Shown in pieces: positions 1 to 64,000 of a DNA stretch of 64,000 nucleotides. The DNA is from Trichopria drosophilae. Taxonomy: Eukaryota; Arthropoda; Insecta; Hymenoptera; Diapriidae. The stretch is taken from positions 66,741,501 to 66,805,500 of the forward strand of contig CM059584.1 in NCBI GenBank assembly GCA_030407085.1, written 5' to 3'. The notes under the pieces are model-generated. The model was not told the origin of the DNA. It saw only the letters and a list, made by a program, of their open reading frames with translations, and did no database searches. Within the stretch, counting starts at the first letter, position 1; every line of letters begins with the position of its first letter. Position numbers and translations under genes: made by a program.

Positions 1-3000
1 CTAGGAACTCGTCCGAAACTATTAAACGAAAAAATAAATCAAGGAAAACGCCCCAGGGCCATTTTTCTGACTTGATGAAAATATTCGGTATAAAGTGAGC
101 TAAAGGCCGGGCAATGTTGGCGTCTTCTAGGATTACTTTGGGAAACCCTAGGAACTCGTCCGAAACTATTAAACGAAAAATAAATCAAGGAAAACGCTCC
201 AAGGCCATTTTTCTAACCTGAGGAAAATATTCGATATAAAGTGAGCTAAAGACCGGACAATGTTGGCGTCGTCTAGGATTACTCTGGGAACCCTTAGGAA
301 CTCGTCCGAAAGTATTAAACGAAAAAATAAATCAAGGAATACGCCCCAGGGCCATTTTTCTAACCTGATGAAAATATTCGATATAAAGTGAGCTAAAGGC
401 CGGGCAATGTTGGCGTCTTCTAGGATTACTCTGGGAACCCTTAGGAACTCATCCGAAACTATTAAACGAAAAAATAAATCAAGGAAAACGCCCCAGGGCC
501 ATTTTTCTGACTTGATGAAAAAATTCGATATAAAGTGAGCTAAAGGTCGGGCATTGTTGGCGTCTTCCAGGATTACTCTGGGGACCCCTAGGCACTCGTC
601 CGAAACTATTAAACAAAAAAATAAATCAAGGAAAACGCCCCAGGGCCATTTTTCTGACTTGATGAAAATATTCGATTTAAAGTGAGCTAAAGGCCGGGCA
701 ATGTTGGCGTCTTCTAGGATTACTCTGGGAACCCCTAGGAACTCGTCCGAAACTATTAAACGAAAAAATAAATCAAGGAAAACGCCCCACGGCCATTTTT
801 CTGACTTGATGAAAATATTCGGTGTAAAGTGAGCTAAAGGCCGGGCAATGTTGGCGTCTTCTAGGATTACTTTGGGAAACCCTAGGAACTCGTCCGAAAC
901 TATTAAACGAAAAATAAATCAAGGAAAACGCTCCAAGGCCATTTTTCTAACCTGAGGAAAATATTCGATATAAAGTGAGCTAAAGACCGGACAATGTTGG
1001 CGTCGTCTAGGATTACTCTGGGAACCCTTAGGAACTCGTCCGAAAGTATTAAACGAAAAAATAAATCAAGGAATACGCCCCAGGGCCATTTTTCTAACCT
1101 GATGAAAATATTCGATATAAAGTGAGCTAAAGGCCGGGCAATGTTGGCGTCTTCTAGGATTACTCTGGGAACCCTTAGGAACTCATCCGAAACTATTAAA
1201 CGAAAAAATAAATCAAGGAAAACGCCCCAGGGCCATTTTTCTGACTTGATGAAAATATTCGATATAAAGTGAGCTAAAGGCCGGGCATTGTTGGCGTCTT
1301 CCAGGATTACTCTGGGGACCCCTAGGCACTCGTCCGAAACTATTAAACGAAAAAATAAATCAAGGAACACGCCCCAGGGCCATTTTTCTGACTTGATGAA
1401 AATATTCGATTTAAAGTGAGCTAAAGGCCGGGCAATATTGGCGTCTTCTAGGATTACTCTGGGAACCCCTAGGAACTCGTTCGAAACTATTAAACAAAAA
1501 AATAAATCAAGGAAAACGCCCCAGGGCCATTTTTCTGACTGGATGAAAATATTCGATTTAAAGTGAGCTAAAGGCCGGGCAATGTTGGCGTCTTCTAGGA
1601 TTACTCTGGGAACCCCTAGGAACTCGTCCGAAACTATTAAACGAAAAAATAAATCAAGGAAAACGCCCCAGGGCCATTTTTCTGACTTGATGAAAATATT
1701 CGGTATAAAGTGAGCTAAAGGCCGGGCAATGTTGGCGTCTTCTAGGATTACTTTGGGAAACCCTAGGAACTCGTCCGAAACTATTAAACGAAAAATAAAT
1801 CAAGGAAAACGCTCCAAGGCCATTTTTCTAACCTGAGGAAAATATTCGATATAAAGTGAGCTAAAGACCGGACAATGTTGGCGTCGTCTAGGATTACTTT
1901 GGGAAACCCTAGGAACTCGTCCGAAACTATTAAACGAAAAATAAATCAAGGAAAACGCTCCAAGGCCATTTTTCTAACCTGAGGAAAATATTCGATATAA
2001 AGTGAGCTAAAGACCGGACAATCTTGGCGTCGTCTAGGATTACTCTGGGAACCCTTAGGAACTCGTCCGAAAGTATTAAACGAAAAAATAAATCAAGGAA
2101 TACGCCCCAGGGCCATTTTTCTAACCTGATGAAAATATTCGATATAAAGTGAGCTAAAGGCCGGGCAATGTTGGCGTCTTCTAGGATTACTCTGGGAACC
2201 CTTAGGAACTCATCCGAAACTATTAAACGAAAAAATAAATCAAGGAAAACGCCCCAGGGCCATTTTTCTGACTTGATGAAAATATTCGATATAAAGTGAG
2301 CTAAAGGCCGGGCATTGTTGGCGTCTTCCAGGATTACTCTGGGGACCCCTAGGCACTCGTCCGAAACTATTAAACAAAAAAATAAATCAAGGAAAACGCC
2401 CCAGGGCCATTTTTCTGACTTGATGAAAATATTCGATTTAAAGTGAGCTAAAGGCCGGGCAATGTTGGCGTCTTCTAGGATTACTCTGGGAACCCTTAGG
2501 AACTCGTCCGAAACTATTAAACGAAAAAATAAATCGAGGAAAAAGCTCCGGGACCATTTTTCTGACTTGATGAAAATATTCGATATAAAGTGAGCTAAAG
2601 GCCGGGCAATGTTGTCGTCTTCTAGGCTTACTCCAGGAACCCCTAGGAACTCGTCCGAAACTAATAAACGAAAAAATAATTCAAGGTAAACGCTCCAGGG
2701 CTATTTTTCTAACCTGATGAAAATATTCGATATAAAGTAAGCTAAAGGCCGGGCAATGTTGGCGTCTTCCAGGATTACTCTGGGGACCCCTAGGAACTCG
2801 TCCAAAACTATTAAACGAAAAAATAAATCAAGGAAAACGCTCCAAGGCCATTTTTCTAACCTGATGGAAATATTCGATATAAAGTGAGCTAAAGGCCGGG
2901 CAATGTTGGCGTCTTCTAGGATTACTCAGGGAATCCTTAGGAACTCGTTCGAAACTATTCGATAGGAAAATAAATCGAGGAAAACGACCCAGGACGATTT

Positions 3001-3165
3001 TTCTATCTTGATTAAAATATTCGGTATAAAGTAAGTTAAAGGCCGGGCAATGTTGGCGTCTTTTAGGCGTGGTCTTGGATCCCCCTGGATCTGATCGGAA
3101 ACTATCTGACGGGAAAATAAATCCAGGAAAATGCTCAAGGGTCATTTGAAAATCATCTAGCTCGG
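1..3165. repeat. Satellite array, ~147-bp monomer, higher-order organised
   Basis: About 21 head-to-tail monomers of roughly 145-148 bp, each with the blocks CTAGGAACTCGTCCGAAACT, CCAGGGCCATTTTTCT and AAAGTGAGCTAAAGGCCGGG. The first monomers recur as a group: the unit starting at 1 reappears at about 734 and again at about 1614, so the array has higher-order repeats of 5 and then 6 monomers marked by shared variants (A5 versus A6 run, 'gtcgtc' variant). Monomers become more diverged from about 2500 to 3165, as expected at an array edge. Open frames that run through it exist because 147 is a multiple of three. I see no sign that they are genes. The window starts inside the array, so its full length is unknown. 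Confidence 0.97.
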
Positions 3166-4107
3166 ATCGCCAGTTTTTATACTTTAAATTTGACGTCTGT
3201 AGGTTATGATACTCGCGCAACATATTCTCATAATTATTTATGTATATTCGCATTTAATTAGTTGTTTTGTGTATTATCCTTTATTTTATATTTATTATTA
3301 AGGATGTCGTTAACTATTTTCCGTATTTTATGACCTATTACTTCTAAAAGCCTAATTCTATCTAGTAACTTTTTTTAGCTTATGTAAGTACGCCTTCTCA
3401 GTTCTGTCGAGGACCGTTGAAATCTTTCAACGTTGTGAAGTTCTTGGATATTGATTATTCACATTTTGGGCGGCAATATTGGTTTCGCCATATTGAATTA
3501 CCACAATCTGAGTTCAGAATCATAACCAGCAAACATAAAAACTCCCGAATGGCAAGTGTCACATAAATTTCGTTACTTTTCACCGTTTTTCTGCCCTTGA
3601 TGGACAACAAATTTTGTATTTGTACCTTTCAGCCGCCATAACTATGTCGGCATATTGAAATACGTCAAATCGGCAGAAGACTTTCGAAAGGGACATTTTC
3701 CGCCCTGCAACGTTAAAATCCGTCCATACCAATTTTGGACTGAGAGGTGTTACGGTTGACATGGAATGTCCCATGTATGTAGCTTGTTTAGAGTTGATCT
3801 ACATTTCGGCGAATAACATTGCGCTCTTCTTCCGACTATATATATATATATATATGTATATTTTTATGCTCAATATATATATATATATTTTTATGCTCAA
3901 TGTAAGTGGCTACCGTGTATGACCGTGTATCGGCGACATCGAGGGTTATGATTTGCCCTCGAAGATGGTTTCTCCAGCGGTTTTCGGCAGATTTCGGTGC
4001 GTCGGGGAGGATTTCACAACAACCACGAGTTTTTCTCCCTGCCTCAGGTTAGTATAGACATTGTTTAATTTAATAATATTTTTAATTTAAAAGATTTGAT
4101 TCTTTGT
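3166..4107. other. No recognised gene; AT microsatellite
   Basis: AT-rich sequence between the satellite and the first transposon. It holds a (TA)n tract at about 3838-3896 that contains a short tandem duplication (the 'tttttatgctcaa' segment appears twice). Open frames here are short and have no recognisable protein motif. Confidence 0.6.
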
Positions 4108-4604
4108 GGGTGCTTACTGTTTTTCCCTACTCGAAAAGGAGAATAGAAAAGTATAGGATTTTTTCCAATATTTTCCTATCCTATTTTTGGCACGAATTAA
4201 TTCTATATTTTTCTATCCTAACTAAAGTGGATAGAAATTGATAGGATTTGTTTCGATAATTTTCTATACTACGTTCGTCACGAATTTCATTCCTTCAATA
4301 AGAATTAAGAAGCATAGCAAATTTTAATTTTTTGTTTTTACATTTTTTCCTCATTGTATACAAAAAAAAATTTTTTTTATTTTTAATTTTATTATTATTT
4401 TTTATTTAATTCAAATATTTTTAAACTTTTTTTAGTTGATTTAATTATCTTAAGAAAGTTGTTCTCAAGCGGTCACCTATCCAAGTAGTGTTCCCCACCA
4501 AGAATACTTGACTAGAAACATCGATCGCGCGCGACACCAACCACTGGTCTACTATCAGTAATGTAATATGATATTTCTCTTACACATTTAAATTGTTAAA
4601 AATT

Positions 4605-5075
4605 CTTAATTATCTCAAAAACGGCCAGAGATAAGCAAAATATGACAAAATTTTGGAGGCTATCAAAAGGGAGATCCCATTGAGTCGGTTAATGCGTACA
4701 TACGAACGAATTTTGAAAATTAGCAAAACTGACAATTTTCAAAATTCTCAAATATCTCGAAAACGGCAAGCGATAAGTAAAATCTGACAAAATTTTGGGG
4801 GTGCATCAATAGGGGGGATGACCTGGAGTCGATTAATTCATACACGCAAACAGATTTTTGAAATTTGCAAAACTGAAAATTTCCAAATTTTCAAATATCT
4901 TGAAAACGGCAAGAGATACGTAAAATCTGACAAAATTTTGGGGGGGGGGGGGGTATTGATAGGGGGGTTGACCTCGAGTCGGTTAATTCATACATGTAAA
5001 CAGATTTTAAAAATTTGCAAACCTGAAAATTTTTAAAATTTTCAAATATCTCGAAAATGGCAAGACAAGCGAAAT
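4605..5075. repeat. ~145-bp tandem repeat, about 3-4 copies
   Basis: Units each begin with a block like AAATATCTCGAAAACGGC, followed by GACAAAATTTTGGGGG, at about 4605, 4749, 4894 and 5047. The third copy contains a 14-nt G run (about 4937-4950). It lies inside the TIR transposon at 4108-5805. Confidence 0.8.
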
Positions 5076-5105
5076 CTTGATAGTAAAACAAGAATTGCTG
5101 GGATA

Positions 5106-5142
5106 TACACACACATGCGCGCGCGCGGACACACGCGCATAG
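5106..5142. repeat. Alternating CA/CG tract
   Basis: An ACACACACATGCGCGCGCG-type alternating purine-pyrimidine run. Such runs can adopt Z-DNA. It sits between the two internal repeat blocks of the 4108-5805 element. Confidence 0.7.
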
Positions 5143-5159
5143 TGTTTTGTTCTTCAAGT

Positions 5160-5500
5160 AGTCTGTTCCATAGTTTTCGATATCTAGGTGGTCCGCTTTA
5201 TAGTTTTCGTTGTCCAGATGTTCCGCCCCATAGTTTTTCGCCCGGACGGTGAAAAACTACGGTGCGGAATACTTAGACACCGACAACTACGGAGCGGTTG
5301 AACTGGACGGCGTAAAACGACGGTGCGGAATACCTAAACATTCGAAAACTATGGAATTGTCGACCTGAACGGCAAAAAACTACGGGGAGGAATACCTAGA
5401 CACCGAAAACTACGGAGCGGTCGACCTGGACGTCGAAAAACTACGGTGCGGAATACCTAGACACCGAAAACTGCGGAGCGGTTGACCTGGACCGTAAAAT
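5160..5500. repeat. ~60-bp minisatellite with an orientation switch
   Basis: Units carry GAAAAACTACGGTGCGGAAT and CCTAGACACCGAAAACTACG. From about 5245 rightward they are in plus orientation; from about 5160 to 5240 the same words (TAGTTTTTCGC, GGTCCGC, TAGTTTTCG) are in inverse orientation. The junction is therefore a palindrome centred near 5243. Confidence 0.75.
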
Positions 5501-6089
5501 TATAAAAATCACATTTTGATTCGTTTTGATAGAATTTCTATAAATTTTTAGGATACATAATGATAAAAGTGTAATGAGATACATTTGGATTGATTCTCTA
5601 TACACGATTGGGATAGAAATTTATTGATTTTACCTAATGGATAGAAAAATATTAACATTGGCTTTACTTGAAGTATTCAGATAGGATAAGAATTGATAGA
5701 TTTACATTATGTGCCAAAAATAGGATTCAAAAGCATACGAATCACGCAGAATTTCTATACTTTTCTATGCTTTTCTATCCTCCTTTTCGAGTAGGGTTAG
5801 CACCCAGGAAGCAGACCAGGCGGAGTGTTGTGACGAAGCCATCCTACATGTGGAATTACGTCATTTTTGCCAGGCATCGACAGGAAGACTCCGCTATTCA
5901 GTTTCCTGGCCTGGAGTGTTTTGATGAGACCAGTTACATGTGATTTCTACATTCTGGACCGCTGCCATCTCAGAAGCACTAGGAATGTTGTGATTTGTCA
6001 CGAGCACCTCCAAGCAGACTCCATAATTAAGATTCGGCGCTTTCAATGTAAAACATAAAGCTCCAGTGCGGTTACAGGGTGCATTTTAG

Positions 6090-6565
6090 TACGTAGCCTC
6101 GTTCAACAAGTTTAATCTCGCTCGGTTCTCCTGTGTAAATTATATTTGAGAAATTTAATCTAATTCCCTTCCCCTCGGTCAAGCAAATTTTCCACTTTTA
6201 ATCAAGTTATTTTCACACCGATAAATTAAATTTGACAAATTTCATCTCACTCGCTTCCCCTCGGTAAAGCAAATTTGACATTTTTAATGAAGCTCTATTC
6301 TCGCGGATAAATTAAATTTGACTAATTTAATCTCGTCTGTTTCTCTTCGGTAAAGCACATTGGTCATTTGCAATCCCGCTCTGATATCCCGGATAAATTA
6401 AATTTGACAGATTTAGTCTCGGTCTGTTCCCCGCAGTAGAAAAAGTTGGCATTTTTTATCTCGCTCTATTTTAAATTTGGCAAATTTAATCTCACTCGCT
6501 TCTCCTCAGTAAAGTAAATTTGACATTTCTAATCTGCATCTGTTCACCCGGGTAAATTAATCCTC
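6090..6565. repeat. ~90-bp diverged tandem repeat
   Basis: About five units with the core AAATTAAATTTGACAAATTT, then a C/T-rich CTCGCTTCCCCTCGGTAAAG block. Copies are diverged at many sites, so the array is old. No coding potential was seen. Confidence 0.75.
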
Positions 6566-6819
6566 ATAAATTTCATAAGAGATTTGTCAATGGTGTCCTT
6601 AGATCATTGCTTAATATTATTTTTTCAAAGTCGTAGGTGCCTAATTTAAAAAAAAAATACTTAAAATTGACAAAAATTGAAACGAAACAAAAATTTCGAA
6701 CCTGATATACGCCAAATATCACGGAGTCTGAAATCTTTTAAAGTTGAAAATTTTCTTGCTCGACATTCAATAGAGGTCACCAAACTACCTCAAGAATAAT
6801 CGTGTGAAAATCGCAATAA

Positions 6820-7310
6820 AAAATAATAATAAATAATTTTATTGATCCTTACAAAATTTCTAAAAAATGTACAATCAGGCGATTAAAGACAGCATGCCTC
6901 TTAGACACCGCAGGTGTATTGCAAATACAATATCATCTCCTAATCACAATTTCCATCAATTTGAGGGCCTTCTTGTCGATGTTCAATGCATATTTGCACT
7001 TAAAAATAGTAATAAATATTTTCAATGGCCCGTACAATATTTCTAAAAAATTTACAATCAGACGATTAAAGGTAACATACCTATTGGATACCGCAGGCTT
7101 ATTACAAGTACTAAATTACAGTCTAATTACAATTTTCATCAATTGAAGGAACTTATGTTCGATGTTCAATACATACTTGCAATTAAAAATAATAATAAAT
7201 AATTTTAATGGCCCTTACAATATTTCTAAAAAAATGTACAATCAGGCGATTAAAGGTAACATGCCTCTTAGATACCGCAGGTGTATTGCAAATACAATAT
7301 TATTTATTAC
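6820..7310. repeat. ~185-bp tandem repeat, ~2.6 copies
   Basis: The block ACAATCAGGCGATTAAAG, followed by GATACCGCAGGTGTATTGC, recurs at about 6870, 7055 and 7240. Open frames across it are repeat artefacts. Confidence 0.75.
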
Positions 7311-7499
7311 AATATTATTTCCTAGGCCAGAAAACTTTTGACGCTGGAAATTTGTACACTTAAAAATTTCCTCCGGTATACAAAATACACTTAAACTACT
7401 TCTAATAAAAGAGCAGCAATGCTTAGGCGCCCCTGCACTGGATATTCCCAGCCTGGAAAGTCATCGAAGGTTTCCAGTCATGGCCCGTAGCGTGAGACT

Positions 7500-8165
7500 G
7501 GCAGCATTGCAATTTTCGTCAATTGATGAAATTTGATGAAAATTGACAATATAGCATGTTCGTAAACTTGCAACAGGGCTGCGTACTCCAAAAACAAAAA
7601 TTGCTTTAGTTGCAGTATAGAAGTCTTTGAAGGCCTGTAAATTTGTTCGATATTGATTTTATGCAGAAGTATCACCTCAATATCGAACAGATGATCCAGA
7701 ATTTGATGAAAATTGTCAATTTTATACGATCATAAACTTGTAACATGGCTACGTAACAGAAAAGCAAAAATTGTTTTAACCGCAGTATAGAAATTTTGTA
7801 AAGGCCTCTAAATTTGTTCGATATTGGTTTTTTGCAGAATTATCACTTCAATATCGAACCGTTGACCCAGAATTTGATGAAAATTGTAAATTTCATATGA
7901 TCGTAAACTTGCAACTGGGCTGCGGAACCCCAAAGCCAAAATTGCTTTAGTTGCAGTATAGAACTTTTTTGAAGTCCTGTAAATTTGTTCGATAATGATT
8001 TTATGCAAAAGTATCACTTGAATATCGATCAAATAACACATAATTTCTTGAGAATGGCCAGTTTCGCATGATCGAAAACTTGGAACATTGCTGCGTAACC
8101 GAAAAGCTAAACTTGTTTTAGACGCAGTATAGAAATTTTCTGCAGCCCCGTAAATTGTTATTAGG
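7500..8165. repeat. ~170-bp tandem repeat, about 4 copies
   Basis: Words such as CGTAAACTTGCAAC, AAATTGCTTTAGTTGCAGTA and AAATTTGTTCGATATTG recur at roughly 170-bp steps (near 7560, 7730, 7900 and 8072). This is a third unrelated tandem array within 2 kb. Confidence 0.78.
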
Positions 8166-8846
8166 TGTAATATTTCTTACACTATCCTGAATAAATTGAA
8201 TTGATTTGAATTTAATTTAATTAAATTATCCATATAATAGAGATTTTCTGGTTGGCAGCTGGTGTTGATCATCCTTGCTCAGCCCTACGACAGCCTTGAG
8301 GTCTGACGCCTTTGGATTATTCTGTGCCAAGAGGTGACCAAGGCTAAATAAATGTGACATGTAGCAAAAAATATTGTGACAGGAACATGTCAATTTTATA
8401 CAATTATACAAATATATTTATGGCAAATACAGCTAGCTATATTAAAAAGCTTTATTTATATACATATAAATATATCAAAAAGTGAGCACGCACTGATCTG
8501 CTGGTATCCTTAATGTAAAAATTATTGTCGTCTTTGCGTCCGACAGAAAACGCTTTTCTTATAAATTTTTTTTCAAGTCTCGTAGGAGGTAACGAAAGAG
8601 AGACAAAAAAATGAACATTGAGTAAGTATTCTTTTTTTCACGTTCACCTCCACAAATGTCTCCATCTTATCTTCTTTCTTAATTTTGTTGGCACCGGTGT
8701 GGCATCCGTCCATACGACCATTAACACACTGGGCGCTGTGCGCGCTAATCGGGGAGATTTAAACGACCGATGTGACTTTATAGTTACGTATGTGTTGTTC
8801 TACTTTAATAAGAATTCGACAGAGTTTGAATATCCTGAACTTTATA
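8166..8846. other. No recognised gene
   Basis: AT-rich sequence. Short open frames have no family signature. Nothing further can be supported. Confidence 0.5.
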
Positions 8847-9253
8847 AGGGCTCCTTCACATGGAGCGGTTTCGAGCCGCGGATCGCGGTTCGCGGAAGGC
8901 GGCGGATTGATTTTCAACCAATCACAGAAGATCAGCTGTTTTCGGCAATACGCTCCGCCGAATCTCAATTCCCGGGTTCACATGGAGCGGATTTTAGGCG
9001 GAATACGCCGCGTATAACCAACCATGAGCTCAAGAAATTTAAAAATGACGACGCGCCACATGAAAGCTGTATTGTTATTGGTTATACGCGACGTATTCCG
9101 CCTAAAATCCGCTCCATGTGAACCCGGGAATTGAGATTCTGCGGAGCGTATTGCCGAAAACCGCTGATCTTCTGTGATTGGTTGAAAATCAATCCGCCGC
9201 CCTTCCGCGAACCGCGATCCGCGGCTCGAAACCGCTTCATGTGAAGGAGCCCT
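8847..9253. mobile_element. Foldback MITE (~407 bp, near-perfect inverted arms)
   Basis: The sequence starts AGGGCTCCTTCACATG and ends CATGTGAAGGAGCCCT. The two ~170-bp arms are inverted copies along their whole length, including GAGCCGCGGATCGCGGTTCG and CCAATCACAGAAGATCAGC, around a ~60-bp centre near 9020-9080. It is non-coding. A target duplication is not clear. Open frames in both directions are palindrome shadows. Confidence 0.88.
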
Positions 9254-9379
9254 AAGAGTATGTTACTTTTACATACATTAGTCAGATTTACTTGCCAACT
9301 TTGTGCCATCTATGGCTAATCGGGCAAGGCTTAGTCATCATCCCACACAGGACGATACCAACAAGTAACAATCACAAAC

Positions 9380-9994
9380 ACTTTTCTTTTCCCACCCGCC
9401 CACAACTAGTGTTGGGCGCGGACGGGTAACAAATGTTTGCCCAGGAGGAGAAACCTACCTGGGCAATTGAAAAACAGGTAGGGGGGTAGCTAGAAACCCC
9501 CCTGTCCACGCTATTATGGTAATCTGTCCGCCGATGGAGCGTCGATGGGGTATTATCCTTCGGCGCCCCATCGGCTAGACGGGACGGTTGTCGGGCACGC
9601 CCTCTTCCGTCCAACACGCCTTTAGCGTGTGTACTATGAAATAGTTAGTCGGTCGCGGTTGTTTGGGAAAATCCCTCGCTTCCGCGGCCGACACGTCAAG
9701 ATATTAAAATTTCGCAGGGGGGTTATTCCCCCTGTGCGTTTCTTTAATATAAAATGATATTAGGGTCGCTGGGCGGTTTTTTGCTATATAACGCAAAACC
9801 TACCAGCAACCCTCGTCAGCCGGGGGAGGTTGACATTTCCGCCCATCCCCCGGTTCAAGATCAAAATATTTCGCCGGCACAGGAATTTTGCTATATTTTT
9901 ACCTGTGCCGGCTTGTCCAAGTGCTTCTCGGCCGAACAAAAACAATACGGGACAAAAAACAAGACAGAGGGACAACAAAGGCACAAAAAAAAGC
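9380..9994 (-). other. 3' region of the R2-type element with a stem-loop
   Basis: GC-rich sequence downstream (minus strand) of the reverse-transcriptase frame, differing from the AT-rich surroundings, so it is probably the retrotransposon 3' untranslated region. It contains a strong hairpin at 9713-9738 (CGCAGGGGGG / CCCCCTGTGCG around TTATT). In R2-type elements the 3' UTR fold is what the protein binds to start target-primed reverse transcription; assigning that role here is inference. Confidence 0.5.
9713..9738. other. Stem-loop in the 3' UTR
   Basis: A 10-11-bp GC stem, CGCAGGGGGG paired with CCCCCTGTGCG, with a short TTATT loop. It is symmetrical, so the strand cannot be decided from sequence. 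It is located in the probable 3' UTR of the R2-type element. Confidence 0.6.
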
Positions 9995-11755
9995 TCATTC
10001 TCCTCGTCGTGTTGGGGGCGGGTGCATATCCCCGCCAACTGTAGACTGTGACCGTGCCCCAGTGCTTCTGGTGTTATACTGGCGCACGCCCGAGACATGC
10101 TCGACATAGATGTCCCGGGACCATCGAATGGTGTCACTAACCATCAGTCGCCTCATCATCGCTGCGTATCTCGCATTGATTTTGAGGCGACCGATCACTC
10201 TCTCGTTGGCGGGGTCCCAAGAGCCGAGGGCACCGACGACGAAGGCGTCCACCGTGACCTCATAACCGCTCCGCCGGAGGTTCTCTGCAAGGGGCTCGTA
10301 CTTGGCCAGTTTCCGAGCCCTTGCTTCATCGAACGCGATGTTGCGATTCTCGAACGGAACGGTCACGTCGATCACGGTGATCCTCCTTCCTATCTCGGCA
10401 CGGATGACGAGGTCGGGACGGAGGTTCGCCAATTCACCCTCAGCGCCCTCGACGGGCCTATTTTTGCGCATGTCCCCGGGAAGATGGTGCGCGGCGGCTA
10501 GGCGATCCACGATGTTGTTGTGGCGCCTTTGGATCGCGTCCGCATGGGGGCCGCAGTGGCCGATCACGTGCGGGAGATTTTCGAGGTCTGCGCCACATCG
10601 CCTACAGCGCTTGTCACCCTCGCCCCAACGTCTGGCTCCATTCAGGGGCAGGACATCGAGACGAGCGCGATGTAAGAAGCGCCATTCGGCGAAACGGGTA
10701 TTTCTGCCATCGCGCATGAAGTGGTTGGAAACCCCACATCGCGACGACACCTCGAAAACCTTGCCTTGATCTTTTTTGGCTAAAAGGCTCTTCCGGTATC
10801 GACCAGCCACTGCCGTCCTCAGGCGGCCGATAACTTGCCACCGCGCGGCGGGCGGGATGATAACTCTACCACCTCGCAACCCACGGCACTCCAGGGCGAA
10901 CTCTGCCCGATGCTCGCTCCACCGCCAGCAGAGGTCAAGATGTTTAGTTTGTCTCCTGGCGGCGGACCTGGCATCGCTCCACGTCGAGGCGAGACCACTG
11001 GACGGTCGCTTCAGCACACCCTCGGAAGAACCCGAGAGGTACTGGGCGACGATGTTATTGTCCGGCTCACGGCCGATCTTCCGCCGTACCTCGTCCAGCA
11101 GCGAGTCCATGGCGAGGCCCCTAACCATCGGATCCGACGCCGACAGTAGTTTGAGGGTGTGGGCGATGGTCAGAGCGTCCGCCATGTCCGCGAGCGGGAG
11201 TAGTCCCGCACCCCCTTGGTTGGGGGGCAGGAAAACCACCTCCGCACTCGCTCGCTGCGGGAGGTTGAGCCAGCCCTTGGCCGCCTGCTTTATAAGCCGG
11301 TCGGCCTCGGTCAGTGGTCCCTTCTCGACGCTGGCTCCCCTTAGCAGGAAGTCCAGCCGCGGCAGCAGAAACGTCGCCACGGCGTCGATCTTCTGCCAGG
11401 GGGCCAGTGCAGACCCATCCACCGCCCGGAGGTCTCTAACAAGATCTCCGATTGATGTGATGGGTGTTTGTCGCACCTGGAACCCCGTGGGTATGTCGAG
11501 GTGGTCGTACGCCTCGCCAACCCCTAGGGACTTGACTACGCCGTTTTGGAGGCTAAACGTCGTCGGCCGGACCCCAGCATTGCGGCCACCACCAATATGT
11601 AGTGTGGCACACTTTGCCGGGTTAAACGATAATCCGACCGCCTCCGCCGCCTCCTGCACGGTGCGTAGCTGCGCCTCCATCTCCTCCTGGGTGCTAGCTA
11701 GTAGCACGGTGTCGTCCGCGTAGGTCAGGTTGTTGATGGACCTACCCCACAGCAT
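9995..11755 (-). CDS. R2-type non-LTR retrotransposon protein, C-terminal part (RT end, CCHC knuckle, RLE endonuclease)
   Basis: 586 residues, starting just before the reverse-transcriptase catalytic box (YADD, residues ~12-15). Then follow the thumb/linker, a CCHC knuckle (CRRCGADLENLPHVIGHC, ~384-401) and a restriction-enzyme-like endonuclease with RPDLV (~446) and VIDVTVP (~461). This order (RT, CCHC, RLE) defines the R2 superfamily of site-specific non-LTR elements, which nick a target and prime cDNA from it. The RT palm and fingers upstream of YADD are missing, so the ATG used here is only the first Met after a deletion. The rest is uninterrupted. GC content is much higher than in neighbouring DNA. 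Confidence 0.88.
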   Translation of the reverse strand: MLWGRSINNLTYADDTVLLASTQEEMEAQLRTVQEAAEAVGLSFNPAKCATLHIGGGRNAGVRPTTFSLQNGVVKSLGVGEAYDHLDIPTGFQVRQTPITSIGDLVRDLRAVDGSALAPWQKIDAVATFLLPRLDFLLRGASVEKGPLTEADRLIKQAAKGWLNLPQRASAEVVFLPPNQGGAGLLPLADMADALTIAHTLKLLSASDPMVRGLAMDSLLDEVRRKIGREPDNNIVAQYLSGSSEGVLKRPSSGLASTWSDARSAARRQTKHLDLCWRWSEHRAEFALECRGLRGGRVIIPPAARWQVIGRLRTAVAGRYRKSLLAKKDQGKVFEVSSRCGVSNHFMRDGRNTRFAEWRFLHRARLDVLPLNGARRWGEGDKRCRRCGADLENLPHVIGHCGPHADAIQRRHNNIVDRLAAAHHLPGDMRKNRPVEGAEGELANLRPDLVIRAEIGRRITVIDVTVPFENRNIAFDEARARKLAKYEPLAENLRRSGYEVTVDAFVVGALGSWDPANERVIGRLKINARYAAMMRRLMVSDTIRWSRDIYVEHVSGVRQYNTRSTGARSQSTVGGDMHPPPTRRGE

Positions 11756-12084
11756 GTAACCGCCCCCAGAGTGGCCAAAGACCGTAAAACGGGCTCAAGG
11801 GTCAGCACGAGGTTACTTACTCCGGGGTTATCGTGCAGGTCCGTGAAGTGCCTCCTCATCCTCTTTAAGTCACCGAGGGTGAGGCTGCACTCCACGCATC
11901 CAAACACTTTAACATACCCCGGATGCCTGATCCGGAGATGTTTACTCAGGTCCTCGTGCCTGATGTATATGCCACGACCCTTGACACCATGTGTATACGG
12001 TGTCCGGCCGTCGTGGCAAAATGGGCATGTGACATGGGGGGGGAGGGGGAAGTGCACTATCACCTCCCTACTGTCCTCCCCCAT
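11725..12084 (-). pseudogene. R2-type element N-terminal zinc-finger part, internally deleted
   Basis: About 119 residues with two CCHH fingers: CPFCHDGRTPYTHGV...HLRIRH (~20-54) and CVECSLTLGDLKRMRRHF...H (~63-85). These match the N-terminal DNA-binding fingers of R2-type proteins. About 30 codons later the frame runs directly into sequence coding for the RT catalytic box, in another frame. The central part (RNA-binding region and RT fingers/palm) is therefore deleted and the join is out of frame. The element cannot make a full protein. Confidence 0.75.
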
Positions 12085-12109
12085 AGCGTGCCGCAGATGC
12101 CGGAGAAGG

Positions 12110-12440
12110 GGCAGAGAATAGGTGGGAGGAAAAAAATAATTGGGGGGAAATAGTTAAAAAATAAGGGTAGATAAAAACAAATAAAAAAGGGGATGGGAGG
12201 CAAGGGCACAACAAAAAGTAAATAAAAGTAAAATAGAGGGAAATAAATAAATAGGGGTAAATAAATAACAATAAGGACCACCAAATAAATACACAAATAA
12301 AATAGAAAAAGGAGGGACAGCAGAAAAATAGAGGGAAGTAAATAAATAAGGGACAGAAAAATAAAATATGTAAACAAAACAAAATAAATATATAAACAGA
12401 ATAAATAGGTAACTAATCAAAATAAAATATTTTCAAAGTG
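12110..12440. repeat. Purine-rich low-complexity tract
   Basis: About 330 bp of almost only A and G on the plus strand (words such as AAATAAATAGGGG). It lies at the 5' side of the R2-type element. Open frames on the minus strand (Phe/Tyr/Leu/Ile-rich) are composition artefacts. Confidence 0.75.
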
Positions 12441-12746
12441 CAGACATATAAGAACAGAAAAAAAGATCATCTTAGCCATGAGGCCGAGAAGCGATCTACA
12501 CATAACCTATATACTACACATAATCGACACCGTCAACAGTTAGTCGGCGGCCTGTGCCGTAGCGAGCGCATCGCAAACATTGTCTTATTTTCATTCAAGA
12601 TAATATTGACGAAGCGTCGATCACAGAAATACTATTCACGGTGTCGATAACTACCGACTGATGTCGGTAGCAGTCTCAAATTCGTACCTTCGCCCAGCAA
12701 GGTTTCCTGAAGTATCCGCAATGGAAATAATCAGAAAAAGTTGCCG

Positions 12747-12829
12747 GACGGGGATTCGAACTTACGACCTAAGGAACGTTCAGTTTACGAGGCGAGCATG
12801 CTAACCACTTAACCATCGCGTTCCCATTA
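12747..12829 (-). other. tRNA-derived sequence (SINE head or tRNA relic)
   Basis: On the minus strand there is an A-box-like segment (TGGTTAAGTGGTTAGCATGC) and a B-box-like segment (GTTCGAATCCCCGTCCGG). The T stem and acceptor stem do not pair well, so this is not a functional tRNA. It shares GGACGGGGAT(T)CGAACT and the following ACGACCT with the SINE at 40243-40622. Confidence 0.55.
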
Positions 12830-12950
12830 GTATGTTACTTTTTTAAAGAAAGGTGTAGATGATAACTGTAACTTTGGTTTTAGGTTTGATAAGATAAGAT
12901 GTGAGTGTATAAAGGGGAGGGGGGTGGGGGTAATAATTTCAATATTTTTA

Positions 12951-13153
12951 TAGCGTATTCGGGCGGACTGCATCGTCTGCACCGTTTATGCATTTTTCAG
13001 TGCACGTGTTCGGGCAGTTGAACAACTCCCACGCAAGCTGTACATTTCTTGCATTTTCACGGGACGTAGATTAGGAACTAGTGAGTCTGAGGGCAAAGCG
13101 GAGAAACGGTGCAAAACAGGTGCAGAAACGGTGCAGCCCACCCGAATACGCTA
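12951..13153. mobile_element. MITE, ~203 bp
   Basis: The terminal inverted repeat is TAGCGTATTCGGGCGG at the left end. The right end carries its inverse with one or two changes (CCACCCGAATACGCTA). The inner sequence also has inverted CGGTGCAG/CTGCACCG words. It is non-coding. Target duplication is probably TA-type but not certain. Confidence 0.75.
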
Positions 13154-13288
13154 TTAGAGAATTCAAAAGGGAGGGACGAGCCCAGATTATATGGTTGAGG
13201 ACTTCGACGTCTCGACGTTATGTGTTAGAATAATTGTCTAATTGTAAGTAAAAACGTCCAGCGCAATTGTTGGGATCTAGAAACAATT

Positions 13289-14000
13289 TGTAACGGTTTT
13301 CTGTTTTCGTCTATCTCGTCGTGCCCCGTTCTGTCGGCTCGTAACGGCGAGTAGACTATAGGTACGGTGAAGGAAAGACAACTAACTCGATATTTAAAGA
13401 ATTAATCTAGTATTTATTCGATCAACTTAAATCTAGTACAAAGAGCAGCACTTAACCGTGAAATGACCGTGCACGAATATTACCGAGGTTTACCGAATAT
13501 GGGCAATCCAGGATCGGACCCTCTCTGCGATGGAATAGGGCAGTGTACAAGGTTCCGCGACAGTCGGCAATGAAGATCAGATGAGTCGAGAGCAGGACTC
13601 TCGAGGCGGAAATATCTTATTATTGAGATTACCGAGGTCGGTCGGTAAGATCGATCGGAGCAATACTCCTGGGAACGGTCGGTCGGAAGTCGAGAGCAAT
13701 ACTCCGTGGAACGGTCGGTCGGAGGTTGAGAACAATACTCTCGGGACGGAGCAATACTCCGGGGAACAGAAAAGGCCGGTTATGCGAGCACATCTCAGCG
13801 CCTGGTTTTATGCAATGAGAGCAAGACTTTCGCTGCTGGTTGACCGGGGACAACTGATTATATCTGGTTGCGCTCGGCCTTATATATGCGTGATAAGGCA
13901 CGGGGCGCCGACGCCTGCTGGCCCGTGCCTGCCAACGCGTGGGGCCCGGTAGGGTCGGCCTACGGCCCTGTGACGCGCGTAATTCAATTCTCGCGTTACA
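13289..14000 (-). repeat. 3' LTR of a Gypsy element
   Basis: The ends are TGTAACGG (13289) and GCGTTACA (14000), the TG..CA inverted ends of an LTR. A polypurine tract (C8T8 on the plus strand) abuts the 14000 end, which is where an LTR must start for a minus-strand element. Integrase-coding sequence lies upstream at 15468-16880. Inside the LTR, at about 13600-13770, a ~40-bp unit (GAACGGTCGGTCGGA, GAGCAATACTC) is repeated about three times. The matching 5' LTR is not in the window, because the element is truncated. Confidence 0.75.
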
Positions 14001-14016
14001 CCCCCCCCTTTTTTTC
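14001..14016 (-). promoter_or_regulatory. Polypurine tract of the Gypsy element
   Basis: On the minus strand this is A8 followed by G8, ending at the first base of the LTR (TGTAACGC). Polypurine tracts prime plus-strand DNA synthesis in LTR retrotransposons. Position and purity support the call. Confidence 0.75.
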
Positions 14017-14363
14017 GAGAAGAGAAGAAACAAGACGCTTAGATTACCAACCTTTTTAAATTGTCCCAACTGCAAACTTAATTACCCTGGTTGGATCGAA
14101 CGGAAAAAAAATACTACCTAAATGTAAACAAACTTAGTAATCGCAGTCGCCGATTTAACAAAACATTTTTTTTTTTTTAACGCTAGCGGCTGCGCAGCCG
14201 GTACACGTGGGAGTCATCTCGCATTACAACCTGCGCGGGTTCTTATATACTACGAAAAAATAAACGGCGTCAATGCCTGAAGATAACGGGGATCGACCCA
14301 GTGGTCGGTCTACCCACACCCGCTGGTCATCTTAGCTTACAAAAGAAATATACAGTAAATATC

Positions 14364-15467
14364 TTACGTCTCACTGCTTCTCTGATGGAACACGACGCTC
14401 TTTAGACGGCCTTGGGTATCCCATCGTGCGACGTATTGCCCCTCGCTAGTGCGATGTCTCCATCGTCTACGGGTTCTCGGAATGTACACCGATATCATCA
14501 CTTGCTGCGGTCCCATCATTATCGGAAAAGTATCCGGCGAGGCGTTGTAGTCGGATGGCGAGGGTTCTGCGCCATCCTCTCGTGGTGGGGCCGGTGGGAC
14601 TATCCTCTCGGCACTTACAGGCTGGACTGGAACGGTGGTGGTCGGAAGTCTGATCGCTGCTTCGGTGACCGGCACTAAGGGCGGCACTGGAGTGCGCGGG
14701 CGTTCGATAGTGGGGATTTCGTTGTCGCTGTGGCTGTCGCAACTGTTGCATGTGCTGCAACTGCTGCTGCTACACGTTCTGCAACTGCTGCTGCACTCGC
14801 TGCTCGTATCGGTTCGAGGCTTCTGTACCGCTGTGGATTCGTCGGTTATGGCTCTCCGCTGGTTCTGGTGAGGTCAACTGGGTGTCGTACGGTGCGGTGT
14901 CTATGCATCCCACTATGTTGGGTGCTGTCCGGCGTCGCGGGATTCGATATCCGGGCTTGAGCCCGCTTCGCGTGACCAAGAATGTGGGAGCACTTACCCT
15001 CGGCGTCTCGTTCAGTGGCGGCGGTACGATCGGCGGCTGTGCCGGGCTCCGACGATGTGTCGTGGTACGCCTGATTCTGCGAACTTTCGGTCCGGCCAGA
15101 GTTCGTGGAGGGGTTGTTATGATGCGTGCTAGAGGGCGTTGAGCTGGCGCAAAATGTCTCGGAAACGGCCGCGGTAGTGGTTGACCGGGTAGCACTTCTA
15201 TTCGCAGCTGGTCGACCCGGACGTCGCTTAGAATGCGCAGCCGGCGTTGATTGGGCGCTTGAAGCCTTTGAGGAGTTGCGCTGGTTGGTGGCCGTCCTGG
15301 GCGTATAAGGACGAGGGCGCAGACCTGCGCTTCGTGGTCGCTCGTGGCACGGTCCATCCTGCTCGAGCGTCGGTGCTAAACTGAGGGGCGGCTCTTTAGA
15401 ATCGCGCTGACATTCTTGGCGCGCTTGCACGTTGACTCGTTTGGGTCTTCCGCGCCGCCGCGTTCCT
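14364..15467 (-). pseudogene. Gypsy polyprotein C-terminal tail, frame-broken
   Basis: After the integrase frame stops at 15468, coding-like sequence rich in Arg, Pro, Gln and Thr continues in other frames to about 14364. It carries a short AT-hook-like GRP core just after the C12 homopolymer (15487-15498), where the frame changes. A Gln-rich stretch near 14710-14810 comes from a CTG/CAG-type trinucleotide repeat. The other Gypsy element in the window also has AT-hook motifs after its integrase, which supports this being the polyprotein tail. Whether it includes a separate third reading frame cannot be told. Confidence 0.45.
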
Positions 15468-16880
15468 TCAATCGCCTCTGGTTGAAGGGGGGGGGGGGAC
15501 GCTCCTTCGGCGGCGCCAGGTTGCGTTACCTCTGGTGTCTGGTCGGGGGAATTGTGGTACCGGTACCGCTTCTTCGCGTTCTTCCGACATGGGCTTCAGG
15601 TCGGAAATATGTATATGTCGGTAGGTACGGCCATTCCGGGTAATGTCGAAAATCACAGGCGAACGGACTTTAATAACAGTATAGGGGCCACTTAACTTTG
15701 CGCACAATGCCCCATTCTTAAAGGCTGCTTTATTAGACAGGGTTCGTTCTTTCTTCCATACCCTATCGCCAATTTCGGATACCCACTGGCGACGACGCAA
15801 ATTATAATGTCTTTCTTGACGAGTAAATGCATTGGCCAGGTTATTACGTACTAGGTCAAAACAATCCTGTAACTGCTCTAAACGGTCGTTAGCACTGACT
15901 TTACTGTCCGGGGGTTGATACAACCTTCCGGGCACGCGAAATTCACGTCCCGTGTTCAAAAAGATAGGTGTGAATCCAGTAGATTCGTGTACCGCGGAGT
16001 TGTACGCTGCTTGGAACTCGTGTAACAACTGGTCCCATTGGCGTTGTTTAGGCCCCACATACTGACTTATCATTGTTTTTACCACACGATTGGTGCGTTC
16101 AATCGGGTTGCAGTGGGGCGTATACGGGGGCGTAGGTCGGTATTCCGCGCCGGCGTCTCGGAGTAACTGCTGGAATATTTTGGATAGGTACTGCTTCCCA
16201 TTGTCACTGGTCAGTAATCTCGGAGCACCGTGTCGTAAAAAATGCTCGTGGATGATCCGTATGACGGCGTCGTCGGTCGCATTCCTTAGGGGTCGGATCT
16301 CCAGCCATTTCGTAATACGGTCTTGGTATGTAAGTACCCACCTGTGACTACTACTGGAGCGTGGCAATGGGCAGATTAAATCGCTACTGGCATGTTGCCA
16401 CGGTTCGTCAACCGGGGTAGCCTGCATATACCCAGGTGTGGATTGCTGTGACGGCTTATATTCGGCGCAACGTCGACATTGCCGGACATAACGAGCGGTG
16501 TCTCGTGCGATTCCGGGCCAGTAGTAGCACGAATATAGTCGTCGTAGCGTTTTCGTGAGTTCGAGATGGCCCGCAGTTGGCGCATCATGACACTCCAGTA
16601 GCACGATTAACCTGTCTTTACTGGGCACACATAACTTCCATTCATGCGCGTCTGGTCTCTGGAAGTTCTTAGGGATCCGTCGATATAGTTGACCATCCTG
16701 CACACGGAATCTTTGGTCGGTACATGTGACGCTCTGCACTGCTTGGAACATCCGATCGTGCCAGTCGTGTGTGATGGTGCTAATTTCTGCGACAGGACTG
16801 CGTGACAGTGCATCGGCCACTACATTACTAGTACATTTTCGATACTTCATGGAAAAGTCGTACTGCTGGAGTTCTAACGA
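15468..16880 (-). pseudogene. Gypsy pol fragment: end of RNase H and integrase
   Basis: It begins inside RNase H (LELQQYDFSMKYRK...ADALSRS), followed by the integrase zinc-binding HHCC region (HLELTKTLRRLYSCYYWPG... CRRCAEYK) and the catalytic core with D (SSDLICPLP), D (LTSDNGKQY) and E (NPIERTNR). A GPY/F-like segment (AKLSGPYTVIKV) follows. The three acidic residues are present. Protease, RT and gag are missing because another mobile element (about 16876-17606) abuts the RNase H. The first ~40 residues of the open frame come from that element. The frame is lost at the C12 run at 15487-15498. Confidence 0.85.
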
Positions 16881-17606
16881 AATGGAAAGGATAGAATTTT
16901 CGGATAAGAGTGGAAAGGATGCGTATCCGTTTGGTCGGATAGAAACGGATGAACCTTGTGGTTTCATAGTAGTGGTTTCATACAAAAGTGGATTAAGTTG
17001 TAGTACTTTTTGTGGATATTTTCGGATAAATATGAGTATTTGGATAGAAATAATCGGATTTCGGATGGCATTTCTATCCTTGTGTGTGTATTCCTATCCG
17101 ATGTTTCGTTTCTAGCAAGTGGCAGAGTTTTCTCCGCTCAGTACATAAGCTAGCGTCCTGATGTATATAATTGTGAACTGTATGCGAAAGTGTATGTGTG
17201 TGTGTCTCCCCCCCCCTCTCTCTCTCTGCGTCTGCGTGTTTGGTATCTCCCTCTGTCTGTATCTCTCCCCTCCCTCTTTGTGGAATAATGGATACAGTTA
17301 TCATCACAAGATCAGATAGAAACGTATTACATTTACTACAGACAATGAATGGAAAGAAATTGATAAAAAATAAACGGATGGAACAGGATGAACTTGTACC
17401 TGATAGACTTCGGATAGATATGTATTAGTTTGGCATATTGATGCGGATGGAACAGGATGGAACCAAATTGGAACTTGTCATAAACCGGTTGGATGCAAAC
17501 ATACTGTTTCTCTATCCAATATTCGGATAAAGAATGATTAAAATAATACGTTTAGAAAACAGGGCTCAAGCGGATTGACTTGCAATCCTATCCGTTTTTC
17601 TAAGCA
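16876..17606. mobile_element. Probable non-autonomous DNA element truncating the Gypsy fragment
   Basis: About 730 bp rich in GGATAG / CGGATGGAAC words, with weakly inverted ends: CTAACGAAATGGAAAGGATAG at the left, and the reverse complement of the right end, CTTAGAAAAACGGATAGG. It abuts coding sequence of the Gypsy RNase H exactly where that homology stops. It includes a (TG)n/C8/(CT)n simple-sequence patch (about 17195-17230). No transposase. Boundaries are approximate. Confidence 0.4.
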
Positions 17607-19322
17607 GGGATCATATCACTATATTTAAAATCAAGATGCTTACCAATCTACAAATAATGTTTTTAATTTGTTCAGTCGTAAATACTCTTCTTAATTTGGG
17701 TATATCTATCGTTTCGAGGGTCGTGGCGTATGTATGGTCCGAATGAATTTGAACCATGGAAAAAATAGCTGAATTCGTTGAATCAGTTGACATCGTAACC
17801 ACAGTCAGAGCTGTCCGTTCATCATTATCTAAATAACAGAATACTCAGAAATAATGACGATATTAATCAGTGTGCGCGCGGCATCCGCGACCGTGCCGAA
17901 ATTGGTATGAGTGGCGACATCTGCAGGTGTCGCTAGACGGTTCGTCGCACTCGCGCTAATTAATTACCGATCGTCGGTATCATTAATCTGATTATTTAAA
18001 TCACGCGCGCAATAAACTGACCAGTAATAACCTTCGCGGTCTTGAAGGATCCAGTGGCGGTACCTGGTTCCGGAGGTGTTGTTCCTGGTCAGTCTGGAAC
18101 CGCTCGCAAAAGGTCACCCACGTGTGCACCATTGTCGCAACCTTTTGGAATTTTTCCAATTTGCATTTTCGCCGCGCCGCAAGAGATTCCTCGCGATCTC
18201 CGCAATTTTAGTTTAGTAGTCATTTAATGTAATTTTAATTAGTGTAAATAAAGTTATATAGTGTCAAATAGCGTTGATTCTGCTGCAAACCTGACCCGCA
18301 CCCGCACGCCAGAGGTCAGTGATTTTTATTGATAAAATCAGGGCCAGGAGCGAACAGACAGAAATAATACAGACACTGATAGTGGCCGCCGTCGCCAGAG
18401 TACCTGGTAAGAAGCCTCGTATTAAGAACGATTGAAAATGTAACAAACGAATGCCTAAAAGTACAGCATTTTCATTGAAATTCAATCTTTGATTTGATCA
18501 CAAGCATTTGAATGAAAAAAAAAATCTATTGGTAAGCGAATGTTTGAATGACATTTAATGCATATCGGTCTTGGGCGGTTTACGCCCTAAGTGTAAATTT
18601 AAATCTCCGTCCGTGTAACATCTGTAATATATTTTTCTTCAACCGTTTTCGTAAAGTACGCCCTTAAAGGACAGTTCTGAGTCCCTGAAGTAAATTTAAG
18701 AAAAGCTATTTTTTATCCTTATTCGTAGAATTGTACGACCTCGTAAAGATTGAGAATCCTCGGACGCCCATTCCATACTTGTCCTCGGACCGACGATGCC
18801 TGTCCCTGGAAACCCAATCTTTATTCATGGATCGAAAACTATCATCTGGGGGATATGCGTATATATATGAGATACAATTAGAAACGGTACACGTTGTTTA
18901 GGTATTTCGCTGATAAATTGAAGATAAAAATCCAATATAACACAAGAGGAACATTTCTTAAAGGAAGAAAGGAGAAACCGAAACAAGTATATGTATTTTA
19001 ACAAAATTTACATCAGGCAGCAATAACTGGGCTTTAGAAAAATCCACACCGAAAAATTCAGAACACGTATCTGTATAGTTATGTATAATTTTACCTAAAC
19101 ATTTATATATATTATTGGATAAAGCATGTACCTATTTTACAATACATTAACTCGGAGCTCATTGCCAAGGAAATGTCCGCTGATTCAACGTTGTCTTCAA
19201 ATTCTACATTGGTGGTTGTTTCACTCCACGTGAGCAGTTGATTAGATGGCTTTGCGGTGATTGACTCGTTGCCTCTTTAATTATTAAAAAGTCAATGGTG
19301 CTGTACAAAGTAAAGAAAAATA
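17607..19322. other. No recognised gene
   Basis: AT-rich sequence with short unrelated open frames. A GC-richer patch at 18030-18190 has no recognised motif. A 3' LTR would be expected here for the Gypsy element at 19323-25568, but no copy of the sequence at 25168-25568 was found by eye. Confidence 0.5.
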
Positions 19323-22061
19323 CTAATAAAAAAGTTTATTCTTAAGATCAACTAGTAACATGGTGAAGTACTTTTGTGTTGTAAGTACTCTTCTTTTTGG
19401 AGGAAGATTGACTAGAGGGGGTATTTCTTGGGTAATTTGTACGGTATTAGGGGTTTCTTCATTTCTACTCATAATCGGATTTTCATTACTTGGGCCGGAA
19501 AAATTATTATTAACGGGTGTATCAGGGGTCACATACAATTTCAAATCCTTGATATGTACTTTTGGATTTCTCCGAGTACTATTATCTTCAATCTCATACA
19601 CAACCGGGGGCAATACTTTAATAATTCGAAAGGGGCCGGTAAATTTGGGTGCTAATTTAGCTGCAAAATTTTGAATTCCGGACGACAGAACTCTAGTTCT
19701 TCTCATTACTAAATCATTTATTTTAAAACGGGAGTCTACACGATTTCTATTATAATATTGGGCTTGTCTTTTTGCAGCTTGCTCTAAATTCTTTCGAACC
19801 CAATCATGAATCAACGGTAATCGTTTTATTCTATCTCTCCATGCCGTGGGGTCATTACTATTAAGGGTGACTGGGTCATTATTACGGATACTTCGAGCCG
19901 GACGGGGATTGCGACCAAAATTTAAGAAGGCAGGGGTCATTTGGGTGGAGGCTTGTACTGACGTATTCATGGCAAAGCAGAATTCATTTAAGTGCAAATC
20001 CCAATCACGATGATCCATACCAACAAAAGAGGAAATCATCGTTTTTAGGGTTCTATTGGCACGTTCCACAGGATTCGCTTGGGGATGGTAGGGGGGTGTT
20101 GGGACTTTGGAGATACCTAGCTGCTGTAAATGATGATCCAAGTACTCATTATCAAATTCTATTCCATTATCGGGGACAAAATATTTTGGGCAACCCCAAC
20201 GATTGACCACTAAAGAATCCAAAGCATTCGATATTGCCGATCCTGTGGCCGATCGAAGGGCTTTTGCCTCCACATACTTGGTAAATAGGTCCTGAAAAAC
20301 AATTATGTACTGATTCTGATGTTTACTGGGGGGAAAGGGACCCATTAAATCGGCAGCTACGGTACTCCAGGGATATTCCGTAGTTCTTTCTCGCATCAAA
20401 CCTACAGGAGGGCGTTGGGATACTTTCTGGCGTTGGCATTCAGGACATCGAGCGACATATTTGGCCACATCATGAAAGATGCCAGGCCAAAAGAAGTCTT
20501 GTATCAAATGTTGATACGTTTTGTCGACTCCTAAATGACCAGACTGTGGGTTATCATGGGCATCACTTATGGCACGAAGACGGGATTCTGAGGGCAATAC
20601 TAACTTCCAAGCATCAAGGTCTTCCACGGCGGGCTCTATAACAGGGTGAGGGCGATGGTAATATATCTTATCTTCAACTATCTTCCAATTAGGGTACTTA
20701 AATGGGAATTCTCTAATATTATTCATTTTATCTTTATACCAATTATCTTCGGAATCTCCTATCGCAAAAAGGGCGGCATCAAAAGAATCATACATTCGGG
20801 AAAGGGCGTCCGGCACTACATGGAGGGATCCTTTCCTATGTATTATCTTCATATCATACGCCTGTAAGGCCAGTGCCCAACGAGCCAATCGTCCCGTCGG
20901 ATCACGTAAATTTCTTAACCACTGTAAACTACTGTGGTCTGTGATCACGTCAAAGGTGGTTCCCTCAATGTAGGGCCTGAACTTTTTTACTGCCCATAAC
21001 ACAGCTAGACACTCTCGCTCCGTTACTATATATTTCCGTTCCGCCGCAGTCAATACTCGACTCGCAAAAACAATGGGATGTTCAAATCCGTCTATTTCCT
21101 GGGTCAGAACGGCACCTACAGCAACGTCGCTAGCGTCTGTCTGGACTGAAAAGGGTAATTCGAAATTAGGGCGGGCTAAAACAGGAGTACAGGTAAGGGA
21201 ATAACGGAGGGTATCGAAGGCTTGTTGTTGTTCAGCTCCCCAGTGCCAGGATGCGTTCTTCATTAGGAGCTGTGTCAACGGGACTCGATCTCTGGATAGG
21301 TTAGGGAGGAAACGGGCATACCAACCAACCATTCCCAGGAATCGGCGTAATTGTTTCAGGGTAGTAGGAGGGGGGTATTCTAAAATAGGGGTTATTTTAT
21401 CTTGATCCGCTTTTAACCCGTCCTTGCCTATGACGTAACCCAGATATTTAACCTCGGAACAGAAGAACTCACTTTTTTGTTGATTTATATCTAAACCAGC
21501 TTCAACTAATGTTTTCAAAACAATCTCTAAATACTTAAAATGTTCGTTTTCCGATTCCGTGGCTATTATTACGTCATCTAGGTAGGCAAAGACATGGGGT
21601 TCCCAAGCAGGATCAATGAGTCTATCCATTAGCCTTTGGAATGTGGCAGGGGCATTTGTTAATCCAAAAGGCATTCTCTTAAATTGAAACATGCCTCTTC
21701 CTGGGATGGCGAAGGCGGTGATTGGGCGACTACTGGGTTCTACGGGGACCTGGAAGTATGCTTGGCTTAAATCTAATTTGGAAACACAACGGGCACGACG
21801 CATTGCTGATAAAATACGTTCCATATTAGGGATGGGATACGCGTCTTTCAAAGTTACTTTATTAACATCTCTATAATCTATACAAAATCTGTGCATACCG
21901 TCGGCTTTTGGAACAATTACAGGGTTACTCATCCACGGGCTCACAGATTTCTCAATTACATCCTCACTTAACATTTTATCAACTTCCGTTTGGGCAATTC
22001 TCAACATATAAGGGGATAACACACGGGGTTTTTTGTCGAATAGGGGGATGATTTTGTACAT
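19323..22061 (-). CDS. pol: Gypsy pol: reverse transcriptase, RNase H, integrase
   Basis: 912 residues. RT has FCIDYRDVNKVT (~60) and the catalytic YLDD (~160). RNase H follows with TDASDVAVGAVL (~310) and TDHSSLQWL. Integrase has HHCC (HDNPQSGHLGVDKTYQ... CPECQRQK, ~490-540) and a D,D,E core (AADLMGPF, PDNGIEF, NPVERANRT), then a GPY/F-like segment (KLAPKFTGPFRII). The catalytic residues are present. The true frame continues upstream in the protease piece at 21979-22638, so the Met used here is not the natural start: a one-base shift in an A run near 22029-22034 separates them. Confidence 0.93.
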   Translation of the reverse strand: MYKIIPLFDKKPRVLSPYMLRIAQTEVDKMLSEDVIEKSVSPWMSNPVIVPKADGMHRFCIDYRDVNKVTLKDAYPIPNMERILSAMRRARCVSKLDLSQAYFQVPVEPSSRPITAFAIPGRGMFQFKRMPFGLTNAPATFQRLMDRLIDPAWEPHVFAYLDDVIIATESENEHFKYLEIVLKTLVEAGLDINQQKSEFFCSEVKYLGYVIGKDGLKADQDKITPILEYPPPTTLKQLRRFLGMVGWYARFLPNLSRDRVPLTQLLMKNASWHWGAEQQQAFDTLRYSLTCTPVLARPNFELPFSVQTDASDVAVGAVLTQEIDGFEHPIVFASRVLTAAERKYIVTERECLAVLWAVKKFRPYIEGTTFDVITDHSSLQWLRNLRDPTGRLARWALALQAYDMKIIHRKGSLHVVPDALSRMYDSFDAALFAIGDSEDNWYKDKMNNIREFPFKYPNWKIVEDKIYYHRPHPVIEPAVEDLDAWKLVLPSESRLRAISDAHDNPQSGHLGVDKTYQHLIQDFFWPGIFHDVAKYVARCPECQRQKVSQRPPVGLMRERTTEYPWSTVAADLMGPFPPSKHQNQYIIVFQDLFTKYVEAKALRSATGSAISNALDSLVVNRWGCPKYFVPDNGIEFDNEYLDHHLQQLGISKVPTPPYHPQANPVERANRTLKTMISSFVGMDHRDWDLHLNEFCFAMNTSVQASTQMTPAFLNFGRNPRPARSIRNNDPVTLNSNDPTAWRDRIKRLPLIHDWVRKNLEQAAKRQAQYYNRNRVDSRFKINDLVMRRTRVLSSGIQNFAAKLAPKFTGPFRIIKVLPPVVYEIEDNSTRRNPKVHIKDLKLYVTPDTPVNNNFSGPSNENPIMSRNEETPNTVQITQEIPPLVNLPPKRRVLTTQKYFTMLLVDLKNKLFY

Positions 22062-22638
22062 TGATAGTATGCTGGGCTAGATGGGTATGGGTTAGGACTG
22101 GGGAATGGGATACGGAAATTAATCGGGTTAATAGTTCATTAAGTTTTTTTTCTGCATAAAATGATGGTTTTATTAAACCGGCACAATCATAAATAGGTTG
22201 GACGGGAATCATACCAATATTTCTACCGAATTTACGAAAAGGGCCGTTTTTAGTTTTCCATATTCCTCTCTCATAATCAATCTTAATTCCAAATAATTCT
22301 AAAAAATCTATTCCTAAAACGCATGCATAACTAAGGGGGGCTACTCTCACATCTAGCAATTGGACATCATTATCTAATTTTATTTCTAGGGACACGACTC
22401 CACGCAAAGGGACAACGCTTCCGTCTACTACTCTTACTTCTTCTTCAATTGGTCTTAAAAATGGAGCCAGTATGTTCTCACAACCAACACCTAAGTATGT
22501 TTGTGATGCTCCAGAATCTACAAGGGCTTTTAAGGGGGTTCCGTTCAATTCTAACCAAACGTAGTAACGAGGATCTGATGAAGGGGAATGTATACAACCT
22601 AAATTATTCAATCGGATTTTATGGGGTTTCTGAAACAA
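21979..22638 (-). pseudogene. Gypsy protease and start of pol, frame-broken
   Basis: 219 residues with an aspartic protease site ALVDSGASQTYLG (~35-47) and the conserved VLGIDFLE further on. It leads into the RT but loses frame at an A6 run near 22030; the last ~15 residues are out of frame. Retroviral-type protease cuts the Gag-Pol polyprotein. Gag (22677-23717) is in another frame just upstream, as is usual for frameshift-expressed Gag-Pol. Confidence 0.8.
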
Positions 22639-22676
22639 ATTTTTACGGGGAGACAGAAACGATTTGGTCCCCCCGG

Positions 22677-23717
22677 CTACACGTTTCCCGTACGACTACG
22701 AGCACACGATGGGCAATTTACTGACGATTTTCCCGGATATCCACAAATAAAACAAAAGTATCCGAGGGAATCGGGACATTCTCTAAAAATATGGCCTATT
22801 TTCTTACAATTAAAACATCTTACACTATTACCTGTTAGGGGTTGAGAGGGGGCTTTTACTACTTTACTCATTAGGGGTGGAATGGAAGAAACTTCTGGTT
22901 GTGATTTTGGTTTTTGCATTGCTTTCCGGTTTAAAGGAGGTGGAGGAATTTTTGGACGATATTGCCTTAAAGGATTAATCGGGGTTTGTGGGACCGATGA
23001 TGACGTGGTAGGGCTTGGAGTACGAAAGGAAGGGGGATTTTCAGGAACTGGATCGGTAGCAGCAATTCTTATTTTTGGTCTATTTTTATTAGGGTCATAG
23101 GCATAGGTAGGACAAAAGGATAGGGAGGCAGAAGGAGGGGGCCTATATTGTTTTTCCCTCTGCATTATGTTTTCATAATGTCTACATAATTGGTACAATT
23201 CTGAGAAATTATTTACCTTTTCTCGAGAAATTCTTTCCGATAGGACTGGACGCAAATTGTGGCAGCATATAGCTAATTGTTCTTCAAGGGGAGGAGGGGT
23301 GGATAATAAATTAAAAAGACCACGTAAAGCTACTATAAAGTCTCGGGCGGATTCTTCTAAACCTTGGATACGTAGGGAAATATCTCGTCGAATACTTATT
23401 TCGGAATGCATCTGACCAAAAACCGATTTAAAACTGGAGACAAATTGATCAAAAGTGGACCAGCATCCCTGCTCTACTCGATACCAATTTAAAGCAGATC
23501 CAGTGAATGCCTCGGGGAGGGCACGCAATAATTCTTCCTCGGAGAGTTCTCGACTAACGCCGTATTCCTTTAATTTTAGCAGGAAAATTTCGGCGTCTTC
23601 GTCGTCCTCTCCGGAAAATTTTGGACCTTGGGTTCTCCATTGCTCAACGATCGTGGAGGGATAAATTATAGGTTTGGTCAGGGGGAAAATGGACAGTATG
23701 ACGAGAGGGAGGATCAC
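22677..23717 (-). CDS. gag: Gypsy gag: capsid and nucleocapsid
   Basis: 346 residues. Capsid-type region (WRTQGPKFSGEDDEDAEIFL ... GSALNWYR ... EQLAICCHNLRP) and a nucleocapsid with two zinc knuckles: CFNCKKIGHIFREC (CX2CX4HX4C) and CFICGYPGKSSVNC (His replaced). Gag packages the element RNA into particles. The first ~25 residues are out of frame: the natural N terminus lies in the frame at 23644-24426, so gag carries a frameshift near 23660-23700. Confidence 0.85.
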   Translation of the reverse strand: MILPLVILSIFPLTKPIIYPSTIVEQWRTQGPKFSGEDDEDAEIFLLKLKEYGVSRELSEEELLRALPEAFTGSALNWYRVEQGCWSTFDQFVSSFKSVFGQMHSEISIRRDISLRIQGLEESARDFIVALRGLFNLLSTPPPLEEQLAICCHNLRPVLSERISREKVNNFSELYQLCRHYENIMQREKQYRPPPSASLSFCPTYAYDPNKNRPKIRIAATDPVPENPPSFRTPSPTTSSSVPQTPINPLRQYRPKIPPPPLNRKAMQKPKSQPEVSSIPPLMSKVVKAPSQPLTGNSVRCFNCKKIGHIFRECPDSLGYFCFICGYPGKSSVNCPSCARSRTGNV

Positions 23718-24426
23718 AGGTTATATTTGGGTTAATAATGGGAGGAGTGGCAGGGGCTAAGGAAATTGTAGGGATAGTTGAGGATCTTAAAAGGGTATTT
23801 GAATGGGTAGGTGGTTCAGGATGACTGGACTGATCTTCCATAAAAGATTCTGGGTCTTTATAAAATACGCGAGATCGATCGGAAGGAAAAATAAGGGAAG
23901 GATCCCGTACGCGAGCGCCAAGCTCCTGGGCGGCGCTAGTAGTAACGGTGCTAGGGGGTACAGTATTTTGTAAGGGGTTCCGGATTATATTTCCTATTAC
24001 TGGGTCACTTAATGCTTTACCAAGGGTAACTGGTAATGCTTCACCTCTACCATCCACTGCTTCATTCCAATCAACATCGGAATCGGGGTAAGTAGTTAAC
24101 ACCTTATATCGTGTTAACCGATCTTGCATTATTCTAAAGTCACCGCTAAAAGCAATTTCAGCCCTATCGCATTCTTTAATAAAATCTAAGAAATTCATAT
24201 TTTCAATGCTCTCTAATATGGCTTCATATTGCTCTTTCGTGGCCTTTCGGGATTCTGAAGCAGTAGAGGTAGTGGTCACAAAAGTTGCAGTCACGGGTAC
24301 TGTAGTTATTATTGGAGGGGTTATTGTTGGGACTGTCGCACTAGTGGTAGTTGTTGGTACTTCCGGTGTCGGGGTGGTATTGTGGGCAACATGATTATCC
24401 CAGAACAGTCTGTATTGTTCCGCCAT
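23644..24426 (-). pseudogene. Gypsy gag N-terminal part
   Basis: 260 residues starting MAEQYRLFWDNHVAHN, with a Thr/Val/Pro-rich stretch (~15-55) and a region that runs up to the capsid start. The frame ends in a stop where the capsid frame has already begun. The two overlap by about 74 bp and together make one gag gene broken by one shift. The ATG at 24426 directly follows an A/T-rich leader, consistent with the natural start. Confidence 0.65.
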
Positions 24427-25146
24427 TGTTTTTTTTTTTTTTTTTTAAAACAAAAAAAAATAAACAAAAAAAATAATAATTTTATCACAAAAAAAATATA
24501 TATAAAAATAAATAAAATATTCTAAATTAATTCAAATAAAAAAAAAAATAAAAAATTTTATTTTTAAATCAATAATAAAAAAAAATTAAATTTAATAATA
24601 ACACCCACACAAAAAAAAATATTTAATAAAAAAAATTTAATTCACTTTAAACCAATTCAAATTATTAAATTCAATAATAATAAATCGAAAGAAAAAAATA
24701 ACAAAATTTAATTCACGGTTATCACACATTCAATTCAAATTAACACTGGGAGGGGAGGGGGAAATTTTCGAACACCATAAAATTTGAAAATCTTTAACTT
24801 AATTAATAATTTCACTTCCCAAATAATTAATAGAAGGAAAACTTATTTCCAATGTTAACAAGAAAACCTGAAAGAAAATATCTATTATTTCATTCACATA
24901 AAATTTTTCATATAATAATTGCACCATATATATCATATCACATATATTTAAATTTATATTACATATATTATATTACATTTATTAATAATTATGTATTGGG
25001 AAATGGGGTTCAGGGAATTCAGAGAAATACTGTTGTTCAAAAAATTTTCTGTTGGTCACGCGAGCCAACAACCGTTTCGCGAGACCGTTACACTTAAAAT
25101 TTTCTTTTCTTTTAATTTTTACTATTTCACTTTTTAATTTTCCGGG
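24427..25146 (-). other. Gypsy leader, A/T low complexity
   Basis: Very A-rich on the plus strand (24427-24720), then AT-rich. It lies between the primer-site candidate and gag and has no open frame of interest. A long AT-rich leader also precedes gag in the plus-strand Gypsy element at 29823-32026. Confidence 0.5.
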
Positions 25147-25165
25147 CCACACGTTGGCTGCGCCA
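25147..25165 (-). promoter_or_regulatory. Candidate primer binding site
   Basis: The minus strand reads TGGCGCAGCCAACGTGTGG, beginning with the TGG that pairs with a tRNA CCA end and lying just inside the candidate 5' LTR. Similar TGGCGC starts are common in insect Gypsy elements. The tRNA is not assigned. Confidence 0.45.
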
Positions 25166-25167
25166 TT

Positions 25168-25568
25168 TACAACCGTATTGAGTCCCGACGACACGGGGAC
25201 TCTGGTTTTTACTCTAAAAAAAAAGGGGGGAATAAAAAAATAACAATTATCAAAGGGGATATGTGGGTATTGATATATATTTTAAAAGGGGAAATTACAA
25301 AATTGTGGGGGAGGACTTTACTAAATATAATATAAAAAATATAATAAAAATAATTCGCCGCGCACTGTGCACAGTACTTACTTTTGTTTCGGTATCTCGA
25401 GATTCGCACAATATATTAATATTCACACACGAATACAACACAAAATGATTTTTGTACGCAATATAATTTTGATAATCAGTTGTTCGCCTTAACGGTTCAC
25501 ACAGAAGTGAAGTGAAGATGGTCTGACCCGTTTCCATCACGCCACAGCGTCAGTCCTGGATACTAACT
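25168..25568 (-). repeat. Candidate 5' LTR (AGTTA-type start)
   Basis: On the minus strand this ~400-bp segment starts AGTTAGTATCC and ends next to the primer-site candidate. AGTTA starts are known in gypsy-like LTRs of insects. A second copy was not found downstream of pol, so the LTR call rests on position only. Confidence 0.35.
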
Positions 25569-25719
25569 TTCAGGGGACAAACAAAAAGGAAAAATAATTA
25601 CGAATAAGGACGAATTTAAGACAACGTAAGGACAAAGACGGGGAACATAATTTTGGCAATGCTGGGAATAGTAGGGCAAGTCTAAGTTTTCAAAAAGGGG
25701 TGGGCGACTGAATGAGGTT

Positions 25720-25915
25720 TCTGCACGAGTGCGACGAACATTCACTCGGCACTGGAAGGGGTAATGATATATGTAACGAGTGCGACAAGCGCAGACAATA
25801 TTGATGACGAATTAGTAATTGTACATTGGGCCATGAGTGCGACGAACGTCGACTCGATGAGCGCGACAGCAATAGTCTATTCCATGCATGAGTGCGACGA
25901 ACGTCGACTACGCGA
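25720..25915. repeat. Cluster of GAGTGCGACGAACGTCGACT-like motifs
   Basis: Five partial to full copies of the 20-mer lie at about 25727, 25778, 25832, 25858 and 25888. The core CGACG-AA-CGTCG is an inverted repeat. The cluster is just upstream of the spliced reading frame at 26163-26614, so it could be a promoter-proximal binding-site array. That role is inference. Confidence 0.5.
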
Positions 25916-26162
25916 ATATGGAAGGTAGACAGAGACTCTGTACAAATGAATTGACCAATAGGGACTGAGTTTGATCAAGATGGCCGACGAGTTGCGCGTA
26001 AAACTGCGCGATAGCCAGTCCACGGTGAACGACGACTGAAGTGACAGGTCGTCTCGGTTTTCGAGATTTTCGAGTGTTTTGAAGTGAATAATTTAAAGTT
26101 TGTGCGGGTTTTCGTGTGTGGTTCACTCCGGGTCCGAGTGCCAAAGGATCGGGTACAGGAGA

Positions 26163-26614
26163 ATGCAATCGGAGTCATCCTCTCGACGGCAATGGAAAAC
26201 GGAGTTTGGAGTTTTGGAGGAAGGCGAAAAGGAGCAGCAGTTACGGTAAGTTTAAACTTTAATTATTAAGGACTATTTCTTTGTGTAAGGATGGGTAAAT
26301 TTATGTTTCAGGAACAGGACGTCAGCCAGCAGCGATTCCGGCACGAGGAAGCAGACCATCGGAACAGCTGAGTGCACATGTAAGTATAGTGTTTACATTT
26401 CTTTAATATATTTTTCCTCTTCCTTGGACGATGACAATACTTAGTTACGACAATGACAGATTCCTTATTTAAACAATTATGATTAATAATTTCTATGTTT
26501 ACAGGTACATCTTCTATGGACAGCTCTACGAGATGGGACGAAGACACCGACGAATTGACAGGACGAGCACCAACATTGGGGAACGGTTCCTGGGGATGGT
26601 TAAGTGGATTCTGA
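26163..26614 (+). CDS. Candidate three-exon small protein (86 aa when spliced)
   Basis: Three exons (26163-26245, 26312-26379, 26505-26614) are bounded by canonical sites: donor GTAAGT at 26246, acceptor TTTCAG ending 26311, donor GTAAGT at 26380, acceptor TTTACAG ending 26504. The frame stays open across both joins for 86 codons and ends at TGA 26612. A further GTAAGT donor at 26652 suggests the transcript went on to the right, where the DUF7869 element now lies. The protein is Ser/Thr/Glu-rich and not recognised. It could be a host gene's 5' exons or part of an unrecognised element. It is short enough for chance to be possible. Confidence 0.3.
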
Positions 26615-26710
26615 CGGGACGATGCACCAATCTTCAGTCTTCTTTCTTGAGGTAAGTATTTTAGTTGGGAACGCAAGTAGACGGACTGTCTACTTTGTGT
26701 TACAAAGTAT

Positions 26711-27596
26711 CTATAGTAAACACATTACTTGACGTTTTTTGTTTTTTCCATAGCACCCAAAATTACGATCACACTGGTTGTAGGAATGTCCGCGCACGGG
26801 AAAAATTTGCATTACTGTGATATTGTACGATTTAGCGAGCCATGAACAAAATTTAATTACTAAATGATTTTTATTTTGTCCCCCACAGGCGTCAGAAAAC
26901 AAAATAACATTTTTTACATGATTATTTTTTTTTAGATAACCTTGCAAAAAGTGGAATAATAGTGATACGACGGAATTTGCTGATTTCTTTGCGGTATGTT
27001 CTAGCATCCAATAGAATGTGCTATTAGAATCATTATGACAATGCATGTTAAATATGTACATCCACATGAGACGCTTATAAAATTGTAAACTTACGGTTAG
27101 CTTTGGTAACGGAAGATTTCGCGCGTTATCAAATTCCAAAACAAGTGTAGTATAATCTTTGTTATTCTCCCTACACTTTTTCAATATTTTGTCTTTCATT
27201 TTTTTTTTATTTTTTTACATTAGCACAGTGCTGTCTGTAGTAATCTTTACAGGGGTCTTCTTTATCAAGTGAAAGTTTATTTTCACATTCTGTACAAAAA
27301 TCGCAAGTATCGGTTCGAGGCTATTTGAATGAGTAAGGACTGTATTCCTTAAACCATTTAAAGTAAGTGGAATATTTCATGTTTAAGTGCATGTCTGTAT
27401 TTTCAAAATAATATTCTTTAAATAAATTATATACTACTTTTATATTAAGCTCTGGATTTTCAAAATATAAACGTTTCGAATGAGTATAGTGCGATTTTTT
27501 GTGAGGAATGTTATTGAGATGTTTTAGCGCTAAATCATAAACGATATCGTTCATTTTCCGAGGCCTATTTGTGCGTTTACCTCTCATATCAGACAT
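26711..27596 (-). pseudogene. DUF7869-type DDE transposase, C-terminal half
   Basis: Two open segments of one gene. 27596-27321 encodes MSDMRGKRTNRPRK...FKWFKEYSPYSFK; past a stop the same coding sense continues through a Cys-rich patch (DTCDFCTECENK, about 27245-27320) into 27199-26711. That last part contains ILFSDACGGQNKNHL and FPVRGHSYNQCDRNFG, the signature of the DUF7869-type nuclease core, likely an RNase H-fold transposase. Stops and shifts at about 27235 and 27320 and the ragged 3' end show decay. The N-terminal half is at 42913-43521, because a 15.3-kb element is inserted at 27610. The element name is not assigned. Confidence 0.72.
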
Positions 27597-27925
27597 ATCC
27601 GTATTACCTACTGAAAGAAATTTCCCAGCGTAGCGCCTTGGCGCTTTCGAAACATTCCGTTAGGATCTGTGTTACGAGCGCTGCGATTAGACTGTTCGAG
27701 CCTATCGCTTTGAAACCCAAGACAATACGGTGTGGATTCTGGTCCAATCGCTGCGTCTTAGCGATCACGGCCTGGTGTCGTGATCGCCGAGACGCCGTCT
27801 ATGGAAGCCGGTCGAAACGTACAGCCTTATGTATATATCCCGGCCGTCGGGCGCGCGAATGTATTAAACAAATGACGGGGGGTTGAACTTCATCAGATAC
27901 TTCGAAAATTAAAATTGTGTATAAT

Positions 27926-28000
27926 CGTCGTAGTCGAGTGGTACAAGCGCATGAGTTAAAGCGCAGCGCGTAATTTTTTTAGTTCGATTTCGATGTCGGG
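27926..28000 (+). other. tRNA-like segment in the left arm
   Basis: TAGTCGAGTGGTACAAGCGC (A-box-like) is followed by AGTTCGATTTC (B-box-like) 40-50 bp later. The inverse copy lies at 42575-42655 in the right arm. Pol III promoter boxes inside both arms suggest that a tRNA-derived sequence became part of the element before its arms diverged. Confidence 0.5.
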
Positions 28001-28944
28001 GATTTTTTTTTATTGTTCATTTACTAAACATTTGTAACGAAAACAATTTTTTACTTGTTTACTATTAGTTATTTTATTTACAAAAATGAATTGTCAAAAA
28101 AAAATTACAAACATTAAACAATATGTTTTTGTAGAATGACATTTGTAAGAATCGAATTCTCTGTAATATTAAAAAAAATAAATGTACTATATTTTATTGT
28201 AATTTCCGAAATAATATACAAAAATTACAAGTCGTACATTTTTTCTAAAAAACTTATTGTAGTTAAAATAAGCTTGTAATTCATTATTTTTATATGTTTC
28301 AAATATAAGGTAGATCTTCCATCTAATTCCTAATATCGGGCGGTATCTTTATTTATATATACGGCAACAGTTTATATTGCATTTACGGTAAATGGAAACA
28401 TCTTGTACAGAAAAAGGAAGAAACGAAAGTATCGTGGAAACAAATTTGAGAACAAATATTTGGAACACGCGATTAATATAATGTTAAAATAAAAAGATGT
28501 TTTTTTACTTCTGCAATGAAATTGTAGTAAACTACTAACTGCTTTTTTGAAATATTTCAATACTATTAGACAATAATATTTTTATCCCGTTAGAAAACTT
28601 TTATGATTACACTAACAGCATTCTGTAAATTAGTATATCTATATAGTATAAAATCTTATTTAAATTAGTTATAGATTTTCACCAATATTTTTTAAATACC
28701 CTTTCACGACAATTTTACTTACTTTTAATTAAATTGATTTTAAGGATATATCATTCAGCAAGATCGTTATTCGTCATTCATTATTTACTTTGTTTTGCCT
28801 ACATTATGCTATTATTTATAGCTGTGGGTTTTCTTTTACGTATTAATTAATTAAATAAATATATTATACTAATGTTATTGTAATACACCGATTAAGATAT
28901 AAAAAATTAGTACATTATGTTTCAGATACTGATTTTCGTTAACC

Positions 28945-29479
28945 TGTAACGGAAAGCTGTTTCATATTTGTTTTAGTATCTAATTATAGGAAAAAGCATT
29001 CCGTTATTCCCCAGACTCCGGCGACAATTCCGCCACGTAATACGTAATAATTATAAGGCTAGAAATATTTTAGAAGTAGCAGACTACCAAGGCAGCGAGA
29101 GCCGGCAACATCGTGTGGAGAGGTACGTGCGTATTCACAGGTAATTGGGAAACCAGACCTCGAGAAATTGTTAATCGACGAACACGCGTGCGTTTTCGGT
29201 TACGAATTTTACTGTTAATAATATTAAATATTAGATTTTGCGTAAGGACAGTCGTCCATATATAGTGGGACAACTTTGTGCCAGTGGACAACCGACGTCC
29301 CCGTTTTTGAAACCCTTTGGCGAAATTGTTGAATTAGGGACAAGCGACGTCCATTATTCAAATCGACAGAAAGAGAGAGAGAGACTTGCCGTATTTTGCG
29401 ACGCACCAACTTTTGTAAGTACCGGCTCTGTCCCGGCTTTCTAGCATTTCTCTCGGGTTCTAAATATTTTCTATATATA

Positions 29480-29531
<52 letters not shown>

Positions 29532-29807
29532 AGACATAAAAAGAAAATATTTATAACCCGAGAGAAATGCTATATATATATATATATATATATAGACTTT
29601 TATTTTCCCGAAACCATATCCTTCTCCTTGAATGGTCACCTTTCGTATTTTTATTTCAAGTATTTACTCGTGTTGTTTTCTTTTTCCGGGTGGTGCCTTA
29701 GTTGTATATTGGCACCTTTGTAACTGTCGGCACGAGATCAATTTTACTTGGAATTAGACGCATAGACGTCTTATTAAAAATAATAATAAATCTAAAAGAC
29801 CGTTACA
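28945..29807 (+). repeat. 5' LTR of the plus-strand Gypsy
   Basis: It begins TGTAACGG and ends CCGTTACA (inverted ends), flanked on the left by AACC. Compared with the 3' LTR it contains extra sequence at about 29449-29575: the segment around GCATTTCTCTCGGGTT is present a second time in inverse orientation around a long (TA)n run. Otherwise the LTRs are nearly identical, so the insertion is recent. Confidence 0.92.
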
Positions 29808-29810
29808 AAA

Positions 29811-29822
29811 TGGCGCCCGAAC
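29811..29822 (+). promoter_or_regulatory. Primer binding site, Lys-tRNA type
   Basis: TGGCGCCCGAAC lies three bases after the LTR end. This 12-mer matches the start of the Lys-tRNA primer site known from lentiviruses. It would start minus-strand synthesis. Confidence 0.85.
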
Positions 29823-32026
29823 AAAATTGAATTATAAAAGTTCAACCGCGTTATTTTTTAAATTATGAATTATTTCATGATTGCACCATAGTTACAAAAT
29901 TGGCACTCGAACTTCATATAACCCTTTTGTGCTAATAATCATTAAAGGACAAATCTTTGTGTATGTGTTGTGGATGTCATATGGAAACATTGTGGAATAC
30001 AATAGTCGACAAGTATTTTTAATTAAGTATTTTTAGTTAAGTATAAGTCGATGAGTAATTGATAAGATTACTTTCCCTATTTAAACTAGACGTTTAAGAA
30101 ACAATAACATTCAAACACGTTTCAAATTATATTTTAGGAAAATAATTACTTGTCATTGTTTATATACACTTCTTGGCATCGAATTCCTAATTTAACTGAT
30201 TAGTATATATATATTTAAAATAATTATTTCAATCCTCTTTAATTTGAGTTAACGTCTATGTCAACTCAGTAAATAATCAGAGTCGATTATCATTTCGAGT
30301 TAACATTATTTAACGACTTTTATTATATTTAGATGAATAAATTCTTGTATATATAATTTCTTTTAATTAATTAAGTGGTTTATTAGTATATATGGTATTT
30401 ATTTTAGTTTTGATACTATTCCCATAATTAATGGCAGTTACAGAAACCATATAATAGTTGCACTAGTCGACTTTGCCTTAAATTTTTCAAATGTGGACTC
30501 AATGACGTTAACAATAATGATATAGTCAGTAATTGGTTAATAAAATAGTATATAATTGTAGTTTGTCTTTTATAAGTGGTGTATTAATATTTAGAAGTCT
30601 AATTGAAACTATTAGTTCAAAATTGATATCAATTCTTGAAGTACATAACTCTTATATACGTTGACGTCTAATCTATATTCGCTGTTCGACTTTTATTATA
30701 GACAGTTGACTTTTATTGAAAATAGTCGACTGATATTAAAAATAGTCGACTGATATTGACAAAGTCGACTGATAGTGAGTATGGTCGACTAAAATAATCA
30801 GATATTGAAGTGAACGATAAAATTTCAAACGTGTTTGTGTTGGTGATCAACGTTATTTGAATGTTTCTTGACTTGGAAATATTTTAATGGTTAATTCAAC
30901 TGTAATTCAAAGAAATGTCTAAAGGTTTATTCTAATATAATTACATTTAATAAGTGAAAGAGAAAAGTATTATTAGTTGATGTCAATTGTGAATGCCTTA
31001 GTATTTTTTTTAAAATAAAGATTAATTATACTGACTTGATTAGGTTGATTAACATGTTAGTATTTAAGTATAGGCTCATTGTTAAAACGTTGCGATGAAT
31101 CAAATTAGAAAAGTCGGTCGATCATTAACATTAAAATTAATATAAAGTGTTGTCTTTATTTTACTAATTAGACGACAAGGACTACTTGTTTTAAGGTTAG
31201 GTTTTACATTATTTCTGCAATAAAACTACGAATTGGTTTAAAATCCCTAAGATTTAAAAGGTATAGTTAATTAATTGTAGGTTTAATTTAAAATTAAACG
31301 ACGAATTAATAAATAGACGACCAAGTCTAAGTAACGGAAAGCGTTGGTGTGAAATTTAGTTTAATGATGACTCTATAAAATTAAAAATTGTTTTAAAATC
31401 CTAATAGTTGGTGCAAGGAGCTAACTAATAGAAGCCATCAAATAAACATTGGAAAGTCAGAAAACGATTTTAACTAATTTTTTTATTGTTGGTGTACTTT
31501 TAAAGATTTAAATTATAATTAAGTCGTCTATTTAATCAAATATTTTTGTAAAGAAGACGATTGAGAGTGGATTATGGTGTTTTAAAAATAGGAGGTCAAA
31601 TTAATTGACGAAAATTTTAACTTGTAAATTATTTTATATATTCAGACGTAAAATTTCAAAAAAATTTATTTTAATTATTTAACAAAAGCATTAAGTGATC
31701 TAAATAGAATAATTGTGAATACGTCTTAATAATTTATGTTAAAGTGAAATTCAAATTGTGTATTTTTAATAATTGACATAAGTCGATACTAATTTATTGA
31801 AACTCTGGTTTTATTAATTAGACGTCTTAAAAATTACAATTAAATATTTTATTTATTTTTTTTAATTATTATTATTATTTAAATTTTTTTTTTTTAATTT
31901 TCTTGTTAATTTTTTTTTCAATTAATTATTTTTTTTATTTTATTTTTTTTACTTATTTGTTAATTTTTTTTATTTTTTTTTCAATTTAATTTTTTTTTTC
32001 ACTATTTTTGGCTCTTAATTAAATGA
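29823..32026 (+). other. Gypsy leader, AT-rich, 2.2 kb
   Basis: No open frame of note. Near 30700-30790 the word AGTCGACTGATATT or close variants recurs four times at ~22-bp spacing. From 31850 to 32020 there is a T-rich low-complexity run directly before gag. Confidence 0.6.
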
Positions 32027-34006
32027 ATGGAAGACTTCGTCTGGTTTACGGTGTTTGTAAGTATTGGCATAATATTAACTTATTTGATTACCGAAAATAT
32101 AGAAAACCGAATTAATAAGAAAACGATGAGCCAAGACGAATACCGTGAATTGGACGAATGGGTATTCCATTTGTCAACCTATGAATTGGACGAGGCATTA
32201 GAACGCCTCGAATTGAATAAATCGGGTCGACCAGGAATTCGTGTCAATCGTCTTCTAGATCGACTGGAAGGAAACTATACCGCGGCGGACTTTGAACAGT
32301 CTAGATTAGGGGAAAACGAATCACAGTCTAGAGCGCGTCGCGATGTTTTATTAAAGACTTTCGTGGGTTTTATTGAAGAGACCCAAAATAGAAGTAAACG
32401 TAGAGTTCAGGCTCAAGTACACGAAGAACAAGAATCGTCGCCAGCGAACCGTAGAAAAGAAATCAATGATTTGATCCAGGATTCCATTCAAGAGGATAAT
32501 TCGAATCAAGACGGACCAGATTTAAATGAATTGGCCCAGCAAGTAAGCCAACTAGTCATTCAACAGTTGAGAAGTGAATGGCCAAATAGGGCGAATAGTA
32601 CCACATTAGACCAGGCGACTAGGGCGGAAAAAGTTACATTTCGTGATACCTTCGATATCAACTACCCTTCACCGCCAGAAGCGATACGAATGGTAGAGGA
32701 GGTACACAAGTTACCACAACAGAGCAGAGCGCATCTTGGAGACCTAGGGGAGAGGTCACCCAGCCAGAATGTCTCTAGGGAGGGGGGAAGTCGTTCATTT
32801 GAGCTAAACGAAAATAATAGCCGACGCAACGATCAAGACAGAAATCGTAATATGCTATATCAAACCCTACGAACTAAAGACTTAGGAGAAATTGTTCGTC
32901 GATGGAACGTCACCTATTCCGGTGATGATCAACATAGTGTCGACTTTTTAATACGAGTGCAGGAATGTAGTCTAATGTCAGGAACATCACAAGAGGAACT
33001 CTTACAAGCTCTACCTTATTTGTTGACTGGTGTAGCGCTGCAATGATATCGCTTCTCAAATAAGAAATGGCGTACTTGGGCGGATTTCTGCAAGGATGCC
33101 AGATCGTGTTATGGTGTCGACAGAAATGTTCAACATCGCCTAGAAAAAGAAGTACATATGCGTACTCAAGGCCCAGACGAGTCAGTCCGAGACTACATGA
33201 TCTGTCTTCAGTCTATTTTAAATAGATGGGTGCCGACGCCATCAATGGAAATTCAATTAGACTGGCTACATCAAAATCTGCGTCCAGAGCTGCAGATGGC
33301 CGTACATAGAGAGGGGATCCAATCGTTTGACGATCTTTTATATCAAGCACGGGAGGCCGAGAGGATCATTAAATGTAGTCAGGCATATCGACCACCACCT
33401 GCGCCTGAATACTCATTTTGCCCGGAAGTTGCATATCGTGGCAAAGCAAAAGGGGCGATTAGGAAAAATGTGGACTTTGCTGCAATGGACGTAAATAAAG
33501 TAGTCGTCCAGGATAAGAACAAGTCGACTCCATCAGTTGCATCCGTATCAGAGTGGGACGTCAAGAAAATTGTCGAGGATACCTGTACAAAATTATTGGG
33601 GTCTTTGGAAAAACGTCTGGTATCAGCACTTGATTCAAAAATTACAGGCGCCATTACTTCATTAAAAAGAGAGATGTCTCCGCAAGATAACAGACGACCT
33701 ATTCAAGACCGAGGACAACAGACGCTACCTTCTGGCCAACGTGCGACGAACGCTAGAAGAATATGGTCAGCGCCAAAAAGACGTGGGTACACTCCAACTC
33801 ATCAGGGTCCAACGAGGAACAAAGAAGAAGTGACGCCACCTGTTGGGAATTCCAATAAATCGTTCACTTCTGGATCCTACATAGCGGCGCAGGCAAGGAG
33901 AGGGGACAATCCCGGAAATGGAGTTAAATGTTATAATTGCCAATTACCGGGTTATACGAAATTTAGTTGCCCTCGATGCTGGGAAAACGAGATCAGGGAT
34001 GCGTAA
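32027..34006 (+). pseudogene. gag: Gypsy gag with one in-frame TGA
   Basis: One reading frame of about 660 codons from the ATG at 32027 to the TAA at 34004-34006, interrupted only by TGA at 33044-33046, where related gags have Trp. The N-terminal part has a hydrophobic start (FVWFTVFVSIGIILTYLI), then a charged middle. Capsid-type sequence spans the stop, and one zinc knuckle (CYNCQLPGYTKFSC) has Tyr at the His position. Gag would form particles. Without readthrough only a 339-residue product is made. The following pol is in the same frame after one TAA, so termination suppression or loss of a shift site are both possible. Confidence 0.85.
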
Positions 34007-34036
34007 AGGAGGAAACCTATCCCGTCGGATGTTCAT

Positions 34037-37000
34037 ATGGCGACGGAAGAGGGTCACACTCGCTGGTGGGTGACCGTTGTAGTTAATCGTCACCACCTTA
34101 AAGCACTTTTTGACCCTGGAGCAGCCCGTACAGTCATCGGTCGAATTGCTTATCGACTCGCCGATGTTTATGGAATTTTTATTGAACCATATGGAGGAGA
34201 TGGCGCCAGAGTCGCCGACGGAAGAACTGTGTCGATAACTGGCCAAATACGACTGCCATTCAGAGTTGGAACCGAAGAAAAATATTTGACGGCTCTAATC
34301 ATGCCTGATTTAGAGCCAGAGTGTCTGTTAGACGCAGACTTTATTCGCGATTTCAACGCAATACTTCATCCTCGCGAAAATTATTTAACCATAAATGGAA
34401 GTGTCCAGGGGATTCCTGTACAAGTTGCTTTGGTTTCTTTTCCTCCTGAAGAGAGTCAAACGACATCAGGTCTTAGGAAATTGACGGACGGTCAACAAAG
34501 GTGCATACAAGCCGTAGTCCAATCAATCCAGCCTAACCATATGCCTCATATTGGATGTTCCCATTTGGTCGAGCATATAATTGATGTAGGTGACGCCCGG
34601 CCTATAAAGCAGCGGTACTACCCAGTATCTAAGAAGTTAGAAGAAGAGATGCACCGACAAGTACAAGAGATGCTGGGAGAAGGCATTATTGAACCGTCTT
34701 CAAGTCCATGGTCGAGTCCCGTCGTCATGGTCAAGAAGTCAGACGGTACTTGGAGATTTTGTGTCGACTACCGTAAAGTGAATGCTTTAACGAGGCCAGA
34801 CGCCTACCCTCTACCCTATATGGATTCCATTCTGCGGAAATTGCAAAGTGCTAGGTATATCACCACCCTAGATTTAGGAAGTGCCTATCACCAAATCAAG
34901 ATGGATGTTCAATCCAAACCCATCACGGCATTCACTGTACCAGGAAAAGGGTTATTCCAATTCACCAGGATGCCGTTTGGATTAAATGGAGCTCCGGCTA
35001 CCTTTCAACGGATGATCGATTCCTTAATTGGTCCTGAGTTGGAACCATATGCTTTCTCGTATTTAGACGACATAATCATTGTCACCGAGTCCTTTGAGGA
35101 GCATATCAAATGGGTAGAGCATGTTTTGAATAAAATTAAAAATGCAGGATTAACTGTCAATTTAAATAAAAGCGTCTTTGGCAAGGAGGAAGTCAGATAT
35201 TTAGGCGTCTTAGTTAATAAAGATGGTTTCCGACCTGATCCCGAGAAGATCCGACCTATTGTCGAGTACCCGGCGCCAAAGAATCTAAAACAGTTGAGAA
35301 GATTTGTTGGCATGGTGTCGTGGTACAGGAAGTTTATGGGCGACTTTGCCACAATTGCAGAGCCTCTCACTCAGTTAACTCGGAAAGACCAGCCTTATAT
35401 ATGGGGACAAGCACAACAAGAATCGTTTGAAAGACTCAAACATTTATTGAGTACAGCGCCTATTCTACACAGGCCTAACTTCTCCAAGGAGTATATTTTG
35501 GAAACAGACGCCAGTGATACAGGTCTAGGTGTTGTTTTGTGTCAACCATTTGAAGATGGTACACGTGTCCTAGCGTTTGCCAGTCGAACCTTAACTCCTG
35601 CAGAGAGAAATTATTCGGTGTCGGAACGCGAGTGTTTGGCTGTGCTTTGAGCCATACGGAAATTTCGAGAATACATTGAGGGTTATCATTTTACGGTAAT
35701 CACAGACCATAAGAGTCTCGAATGGCTCTGTGATCTACGAAGCCCCAACGGTAGATTAGCTCGATGGTCCCTAGAACTACAAGGATATCAGTATGATATC
35801 AAACATCGAAAGGGTGCCTTACATGATGTGTCAGACGCACTCTCGCGGATGTATGAGACGGATGATGGGATCCCAATAAGTTCGATAGAAGAGACTCCAG
35901 ATATTCAAGACAAGTGGTATCTCCAAAAACGTCAACAAATAGAAGAGGATCCGTATAAATTTCCCTTTTGGAAACTAGTGGGTGGTCGACTCTACGTTTA
36001 TCGACCCGATCCAATACTGGATACAATGATGAACGACGAGGATGCCTGGAAGCTAGTCGTTCCAGAAGAAAATCGACAAGTGATTCTAAGGGAGAGTCAT
36101 GACGTCCCAACGGCTGGACACTTAGGCAACCGTAAAACATGTGATAGTGTTGCTCGGTATTATTTTTGGCCGACTATGAGGAGAGATATCGTGAAATACG
36201 TGCGGAAATGTTCCGTATGTCAACGGATGAAAATTCCTCCGGTCGCTCCAGCAGGACTGATGGGTCGTCGACCAGTTCCGGGACCATGGAAAATTGTCAC
36301 AGCTGATGCCATGGGTCCCTTTCCTAAAAGTTCTCAAGGTCGAGAATTCTTATTAGTATTCCAGGATGTCTTTACACGCTGGATAGAATTCATACCTGTA
36401 AGAAAGGTAAATGCAACCTCGGTAATCAAGGCGTTCAATGAGAGAATTGTTTTTCGTTTCGGGACGCCAGAAGTTATTCATACCGACAATGGCAAAGCCT
36501 TTCAAAATAAGTCACTAAACAAATATTTAACAGAGCGAGGAATCAAACCTTCCACAAGTCCTCCTTATCACCCTCAGGCCAATCCGGTCGAAAGGACCAA
36601 CAAGACCGTAAAAGGGATGATCATATCCTTCGTCGAAGAAAATCATCGCACTTGGGACAAATATATATTGGAATTTGCCTTTCCCTATAATACGGCTGTA
36701 CACGACTCCATGCAAGAGAGTCCTGCCATGATGAATTATGGCCGTCAATTGATTCCACCTGATCACTATCGACGTCATGAAGACCAAGCAGCTAATGAAG
36801 CTGAGGAAAGAAGTGCCATCCAAGATTGGATGACTCGACTAAAAGCATTGCGGTCGCTTCATCAAGAAGCGACTCGTAATATTGAAGCTGCTCAGGAGCG
36901 ACAAGCTCATTATTATGATTCAAGAAGACGAGACGTCCAATTTAAGATAGGGGACGTCGTCCTTAAAAGGAATTATGTTTTATCATCGGCAGCCCAAGGA

Positions 37001-37570
37001 TTTGCTGCAAAATTGGCTCCTAAATTTGTAGGACCGTATACAATTTCCAAACGATTAGGATCCAATGTTTATGAATTAAGAGATGGATCCGGGAAAAGTA
37101 TCGGTAAATGCCATGTAAATCAACTGAAGCCGTACCATGAAGAAGAAGATCCACCATTAGAAGATTCAATGCTTATTGAAAAAGATTCGATGAATCTAGC
37201 AGAAGAAGAAGACATCGATCAACAATCAACATTGCTTGAACCTGAACAAGAAGTGGTAGATAGGCCTCAAATCCTTGTACATGCGGACGTCCATAGGGGC
37301 GCTGAGGTCGAACGACGACCCCGCGGTAGGCCAAGAAAGATTAGGTTAGGCGACGCGACGCCCGTCAGTCTCGATAGAATACATAGGCGACCTGCGAAGT
37401 CGAAAAGGGCGAGCGGAGCGAACGTAGAGGTCTCTGTTAGTCCGTCTAATCAAGTCAATATGCCTAATCCTGCTGGTATACGTCCTCGTGGACGTCCTAG
37501 AAAGTATGGACGAGTAATTCCTTCTGTTTGTGTCCCACCTCATTATTATAACACGCGTAGTCGTAGATAA
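34037..37570 (+). pseudogene. pol: Gypsy pol with one in-frame TGA (protease, RT, RNase H, integrase)
   Basis: A single frame of ~1,177 codons interrupted only by TGA at 35648-35650 in RNase H (after SERECLAVL, a Trp position in the family). Protease site is FDPGAARTV (~25-35), with Pro in place of the usual Ser/Thr. RT has FCVDYRKVNALT and YLDD (~342-345). RNase H has TDASDTGLGVVL and TDHKSLEWL. Integrase has HHCC (HDVPTAGHLGNRKTC... CSVCQRMK), D,D,E core (TADAMGPF, HTDNGKAF, NPVERTNKT), a GPY/F-like segment, and two AT hooks (RRPRGRPRKIR, IRPRGRPRKYG) near the C terminus. Confidence 0.93.
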
Positions 37571-37699
37571 TAGCATGAAAAACCGTTGGTGATGGATAAT
37601 CTGTGATATACTCTATTTATTTATTTCTTGTTTTGAAATTGAATTCATTCCCCCTCAATCGACATTAACCTTCATCCACATATTCACTCTCATTAGGCC

Positions 37700-38032
37700 A
37701 TGGAAGACGACCATCAAACCTTGGAGGCCGAATTACGCGCCATGAAGAGGGCGCTAGTGGAATATTCCACCCGGGACCAGATCGATGAGCTCTTCGACAA
37801 ACTTCACATTTTCGAGGAGTTCCCGGTATGGGGGGCTTCCCAAGAAGATCTCCAAAAGGTAAATGCAGCCTCCACCTCGGAAGAAGCTACCGCTGACCTC
37901 ACCACGGGGGAAAAGTGGGCGATCCTCGAGGCAAAAATACGGTCGGTCCGGCAAAATCGGATCCACCTAGAAAAGGAGGAAGAGGATCTCTTCCAGCAAA
38001 TGGATCAGCTTCGACGTCCATACCGGACTTAA
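37700..38032 (+). CDS. Small third reading frame downstream of pol
   Basis: 110 residues, Glu/Lys/Leu-rich, with heptad-like patterns at both ends (ELRAMKRALVEY; EAKIRSVRQNRIHLEKEEEDLFQQMDQL), so probably coiled coil. It follows pol by 130 bp on the same strand. Codon use is less AT-rich than the leader. It does not look like an envelope protein: no signal peptide or membrane segment. No function is assigned. Confidence 0.5.
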   Translation: MEDDHQTLEAELRAMKRALVEYSTRDQIDELFDKLHIFEEFPVWGASQEDLQKVNAASTSEEATADLTTGEKWAILEAKIRSVRQNRIHLEKEEEDLFQQMDQLRRPYRT

Positions 38033-38320
38033 TCCCTAAGGAATGGTCCCTTTTTGTAGGGTGAAAGTATGACACCCCCATAATTAATAAAATATAGCTC
38101 TATAATCATATCATTTGTCTTGTCTTTTTCTTATAATATATCGTTTGCATGAGTCTTAAATCCCGATATACCTATATATATATATATATATATATATTGT
38201 AAACCTAATTCAAAGTCTTTTACTTTGTTTTTAAATTTAGTTATACTCGATTACGCCTGAGACTGGGATGCCAATGTCAGAGCTGGTACCCTGGTCGGTT
38301 AGCTGGCTAGTTAGCCAGTT

Positions 38321-39074
38321 ATTTTATTGTAATTTCTGAAATAATATACAAAAATTACAAGTCGTACATTTTTTCTAAAAAACTTATTGTAGTTAAAATA
38401 AGCTTGTAATTCATTATTTTTATATGTTTCAAATATAAGGTAGATCTTCCAACTAATTCCTAATATCGGGCGGTATCTTTATTTATATATACGGCAACAG
38501 TTTATATTGCATTTACGGTAAATGGAAACATCTTGTACAGAAAAAGGAAGAAACGAAAGTATCGTGGAAACAAATTTGAAAACAAATATTTGGAACACGC
38601 GATTAATATAATGTTAAAATAAAAAGATGTTTTTTTACTTCTGCAATGAAATTGTAGTAAACTACTAACTGCTTTTTTGAAATATTTCAATACTATTAGA
38701 CAATAATATTTTTATCCCGTTAGAAAACTTTTATGATTACACTAACAGCATTCTGTAAATTAGTATATCTATATAGTATAAAATCTTATTTAAATTAGTT
38801 ATAGATTTTCACCAATATTTTTTAAATACCCTTTCACGACAATTTTACTTACTTTTAATTAAATTGATTTTAAGGATATATCATTCAGCAAGATCGTTAT
38901 TCGTCATTCATTATTTACTTTGTTTTGCCTACATTATGCTATTATTTATAGCTGTGGGTTTTCTTTTACGTATTAATTAATTAAATAAATATATTATACT
39001 AATGTTATTGTAATACACCGATTAAGATATAAAAAATTAGTACATTATGTTTCAGATACTGATTTTCGTTAACC
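38321..39074 (+). repeat. Second copy of the arm sequence 28191-28944
   Basis: 754 bp nearly identical (I counted about three differences) to the sequence directly before the 5' LTR, ending in the same AACC before the LTR. A simple insertion would have the polypurine tract here. This host-derived duplicate therefore replaces the true 3' end of the Gypsy interior; the junction is at about 38320. See findings. Confidence 0.9.
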
Positions 39075-39847
39075 TGTAACGGAAAGCTGTTTCATATTTG
39101 TTTTAGTATCTAATTATAGGAAAAAGCATTCCGTTATTCCCCAGACTCCGGCGACAATTCCGCCACGTAATACGTAATAATTATAAGGCTAGAAATATTT
39201 TAGAAGTAGCAGACTACCAAGGCAGCGAGAGCCGGCAACATCGTGTGGAGAGGTACGTGCGTATTCACAGGTAATTGGGAAACCAGACCTCGAGAAATTG
39301 TTAATCGACGAACACGCGTGCGTTTTCGGTTACGAATTTTACTGTTAATAATATTAAATATTAGATTTTGCGTAAGGACAGTCGTCCATATATAGTGGGA
39401 CAACTTTGTGCCAGTGGACAACCGACGTCCCCGTTTTTGAAACCCTTTGGCGAAATTGTTGAATTAGGGACAAGCGACGTCCATTATTCAAATCGACAGA
39501 AAGAGAGAGAGAGAGACTTGCCGTATTTTGCGACGCACCAACTTTTGTAAGTACCGGCTCTGTCCCGGCTTTCTAGCATTTCTCTCGGGTTATAAATATT
39601 TTCTTTTTATGTCTACAATATATATATATATATAGACTTTTATTTTCCCGAAACCATATCCTTCTCCTTGAATGGTCACCTTTCGTATTTTTATTTCAAG
39701 TATTTACTCGTGTTGTTTTCTTTTTCCGGGTGGTGCCTTAGTTGTATATTGGCACCTTTGTAACTGTCGGCACGAGATCAATTTTTCTTGGAATTAGACG
39801 CATAGACGTCTTATTAAAAATAATAATAAATCTAAAAGATCGTTACA
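39075..39847 (+). repeat. 3' LTR of the plus-strand Gypsy
   Basis: Begins TGTAACGG and ends CGTTACA, then AACC (39848-39851), which matches the AACC before the 5' LTR as a 4-bp target duplication. It lacks the inverted duplication seen in the 5' LTR and is about 90 bp shorter. Confidence 0.9.
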
Positions 39848-40242
39848 AACCTATTAAAAAAATCACATGTTTGGCACAAGACTGGATATATGGTCTATTA
39901 TTTATCAACAAATCGTCCAATTTTATTCCCGACTAGAAAAGGTGATAAATAATTGATAATCGTTTCGTTAAAGAAATGGTTTAAATCTGATTTTTCTCTT
40001 CATAACAATTTCGTTTACTATATTTATAACAAAATAGTAAAGAAACATTCGCAAAATCCTTTTCACAAATGTATAAAGTGATAATTAAACTGTAAAACAT
40101 TGGCAGATTTGAGGTTCAATACATCATCATATTTAACTATCGGAAAATAGTAAAGGCTATTAATAGTAAGTAATGCCTTTATAGGCATTCAGCTAGTGCA
40201 AATAATTTTGTTGTTGACTGTAATATTAAGTTTTTAATTCAA

Positions 40243-40622
40243 TTTTTTTTTTTTTTTTTTATTTATTAATTTACGGGCGGAATCGCCCTATTTACTTATT
40301 TTTTGCCATATTGTTCTTATATCGTGAGAATTTTGCGAGAGCTGCAGATCGACTTACGAAGATGGCGCCATACTTCACATTTTGTGTATGAAATGTAGGA
40401 CTGCAGAAACCTACACCAAGTACAGCAGCGGTCATGAGTCGATTTCCGCCAGATAAACAATATTTTCGAAACGTAAACAAACAACATGGCTCGTCTTACC
40501 AACAGCGAGCTGCTGCTTGAAAACGAAATCGAAAAATTGTTCACCGGACGGGGATCGAACTCACGACCTACGACTCCGTAGTCCAGTGCGTTAACCGCCT
40601 GACCCACGAAGCCGATGGCTTA
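40243..40622 (-). mobile_element. tRNA-derived SINE
   Basis: Minus-strand element: tRNA-like head at 40540-40616 (A-box GGGTCAGGCGGTTAACGC, B-box GAGTTCGATCCCCGTCC), then a ~270-bp body, then a poly-A tail (T run on the plus strand, about 40242-40261). Flanks TTAATTCAATTT and TTAAATCAATTT form a plausible target duplication with one mismatch. It is inserted in the inner part of the 27610-42912 element. Confidence 0.7.
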
Positions 40623-40662
40623 AATCAATTTAACAATAATGAATCTGTTGAAAAGAAGAAAA

Positions 40663-40773
40663 TTCTATTCAACGTAATTATCATAAATATTTTTAATGTG
40701 ATATAATTGTTAATTGTCGGTATAAAAAAGTGTATCACATTAAAAATATTTGTGATAATTACGTTGAATAGAA
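40663..40773. repeat. Hairpin with 41-bp arms
   Basis: TTCTATTCAACGTAATTATC at 40663 pairs with its inverse ending at 40773. Arms are ~41 bp and nearly perfect, the loop ~29 bp. It could be a small MITE. No coding role. Confidence 0.75.
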
Positions 40774-42574
40774 AGACCATTTAAAAAAATATTAAAATCT
40801 TAACAGAGGGCAAGTTAGGAAGAAAATATTTGCATTACTCTATAAATCCTTGTATATATATATTATCTAAGATGTCACTGTATAAGATGAAAGAAAGCTG
40901 AGTAGTCAGTAACTCCAATTATTATTATATTATGTTATTTTACAGATAGAAAGAAAAAACCTACTTAAATGAACCCTTTAACGCTCAAATATACAAAGCT
41001 GTTTCGTGGAGTATGACACTACATTTAATTTATTTAGTTAAACCCCAAGAAGTAAAATTGTCAAGTAATTTCTTATTGCCCTAAATTATCTGTCTTCAAA
41101 TGTTGAAATAAAAAAGTTATACACGTTTTTTTTAAGCGTGAAATGTTTGCTTTTATTTTTAATTTATCGAATTTTATTATGGGTAATGACATTACCATAC
41201 CTCTAAAAGTGACAAATATCATGTCAAAAATAAATTTTTTATCAGGGTCAAACTTCATGAAGAAATTGCACATTTGGGCGTGAACCATTTATACAGTAAA
41301 CAAGACAATAATATGGCCCCTTTACTACTTTCCGATAGTTAAATATGATGTAGAGTATTGAACCTCAAATCTACCAATGTTTTACAGTTTACTTATCACT
41401 TTATACATTTGTGAAAAGGATTTTGCGAACGTTTCTTTACTATTTTGTTATAAATATAGTAAACGAAATTTATTGTATATTGTTATAAAAGGAAAAATCA
41501 GATTTAAACTATTTTTTTAACGAAACGATTATCAATTATTTATCACCTTTTCTAGTCGGGAATGAAATTGGACGATGTGTTGATAAATAATAGACCATAT
41601 ATCCAGTCTCGTGTCAAACATGTGGTTTTTTAATAGGTTAATGAAAATCAGCATCTGAAACATAATGTGCAAATTTCGATATCTTAATCGGTGTATTACA
41701 ATAACATTAGTATAATATATTTATTTAATTAATTAATACGTAAAAGAAAACCCACAGCTATAAATAATAGCATAATGTAGGCAAAACAAAGTAAATAATG
41801 AATGACGAATAACGATCTTGCTGAATGATATATCCTTAAAATCAATTTAATTAAAAGTAAGAAAAATTGTCGTGAAAGGGTTTAAATATTTAAAAAAATA
41901 TTGGTGAAAATCTATAACTAATTTAAATAAGATTTTATACTATATAGATATACTGATTTACAGAATGCTGTTAGTGTAATCATAAAAGTTTTCCAACAGG
42001 ATAAAAATATTATTGTCTAGTAGTATTGAAATATTTCAAAAAGCAGTTAGTAATTTAGTACAATTTCATTGCAGAAGTAAAAAAACATCTTTTTATTTTA
42101 ATATTATATTAATCGAGTGTTCCAAATATTTGTTTCCACGATACTTTCGTTTCTTCCTTTTTCTGTACAATATGTTTCCATTTACCGTAAATGTAATATA
42201 AACTGTTGCCGTATATATAAATAAAGATACCGCCCGATATTAGGAATTAGATCGAAGGTCTACATTATATTTGAAACATATAAAAAAATGAATTACAAGC
42301 TTATTTTAATTAGAATAACTTTTTTGGAAAAAATGTACGACTTGTAATTTTTGTATATTATTTCGGAAATTACAATAAAATATTGTACATTTATTTGTTT
42401 TAATATTACAGAGAATTCGATTCTTACAAATGTCATTCTGCAAAAACATATTGTTTAATGTTTTTAAAATTTATTTTCACAATTCATTTTTGTAAATAAA
42501 ATAACTAATAGTAAACAACTAAAAAATTGTTTTCGTTACAAATGTTGAGTAAATGAACAATAGAAAAAAAAAAA

Positions 42575-42655
42575 ATCCCCGACATCGAAATCGAACTAAA
42601 AAAATAACGCGCTGCACTTCAACTCATGCGCTTGTACCACTCGACTACGACGATT
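42575..42655 (-). other. tRNA-like segment in the right arm
   Basis: Inverse counterpart of 27926-28000, with A-box-like TAGTCGAGTGGTACAAGCGC and B-box-like AGTTCGATTTC on the minus strand. Confidence 0.5.
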
Positions 42656-42912
42656 AGACAAAATTTTAATTTTCGAAGTATCTGATAAAGTTCACACCCC
42701 CGTACGTCTTGAAATCTGCGCATGCGACGTTATGGTGGGGATACTCAGCGTCTCGACGATCATGACTCCACGCCGTGATAGCCGAGACGCAGGTCTGCGG
42801 ATACCGATCCCGACCGAACGCTGGGATTTCCCAACGAGCACGACTGGAACGTCTCCGTAACGACGGGCTGGGATGTAGCCTCCCAACGTTACGTTCGGAA
42901 ATTTCTTTCAGT

Positions 42913-43521
42913 GTAGCTTCATCTTAGTCTGAACGGTACGCAATCTCTGTTGAGAAAATTTAAACAATTTAAAAAAAAACATTTTACATACGGTAATATT
43001 GCTACCATTATGTTTGATGTAGAAATTCCAAGAACATTCTCGGTTCTTAGTTTTAACATTCGCAGATTTACATTTTGTTTCGGTTTTATCTAAGCATGAC
43101 ATTATAAAATAATCCTGTTTTTCTTTGTTTTTTAATTTCCGGAATTGATTGGATAATTTTTCTTGCATACTGGAAGAAACTTTTGTTGTGCATTTCTTTT
43201 TGGTACAACAATTCTGTACAGCCGAAAATATTTTACCAGGTATCTACAAATAATTTATAAGAAAATGTGAACATCTCACAAATACTTTTACGATGAACAA
43301 ATGTAGAATAATATACGTATTTCAGTTCCATTTTTGGTTGTATACGACTTGCCAGAATTTTGTCGCTTTTTATTTGTCTGCCTTTTATGCAATTGGCTAT
43401 ATCGTTTCCTTTCTTTACCTTTATTTAAGTCTTTATCACACACTAATTCGTCTTCGCAATCATCTGCACTTACGTCTTCTTCATCGTGAAGCACATTACA
43501 ATCACTATCAGAACATTCCAT
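42913..43521 (-). pseudogene. DUF7869-type DDE transposase, N-terminal half
   Basis: 43521-43288 encodes an acidic start (MECSDSDCNVLHDEED...) then a basic region. After a break, about 43250-42913 encodes a Cys-containing stretch (NCCTKKKC), FRKLKNKEKQDYFIM, KTKNRECSWNFYIKHNG and RLRTVQTKMKL. These match the part of DUF7869-type proteins that precedes the nuclease core. A consensus-like acceptor near 43250 suggests an intron between the two segments. The gene then stops at the inserted element and resumes at 27596. Confidence 0.65.
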
Positions 43522-44012
43522 TTTTGGCTATAGTTAAACAATTAAATCACGTTTGTTCAATTTAAATGTCTAAGAAGCATTCGATCTTTAAATAGCACGC
43601 GAGTAACTGAACGAAAGCAATAACAAATTAACTGACGCAAAAGCATTATTTATATTATGATTGTTGATCGTAACATCTATCACGAAAACTGTTGTGACCT
43701 TTGAATATTTACAAAATATTTGTTGTATAGTAAATCGAGGTTATAAAAGGCGTTAGATCGTTAATGCCGCATGTAATATTTGTATATAATAGCTGACAAT
43801 ATAATTAGCGATATTAACTTACATCATGCTATTTGTTATGTCTATAGAATCCATTCGAAATTTTCAATTTTCGTAAAAACAACCTAATTCGAGTTAGGCC
43901 CTTTTTTTATAAATCGTGGTTGTTTCTCCCTCAAAAAATATTTCAGCAGATCCGTATTCATGTATTAGTAGATTCATACGTTATTCTTATCTTTGCACTC
44001 TTTTCTGGAAGA
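43522..44012. other. No recognised gene
   Basis: AT-rich sequence upstream of the split transposase. Nothing recognisable. Confidence 0.45.
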
Positions 44013-44230
44013 AGCACCTACCCAGATAGCAAAGGGCGAGTCTCACGATGTCCTCACATTTGAGATCTCATTTGTGAGTGCATATATCCATTCACATTGA
44101 TAGTTGAGCATGAGAGATGTATTGCGCAAGTGCGAAAAATCTCCGTTCCGACGCATAAATGAGTTTTTAGTGATTCTCTCTTCCAACGCATTTTTTCCTA
44201 TGATTGGCTGCTAGTTTACCAATGGGTGAT
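44013..44230. mobile_element. Diverged relative of the Polinton-like element's subterminal sequence
   Basis: Contains ACCCAGATAGCAA at 44020-44032, inverted CATTTGAG / CTCATTTGTGAG words, TTGCGCAAGTGCG and GATTGGCTGCT in the same order as 45008-45215 (ACCCAGATAGCAA, CACTCACAAATGAG, GCGCAATAACGG, GATTGGCTGCT). It may be a MITE or the end of a second related element ~1 kb outside the main one. Confidence 0.5.
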
Positions 44231-44287
44231 CAGCTCAGGTGGAAATTGGTGTGGGTTCGAACGGAATAGACAGGGTGATAGCGAGTC

Positions 44288-44458
44288 TCGTTGCCGAATA
44301 TCGTTCTGCCGAAATTCGTTTTGCCGACCGTCGTTTTGCCGAAAATCGTTTTGCCGAAAATCGTTTTACCGAAATTCGATTTGCCGAAAATCGATTTGAC
44401 GAATGTCGATTTTCCGAAATTCGATTTGCCGAACCGTCGTTTTGCCGACAAATGTTCT
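44288..44458. repeat. 15-bp minisatellite (TTTTGCCGAAAATCG)
   Basis: About eleven units of 14-15 bp, variants of TTTTGCCGAAAATCG. All frames look open (for example FGKTIFGKT on the minus strand), but this is repeat structure, not a gene. Confidence 0.85.
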
Positions 44459-44577
44459 TGCCCCAGTACTGCTCCGGTCGGTAAAGAAGAGTGTCCAGAG
44501 CAGGAGAATTCACATCCCCACCGCGTTCCAGCCACGGAGATTTCGTCCCCTTCGTCCCCTTCCAATTTCTCCTGCGC

Positions 44578-44662
44578 ACTCACACTACCAAAGTCGATGT
44601 GCCCGTGTGATATCCCCACCGCACTCACACTAGCAAAGTCGGCGTGCCTGTGTGAGCTCTGC
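44578..44662. repeat. ~49-bp tandem duplication
   Basis: ACTCACACTACCAAAGTCG...CCCGTGTGATAT is followed by ACTCACACTAGCAAAGTCG...CCTGTGTGAG. Two copies, with a few differences. Confidence 0.7.
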
Positions 44663-46196
44663 AGACGCTGTTAAAAGGAAATTTTCCGAACGTATCCTTC
44701 CGCGAATTCCTATACTATAAAGAACATAAATATAATATGTGGCTCCCGATTCGATCCTGAATTTTCATTTCTCTTATGATTTTGGAATAATAATAAAAAT
44801 CCTGTATTTTTCGCCGGCAGTATGCGTTCCAAAAGTACGCTGAATGATGTTCTTTTTGTTATATTTTCGTACTGGTTTTGGTTACATTTGTATATGTTAG
44901 AATGATATATTTTATTAAATAAATGACACTGACTTTCAATGATTGAATGAAAGAAATATCTTTATTATAATTGAGGGGCTGCGTGGAAAAACGGCCTAAT
45001 TCGACTTACCCAGATAGCAACGTGAGTTCACATAGGATGCATAATGACACTCACAAATGAGTCCAAAACGCATTTGTGAGACGCTATGTAAGTGCTATTT
45101 CAGTCCTCAAATGAGCTGACCATTGTCACTCATACGTGCGTTTTTCCTTTCACGAGAAATAAGCGCATGCGCAATAACGGTGGATTTTGATTGGCTGCTT
45201 CCAAAGTGCCCGACAAATTTAAAATTAAGTATTGTATTTACAGGGATTTCGCTTAACCATATGGCATATATGTAAATAATATATATTTTGTATAATTGTA
45301 AAATAGTTCTTTACGTTTTTAAGAGGCAGCTAAATACCGACTAGCTATTTTCATCAAATTCGCTTTTACTGACGCCGCCGTATTTACATTAAAAAATATA
45401 TGTTTTGGGTAGAATTTACAATGAATTACTATTTTACAGCTATTTAATGAATGTTGGTCGAATTTCAGTGACTTCAGCTCAGAAATGAGCGAGAATCCAG
45501 AAGAATAAATTTCGGAGGTAACATCGGGCTCTGTTTGACCACTACAAAAATGTATTCTCTCGAATTCTCGACCGTTTCTGAACCGATTTAGGTGAAATTT
45601 AACATATATTCATAAAAAAATTTGTGAAATAGATTTAAAATAGATTTGGGCATGAAAATCTATCTACTCTCTGCTTTTGCATTTTTTAGGTTGACAGTCA
45701 GTGACGTTATCAACGGAGTCGACTTAGCAGCCCCTAAAGCCAAATTCTTTATAGCATAGTAGTAGAATAGGGACAGACTGAAATCAGTTCCCGCCGCCGC
45801 CACCAGGCGTCACCACAGTCGCGGCGCTGTCGCAGCATGCGAGGTGGTAGATTCGTGAACTAATTCGCAGACTGGTTCGTAGACTAATTCGTGGTTTGAG
45901 TCGCGGACTGACTCGCGGGCCGATTCGCGGATTGATTCGCATTTTCGATTTACTGTTTAGTATGCGGGCATATAATTCAAGACTCTCTCATTGAGAAATC
46001 TGACCGTCGCTAATGAGGTCATTAAGATGATGCAAGACTTCGTGGACGGTCCCATTAAGTTTTCGAAGATTAATGCTGTAGCGTTATGCATATATCTTTC
46101 GATCTTTTAAATGTGCCCTGTTGGGAAATCTCTCTTTCAATATGCCGGTACCAATTTAATTCGGATGTTACATATATTTTTTGATGAATTGAAAGC

Positions 46197-47131
46197 GTAG
46201 ATTTCCATTAGTCTAAATACCAGCTTGAAGCGTAATCTCGTATATCCACGACCTGCTTTTTAAATCTCATACAAATTTTAAAAACCCACAATCAGGGCGT
46301 TGACCTCTCCCTTGTCATCGACCATCCTTGGGAAAACACATGTGAATTCCAAGCATATTAGATAATATATCGGGACCTATGTCTCTGTAGATTTCCATTA
46401 GTCTAAATACCAGCTTGAAGCGTAATCTCGTATATCGACGACCTACTTTTTAAATCTCATACAAATTTTAAAAACCCACAATCAGGGCGTTGACCTCTCC
46501 CTTGTCATCGACCATCCTTGGGAAAACACATGTGAATTCCAAGCATATTAGATAATATATCGGGACCTATGTCTCTGTAGATTTCCATTAGTCTAAATAC
46601 CAGCTTGAAGCGTAATCTCGTATATCGACGACCTACTTTTTAAATCTCATACAAATTTTAAAAACCCACAATCAGGGCGTTGACCTCTCCCTTGTCATCG
46701 ACCATCCTTGGGAAAACACATGTGAATTCCAAGCATATTAGATAATATATCGGGATCTATGTCTCTGTAGATTTCCATTAGTCTAAATACCAGCTTGAAG
46801 CGTAATCTCGTATATCGACGACTTACTTTTTAAATCTAACACAAATTTTAAAAACCAACAATCAGGGTGTTGACCTCTCTCTTATCGTCGACCATCCTTG
46901 GGAAAACACATGTGAATTCCAAGCATATTAGATAATATATCGGGACATATGTCTCTGTAGATTTCCATTAGTCTAAATACCAGCTTGAAGCGTAATCTCG
47001 TATATCGACGACTTACTTTTTAAATCTAACACAAATTTTAAAAACCAACAATCAGGGTGTTGACCTCTCCCGTATCATCGACCATCCTTGGGAAAACACA
47101 TGTGAATTCCATGCATATTAGATAATATATC
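46197..47131. repeat. 190-bp tandem repeat, five units (left arm)
   Basis: Units start GTAGATTTCCATTAGTC at 46197, 46387, 46577, 46767 and 46957, an exact 190-bp step. The right arm has only four. Tandem repeats in terminal regions are common in Polintons. Confidence 0.95.
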
Positions 47132-47308
47132 AACTCATTTTATTATAACGCATTTTCTGTTTTGGTACAATATCATGCAGGAAGGAAGGAAGATGAAGAA
47201 AATAGAGAAGATGTATTTAATAAATTTTATTTTTCACATTCATATTCATACATTACATAAATTTTTGTTGTTCACAATATTGTTATACATAAGAATATAA
47301 AATAGCTA

Positions 47309-48119
47309 TTAGATAAAATTTATATTTTCAATATCGTCAACTAATGCATCACTTTTAATTTGACAACTGATGCAATCTTTAATCATAGGCGGTTCACCAT
47401 CTATCATATCATAGCTTGATTCGAAATGTTTATAACATCGACGACATTCACGTATTTCAGGATGCATTTGCATAGCAGGTGGTAAGCAGGTCCATGCTTC
47501 TTCAATTTGTCGTTCAGCAAACATGCAGATGAAATCGATCGGTAGACATTCTATATCTTTTGTTTCCATCAATGCGAGACGTTTCACCTCGTAATAAATC
47601 CTTAATGAACGTTGAAGAGATGCAGGCTGTTCAAGTAGATTTCCCAATACCCACTTTTTAAGTATTTGCACATTTTCTTTGGTGCAAGTTCCATTAAGCG
47701 AATGATTTTCACACTTCTCCAACAATTCATATTGCTGCTCTTGCTTCAGTTTTTTTCAGAGATGGGCAGTCCAAAACGTCGAGATCAATAACATTTTCAG
47801 CGTTTAATATATCCTCCAACCAACATTTTTTATCGACTCCTTTTACATAAATTTTGTTGGCACATTTAATGATATCCTCCAAAGTCTCGTTTATAGCATC
47901 AAAGGGAACGTCGCCAGATTGCCATGGTAAGCCGTGGTAATTATGTATTAACCAGTTATTGACTCTTTTATAGTGTAGAGGTAACCATACCCATTGATAT
48001 GGCGCTTTAAACACACAAGTCTCAATTTCACCGACGAAAATATTCATTATAGACATTTCCTTCGGTATGAAGCGATTACTAGGCCCGCGGAATCCCTGAA
48101 CGTCTACAATGTATTCCAT
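47309..48119 (-). pseudogene. Conserved Polinton-associated zinc-ribbon protein, frame-broken (left copy)
   Basis: Two consecutive frames, 48119-47727 (130 aa, MEYIVDVQGFRGPSN...) and 47725-47309 (138 aa, Cys-rich: CENHSLNGTC, then CRRC...CISC), read as one ~270-residue protein broken by one base at an A7 run (about 47744-47750). The start resembles a family frequent in insect genomes beside Polinton capsid genes. The function is unknown; an RNase H/DEDD-like nuclease is a weak guess from the initial VDVQGF strand. The identical break in the right-arm copy means the arms were copied after it arose, or that a shift is programmed. Confidence 0.6.
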
Positions 48120-48206
48120 TTCGTATGATACTGATTCACTAGCAATTAAAGTATGACTATATTTTATTCATTAATTAGCGCATGCGCAATAATGGCTAAC
48201 CCCCTC

Positions 48207-49427
48207 TCAAACCAACTTCTTTACATTTCCACTTATGGGATTATATTCTACAATACGATCATGTAAAATTAAACAATAAGCAGAAGTGTTTGCAGGAAAA
48301 TTTTCTTTTGATTCAAATTCGAGCCGCACATCGACAGGTGCGTGTTTTAAAGCTTCATTCTGCTTAGAGCAATCAATAATGATTAACGGAGCTTTCTCTA
48401 AAAATATTGATTTATTCAATATAGGTTTACCATTAACATTTTTATTATAGTAACTAGCTTGAAAATTGATATACATATCGTATAATAAAGAAAATTGATT
48501 ATTTGCAATATCAAGGTTTAAATTACCATACGGATAATATTTTGAATTCAGAAATACTTTAACATTACTAATGTTACAGTGATCAAACAGGCTAGCATTT
48601 TTCGCCTTGTCATTTTTTCGTGCTGTTTGGTAGCCGATAATAATATATCGTGGCTTTTCTAGTTGTGTCGCTGTTTTCACGGACCACACGTGGGATGATG
48701 TTACCGGTAATAGAGGATATTCATAAAGTTCCCATGTACGGAAATTTAAAGATATGCAAAGGTCTTTTTCAATGAAACGTAACAGCTGTATCCTTTCCCT
48801 ATCAGCCAACGTCACATATGGAACTAACCATTCTATTTTATTCATCTCAATTTTGTAATGTTCTTCTGCATTTTGTATAATTGCATTATCATCATGTTTA
48901 GATCTTGTTAAAACAAGTTCGTGCTTCGCGTTTACAATTATCTTACGATAATCTTCCGCAAATCCGAGAATCATACTCAGAGGCATGATCACATAAAAAT
49001 AACCATTATCATTTGTTATCTTTAGATTTGAACCAGATATCCAACCTGCATAGATTAAAACGGGTTCATCATTTGGTGTGTAAGAAGGATACCCCTTCAT
49101 CAAGCTAGTAATACCAACATTTCTATTTCGATCAATTTCAACACCATTCAATTCATATCGCGCCTCATCAAATAAATGACAGATTGCGTTAGACGTTAGA
49201 TTAGTATTATTTGCTTTAGTTCCGTCGGTTTTCGTCAACCTTCCACTAACATGTATCAAACTTTTACACGGTAAAATACATAACTCTTGATTTTGCACAG
49301 CAATACGAATTTCATCATTTTTACCAAAAGAACTTGTATTGTAAGATTGATGTGAATGCAGCTCGTAATGAGCGACAGATTCGTCGAAAACGACTGAGTT
49401 TTGAATGCTGAGTATTGGATCCTCCAT
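48207..49427 (-). CDS. Probable major capsid protein (left copy)
   Basis: 406 residues from the ATG at 49427 (MEDPILSIQN). The open frame extends further upstream through a hydrophobic stretch with no better start. No stops. The gene sits next to the penton gene in the right arm and belongs to a family widespread in insect genomes with Polinton genes. Length and the all-beta, aromatic-rich pattern fit a double jelly-roll capsid subunit, but I infer this from context, not from a structural match. It differs from the right copy at about nine residues, all in the first half. Confidence 0.6.
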   Translation of the reverse strand: MEDPILSIQNSVVFDESVAHYELHSHQSYNTSSFGKNDEIRIAVQNQELCILPCKSLIHVSGRLTKTDGTKANNTNLTSNAICHLFDEARYELNGVEIDRNRNVGITSLMKGYPSYTPNDEPVLIYAGWISGSNLKITNDNGYFYVIMPLSMILGFAEDYRKIIVNAKHELVLTRSKHDDNAIIQNAEEHYKIEMNKIEWLVPYVTLADRERIQLLRFIEKDLCISLNFRTWELYEYPLLPVTSSHVWSVKTATQLEKPRYIIIGYQTARKNDKAKNASLFDHCNISNVKVFLNSKYYPYGNLNLDIANNQFSLLYDMYINFQASYYNKNVNGKPILNKSIFLEKAPLIIIDCSKQNEALKHAPVDVRLEFESKENFPANTSAYCLILHDRIVEYNPISGNVKKLV

Positions 49428-49614
49428 TATTGCTATTATGATAACGTGCAATAAGTATGCAAATACAACAACGGCAATAACAATTTTTATTATTATTATT
49501 CACTTTTTGATATTGTGATGATAATGTAACTTGAGTCCCAAGCTTTTCAGAAATAGAGCGTTCCGACGTGTTAACGTCTTGCGAATTTGACGACGACTTA
49601 TATGTTTTCTCCAT
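49321..49614 (-). other. Small overlapping frame, possible broken membrane-protein gene (left copy)
   Basis: 97 codons from MEKTYKSSSNSQDVN. The first ~45 residues are polar. At the AAT/AAA-rich run (about 49484-49505) the sequence of another frame becomes strongly hydrophobic (IVIAVVVFAYLLHVIIIAI) and continues into the capsid frame. A small membrane protein with one frame break is plausible, as is simple overlap. The right-arm counterpart is 56979-57272. Confidence 0.35.
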
Positions 49615-49659
49615 GATGGGTTATTATTATAGTAACTATTAAGGTTCTGGGGGTTTCTA

Positions 49660-49696
49660 CTATAAATGCCGATGCAGTCGAGTATTTTTCATCAGT
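49660..49696 (+). promoter_or_regulatory. Core promoter: TATAAAT ... TCAGT
   Basis: TATAAAT at 49661 and TCAGT at 49692 are 31 bp apart, ahead of the small plus-strand genes at 49712 and 49863. TCAGT is the arthropod initiator consensus. Confidence 0.45.
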
Positions 49697-49711
49697 AACG
49701 TGGCTCGATAT

Positions 49712-50053
49712 ATGTCTTCAAGAGATCTAAAAGTTAAAACTCGTGAATTAAAAAATAGAGTCGACATTTTTTTTAAAAATATACAAATATTAAAAGACGA
49801 TTTGAAACTTAGGTCTGAAATTAAAGTACTAGCAAGCCAAATCGAAAATTTATATATTACAAATGGCATCATCATCATCAGCAGCAGCAGCAGCTACAGC
49901 GGCAGCGCTAGTCAAAACACTAAATTCAACAACGAAATTTTTACCGACTATGAAACTGGCAGAACTGGACCCAGAAAAAGTATATGTCGTTTCAAAAATT
50001 CGGAGAGTATCAACAAAATTTGGAGAACGAATAAGCGTCGAGTTGAACAATGA
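49712..50053 (+). CDS. Possible small coiled-coil protein
   Basis: Starts MSSRDLKVKTRELKNRVDIF, Lys/Leu/Ile-rich with heptads over ~50 residues, then runs into the trinucleotide repeat used as the start of the next gene (49863). Only the first part looks protein-like. It overlaps the next frame by 191 bp. Confidence 0.3.
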   Translation: MSSRDLKVKTRELKNRVDIFFKNIQILKDDLKLRSEIKVLASQIENLYITNGIIIISSSSSYSGSASQNTKFNNEIFTDYETGRTGPRKSICRFKNSESINKIWRTNKRRVEQ

Positions 50054-50201
50054 AATCTCCTGTTTTCTTCCACCTCGGTACACAACACTTTTCCGAGATG
50101 CGATGGAGAGTTACCAAAGCATCGTCGAAAATAATCAGCTATACATGAAGTACATCGGAACAAAATTCAACAACATCGAATTTTTAACCGAATCCCACTA
50201 A
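49863..50201 (+). CDS. Conserved small Polinton-associated protein (possible OB-fold)
   Basis: 112 residues. A Ser/Ala run encoded by an ATC/AGC trinucleotide repeat (~3-15) is followed by a compact domain: LAELDPEKVYVVSKIRRVSTKFGERISVELNN..., then FLPPRYTTLF, and QLYMKYIGTKFNNIEFL at the end. The beta-rich pattern recalls single-strand DNA-binding OB folds, and similar genes occur in insect Polintons. That function is inference. It is the only clear plus-strand gene at the left edge of the core. Confidence 0.55.
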   Translation: MASSSSAAAAATAAALVKTLNSTTKFLPTMKLAELDPEKVYVVSKIRRVSTKFGERISVELNNEISCFLPPRYTTLFRDAMESYQSIVENNQLYMKYIGTKFNNIEFLTESH

Positions 50202-50303
50202 CAATGACGATGTCGAACGAAATTAAAGAATAGAAGGTATTATATATGGTAAGAAATATGTTTTACTAATTACATATTGTTTAATTTATATTTTATTAAT
50301 GCA

Positions 50304-50558
50304 TTATAATTTACATCTATTACTATTATTATCATCACAGCTTTCCGCTTGAAGCGAAACCGATGCACTCGAATCCGGATGATTAGCGGATATTTCATAC
50401 AGCGGCAACGTGACATCTTCGGGGGAGACCATTCTCGAATCAGCATTAATCCATGACCATAATTGGTGACTGGTCAAATCAGAGCTGTATGCTGCAGCAT
50501 CAGTCGCCAATGATGATGAAGAAGTCGGATCCAACAGACATCTGTAGGAACTTGCCAT
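50304..50558 (-). CDS. Unrecognised small reading frame
   Basis: 84 residues, Ser/Asp-rich with a C-terminal basic tail. No family recognised. A splice-acceptor-like TTCTTGTTGCAG lies just upstream (about 50576-50587), so it may be a terminal exon of the gene at 50697-51205. Confidence 0.25.
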   Translation of the reverse strand: MASSYRCLLDPTSSSSLATDAAAYSSDLTSHQLWSWINADSRMVSPEDVTLPLYEISANHPDSSASVSLQAESCDDNNSNRCKL

Positions 50559-50696
50559 TATCTGCGAACGGAATCTGCAACAAGAAAATGAAATACATTT
50601 TAAATGAATGTTTATAATAAATATTAATGTTAATTATTGCTAAAACAAACAAATATATATATATTTATTATTAAAAATTAAAAAGTGTTTTTATAT

Positions 50697-51205
50697 ACCT
50701 TCATCAATAAGAAATTTGATATGCTCCGAGATGCGGTTTAACAGCTCCCGATCAAGATCCACAGCAGCCAGGACAGCGTTACGCTCCTCGACCACTGCAG
50801 CAATATACAGTCGAGCCAGGCACTGAGCTCACCTGAGAATTTCGCCAGCATGCTGCCGCTATATCCCCACTCTCGAACGCAGCCTTTCTCCGACGATACA
50901 CGAACCGGCCGAAGGTAATGGTGGGGCTAAGCGCGGTGGGGACGGTCGAGAGTGGGGATATAGCGGCAGCATGCTGGCGAAATTCTCAGGTGAGCTCAGT
51001 GTCTGGCTCGACTGTACTTCTCCTCACGGTGGAGAGAATTTTTAACATCTTCCGCCCACATTCGCAAGTAGTTTGAGCGATTGTAGAAGTATTGTTCCTC
51101 ACAATCATGCCCTTCTTCATGCAGCTCCATGAGGGCAGCTGCTCCATCCACGCAATATTTTAGCCGATCTCGCAGCTTTAAAATATTCTCCCGCAGCTCT
51201 TGCAT
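50697..51205 (-). pseudogene. Helical small protein gene split by a palindrome
   Basis: The N-terminal part (51205-51014) reads MQELRENILKLRDRLKY... through an amphipathic helix with HEEGHDCEEQ. A 205-bp near-perfect palindrome (50809-51013) interrupts it. The same coding sense resumes (YIAAVVEERNAVLAAVDLD) and ends near 50697. The protein would be mostly alpha-helical. Function unknown. Confidence 0.45.
50809..51013. mobile_element. 205-bp foldback insertion
   Basis: 68-bp arms (start AGTCGAGCCAGGCACTG, inverse ending 51013) around a ~69-bp loop. The left and right arms are almost identical. It lies inside a gene of the Polinton-like core. Either a foldback MITE or a palindromic repair product. 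Confidence 0.85.
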
Positions 51206-51325
51206 TTTTTGAAATGCATTTTAAATATTATGTTCTTCAAGGATAATTTTAGTCTCCAGCCACTGATGTAACATACCCAATTGGCTGATCATGTTGGCTT
51301 TTGACGAATCTCTGAAAATATCCCT

Positions 51326-51335
51326 CTATTTATAC
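51326..51335 (-). promoter_or_regulatory. TATA-like box (TATAAATAG)
   Basis: The minus strand reads GTATAAATAG, about 120 bp upstream of the helical protein gene starting at 51205. Same motif as ahead of the integrase. Confidence 0.35.
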
Positions 51336-51430
51336 GTAAAACTAGTCACGTGTCTATAACGATTAATGCTTGTTGGCAATTCTAACTAATCACGATCTAG
51401 AACACTCCCATTTGTTTCACCATATTAGTC

Positions 51431-52363
51431 TTAAAGTATTATATCTTCCTTGTCAATCCAGCTGTTATGCCTATCTTCAAAGCCCAACCATTTAACAAAC
51501 ACTTTAGAACCTTTATCACGTAGAATTTTTTCAATAAGATAAACGTCTGGATTTTTAGTACGTTGCAGTTCAAATTCGTAGAATCCACCTGATATTGCGT
51601 TTCCTGCATTGTCTTCTAGTAAATATGTTACTGGACTCGTTTTCTTAACTTTTGCTATTGAAAATATTTCAGTCGTCCAATTTGGTGTATATCCCTTTTC
51701 AAATATATGTTTGAATTTACTAATGCGTACTTGTTGACCTACTTTAAACTTTGGATGAATCTTTTCGTTCACAATTACATTGTACACACGTTCCAATAAT
51801 TCTTTTTCATTGTCTTTATTAACATCTTGCGGCTTCATTTTAATAGTACGATGTGTGCTATTGTTATAATCATTAACCAAGTCTGGTAAGATATGGAGCC
51901 ATTGATAATTACCATGAAGGCTAAACTGTGGCCACATTTTATTTTTCAAAGTACGATTAAAGCGTTCGCAAATTGATGCTTTTAGATTACTGTATGTAGA
52001 ATATAAATTGATGTCATGTTTTTTCATTAAATTTGAAAATTTTGAATTATAAAATTCTTTTCCATGGTCGGTATGTAGATTCTTTGGAATTCGACCCATT
52101 TTAAATATCGATTTCATGGCAGCTGTGACGTCATCGCCAGTCTTTCTTTTTACTGGGCAGGCCCATGCATACTTAGAGAATACATCGATGACAGTTAACA
52201 AGTATTTGTAACCCTTATTTTCATCTGCATATGGAATCATTTCTACAAGATCAGCTTGCCAAGTTTCATCTAATCCGCGAATATCTACTCGCCGTCTTGT
52301 ATAATTTTTTCTTGCTAGTTTATGAAGCTCCTTCACGACTTCTTTCTTCTCTTTAGAAGTCAT
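51431..52363 (-). CDS. Polinton integrase with chromodomain
   Basis: 310 residues, intact. The retroviral-type (RVE) catalytic core has D38 (WQADLVEM), D99 (LHTDHGKEF) and E133 (ICERFNRT). A C-terminal chromodomain starts at ~275 (YLIEKILRDKGSKVFVKWLGFEDRHNSWIDKEDII), which would bind histone marks and guide insertion. No HHCC domain precedes the core, as in many Polinton integrases. A TATA-like box (CATAAATAG) lies ~65 bp upstream. Encoded in the core near the left arm, on the minus strand with the next three genes. Confidence 0.92.
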   Translation of the reverse strand: MTSKEKKEVVKELHKLARKNYTRRRVDIRGLDETWQADLVEMIPYADENKGYKYLLTVIDVFSKYAWACPVKRKTGDDVTAAMKSIFKMGRIPKNLHTDHGKEFYNSKFSNLMKKHDINLYSTYSNLKASICERFNRTLKNKMWPQFSLHGNYQWLHILPDLVNDYNNSTHRTIKMKPQDVNKDNEKELLERVYNVIVNEKIHPKFKVGQQVRISKFKHIFEKGYTPNWTTEIFSIAKVKKTSPVTYLLEDNAGNAISGGFYEFELQRTKNPDVYLIEKILRDKGSKVFVKWLGFEDRHNSWIDKEDIIL

Positions 52364-52425
52364 TGTTGTTAAATAGATAAGGCAACGTCTTGATTAAAAC
52401 TGTTGGGTGGATTGTTGCAGATAGT

Positions 52426-52435
52426 CTATTTATGC
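52426..52435 (-). promoter_or_regulatory. TATA-like box of the integrase gene
   Basis: The minus strand reads GCATAAATAG, followed about 30 bp later by ACAGTTT, an initiator-like site. This fits the spacing seen at other promoters of the element. Confidence 0.4.
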
Positions 52436-52451
52436 ACATTTTTCATACCAA

Positions 52452-53135
52452 CTAATTAATTCTCCCGTAAACAACATCAGTTATTCCATTAATCTTCTTT
52501 ATGGCTTCTCTGTTTTTATTGACATTTTGTTCTAGGAGAAAAATTAATTTCTTAGCATCGTGAGCTACAGTACTACTCTCCCTTATGTCATAGGTATGTT
52601 TTTTCAAGTCTCCTTCTATATTGGCAATATCTACAGTAAGACTATCAATCAGACCATTATTTTTATTCAAATCATCTTTATTTTTCTTTACTTCCCGCTC
52701 TAAGACAGTGATATTATTCGTCAGATTGCTAAGAGTGTAATTATTTTTATTTAAATTATTGTTATGTTTAGTTATTTCCTGATGTAATTCAATAGTATAA
52801 TTTCCAAAATCTGAAGATATAATCCGCCTCTTTTCTATTTCATTGTAATTTTTATTGATATCTTGTTGCATTTTATTTATACTTTTTTCAAAATATTCAA
52901 TCTTCTCATTATTTTTAATTACACCTTTACACAGTTCATCTATTTGCTGTTTAATATCGTGAATAGATGTGTGGAACATTCTCAAAGTAATGGCATCATC
53001 CGAATCTGTCGGAATTCCGATATTACATAACTTTCTTTTCTTAAAATCATAAGAACCGTCTGTAGCAATTTTGACACTTTGAAATACTTGCTTCCGTGCT
53101 CGTTGAGACGAACGTCCAAATACATCGATGCTCAT
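52452..53135 (-). CDS. Coiled-coil (fibre-like) structural protein
   Basis: 227 residues from the ATG at 53135 (MSIDVFGRSSQRARKQ). A short conserved head ends in LCNIGIPTDSDDAITLRMF, followed by a long Asn/Lys/Glu/Ile-rich coiled coil (~60-220). The head-plus-shaft layout is like viral fibre or trimeric spike proteins and recurs in insect Polintons. The role is inference. It follows the DUF8207-type gene with a small overlap. Confidence 0.55.
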   Translation of the reverse strand: MSIDVFGRSSQRARKQVFQSVKIATDGSYDFKKRKLCNIGIPTDSDDAITLRMFHTSIHDIKQQIDELCKGVIKNNEKIEYFEKSINKMQQDINKNYNEIEKRRIISSDFGNYTIELHQEITKHNNNLNKNNYTLSNLTNNITVLEREVKKNKDDLNKNNGLIDSLTVDIANIEGDLKKHTYDIRESSTVAHDAKKLIFLLEQNVNKNREAIKKINGITDVVYGRIN

Positions 53136-53162
53136 TATGATACTGACGTAATTATCACGCAA

Positions 53163-54086
53163 TTAATAGATTATATTAGCTTCGCGCAACTCTTCAATAA
53201 TCGATAAAATTTCATTCGAAAGACTTGAATTACCAGCAGCTTGCGATGCTATTAGAAGGCGCAAACGATCGACAAGTACATTTGGATCATCCCAATGCAC
53301 GTAGTCAATTTTGTGGTTTTGTTCAACAATCATGTATTCAGGCAAATTACCACCCTTTTTCGGAACATCTTTGAACATTTCCTTGATATAGTTTCGATAC
53401 TTGTGGGAAGCATTATACCGAATAGGTTTTTGCTGATTCCAATCTTTCCTATGTGCATTAGTTAAGGTTAGTATACTTTTGTAATTGTTTAAATCAGACT
53501 GTTGGATTATAGCTATATCAGCTTTTTTCTTAAATAATAACTCTAGCAAACCTTCAGTAATAGCAAATTTATTATCCTTAACAATGACATTTTTATTCTT
53601 AAATTCTATTGTCGAATCACCGATTCTTGTAGTACCACCTTCTATGCGAACACCATAAATTGTATCAATAATATCACTTTTCTCATGAATATTTCTCACC
53701 AGTAAAGTTAGAAACTTATTTGATAACCTTTCTTCAGTATGATATGTAGGTGTTTTAATATCACTGCTAAATGTCTGCTCTAAAGGGGTATTATATCCAT
53801 CAAGCATATCATCATCATCATCAAAATCGTTAACATCATTAATTTCTATGCTATCTGCTACTTTATCCTGTACGTTTATATCATCAATCGCATTTTTGTT
53901 GATTGACATTGTTGTAGCGTCTGCTATTTTTTCCAATGGACTTATCAGAGGTTTGAGCGTTTCACTTATCGCAAGGTCATGCGTTTCTTTACCCATTTTT
54001 AATAATCGATGTTTTCGGCGAATAGATTCGCTAGCTTTGACAATTTGACGTAAAACGTCTTGCTGCTGTTTAAGTGGAGAAGACAT
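53163..54086 (-). CDS. DUF8207-type Polinton protein
   Basis: 307 residues from the ATG at 54086 (MSSPLKQQQDVLRQIV). N-terminal helical region, an acidic low-complexity centre (NDFDDDDDML), then a conserved C-terminal domain: YGVRIEGGTTRIGDSTIEF, ITEGLLELLFKK, and YNASHKYRNYIKEMF. I recognise this as the domain called DUF8207, common in arthropod genomes next to Polinton genes. Its function is not established. Intact. TCAGTG about 27-32 bp upstream of the ATG could be the initiator. Confidence 0.65.
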   Translation of the reverse strand: MSSPLKQQQDVLRQIVKASESIRRKHRLLKMGKETHDLAISETLKPLISPLEKIADATTMSINKNAIDDINVQDKVADSIEINDVNDFDDDDDMLDGYNTPLEQTFSSDIKTPTYHTEERLSNKFLTLLVRNIHEKSDIIDTIYGVRIEGGTTRIGDSTIEFKNKNVIVKDNKFAITEGLLELLFKKKADIAIIQQSDLNNYKSILTLTNAHRKDWNQQKPIRYNASHKYRNYIKEMFKDVPKKGGNLPEYMIVEQNHKIDYVHWDDPNVLVDRLRLLIASQAAGNSSLSNEILSIIEELREANIIY

Positions 54087-54121
54087 GTTAATGCATGCAA
54101 GTCTCACTCTGCACTGACTTA

Positions 54122-54860
54122 TTACAACATTTTTTGTTTCTTCTTAAAATCATTTATGCTTATAAAACAATCAAAACCTTTTCGATACCTTCCCTCTTCT
54201 ATTTCACTATCTTTATCGATTACAATAAATCCATGCTTTTCTGTCCAACATTGTGTGCATATATCTTTAAAAGTGTTGTATGGCATATCTGTATTTACAT
54301 GATCATTATAGACGTGCTTAAGATTCATTTCATCCTGTCTAAAGAGAATCAAAAAGTTTACGTTATCTCGAATAAGATGCTTGGGAACACGAGCGTACGT
54401 TTGACTGAGATAAAAGCAATCGACGCAATTATGTCTACCCATACAAAAGAAGGATCTAATGTTATCTTGCTTCTCGCACGCAACATCATCAAATATAATA
54501 ATAGAGTTTGGTCTGGCCTCGGCGGGTGGTACTACCTGTTCATTATCGTGAAAAGGAAAGTATCCTATACCCTCCACAGAGTCGAGTAAGTTTTGTAAAA
54601 ATTGATATTTCGGTTGATTTAACGATTTCGAATATACATATATATTTTCAAACTTTAATCCATTCTGATCGATGATTAGACTGAGTAGTGTATTTGTTTT
54701 TCCGCAATTAGACGGGCCACAGAAAAGTGCACGTATATATTTGGCAGCAACTCCCCATGTCGTTTATGATTAGTTGCATTATTTTGTACAGACGATGTTA
54801 AATCATCAAAATTGATGATTGGGATTTTTGTTGGTTGTTTATGAAATCGCATTTTGATAA
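54122..54860 (-). pseudogene. Packaging ATPase (FtsK/HerA-A32 type), frame-broken near its start
   Basis: Walker A GPSNCGKT (about 54695-54720) and Walker B SIIIFDD (about 54490-54510) are in one uninterrupted frame from about 54760 to 54122. The frame starting at the upstream ATG (about 54852) shifts by one near a G4 run at about 54757-54762, before the Walker A, so the N-terminal ~30 codons are out of frame. A32-type ATPases pump DNA into capsids. The C-terminal half (GRHNCVDCFYLSQTY, HLIRDNVNFL, YNDHVNTDM) is conserved and intact. It is divergent from the PLA2 gene at 54946. Confidence 0.85.
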
Positions 54861-54876
54861 TAACTGGTCATAAAAG

Positions 54877-54907
54877 TATAAGTAGCGCCTTTATATGTAA
54901 TGTCAGT
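54877..54907 (+). promoter_or_regulatory. Core promoter: TATAAG ... TCAGT
   Basis: TATAAG at 54877 and TCAGTC at 54903 are 26 bp apart, about 40 bp upstream of the ATG at 54946 of the PLA2 gene. It lies in the short divergent gap between ATPase and PLA2. Confidence 0.5.
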
Positions 54908-54945
54908 CATTAACTGTTTGTTACTTGAATGATGCACATCTTAAA

Positions 54946-55803
54946 ATGATTACATATGTGGGTAAAAACAAGAAGCAAAGACGTATAAAGAGTGGGAAAG
55001 GATTGGTCAATTCTTTAATTAATAAATTACCGGTAGAACTTCATATACCCGGTTATCAGTACTGCGGACCTGGTACAAAATTAAAGCAACGATTAGCAAG
55101 AGGGGACTCTTGGATAAATCCGTTAGATAAGGCTTGTAAGGAACACGATATTGCTTATTCCAAAACTCGTGAAAATCCCACCGGTAGAAGCGAGGCTGAT
55201 CGAATATTAGCGGAGCAGGCTTGAAAGCGAGTTTTAGCAAAAGACGCAAGCATTGCAGAAAAGGCGGCAGCTTGGGGTGTTGCAAACACAATGAAACTAA
55301 AAAGTAAATTAGGCATGGGACTGGAAAGGAAGAAGAAAAAAGTGCCAAAAAAGAAAACAACATCATTGAACAACATTATTGCGGCTGCTAAAATGTCAAT
55401 GTCACCAAGTAATAATGTTCAAAGTGTTATATCGAGCGCTTTGAAAGGGGCACGTAAAGCCGTAAAAGAAGCAGGTGGTAAACGATTCATTCAAAAAACT
55501 CGACAGCTATCGATACCTTCAAAGGTTGGAGGATTCTTACCTATCCTAGCACCCATATTTGCTGGATTAAGTGCTGTAGGTGCATTAGCCGGTGGCGCAG
55601 CGGGTATAACCAAGGCTGTTAATGATGCAAAAGCTGCTCAAAAGCAGTTACATGAAAGTGAGAGGCATAATCGTGCTATGGAGACAATAGCTATAGGTAA
55701 AGGGTTATATCTTAAACCTTATAAAAATGGTCTAGGTTTGAAATTAAAACCATATAAAACGGGTTCAGGTGTTAAATGTATAAAAAATCGAAAAAACTTG
55801 TAA
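54946..55803 (+). pseudogene. Parvovirus-type phospholipase A2 fused to a membrane-active tail, one in-frame TGA
   Basis: One frame of ~286 codons. The PLA2 domain (about residues 25-90) has the calcium loop YQYCGPGTKL and the catalytic box DKACKEHDIAYS, as in parvovirus VP1, which opens endosomal membranes during entry. TGA at 55222-55224 stops the frame after ILAEQA. The rest has a basic stretch (KKKKVPKKK), a Gly/Ala-rich hydrophobic segment (about 55528-55610) and a Lys/Tyr/Gly-repeat end (GLYLKPYKNGLGLKLKPYK). The tail is like adenovirus-type pVI/pX cement proteins in layout. Start chosen at the first ATG; a TTG is in frame upstream. Confidence 0.78.
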
Positions 55804-56197
55804 AGCTACCGCATCGAGCACTCACCGATGTAGATATATTAAGATATTCGAAAGAAGCTGGAATTCCGAATTTTAGAGGTGTCTTTATGCGTAATAATTT
55901 ACCAAAGAATCCCCAAGTTAATGAATGTGCAGTCATAAATTTAGATGATGCAAGCGGTCCGGGACACATTGGGTAGCATATCGAAAACGTGGTTCTAAAG
56001 TCGTTTATTTTGACAGCTTTGGAAACCTTAGCCCACCTGCTGAATTGGGAAAATATCTCGGTGTAGGTAGCATTATGTATAACTGTGAAAAATTTCAAGA
56101 CTATGCCACTTTTGATTGTGGACATTTATGTCTCAAATTTTTATGCAATCAGCTGTTTTGTCCAAACAAGTATCAGTTATATAAATATATCGCATAA
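55776..56197 (+). pseudogene. Adenain-like cysteine protease, frame-broken
   Basis: From the ATG at 55776 (overlapping the previous gene by 28 bp) the frame holds the N-terminal half (IPNFRGVFMRNNLPKN...CAVINLDD) up to the catalytic His (GPGH). A two-base gain at about 55967-55972 then puts a TAG at 55974. In the next frame the remaining conserved parts follow: the acidic residue in VYFDSFG and the catalytic Cys in DCGHLCLKF, ending at TAA 56197. Adenain-type proteases mature Polinton/adenovirus capsid proteins. His, Asp and Cys are all present, but in two frames. Confidence 0.85.
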
Positions 56198-56215
56198 AAT
56201 ATTATGATAATCAGT
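56178..56215 (+). promoter_or_regulatory. Core promoter: TATATAAAT ... TCAGT
   Basis: TATATAAAT at 56178 and TCAGTG at 56211 are 33 bp apart, 23 bp before the ATG of the penton gene (56234). A second TCAGT lies at 56229. Confidence 0.45.
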
Positions 56216-56233
56216 GTAATTTGAACAATCAGT

Positions 56234-56920
56234 ATGAATGATTCTTCCACGTTGACGCTCACGGGGCAGTCTTCAGTATTGGAAGCGCAATACTTTCCAC
56301 CTATTGAACTTTCACCGCAGAAGAATTATGAATTGGGTTTGATAGAACTTTTAACGTTTAATTCAATCCCAAATGTTGACGTTAATAATAAATTTCATAT
56401 TGGTAACCATGACATTATTGTGCCTATCGGTAGCTATGAAATTGAGGATATAGCAGAATATATTAGAAACAAGCTGTCGGAGTATAGTGATATTACGCTA
56501 GATATAAAACCGAATAATAATACACTACGTAGTGAAATCAGATCTAATCGAGACATTGATTTTACACCAATCGATTCGATTGGACGAACATTGGGCTTTA
56601 ATAGACGAATTTTGGAAGCAAACAAGTTGCACATTTCAGATTTGCCAGTAACAATAATTAAAGTTAATGCACTTCGCGTGGAATGCAATATAACTACAGG
56701 CGCTTATATTAATAGCAGTAGAGCGCACACGATTCATGAATTTTTTCCTACTGTGGCGCCCGGATATAAGATTGTGGAAGTGCCGAATCACGTCATTTAC
56801 CTACCTATTGCCGTCAGATTAATAGATCATATTCAATTGCGTATTGTTGATCAGAACGGTGAATTGGTGAATTTTCGTGGTGAAACAATTACAATACGAC
56901 TCCATCTTAAATCTACGTAA
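56234..56920 (+). CDS. Probable penton/minor capsid protein
   Basis: 228 residues, intact. Key stretches: YFPPIELSPQKNYELGLIE, ELLTFNSIPNVD, GSYEIEDIAEYIRNKL, DSIGRTLGFNRR, ITTGAYINSSRAHTIHEFFP, and IDHIQLRIVDQNGELVNFRG. This all-beta protein is widespread in insect Polintons and matches by size and position the single jelly-roll penton. I call it penton by family and context; no structure was compared. It lies just left of the right arm and is present only once. Confidence 0.65.
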   Translation: MNDSSTLTLTGQSSVLEAQYFPPIELSPQKNYELGLIELLTFNSIPNVDVNNKFHIGNHDIIVPIGSYEIEDIAEYIRNKLSEYSDITLDIKPNNNTLRSEIRSNRDIDFTPIDSIGRTLGFNRRILEANKLHISDLPVTIIKVNALRVECNITTGAYINSSRAHTIHEFFPTVAPGYKIVEVPNHVIYLPIAVRLIDHIQLRIVDQNGELVNFRGETITIRLHLKST

Positions 56921-56978
56921 CAATGGGTATTATGTACAATGGTCAGAACCTTAATAGTTACTATAATAATAACCCATC

Positions 56979-57272
56979 ATGGAGAAAACATATCAGTCGT
57001 CGTCAAATTCGCAAGACGTTAACACGTCGGAACGCTCTATTTCTGAAAAGCTTGGGACTCAAGTTACATTATCATCACAATATCAAAAAGTGAAAAATAA
57101 TAATAAAAATTGTTATTGCCGTTGTTGTATTTGCATACTTATTGCACGTTATCATAATAGCAATAATGGAGGATCCAATACTCAGCATTCAAAACCCAGT
57201 CGTTTTCGACGAATCTGTCGCTCATTACGAGCTGCATTCACATCAATCTTACAATACAAGTTCTTTTGGTAA
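56979..57272 (+). other. Small overlapping frame (right copy)
   Basis: MEKTYQSSSNSQDVN..., counterpart of 49321-49614 with three residue differences. A polar N-terminal part; the hydrophobic run lies in another frame from about 57103 and continues into the capsid frame. It overlaps the capsid gene start by 107 bp. Confidence 0.35.
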
Positions 57273-58386
57273 AAATGATGAAATTCGTATTGCTGTGCAA
57301 AATCGAGATTTACGTATTTTACCGTGTAAAAGTTTGATACATGTTAGTGGAAGGTTGACGAAAACCGACGGAACTAAAGCAAATAATACTAATCGAACGT
57401 CTAACGCAATCTGTCATTTATTTGATGAGGCGCGATATGAATTGAATGGTGTTGAAATTGATCGAAATAGAAATGTTGGTATTACTAGCTTGATGAAGGG
57501 GTATCCTTCTTACACACCAAATGATGAACCCGTTTTAATCAATGCAGGTTGGATATCTAGTTCAAATCTGAAGATAACAAATGATAATGGTTATTTTTAT
57601 GTGATCATGCCTCTGAGTATGATTCTCGGATTTGCGGAAGATTATCGTAAGATAATTGTAAACGCGAAGCACGAACTTGTTTTAACAAGATCTAAACATG
57701 ATGATAATGCAATTATACAAAATGCAGAAGAACATTACAAAATTGAGATGAATAAAATAGAATGGTTAGTTCCATATGTGACGTTGGCTGATAGGGAAAG
57801 GACACAGCTGTTACGTTTCATTGAAAAAGACCTTTGCATATCTTTAAATTTCCGTACATGGGAACTTTATGAATATCCTCTATTACCGGTAACATCATCC
57901 CACGTGTGGTCCGTGAAAACAGCGACACAACTAGAAAAGCCACGATATATTATTATCGGCTACCAAACAGCACGAAAAAATGACAAGGCGAAAAATGCTA
58001 GCCTGTTTGATCACTGTAACATTAGTAATGTTAAAGTATTTCTGAATTCAAAATATTATCCGTATGGTAATTTAAACCTTGATATTGCAAATAATCAATT
58101 TTCTTTATTATACGATATGTATATCAATTTTCAAGCTAGTTACTATAATAAAAATGTTAATGGTAAACCTATATTGAATAAATCAATATTTTTAGAGAAA
58201 GCTCCGTTAATCATTATTGATTGCTCTAAGCAGAATGAAGCTTTAAAACACGCACCTGTCGATGTGCGGCTCGAATTTGAATCAAAAGAAAATTTTCCTG
58301 CAAACACTTCTGCTTATTGTTTAATTTTACATGATCGTATTGTAGAATATAATCCCATAAGTGGAAATGTAAAGAAGTTGGTTTGA
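57166..58386 (+). CDS. Probable major capsid protein (right copy)
   Basis: 406 residues from ATG 57166, intact. Compared with the left copy it has P for S, RDLR for QELC, R for L, N for Y, S for G and T for I, all before about residue 215; the rest is identical. Two full copies with opposite orientation would double gene dose. Capsid assignment is by family recognition and neighbours (penton, protease, ATPase), as explained for the left copy. Confidence 0.6.
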   Translation: MEDPILSIQNPVVFDESVAHYELHSHQSYNTSSFGKNDEIRIAVQNRDLRILPCKSLIHVSGRLTKTDGTKANNTNRTSNAICHLFDEARYELNGVEIDRNRNVGITSLMKGYPSYTPNDEPVLINAGWISSSNLKITNDNGYFYVIMPLSMILGFAEDYRKIIVNAKHELVLTRSKHDDNAIIQNAEEHYKIEMNKIEWLVPYVTLADRERTQLLRFIEKDLCISLNFRTWELYEYPLLPVTSSHVWSVKTATQLEKPRYIIIGYQTARKNDKAKNASLFDHCNISNVKVFLNSKYYPYGNLNLDIANNQFSLLYDMYINFQASYYNKNVNGKPILNKSIFLEKAPLIIIDCSKQNEALKHAPVDVRLEFESKENFPANTSAYCLILHDRIVEYNPISGNVKKLV

Positions 58387-58424
58387 GAGGGGGTTAGCCA
58401 TTATTGCGCATGCGCTAATTAATG

Positions 58425-58463
58425 AATAAAATATAGTCATACTTTAATTGCTAGTGAATCAGT
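58425..58463 (+). promoter_or_regulatory. Core promoter: AATAAAATA ... TCAGT
   Basis: AATAAAATA at 58425 and TCAGT at 58459 are 34 bp apart, 11 bp before the ATG at 58474. The mirrored site lies in the left arm near 48130-48168. Confidence 0.35.
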
Positions 58464-58473
58464 ATCATACGAA

Positions 58474-59284
58474 ATGGAATACATTGTAGACGTTCAGGGA
58501 TTCCGCGGGCCTAGTAATCGCTTCATACCGAAGGAAATGTCTATAATGAATATTTTCGTCGGTGAAATTGAGACTTGTGTGTTTAAAGCGCCATATCAAT
58601 GGGTATGGTTACCTCTACACTATAAAAGAGTCAATAACTGGTTAATACATAATTACCACGGCTTACCATGGCAATCTGGCGACGTTCCCTTTGATGCTAT
58701 AAACGAGACTTTGGAGGATATCATTAAATGTGCCAACAAAATTTATGTAAAAGGAGTCGATAAAAAATGTTGGTTGGAGGATATATTAAACGCTGAAAAT
58801 GTTATTGATCTCGACGTTTTGGACTGCCCATCTCTGAAAAAAACTGAAGCAAGAGCAGCAATATGAATTGTTGGAGAAGTGTGAAAATCATTCGCTTAAT
58901 GGAACTTGCACCAAAGAAAATGTGCAAATACTTAAAAAGTGGGTATTGGGAAATCTACTTGAACAGCCTGCATCTCTTCAACGTTCATTAAGGATTTATT
59001 ACGAGGTGAAACGTCTCGCATTGATGGAAACAAAAGATATAGAATGTCTACCGATCGATTTCATCTGCATGTTTGCTGAACGACAAATTGAAGAAGCATG
59101 GACCTGCTTACCACCTGCTATGCAAATGCATCCTGAAATACGTGAATGTCGTCGATGTTATAAACATTTCGAATCAAGCTATGATATGATAGATGGTGAA
59201 CCGCCTATGATTAAAGATTGCATCAGTTGTCAAATTAAAAGTGATGCATTAGTTGACGATATTGAAAATATAAATTTTATCTAA
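58474..59284 (+). pseudogene. Conserved zinc-ribbon protein, frame-broken (right copy)
   Basis: 58474-58866 (130 aa) then 58868-59284 (138 aa), identical in sequence to the left copy, with the same one-base break at the A7 run 58837-58843. In the second frame the coding sense is open back to the A7 run, which shows one original gene. The final Cys pairs (CRRC and CISC, ~25 residues apart) look like a zinc ribbon. Confidence 0.6.
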
Positions 59285-59461
59285 TAGCTATTTTATATTC
59301 TTATGTATAACAATATTGTGAACAACAAAAATTTATGTAATGTATGAATATGAATGTGAAAAATAAAATTTATTAAATACATCTTCTCTATTTTCTTCAT
59401 CTTCCTTCCTTCCTGCATGATATTGTACCAAAACAGAAAATGCGTTATAATAAAATGAGTT

Positions 59462-60206
59462 GATATATTATCTAATATGCATGGAATTCACATGTGTTTT
59501 CCCAAGGATGGTCGATGATACGGGAGAGGTCAACACCCTGATTGTTGGTTTTTAAAATTTGTGTTAGATTTAAAAAGTAAGTCGTCGATATACGAGATTA
59601 CGCTTCAAGCTGGTATTTAGACTAATGGAAATCTACAGAGACATATGTCCCGATATATTATCTAATATGCTTGGAATTCACATGTGTTTTCCCAAGGATG
59701 GTCGACGATAAGAGAGAGGTGAACACCCTGATTGTTGGTTTTTAAAATTTGTGTTAGATTTAAAAAGTAAGTCGTCGATATACGAGATTACGCTTCAAGC
59801 TGGTATTTAGACTAATGGAAATCTACAGAGACATAGATCCCGATATATTATCTAATATGCTTGGAATTCACATGTGTTTTCCCAAGGATGGTCGATGACA
59901 AGGGAGAGGTCAACGCCCTGATTGTGGGTTTTTAAAATTTGTATGAGATTTAAAAAGTAGGTCGTCGATATACGAGATTACGCTTCAAGCTGGTATTTAG
60001 ACTAATGGAAATCTACAGAGACATAGGTCCCGATATATTATCTAATATGCTTGGAATTCACATGTGTTTTCCCAAGGATGGTCGATGACAAGGGAGAGGT
60101 CAACGCCCTGATTGTGGGTTTTTAAAATTTGTATGAGATTTAAAAAGCAGGTCGTGGATATACGAGATTACGCTTCAAGCTGGTATTTAGCCTAATGGAA
60201 ATCTAC
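59462..60206. repeat. 190-bp tandem repeat, four units (right arm)
   Basis: Units end with GACTAATGGAAATCTAC at 59636, 59826, 60016 and 60206, an exact 190-bp step. One unit fewer than in the left arm. Confidence 0.95.
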
Positions 60207-60486
60207 GCTTTCAATTCATCAAAAAATATATGTAACATCCGAATTAGATTGGTACCGGCATATTGAAAGAGAGATTTCCCAACAGGGCACATTTAAAAGA
60301 TCGAAAGATATATGCATAACGCTACAGCATTAATCTTCGATAACTTAATGGGACCGTCCACGAAGTCTTGCGTCATCTTAATGACCTCATTAGCGACGGT
60401 CAGATTTCCCAATGAGAGAGTCTTGAATTATATACCCGCATACTAAACAGTAAATCAAAAATGCGAATCAATCCGCGAATCGGCCC

Positions 60487-61057
60487 TACTAATAACGCGA
60501 ATGTCTATACTATGTATGATATTATCTACATACAGCCATGGTGTAAAGATTTACCAATAAAAACAAAATACATAATTAAATTCTGTATTTATTACATATA
60601 CTTTAATTTTATAAACAAATAAATAAATATATTTCATTGTTAAAAATTATTTAAAACCACTATCCCTTTAAAATATACATATTTCTTTATATAAAAAATA
60701 AGTGAAATTTGTTACTTGTGGGTTTTCAGGGTCGCAGATCGTGATTCTGATAACGAATTAGTGATCAATGTATAACAAAATTCCCATAAACTAAGTTTCT
60801 ACCGGATTCCTAAATTACTGTTCAAAATTTTGTCTGCGAATTGAAATTTTTTAAAAATTGACCTCGGGTTCGTAATTTACGACTGAAAACTTCATAGAAA
60901 TTTTTTTTACTTTTTAAATCATGTAATGTAGTTAGAATTACAGGAATTTTGAAAAACGGTTAAATGCAGATTGCATTTTATTATATCAACAGTATTCCTA
61001 TTAATAACAATTTTAAAAGTTTCACCACAGTAACGATCATCATATTATACATGCTAT
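60487..61057. other. Right-arm-only AT-rich segment
   Basis: Begins right after CGCGAATCGGCCC and ends before TATAAAGAATTTGGC, where the arms match again. It has no open frame of interest and no clear inverted ends. The left arm has a different ~165-bp GC-rich segment at the same place (about 45757-45922). Confidence 0.7.
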
Positions 61058-62011
61058 AAAGAATTTGGCTTTAGGGGCTGCTAAGTCGACTCCGTTGATA
61101 ACGTCACTGACTGTCAACCTAAAAATTGCAAAAGCAGAGAATAGATAGATTTTCATGCCCAAATCTATTTTAAATCTATTTCACAAATTTTTTTATGAAT
61201 ATATGTTAAATTTCACCTAAATCGGTTCAGAAACGGTCGAGAATTCGAGAGAATACATTTTTGTAGTGGTCAAACAGAGCCCGATGTTACCTCCGAAATT
61301 TATTCTTCTGGATTCTCGCTCATTTCTGAGCTGAAGTCACTGAAATTCGACCAACATTCATAAAATAGCTGTAAAATAGTAATTCATTGTAAATTCTACC
61401 CAAAACATATATTTTTTAATGTAAATACGGCGGCGTCAGTAAAAGCGAATTTGATGAAAATAGCTAGTCGGTATTTAGCTGCCTCTTAAAAACGTAAAGA
61501 ACTATTTTACAATTATACAAAATATATATTATTTACATATATGCCATATGGTTAAGCGAAATCCCTGTAAATACAATACTTAATTTTAAATTTGTCGGGC
61601 ACTTTGGAAGCAGCCAATCAAAATCCACCGTTATTGCGCATGCGCTTATTTCTCGTGAAAGGAAAAACGCACGTATGAGTGACAATGGTCAGCTCATTTG
61701 AGGACTCAAATAGCACTCACATAGCGTCTCACAAATGCGTTTTGGACTCATTTGTGAGTGTCATTATGCATCCTATGTGAACTCACGTTGCTATCTGGGT
61801 AAGTCGAATTAGGCCGTTTTTCCACGCAGCCCCTCAATTATAATAAAGATATTTCTTTCATTCAATCATTGAAAGTCAGTGTCATTTATTTAATAAAATA
61901 TATCATTCTAACATATACAAATGTAACCAAAACCAGTACGAAAATATAACAAAGAACATCATTCAACGTACTTTCGGAACGCATACTGCCGGCGAAAAAT
62001 ACAGGATTTTT

Positions 62012-62228
62012 CGATCCGCGACTATGACTTCGGGCCTTAAAGTTTTCCATGACATTAATATACTAAATAATGTTTTTTGATCGTTTCCAAGCTTTGTGTA
62101 ATTGCTACTTAACAGTAAAATAGGAAATCAAATTCATTTTTGTCAAAAAAAAATTGCTAGTGTGGATACGACACCAATGTCTTATTTTGCGTGCTATACT
62201 TGTGCAAAAAGTGCACAAAGTGCGCACT
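62012..62228. other. Flank of the Polinton-like element
   Basis: No direct repeat of the left flank (44780-44794) was seen. Nothing recognised. Confidence 0.4.
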
Positions 62229-62588
62229 TCATTCTGTATAAAATGCTATATTAATGAAGCTTCCTTTATCTTTTAGCTGCCCCATTAACGTAACCATTTG
62301 CGTAACGGCTTTAATAGGCGGTACAGCATCAAACATTCCGTCTATAAATAACCATTTGGTAGATGTCATCGTCTTCATAAGCTCTTTATTATATATTATT
62401 ACGGCGCGTTTATCACCAATACCAAGATGAACTACTTTTACTGACAATTTTTTCCAATTTCGACACTGTAATATTGGATCGGATGGTTTTGGTGAACATA
62501 ACAATTCGCCCAATTCGGGTAAAGTTTTAATTTTTCTTAAATTTGCAGCAACATCATTTACTTGTGTTGACATTCTCCGCCTTTTCAT
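62229..62588 (-). pseudogene. MULE-type transposase fragment
   Basis: 119 residues. The segment AVIIYNKELMKTM...KWLFIDGMFDAVPP resembles the start of the MULE DDE core, where the first Asp lies in LFIDGTF, followed by the QMVTLMGQLKD strand. It ends within a few dozen residues, so most of the catalytic domain is missing. An upstream zinc domain was not recognised. Confidence 0.6.
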
Positions 62589-63539
62589 GGCCTGATTTAA
62601 GGTATTATAGAATTTGAAAAAAGTGGAAGCTTCATAAAATCTGTAATATACAATTTCAATATACTAATTTAAAGGATGTATTGAAATTATGAAGGTATTT
62701 GCAAAAATATATTTCTGAAAAGCAGCACTGTAAATACAGCCGGGCGGAAATGCTAAATTCTTTTTCGTTTTCCTCGCTGAACGATGAGTTGTACATTTGC
62801 CGAAATTAGGATATGCAAATAGAAAGTGTGTTAAATAACGACACACGATACAATTCTACCTGTCGGGTGTTATTTATTAGAGAAATTGTGTTGTATCGTT
62901 TCGAGCATTCATATAAGTTCGACAAATTTTGAGGCGAACTCCAAAATTCTCAGCATGTAATGTCTGCTTATAACTGCTGTAAACCGTTCATCAGCGTGGG
63001 GAGCACATTTTGCGATCGTAAGTCGTGCAAGTACACTCCAGATAGCAGCCATACTCATGCCGAGATTTATAGACGATGGCAATGACTGAATTATGTCAGT
63101 GGATTATATATTATATAATTATATTATGTTATGAATTATATCAAATTATGTCAATAGATGGCTGAGAACGATAAGTATTCGTTGATTATTGGTTGTTTAT
63201 TATGGCTTGAGGAAAGAGTTCTTTGGCAAAGTATGGCGGCAGAGAAAACGGAAATGATCGTGCTGAAACAACGTGGCTTTCCGAGACCTTTTGTGGATTA
63301 TATTCTCGGGACAAAGGAAACAGCGGAGACAACAATGAAAAACCTGGGCTCCATTGGTGATAAGAAGGTAACTTTATGACTGGTACCATATTCGACGAGA
63401 GCCTGATAAAGCAAGAGTCACGATCGCTGCTCTGGCGAGCCTCATGCCGAATATTAATACAAGAAGCAGCAAGAGAAAAGTTATCATAAGTGTGGCTAAC
63501 AACATCATGTTATATATGGTCTAGAGTTAGAAAAATGCA
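62589..63539. other. No recognised gene
   Basis: AT-rich. A 73-residue frame at 63158-63379 (MAENDKYSLIIGCLLWLEERVLW...) has no recognised family. CCAGATAGCA at about 63040 recalls the terminal motif of the Polinton-like element but without further similarity. Confidence 0.4.
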
Positions 63540-63911
63540 TAGTAGAGTCTCGTTATGTTTACGTCTCGCTCTATTTACGTTCTGATATATTTACGCGCTT
63601 TCGCCGTGTTATATTTACCGCGACTTTCACTTTCCTCCAACATGCAGCCGCGCGCGCGTTTCGCGAACCAATGAGAGCGAAGCACGAGGTATACTATATC
63701 CTCACGATCCTCACGAACAAAACCTGACCGTGGAGTAGGAGAAGCGGCGGATTTCCTTTGGTAAACCATTCAACGCCCATTAGGCGACAGAAAATACAGG
63801 TTAGCGTGTGAAAATGGAGACAAAAGATGACAGATATTATGTCCCTGGGTGTACATATAACGAAACTTGAGGGGACAGCTAGGAACCGATCGATATACCG
63901 GGACTCTACTG
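63540..63911. mobile_element. pogo/Tigger-like MITE
   Basis: The left end TAGTAGAGTCTCGTTAT and the inverse of the right end CAGTAGAGTCCCGGTAT match with a few changes. CAGTAGAGTCCCG-like ends and TA target sites are typical of pogo-group elements. About 372 bp, no transposase. Confidence 0.55.
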
Positions 63912-64000
63912 TACATATATATTAAAAAGTTGAAATACACATCAAAATTAATAAAGTGGTACTATTGAAGCCCTACCATGTCCCTATTTTTCTTTGAACC

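Follow-up and report, generated by a model that had tools for sequence, protein, structure and literature searches.

A decaying Maverick/adintovirus copy in Trichopria drosophilae with an inverted second capsid end and no recognisable PolB

The element between positions 44795 and 62011 of the window (the whole stretch of 64,000 nucleotides that was analysed) is a single decaying Maverick/adintovirus, a virus-like transposon that is common in insects. As sister copies in the same genome have PolB sequence, the unusual organization of this locus seems to be an accident of this site and not the sign of a new lineage. Replacement of the PolB end by break repair after integration is very probably the explanation. 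A PolB-bearing provirus would have inserted into a copy of a host repeat (repeat B) and then started to decay. In a later chromosomal break-repair event, the PolB end would have been exchanged for an inverted copy of the element's own capsid end, together with approximately 0.96 kb of adjoining host DNA, and the end product would be a defective, non-autonomous fossil. The features of the locus are as follows.

44795 to 49649, minus strand: left arm, an inverted capsid end plus host flank, with breakpoints at both edges
44795 to 44977: piece of host repeat A; the outer breakpoint of the left arm is at 44795
45009 to 45757: host repeat B, positions 1 to about 749, cut by the element terminus at 45758
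45758 to 45762, plus strand: element terminus AGTAG, the terminal motif also found in sister copies
46197 to 47131: tandem 190-nt units, 4.9 copies
47309 to 48167, minus strand: second gene of the left arm, with the same frameshift as in the right arm
48207 to 49427, minus strand: left-arm major capsid gene, open
49640 to 49649: inner junction, imperfect microhomology TAAGGT(T/G)CTG, where PolB-side sequence (in two sister copies) meets capsid-end sequence
49640 to 56943: core
51431 to 52393, minus strand: integrase, rve (PF00665, E 3.5e-17), with a sub-threshold C-terminal chromodomain
52452 to 53162, minus strand: ORF of 236 aa; coiled-coil-type matches, all sub-threshold
53163 to 54143, minus strand: ORF of 326 aa, no Pfam family
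54122 to 54867, minus strand: packaging ATPase (Pox_A32; PF04665, E 1.2e-06, above cutoff), frameshifted
54901 to 55224, plus strand: ORF with a phospholipase A2 domain (PF08398)
55225 to 55803, plus strand: ORF resembling adenovirus protein X, below threshold
55776 to 56197, plus strand: probable adenain-like protease, frameshifted, in two pieces, no Pfam match
56225 to 56920, plus strand: probable penton, 231 aa, labelled by position, no Pfam match
56944 to 62011, plus strand: right arm, joined to the core as in sister copies; its outward flank is common to two other copies of host repeat A
57166 to 58386, plus strand: right-arm major capsid gene, open (PF21738, double jelly roll)
58426 to 59284, plus strand: second arm gene, frameshifted, no Pfam family
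59462 to 60206: tandem 190-nt units, 3.9 copies
60487 to 61050, minus strand: filler of approximately 20 nt followed by host repeat B, which is entered at about position 1310 and runs on into the B sequence of 61051 to 61801
61051 to 62011, minus strand: host repeats B and A, partner of 44795 to 45757

The first-pass annotation described giant inverted arms that each hold a capsid gene, and these arms are real. Their inner parts align with 13 mismatches over 3263 nt when the tandem 190-nt units are placed in register, and the outer 963 nt are 99.1% identical. Both probable major capsid genes are complete, with 406 open codons; the right-arm product matches PF21738 with an E value of 1.4e-117 (Pfam), and the left-arm product is 98% identical to it. 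The second conserved gene that had been assigned to each arm is present in both, but it is frameshifted in both; in the sister copy at C2:166.3 Mb it is open across 285 codons, and a search for its relatives gave 10 matches, none carrying a name. The arms had also been taken as the termini of the element, which does not hold for their outer portions: 44795 to 45757 and its inverted partner, the outermost 0.96 kb of each arm, are host DNA made up of repeats A and B. The reading of the arms as viral terminal repeats was rejected in view of this host DNA and of the gene-free terminal repeats of sister copies. A separate transposon ending at 44795 was also considered for the outer 0.96 kb and rejected, as the flanks of two other A copies indicate a breakpoint there.

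The core at 49640–50442 and 51418–56943 is collinear with, and about 97% identical to, sister copies. The genes attributed to it earlier are confirmed by Pfam for integrase, A32-type ATPase, and PLA2, whereas penton and protease have no Pfam match; the ORF at 55776–56197 is one that we take to be an adenain-like protease from its motifs. The integrase chromodomain (Chromo, E 1.3e-4) scores 22.2 bits, below the cutoff of 25.1. A single frameshift splits each of the ATPase, the protease, and the second arm gene, and those in the ATPase and protease are private to the window copy. In agreement with the first reading of the locus, PolB was found neither by Pfam among 18 ORFs scanned in the window nor by blastn and tblastn of a sister PolB against the whole 64 kb, which returned a 31-aa match (E 0.003, 50351–50443) plus chance-like short matches. 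The 31-aa match was rejected as a PolB remnant; it sits in sequence that lies next to PolB in sister copies.

A search for other copies in the genome, the check that the first-pass annotation had proposed, revealed a large family of this element: in the 936-Mb assembly, the capsid query gave 957 candidates, of which 102 matches were scored. Three of the five sister loci retrieved with both of their sides (C1:129.5, C4:49.9, and C4:53.4) hold ordinary Maverick/adintovirus proviruses, the terminal repeats of which are free of genes and approximately 1.1 kb long, and which have 6-bp target site duplications (TSDs). At C2:166.3 both termini are present with no TSD, and at C60 a complete pair of termini is not shown. 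PolB sequence occurs at 8 of the 10 sister loci with a readable PolB side, the loci on which our statement about the family is based; one is internally deleted, and the other two of the ten also lack PolB. One sister PolB ORF matches PF03175 (E 1.3e-30), and the N-terminal ORF of 525 aa has no Pfam match at E 0.01. Fixed-offset stretches from seven copies (14 stretches) had a usable PolB side in two, one showing the whole left terminus and the beginning of PolB (L036) and the other part of PolB (L042), and in four (L031, L035, L041, and L043) the capsid side shows terminal-repeat sequence. The near-identical sister copies point to a Maverick family that was recently active and is very numerous in this genome.

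The inner junction is found at full length at one of 40 scored places, in the window only (genome search, 527 candidates); the remaining 39 matches comprise the core side alone, starting at base 49640. The window copy fails to yield PolB, as would a distinct lineage that borrows its polymerase and has genes in its terminal repeats, which had been one of the two earlier proposals. This proposal has next to no probability given the single occurrence of the junction, the sister loci with PolB, short repeats, 6-bp TSDs, and a collinear core, the host DNA in the arms, and the broken core genes; sister copies of that kind are what the first-pass annotation had itself named as refuting evidence. The other proposal, in which an inverted copy of one end took the place of the opposite end and PolB was lost with it, is supported, and the copied tract is extended by the host flank.

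The arms share a mutational history. Eighteen substitutions are common to both and absent from seven sister copies, and the frameshift in the second gene, likewise common to both, is absent from nine compared stretches of eight loci. After the duplication, five changes private to the left arm and six private to the right arm were acquired. Among the nine differences between the two capsid genes, eight are nonsynonymous and one is synonymous, as expected in the absence of selection (74–79% nonsynonymous); the 15 pairwise comparisons of six sister capsid genes, a weak control, show 0 nonsynonymous and 0–2 synonymous differences each. As with the terminal duplications of adenoviruses, a symmetric defective genome could have formed during protein-primed viral replication and integrated already without PolB. 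The microhomologous junction, the element-type AGTAG terminus on the left, and large inverted structures in three other copies fit such an origin. It is nonetheless very unlikely: host repeats beyond the element terminus lie within the inverted tract, the genome search gave a single instance of the junction, the frameshift and 18 substitutions are older than the duplication, and no TSD is visible by eye at the two ends of the window element. Compared with a Maverick TIR that starts with AG and is flanked by a 6-bp TSD, the window copy shows the left terminus only.

The outer TIR segment is more divergent between the arms (6 of 280 positions) than are the inner arms (13 of 3263; p 0.0026, Fisher test, a comparison chosen post hoc), which counts against break repair as the best explanation.

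Among 70 matches to the outer flank (the 40 best of 1398 candidates were scored), repeats A and B are spanned together by the two arms of the window alone, and the event therefore looks chromosomal. Based on two A copies and 20 bp, the right side is probably the native flank: the 20 bp outward of it are present in both A copies examined, whereas the left side differs. Copying would have proceeded from right to left, probably by microhomology-mediated template switching or break-induced replication, from which the 10-nt imperfect microhomology at one edge of the tract is expected. The right arm in its present form cannot be the literal template of the left arm. The arms are discontinuous, as 45758–45916 has no right-side partner and 60487–61050 occupies that place instead; in the right arm, 159 bp of the element's terminal repeat are absent, filler connects the element to B at about 1310, and repeat B is uninterrupted at about 749, where the element terminus cuts B in the left arm. 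A second event or a different template, for instance an allele that never received the insertion, is needed to account for this mismatch. The coexistence of interrupted and uninterrupted B, as from two alleles, the complexity of a structure with three junctions, and the existence of contig C187 with long near-identical inverted halves could also reflect an assembly artefact, for example a fold-back or a haplotype join at a heterozygous insertion. An artefact is unlikely, however, as the arms carry 5 + 6 private substitutions and also differ by one tandem unit and by a large indel, the ends of the two sides have different flanks, and the locus lies inside a 147-Mb contig.

The capsid of the window element shares 59% identity with the hexon of a Megastigmus wasp adintovirus (BLASTP E 9.4e-164) and 57–70% with the 120 best homologues listed, the visible names of which are hymenopteran; a capsid protein query against viral contigs gave no match. 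Like the Maverick/Polinton elements and adintoviruses of Hymenoptera, the window copy has capsid, integrase, ATPase, and PLA2, and its sister copies have PolB, TIRs, and 6-bp TSDs; it is set apart by the absence of PolB, an inverted second capsid end, and frameshifts in three genes. In the excerpted text of PMC11071296, adintoviruses are defined by a hexon recognised by BLASTP, an integrase with a C-terminal chromodomain, and a PolB with an N-terminal OTU-like domain, and the window capsid is recognised as a hexon in this manner. The same excerpt describes duplicate hexon ORFs in some adintovirus sequences; the window element likewise has two hexon genes, but its pair is the product of a recent inverted duplication, and the copy that carries it is chromosomal and decaying. 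Most genomic copies of vertebrate Mavericks are described as defective in the excerpted text of PMC8097293, as is the window copy, and that excerpt mentions no inverted-arm derivative like the one seen here.

These results remove a candidate polymerase-less lineage and illustrate that a rearranged fossil can mimic one. Other members of the family also display inverted structures: the copy at C2:166.3 Mb has 4.65-kb inverted ends that consist mostly of host flank and include an ankyrin ORF, C187 is a small, near-palindromic contig, and at C1:112.9 Mb a PolB-bearing copy is fused to an inverted capsid end. It is conceivable, if rather doubtful, that members of this family repeatedly cause their own ends and the host flank to be duplicated in inverted orientation, for example when breaks are repaired through the long terminal repeats. 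If so, Mavericks would recurrently give rise to palindromes and to copies of host genes, and, should the inverted structures elsewhere prove real, this family would provide a natural system for palindrome seeding by long terminal repeats.

The giant inverted arms described in the first-pass annotation of this Maverick/adintovirus-like element are borne out, with 44795–49649 pairing with 56944–62011. Once the additional 190-nt tandem unit carried by the left arm is brought into register, the arms differ at 13 positions over the inner 3263 nt, and their outer 963 nt share 99.1% identity. The annotation had placed a complete probable capsid gene and a second gene in each arm. The capsid gene is open in both arms (406 codons) and that of the right arm matches PF21738 (Pfam); the second gene is broken by a frameshift in each arm and matched no Pfam family. 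In the core, the proposed integrase (rve), A32-type ATPase and PLA2 domain have Pfam support, the score of the integrase chromodomain being sub-threshold. The core ORFs called penton and protease matched no Pfam family, and these labels are presumptive, resting on position and motifs. As had been noted, polymerase B (PolB) is missing: searches of the 64 kb yielded none, and the strongest match at the protein level spans 31 aa (50351–50443, E 0.003). The accessory region at 50443–51417 holds a 74-nt inverted repeat and is matched by blastn against same-family (sister) stretches over just its first 48–63 nt. Elsewhere in the window lie a satellite array of 21 copies of a 147-nt unit (1–3147) and long ORFs that by eye look like Gypsy-type retroelements (19323–24444 and 32027–37570).

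A search with the capsid protein gave 2421 homologues (E ≤ 0.001); among the 120 listed, identity is 57–70% and the visible names are hymenopteran, including the hexon of a Megastigmus wasp adintovirus. A scan of viral contigs with this protein gave no match. The window occupies C3:66741501–66805500 of a 936-Mb assembly. Of 957 capsid candidates in this assembly, 102 matches were scored, and an internal stop is listed for 23 of these. The PolB side was readable at 10 sister loci, two of them through 14 short stretches taken from seven additional copies, and PolB sequence is present at eight (contig and Mb):

PolB sequence at sister loci
C1:129.5, C4:49.9, C4:53.4 and C1:112.9: almost all of the queried length
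C2:166.3: internally deleted
C3:67.45: C-terminal half read
C1:120.09: first 224 nt only
C5:100.06: N-terminal part

PolB was not found at the near-palindromic contig C187 or at C60 (L013 and L014), where internal deletions include the PolB region. The C60 capsid gene is nearly identical to those of the other sisters, yet the whole compared stretch differs at 41–46 sites. In the ~16.6-kb copy at C4:49.9 Mb, PolB is divided between ORFs of 525 and 733 codons; the second matches PF03175 (E 1.3e-30) and the first matched no Pfam family, and the gene is therefore not called intact. Of the five loci for which both sides were retrieved, three begin with AGTAG, are flanked by matching 6-bp target duplications (TATATG, AACGGA and TGTCTG) and carry gene-free terminal repeats of ~1.07–1.13 kb. 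The copy at C2:166.3 Mb has both termini and lacks a target duplication, and a complete pair of termini was not seen at C60.

The sister copies align to the window core from 49640 on, and leftward of this point they run towards PolB. In the window, the inverted capsid end instead passes into the core at 49640–49649 via an imperfect microhomology, TAAGGT(T/G)CTG, the PolB-side form of which is present in two sister copies. When the genome was searched with 141 bases across this junction, 40 places were scored of 527 candidates; the full length matched at the window alone, and the other 39 matched on the core side only. Because a shared junction would outscore those core-side matches, the inner junction is taken as single-copy. 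The suggestion of a distinct lineage that borrows its polymerase is thus not supported, given this junction, PolB sequence at 8/10 readable sister loci, and gene-free terminal repeats with 6-bp target duplications at three loci.

The second proposal was that one end had been replaced by an inverted copy of the other, removing PolB. A genome search with 44700–45800, in which the best 40 of 1398 candidates yielded 70 matches, identified two host repeats in the outer left arm:

44795–44977: host repeat A
starting near 45009: host repeat B

Among these matches, A and B are spanned together by the two window arms only. Six B copies extend beyond the left arm's switch into the element, with sequence found in the right arm, and therefore the element terminus at 45758 interrupts B. 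Over 20 bp of outward flank, two A copies agree with the right side of the window and not the left. Thus both edges of the right arm look native, and both edges of the left arm look like breakpoints. This pattern is expected of an inverted tract copied in at the left arm, and the duplication looks to have been a chromosomal event. Replacement of one end is thus supported by the left-arm breakpoints, the single-copy junction and the native-looking right-arm edges.

The right end includes misfits. It lacks 159 bp of terminal repeat, and ~20 nt of filler lead from the element into B near position 1310; on this side B is uninterrupted through position 749, the left arm's insertion point. The right arm in its present form was thus not the template of the left arm. 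We would guess that the right end was repaired afterwards from an insertion-free allele. The letters adjoining the element on the right side are AGTAG, which makes an internal deletion sparing the very terminus an alternative possibility. The outer TIR segment is more diverged (6/280) than the inner arms (13/3263; p 0.0026, post hoc).

Over 2287 sites, 18 substitutions are common to both arms and absent from seven mutually agreeing sister copies; private changes number 5 in the left arm and 6 in the right. The second arm gene is frameshifted in both arms, a change absent from all nine compared stretches (eight loci). The window alone has the frameshifts in the ATPase (versus 6/6 sisters) and protease (versus the five sisters covering it), along with 78 private substitutions over 5517 core sites. 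Private capsid changes common to both arms comprise 6 nonsynonymous and 3 synonymous, and differences between the arms comprise 8 and 1, respectively; in 15 pairwise comparisons, the capsid genes of six sisters differ by 0 nonsynonymous and 0–2 synonymous changes, numbers too low to make the contrast strong. The window copy fits a fossil whose decay had already begun when its end was duplicated, decay coming first and the duplication later. At an insect rate of about 3.5e-9 per site and generation, the 11 differences in 2518 bp would correspond to roughly 0.6 million generations.

Three inverted pairs with members no more than 20 kb apart occur among the 102 scored capsid genes: in the window, at C187 and at C1:112.9 Mb. 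C187 (L009–L011), a 34.8-kb contig, is nearly palindromic through much of the 30 kb that was read and contains two inverted half-elements with reverse transcriptase sequence in the flanks, and its palindrome may be an assembly fold-back. At C1:112931500–112939500 (L029), an inverted capsid end is fused to a PolB-bearing copy at the latter's truncated terminal repeat. At C2:166.29–166.32 Mb, the element ends lie inside a 4.65-kb inverted repeat of 99.3% identity (L018 2750–7401 and L020 193–4858); this repeat is mostly host flank, ~3.6 kb outside the element terminus, with an ankyrin-repeat ORF. These structures are leads and do not prove a common mechanism.

In the literature, vertebrate Mavericks are described as mostly defective, with TIRs and 6-bp TSDs as criteria (PMC8097293), Maverick core genes are listed (PMC4028283), and adintoviruses are defined, with mention of duplicate hexon ORFs (PMC11071296). 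Drosophila-associated adintoviruses are reported, one described with PolB and integrase (PMC8363768), and Mavericks are said to make up a notable share of the genomes of braconid and pteromalid wasps (PMC6035795). The arm structure is present in the assembly and is largely explained, and the window element is a dead, rearranged copy of an already known kind of element.
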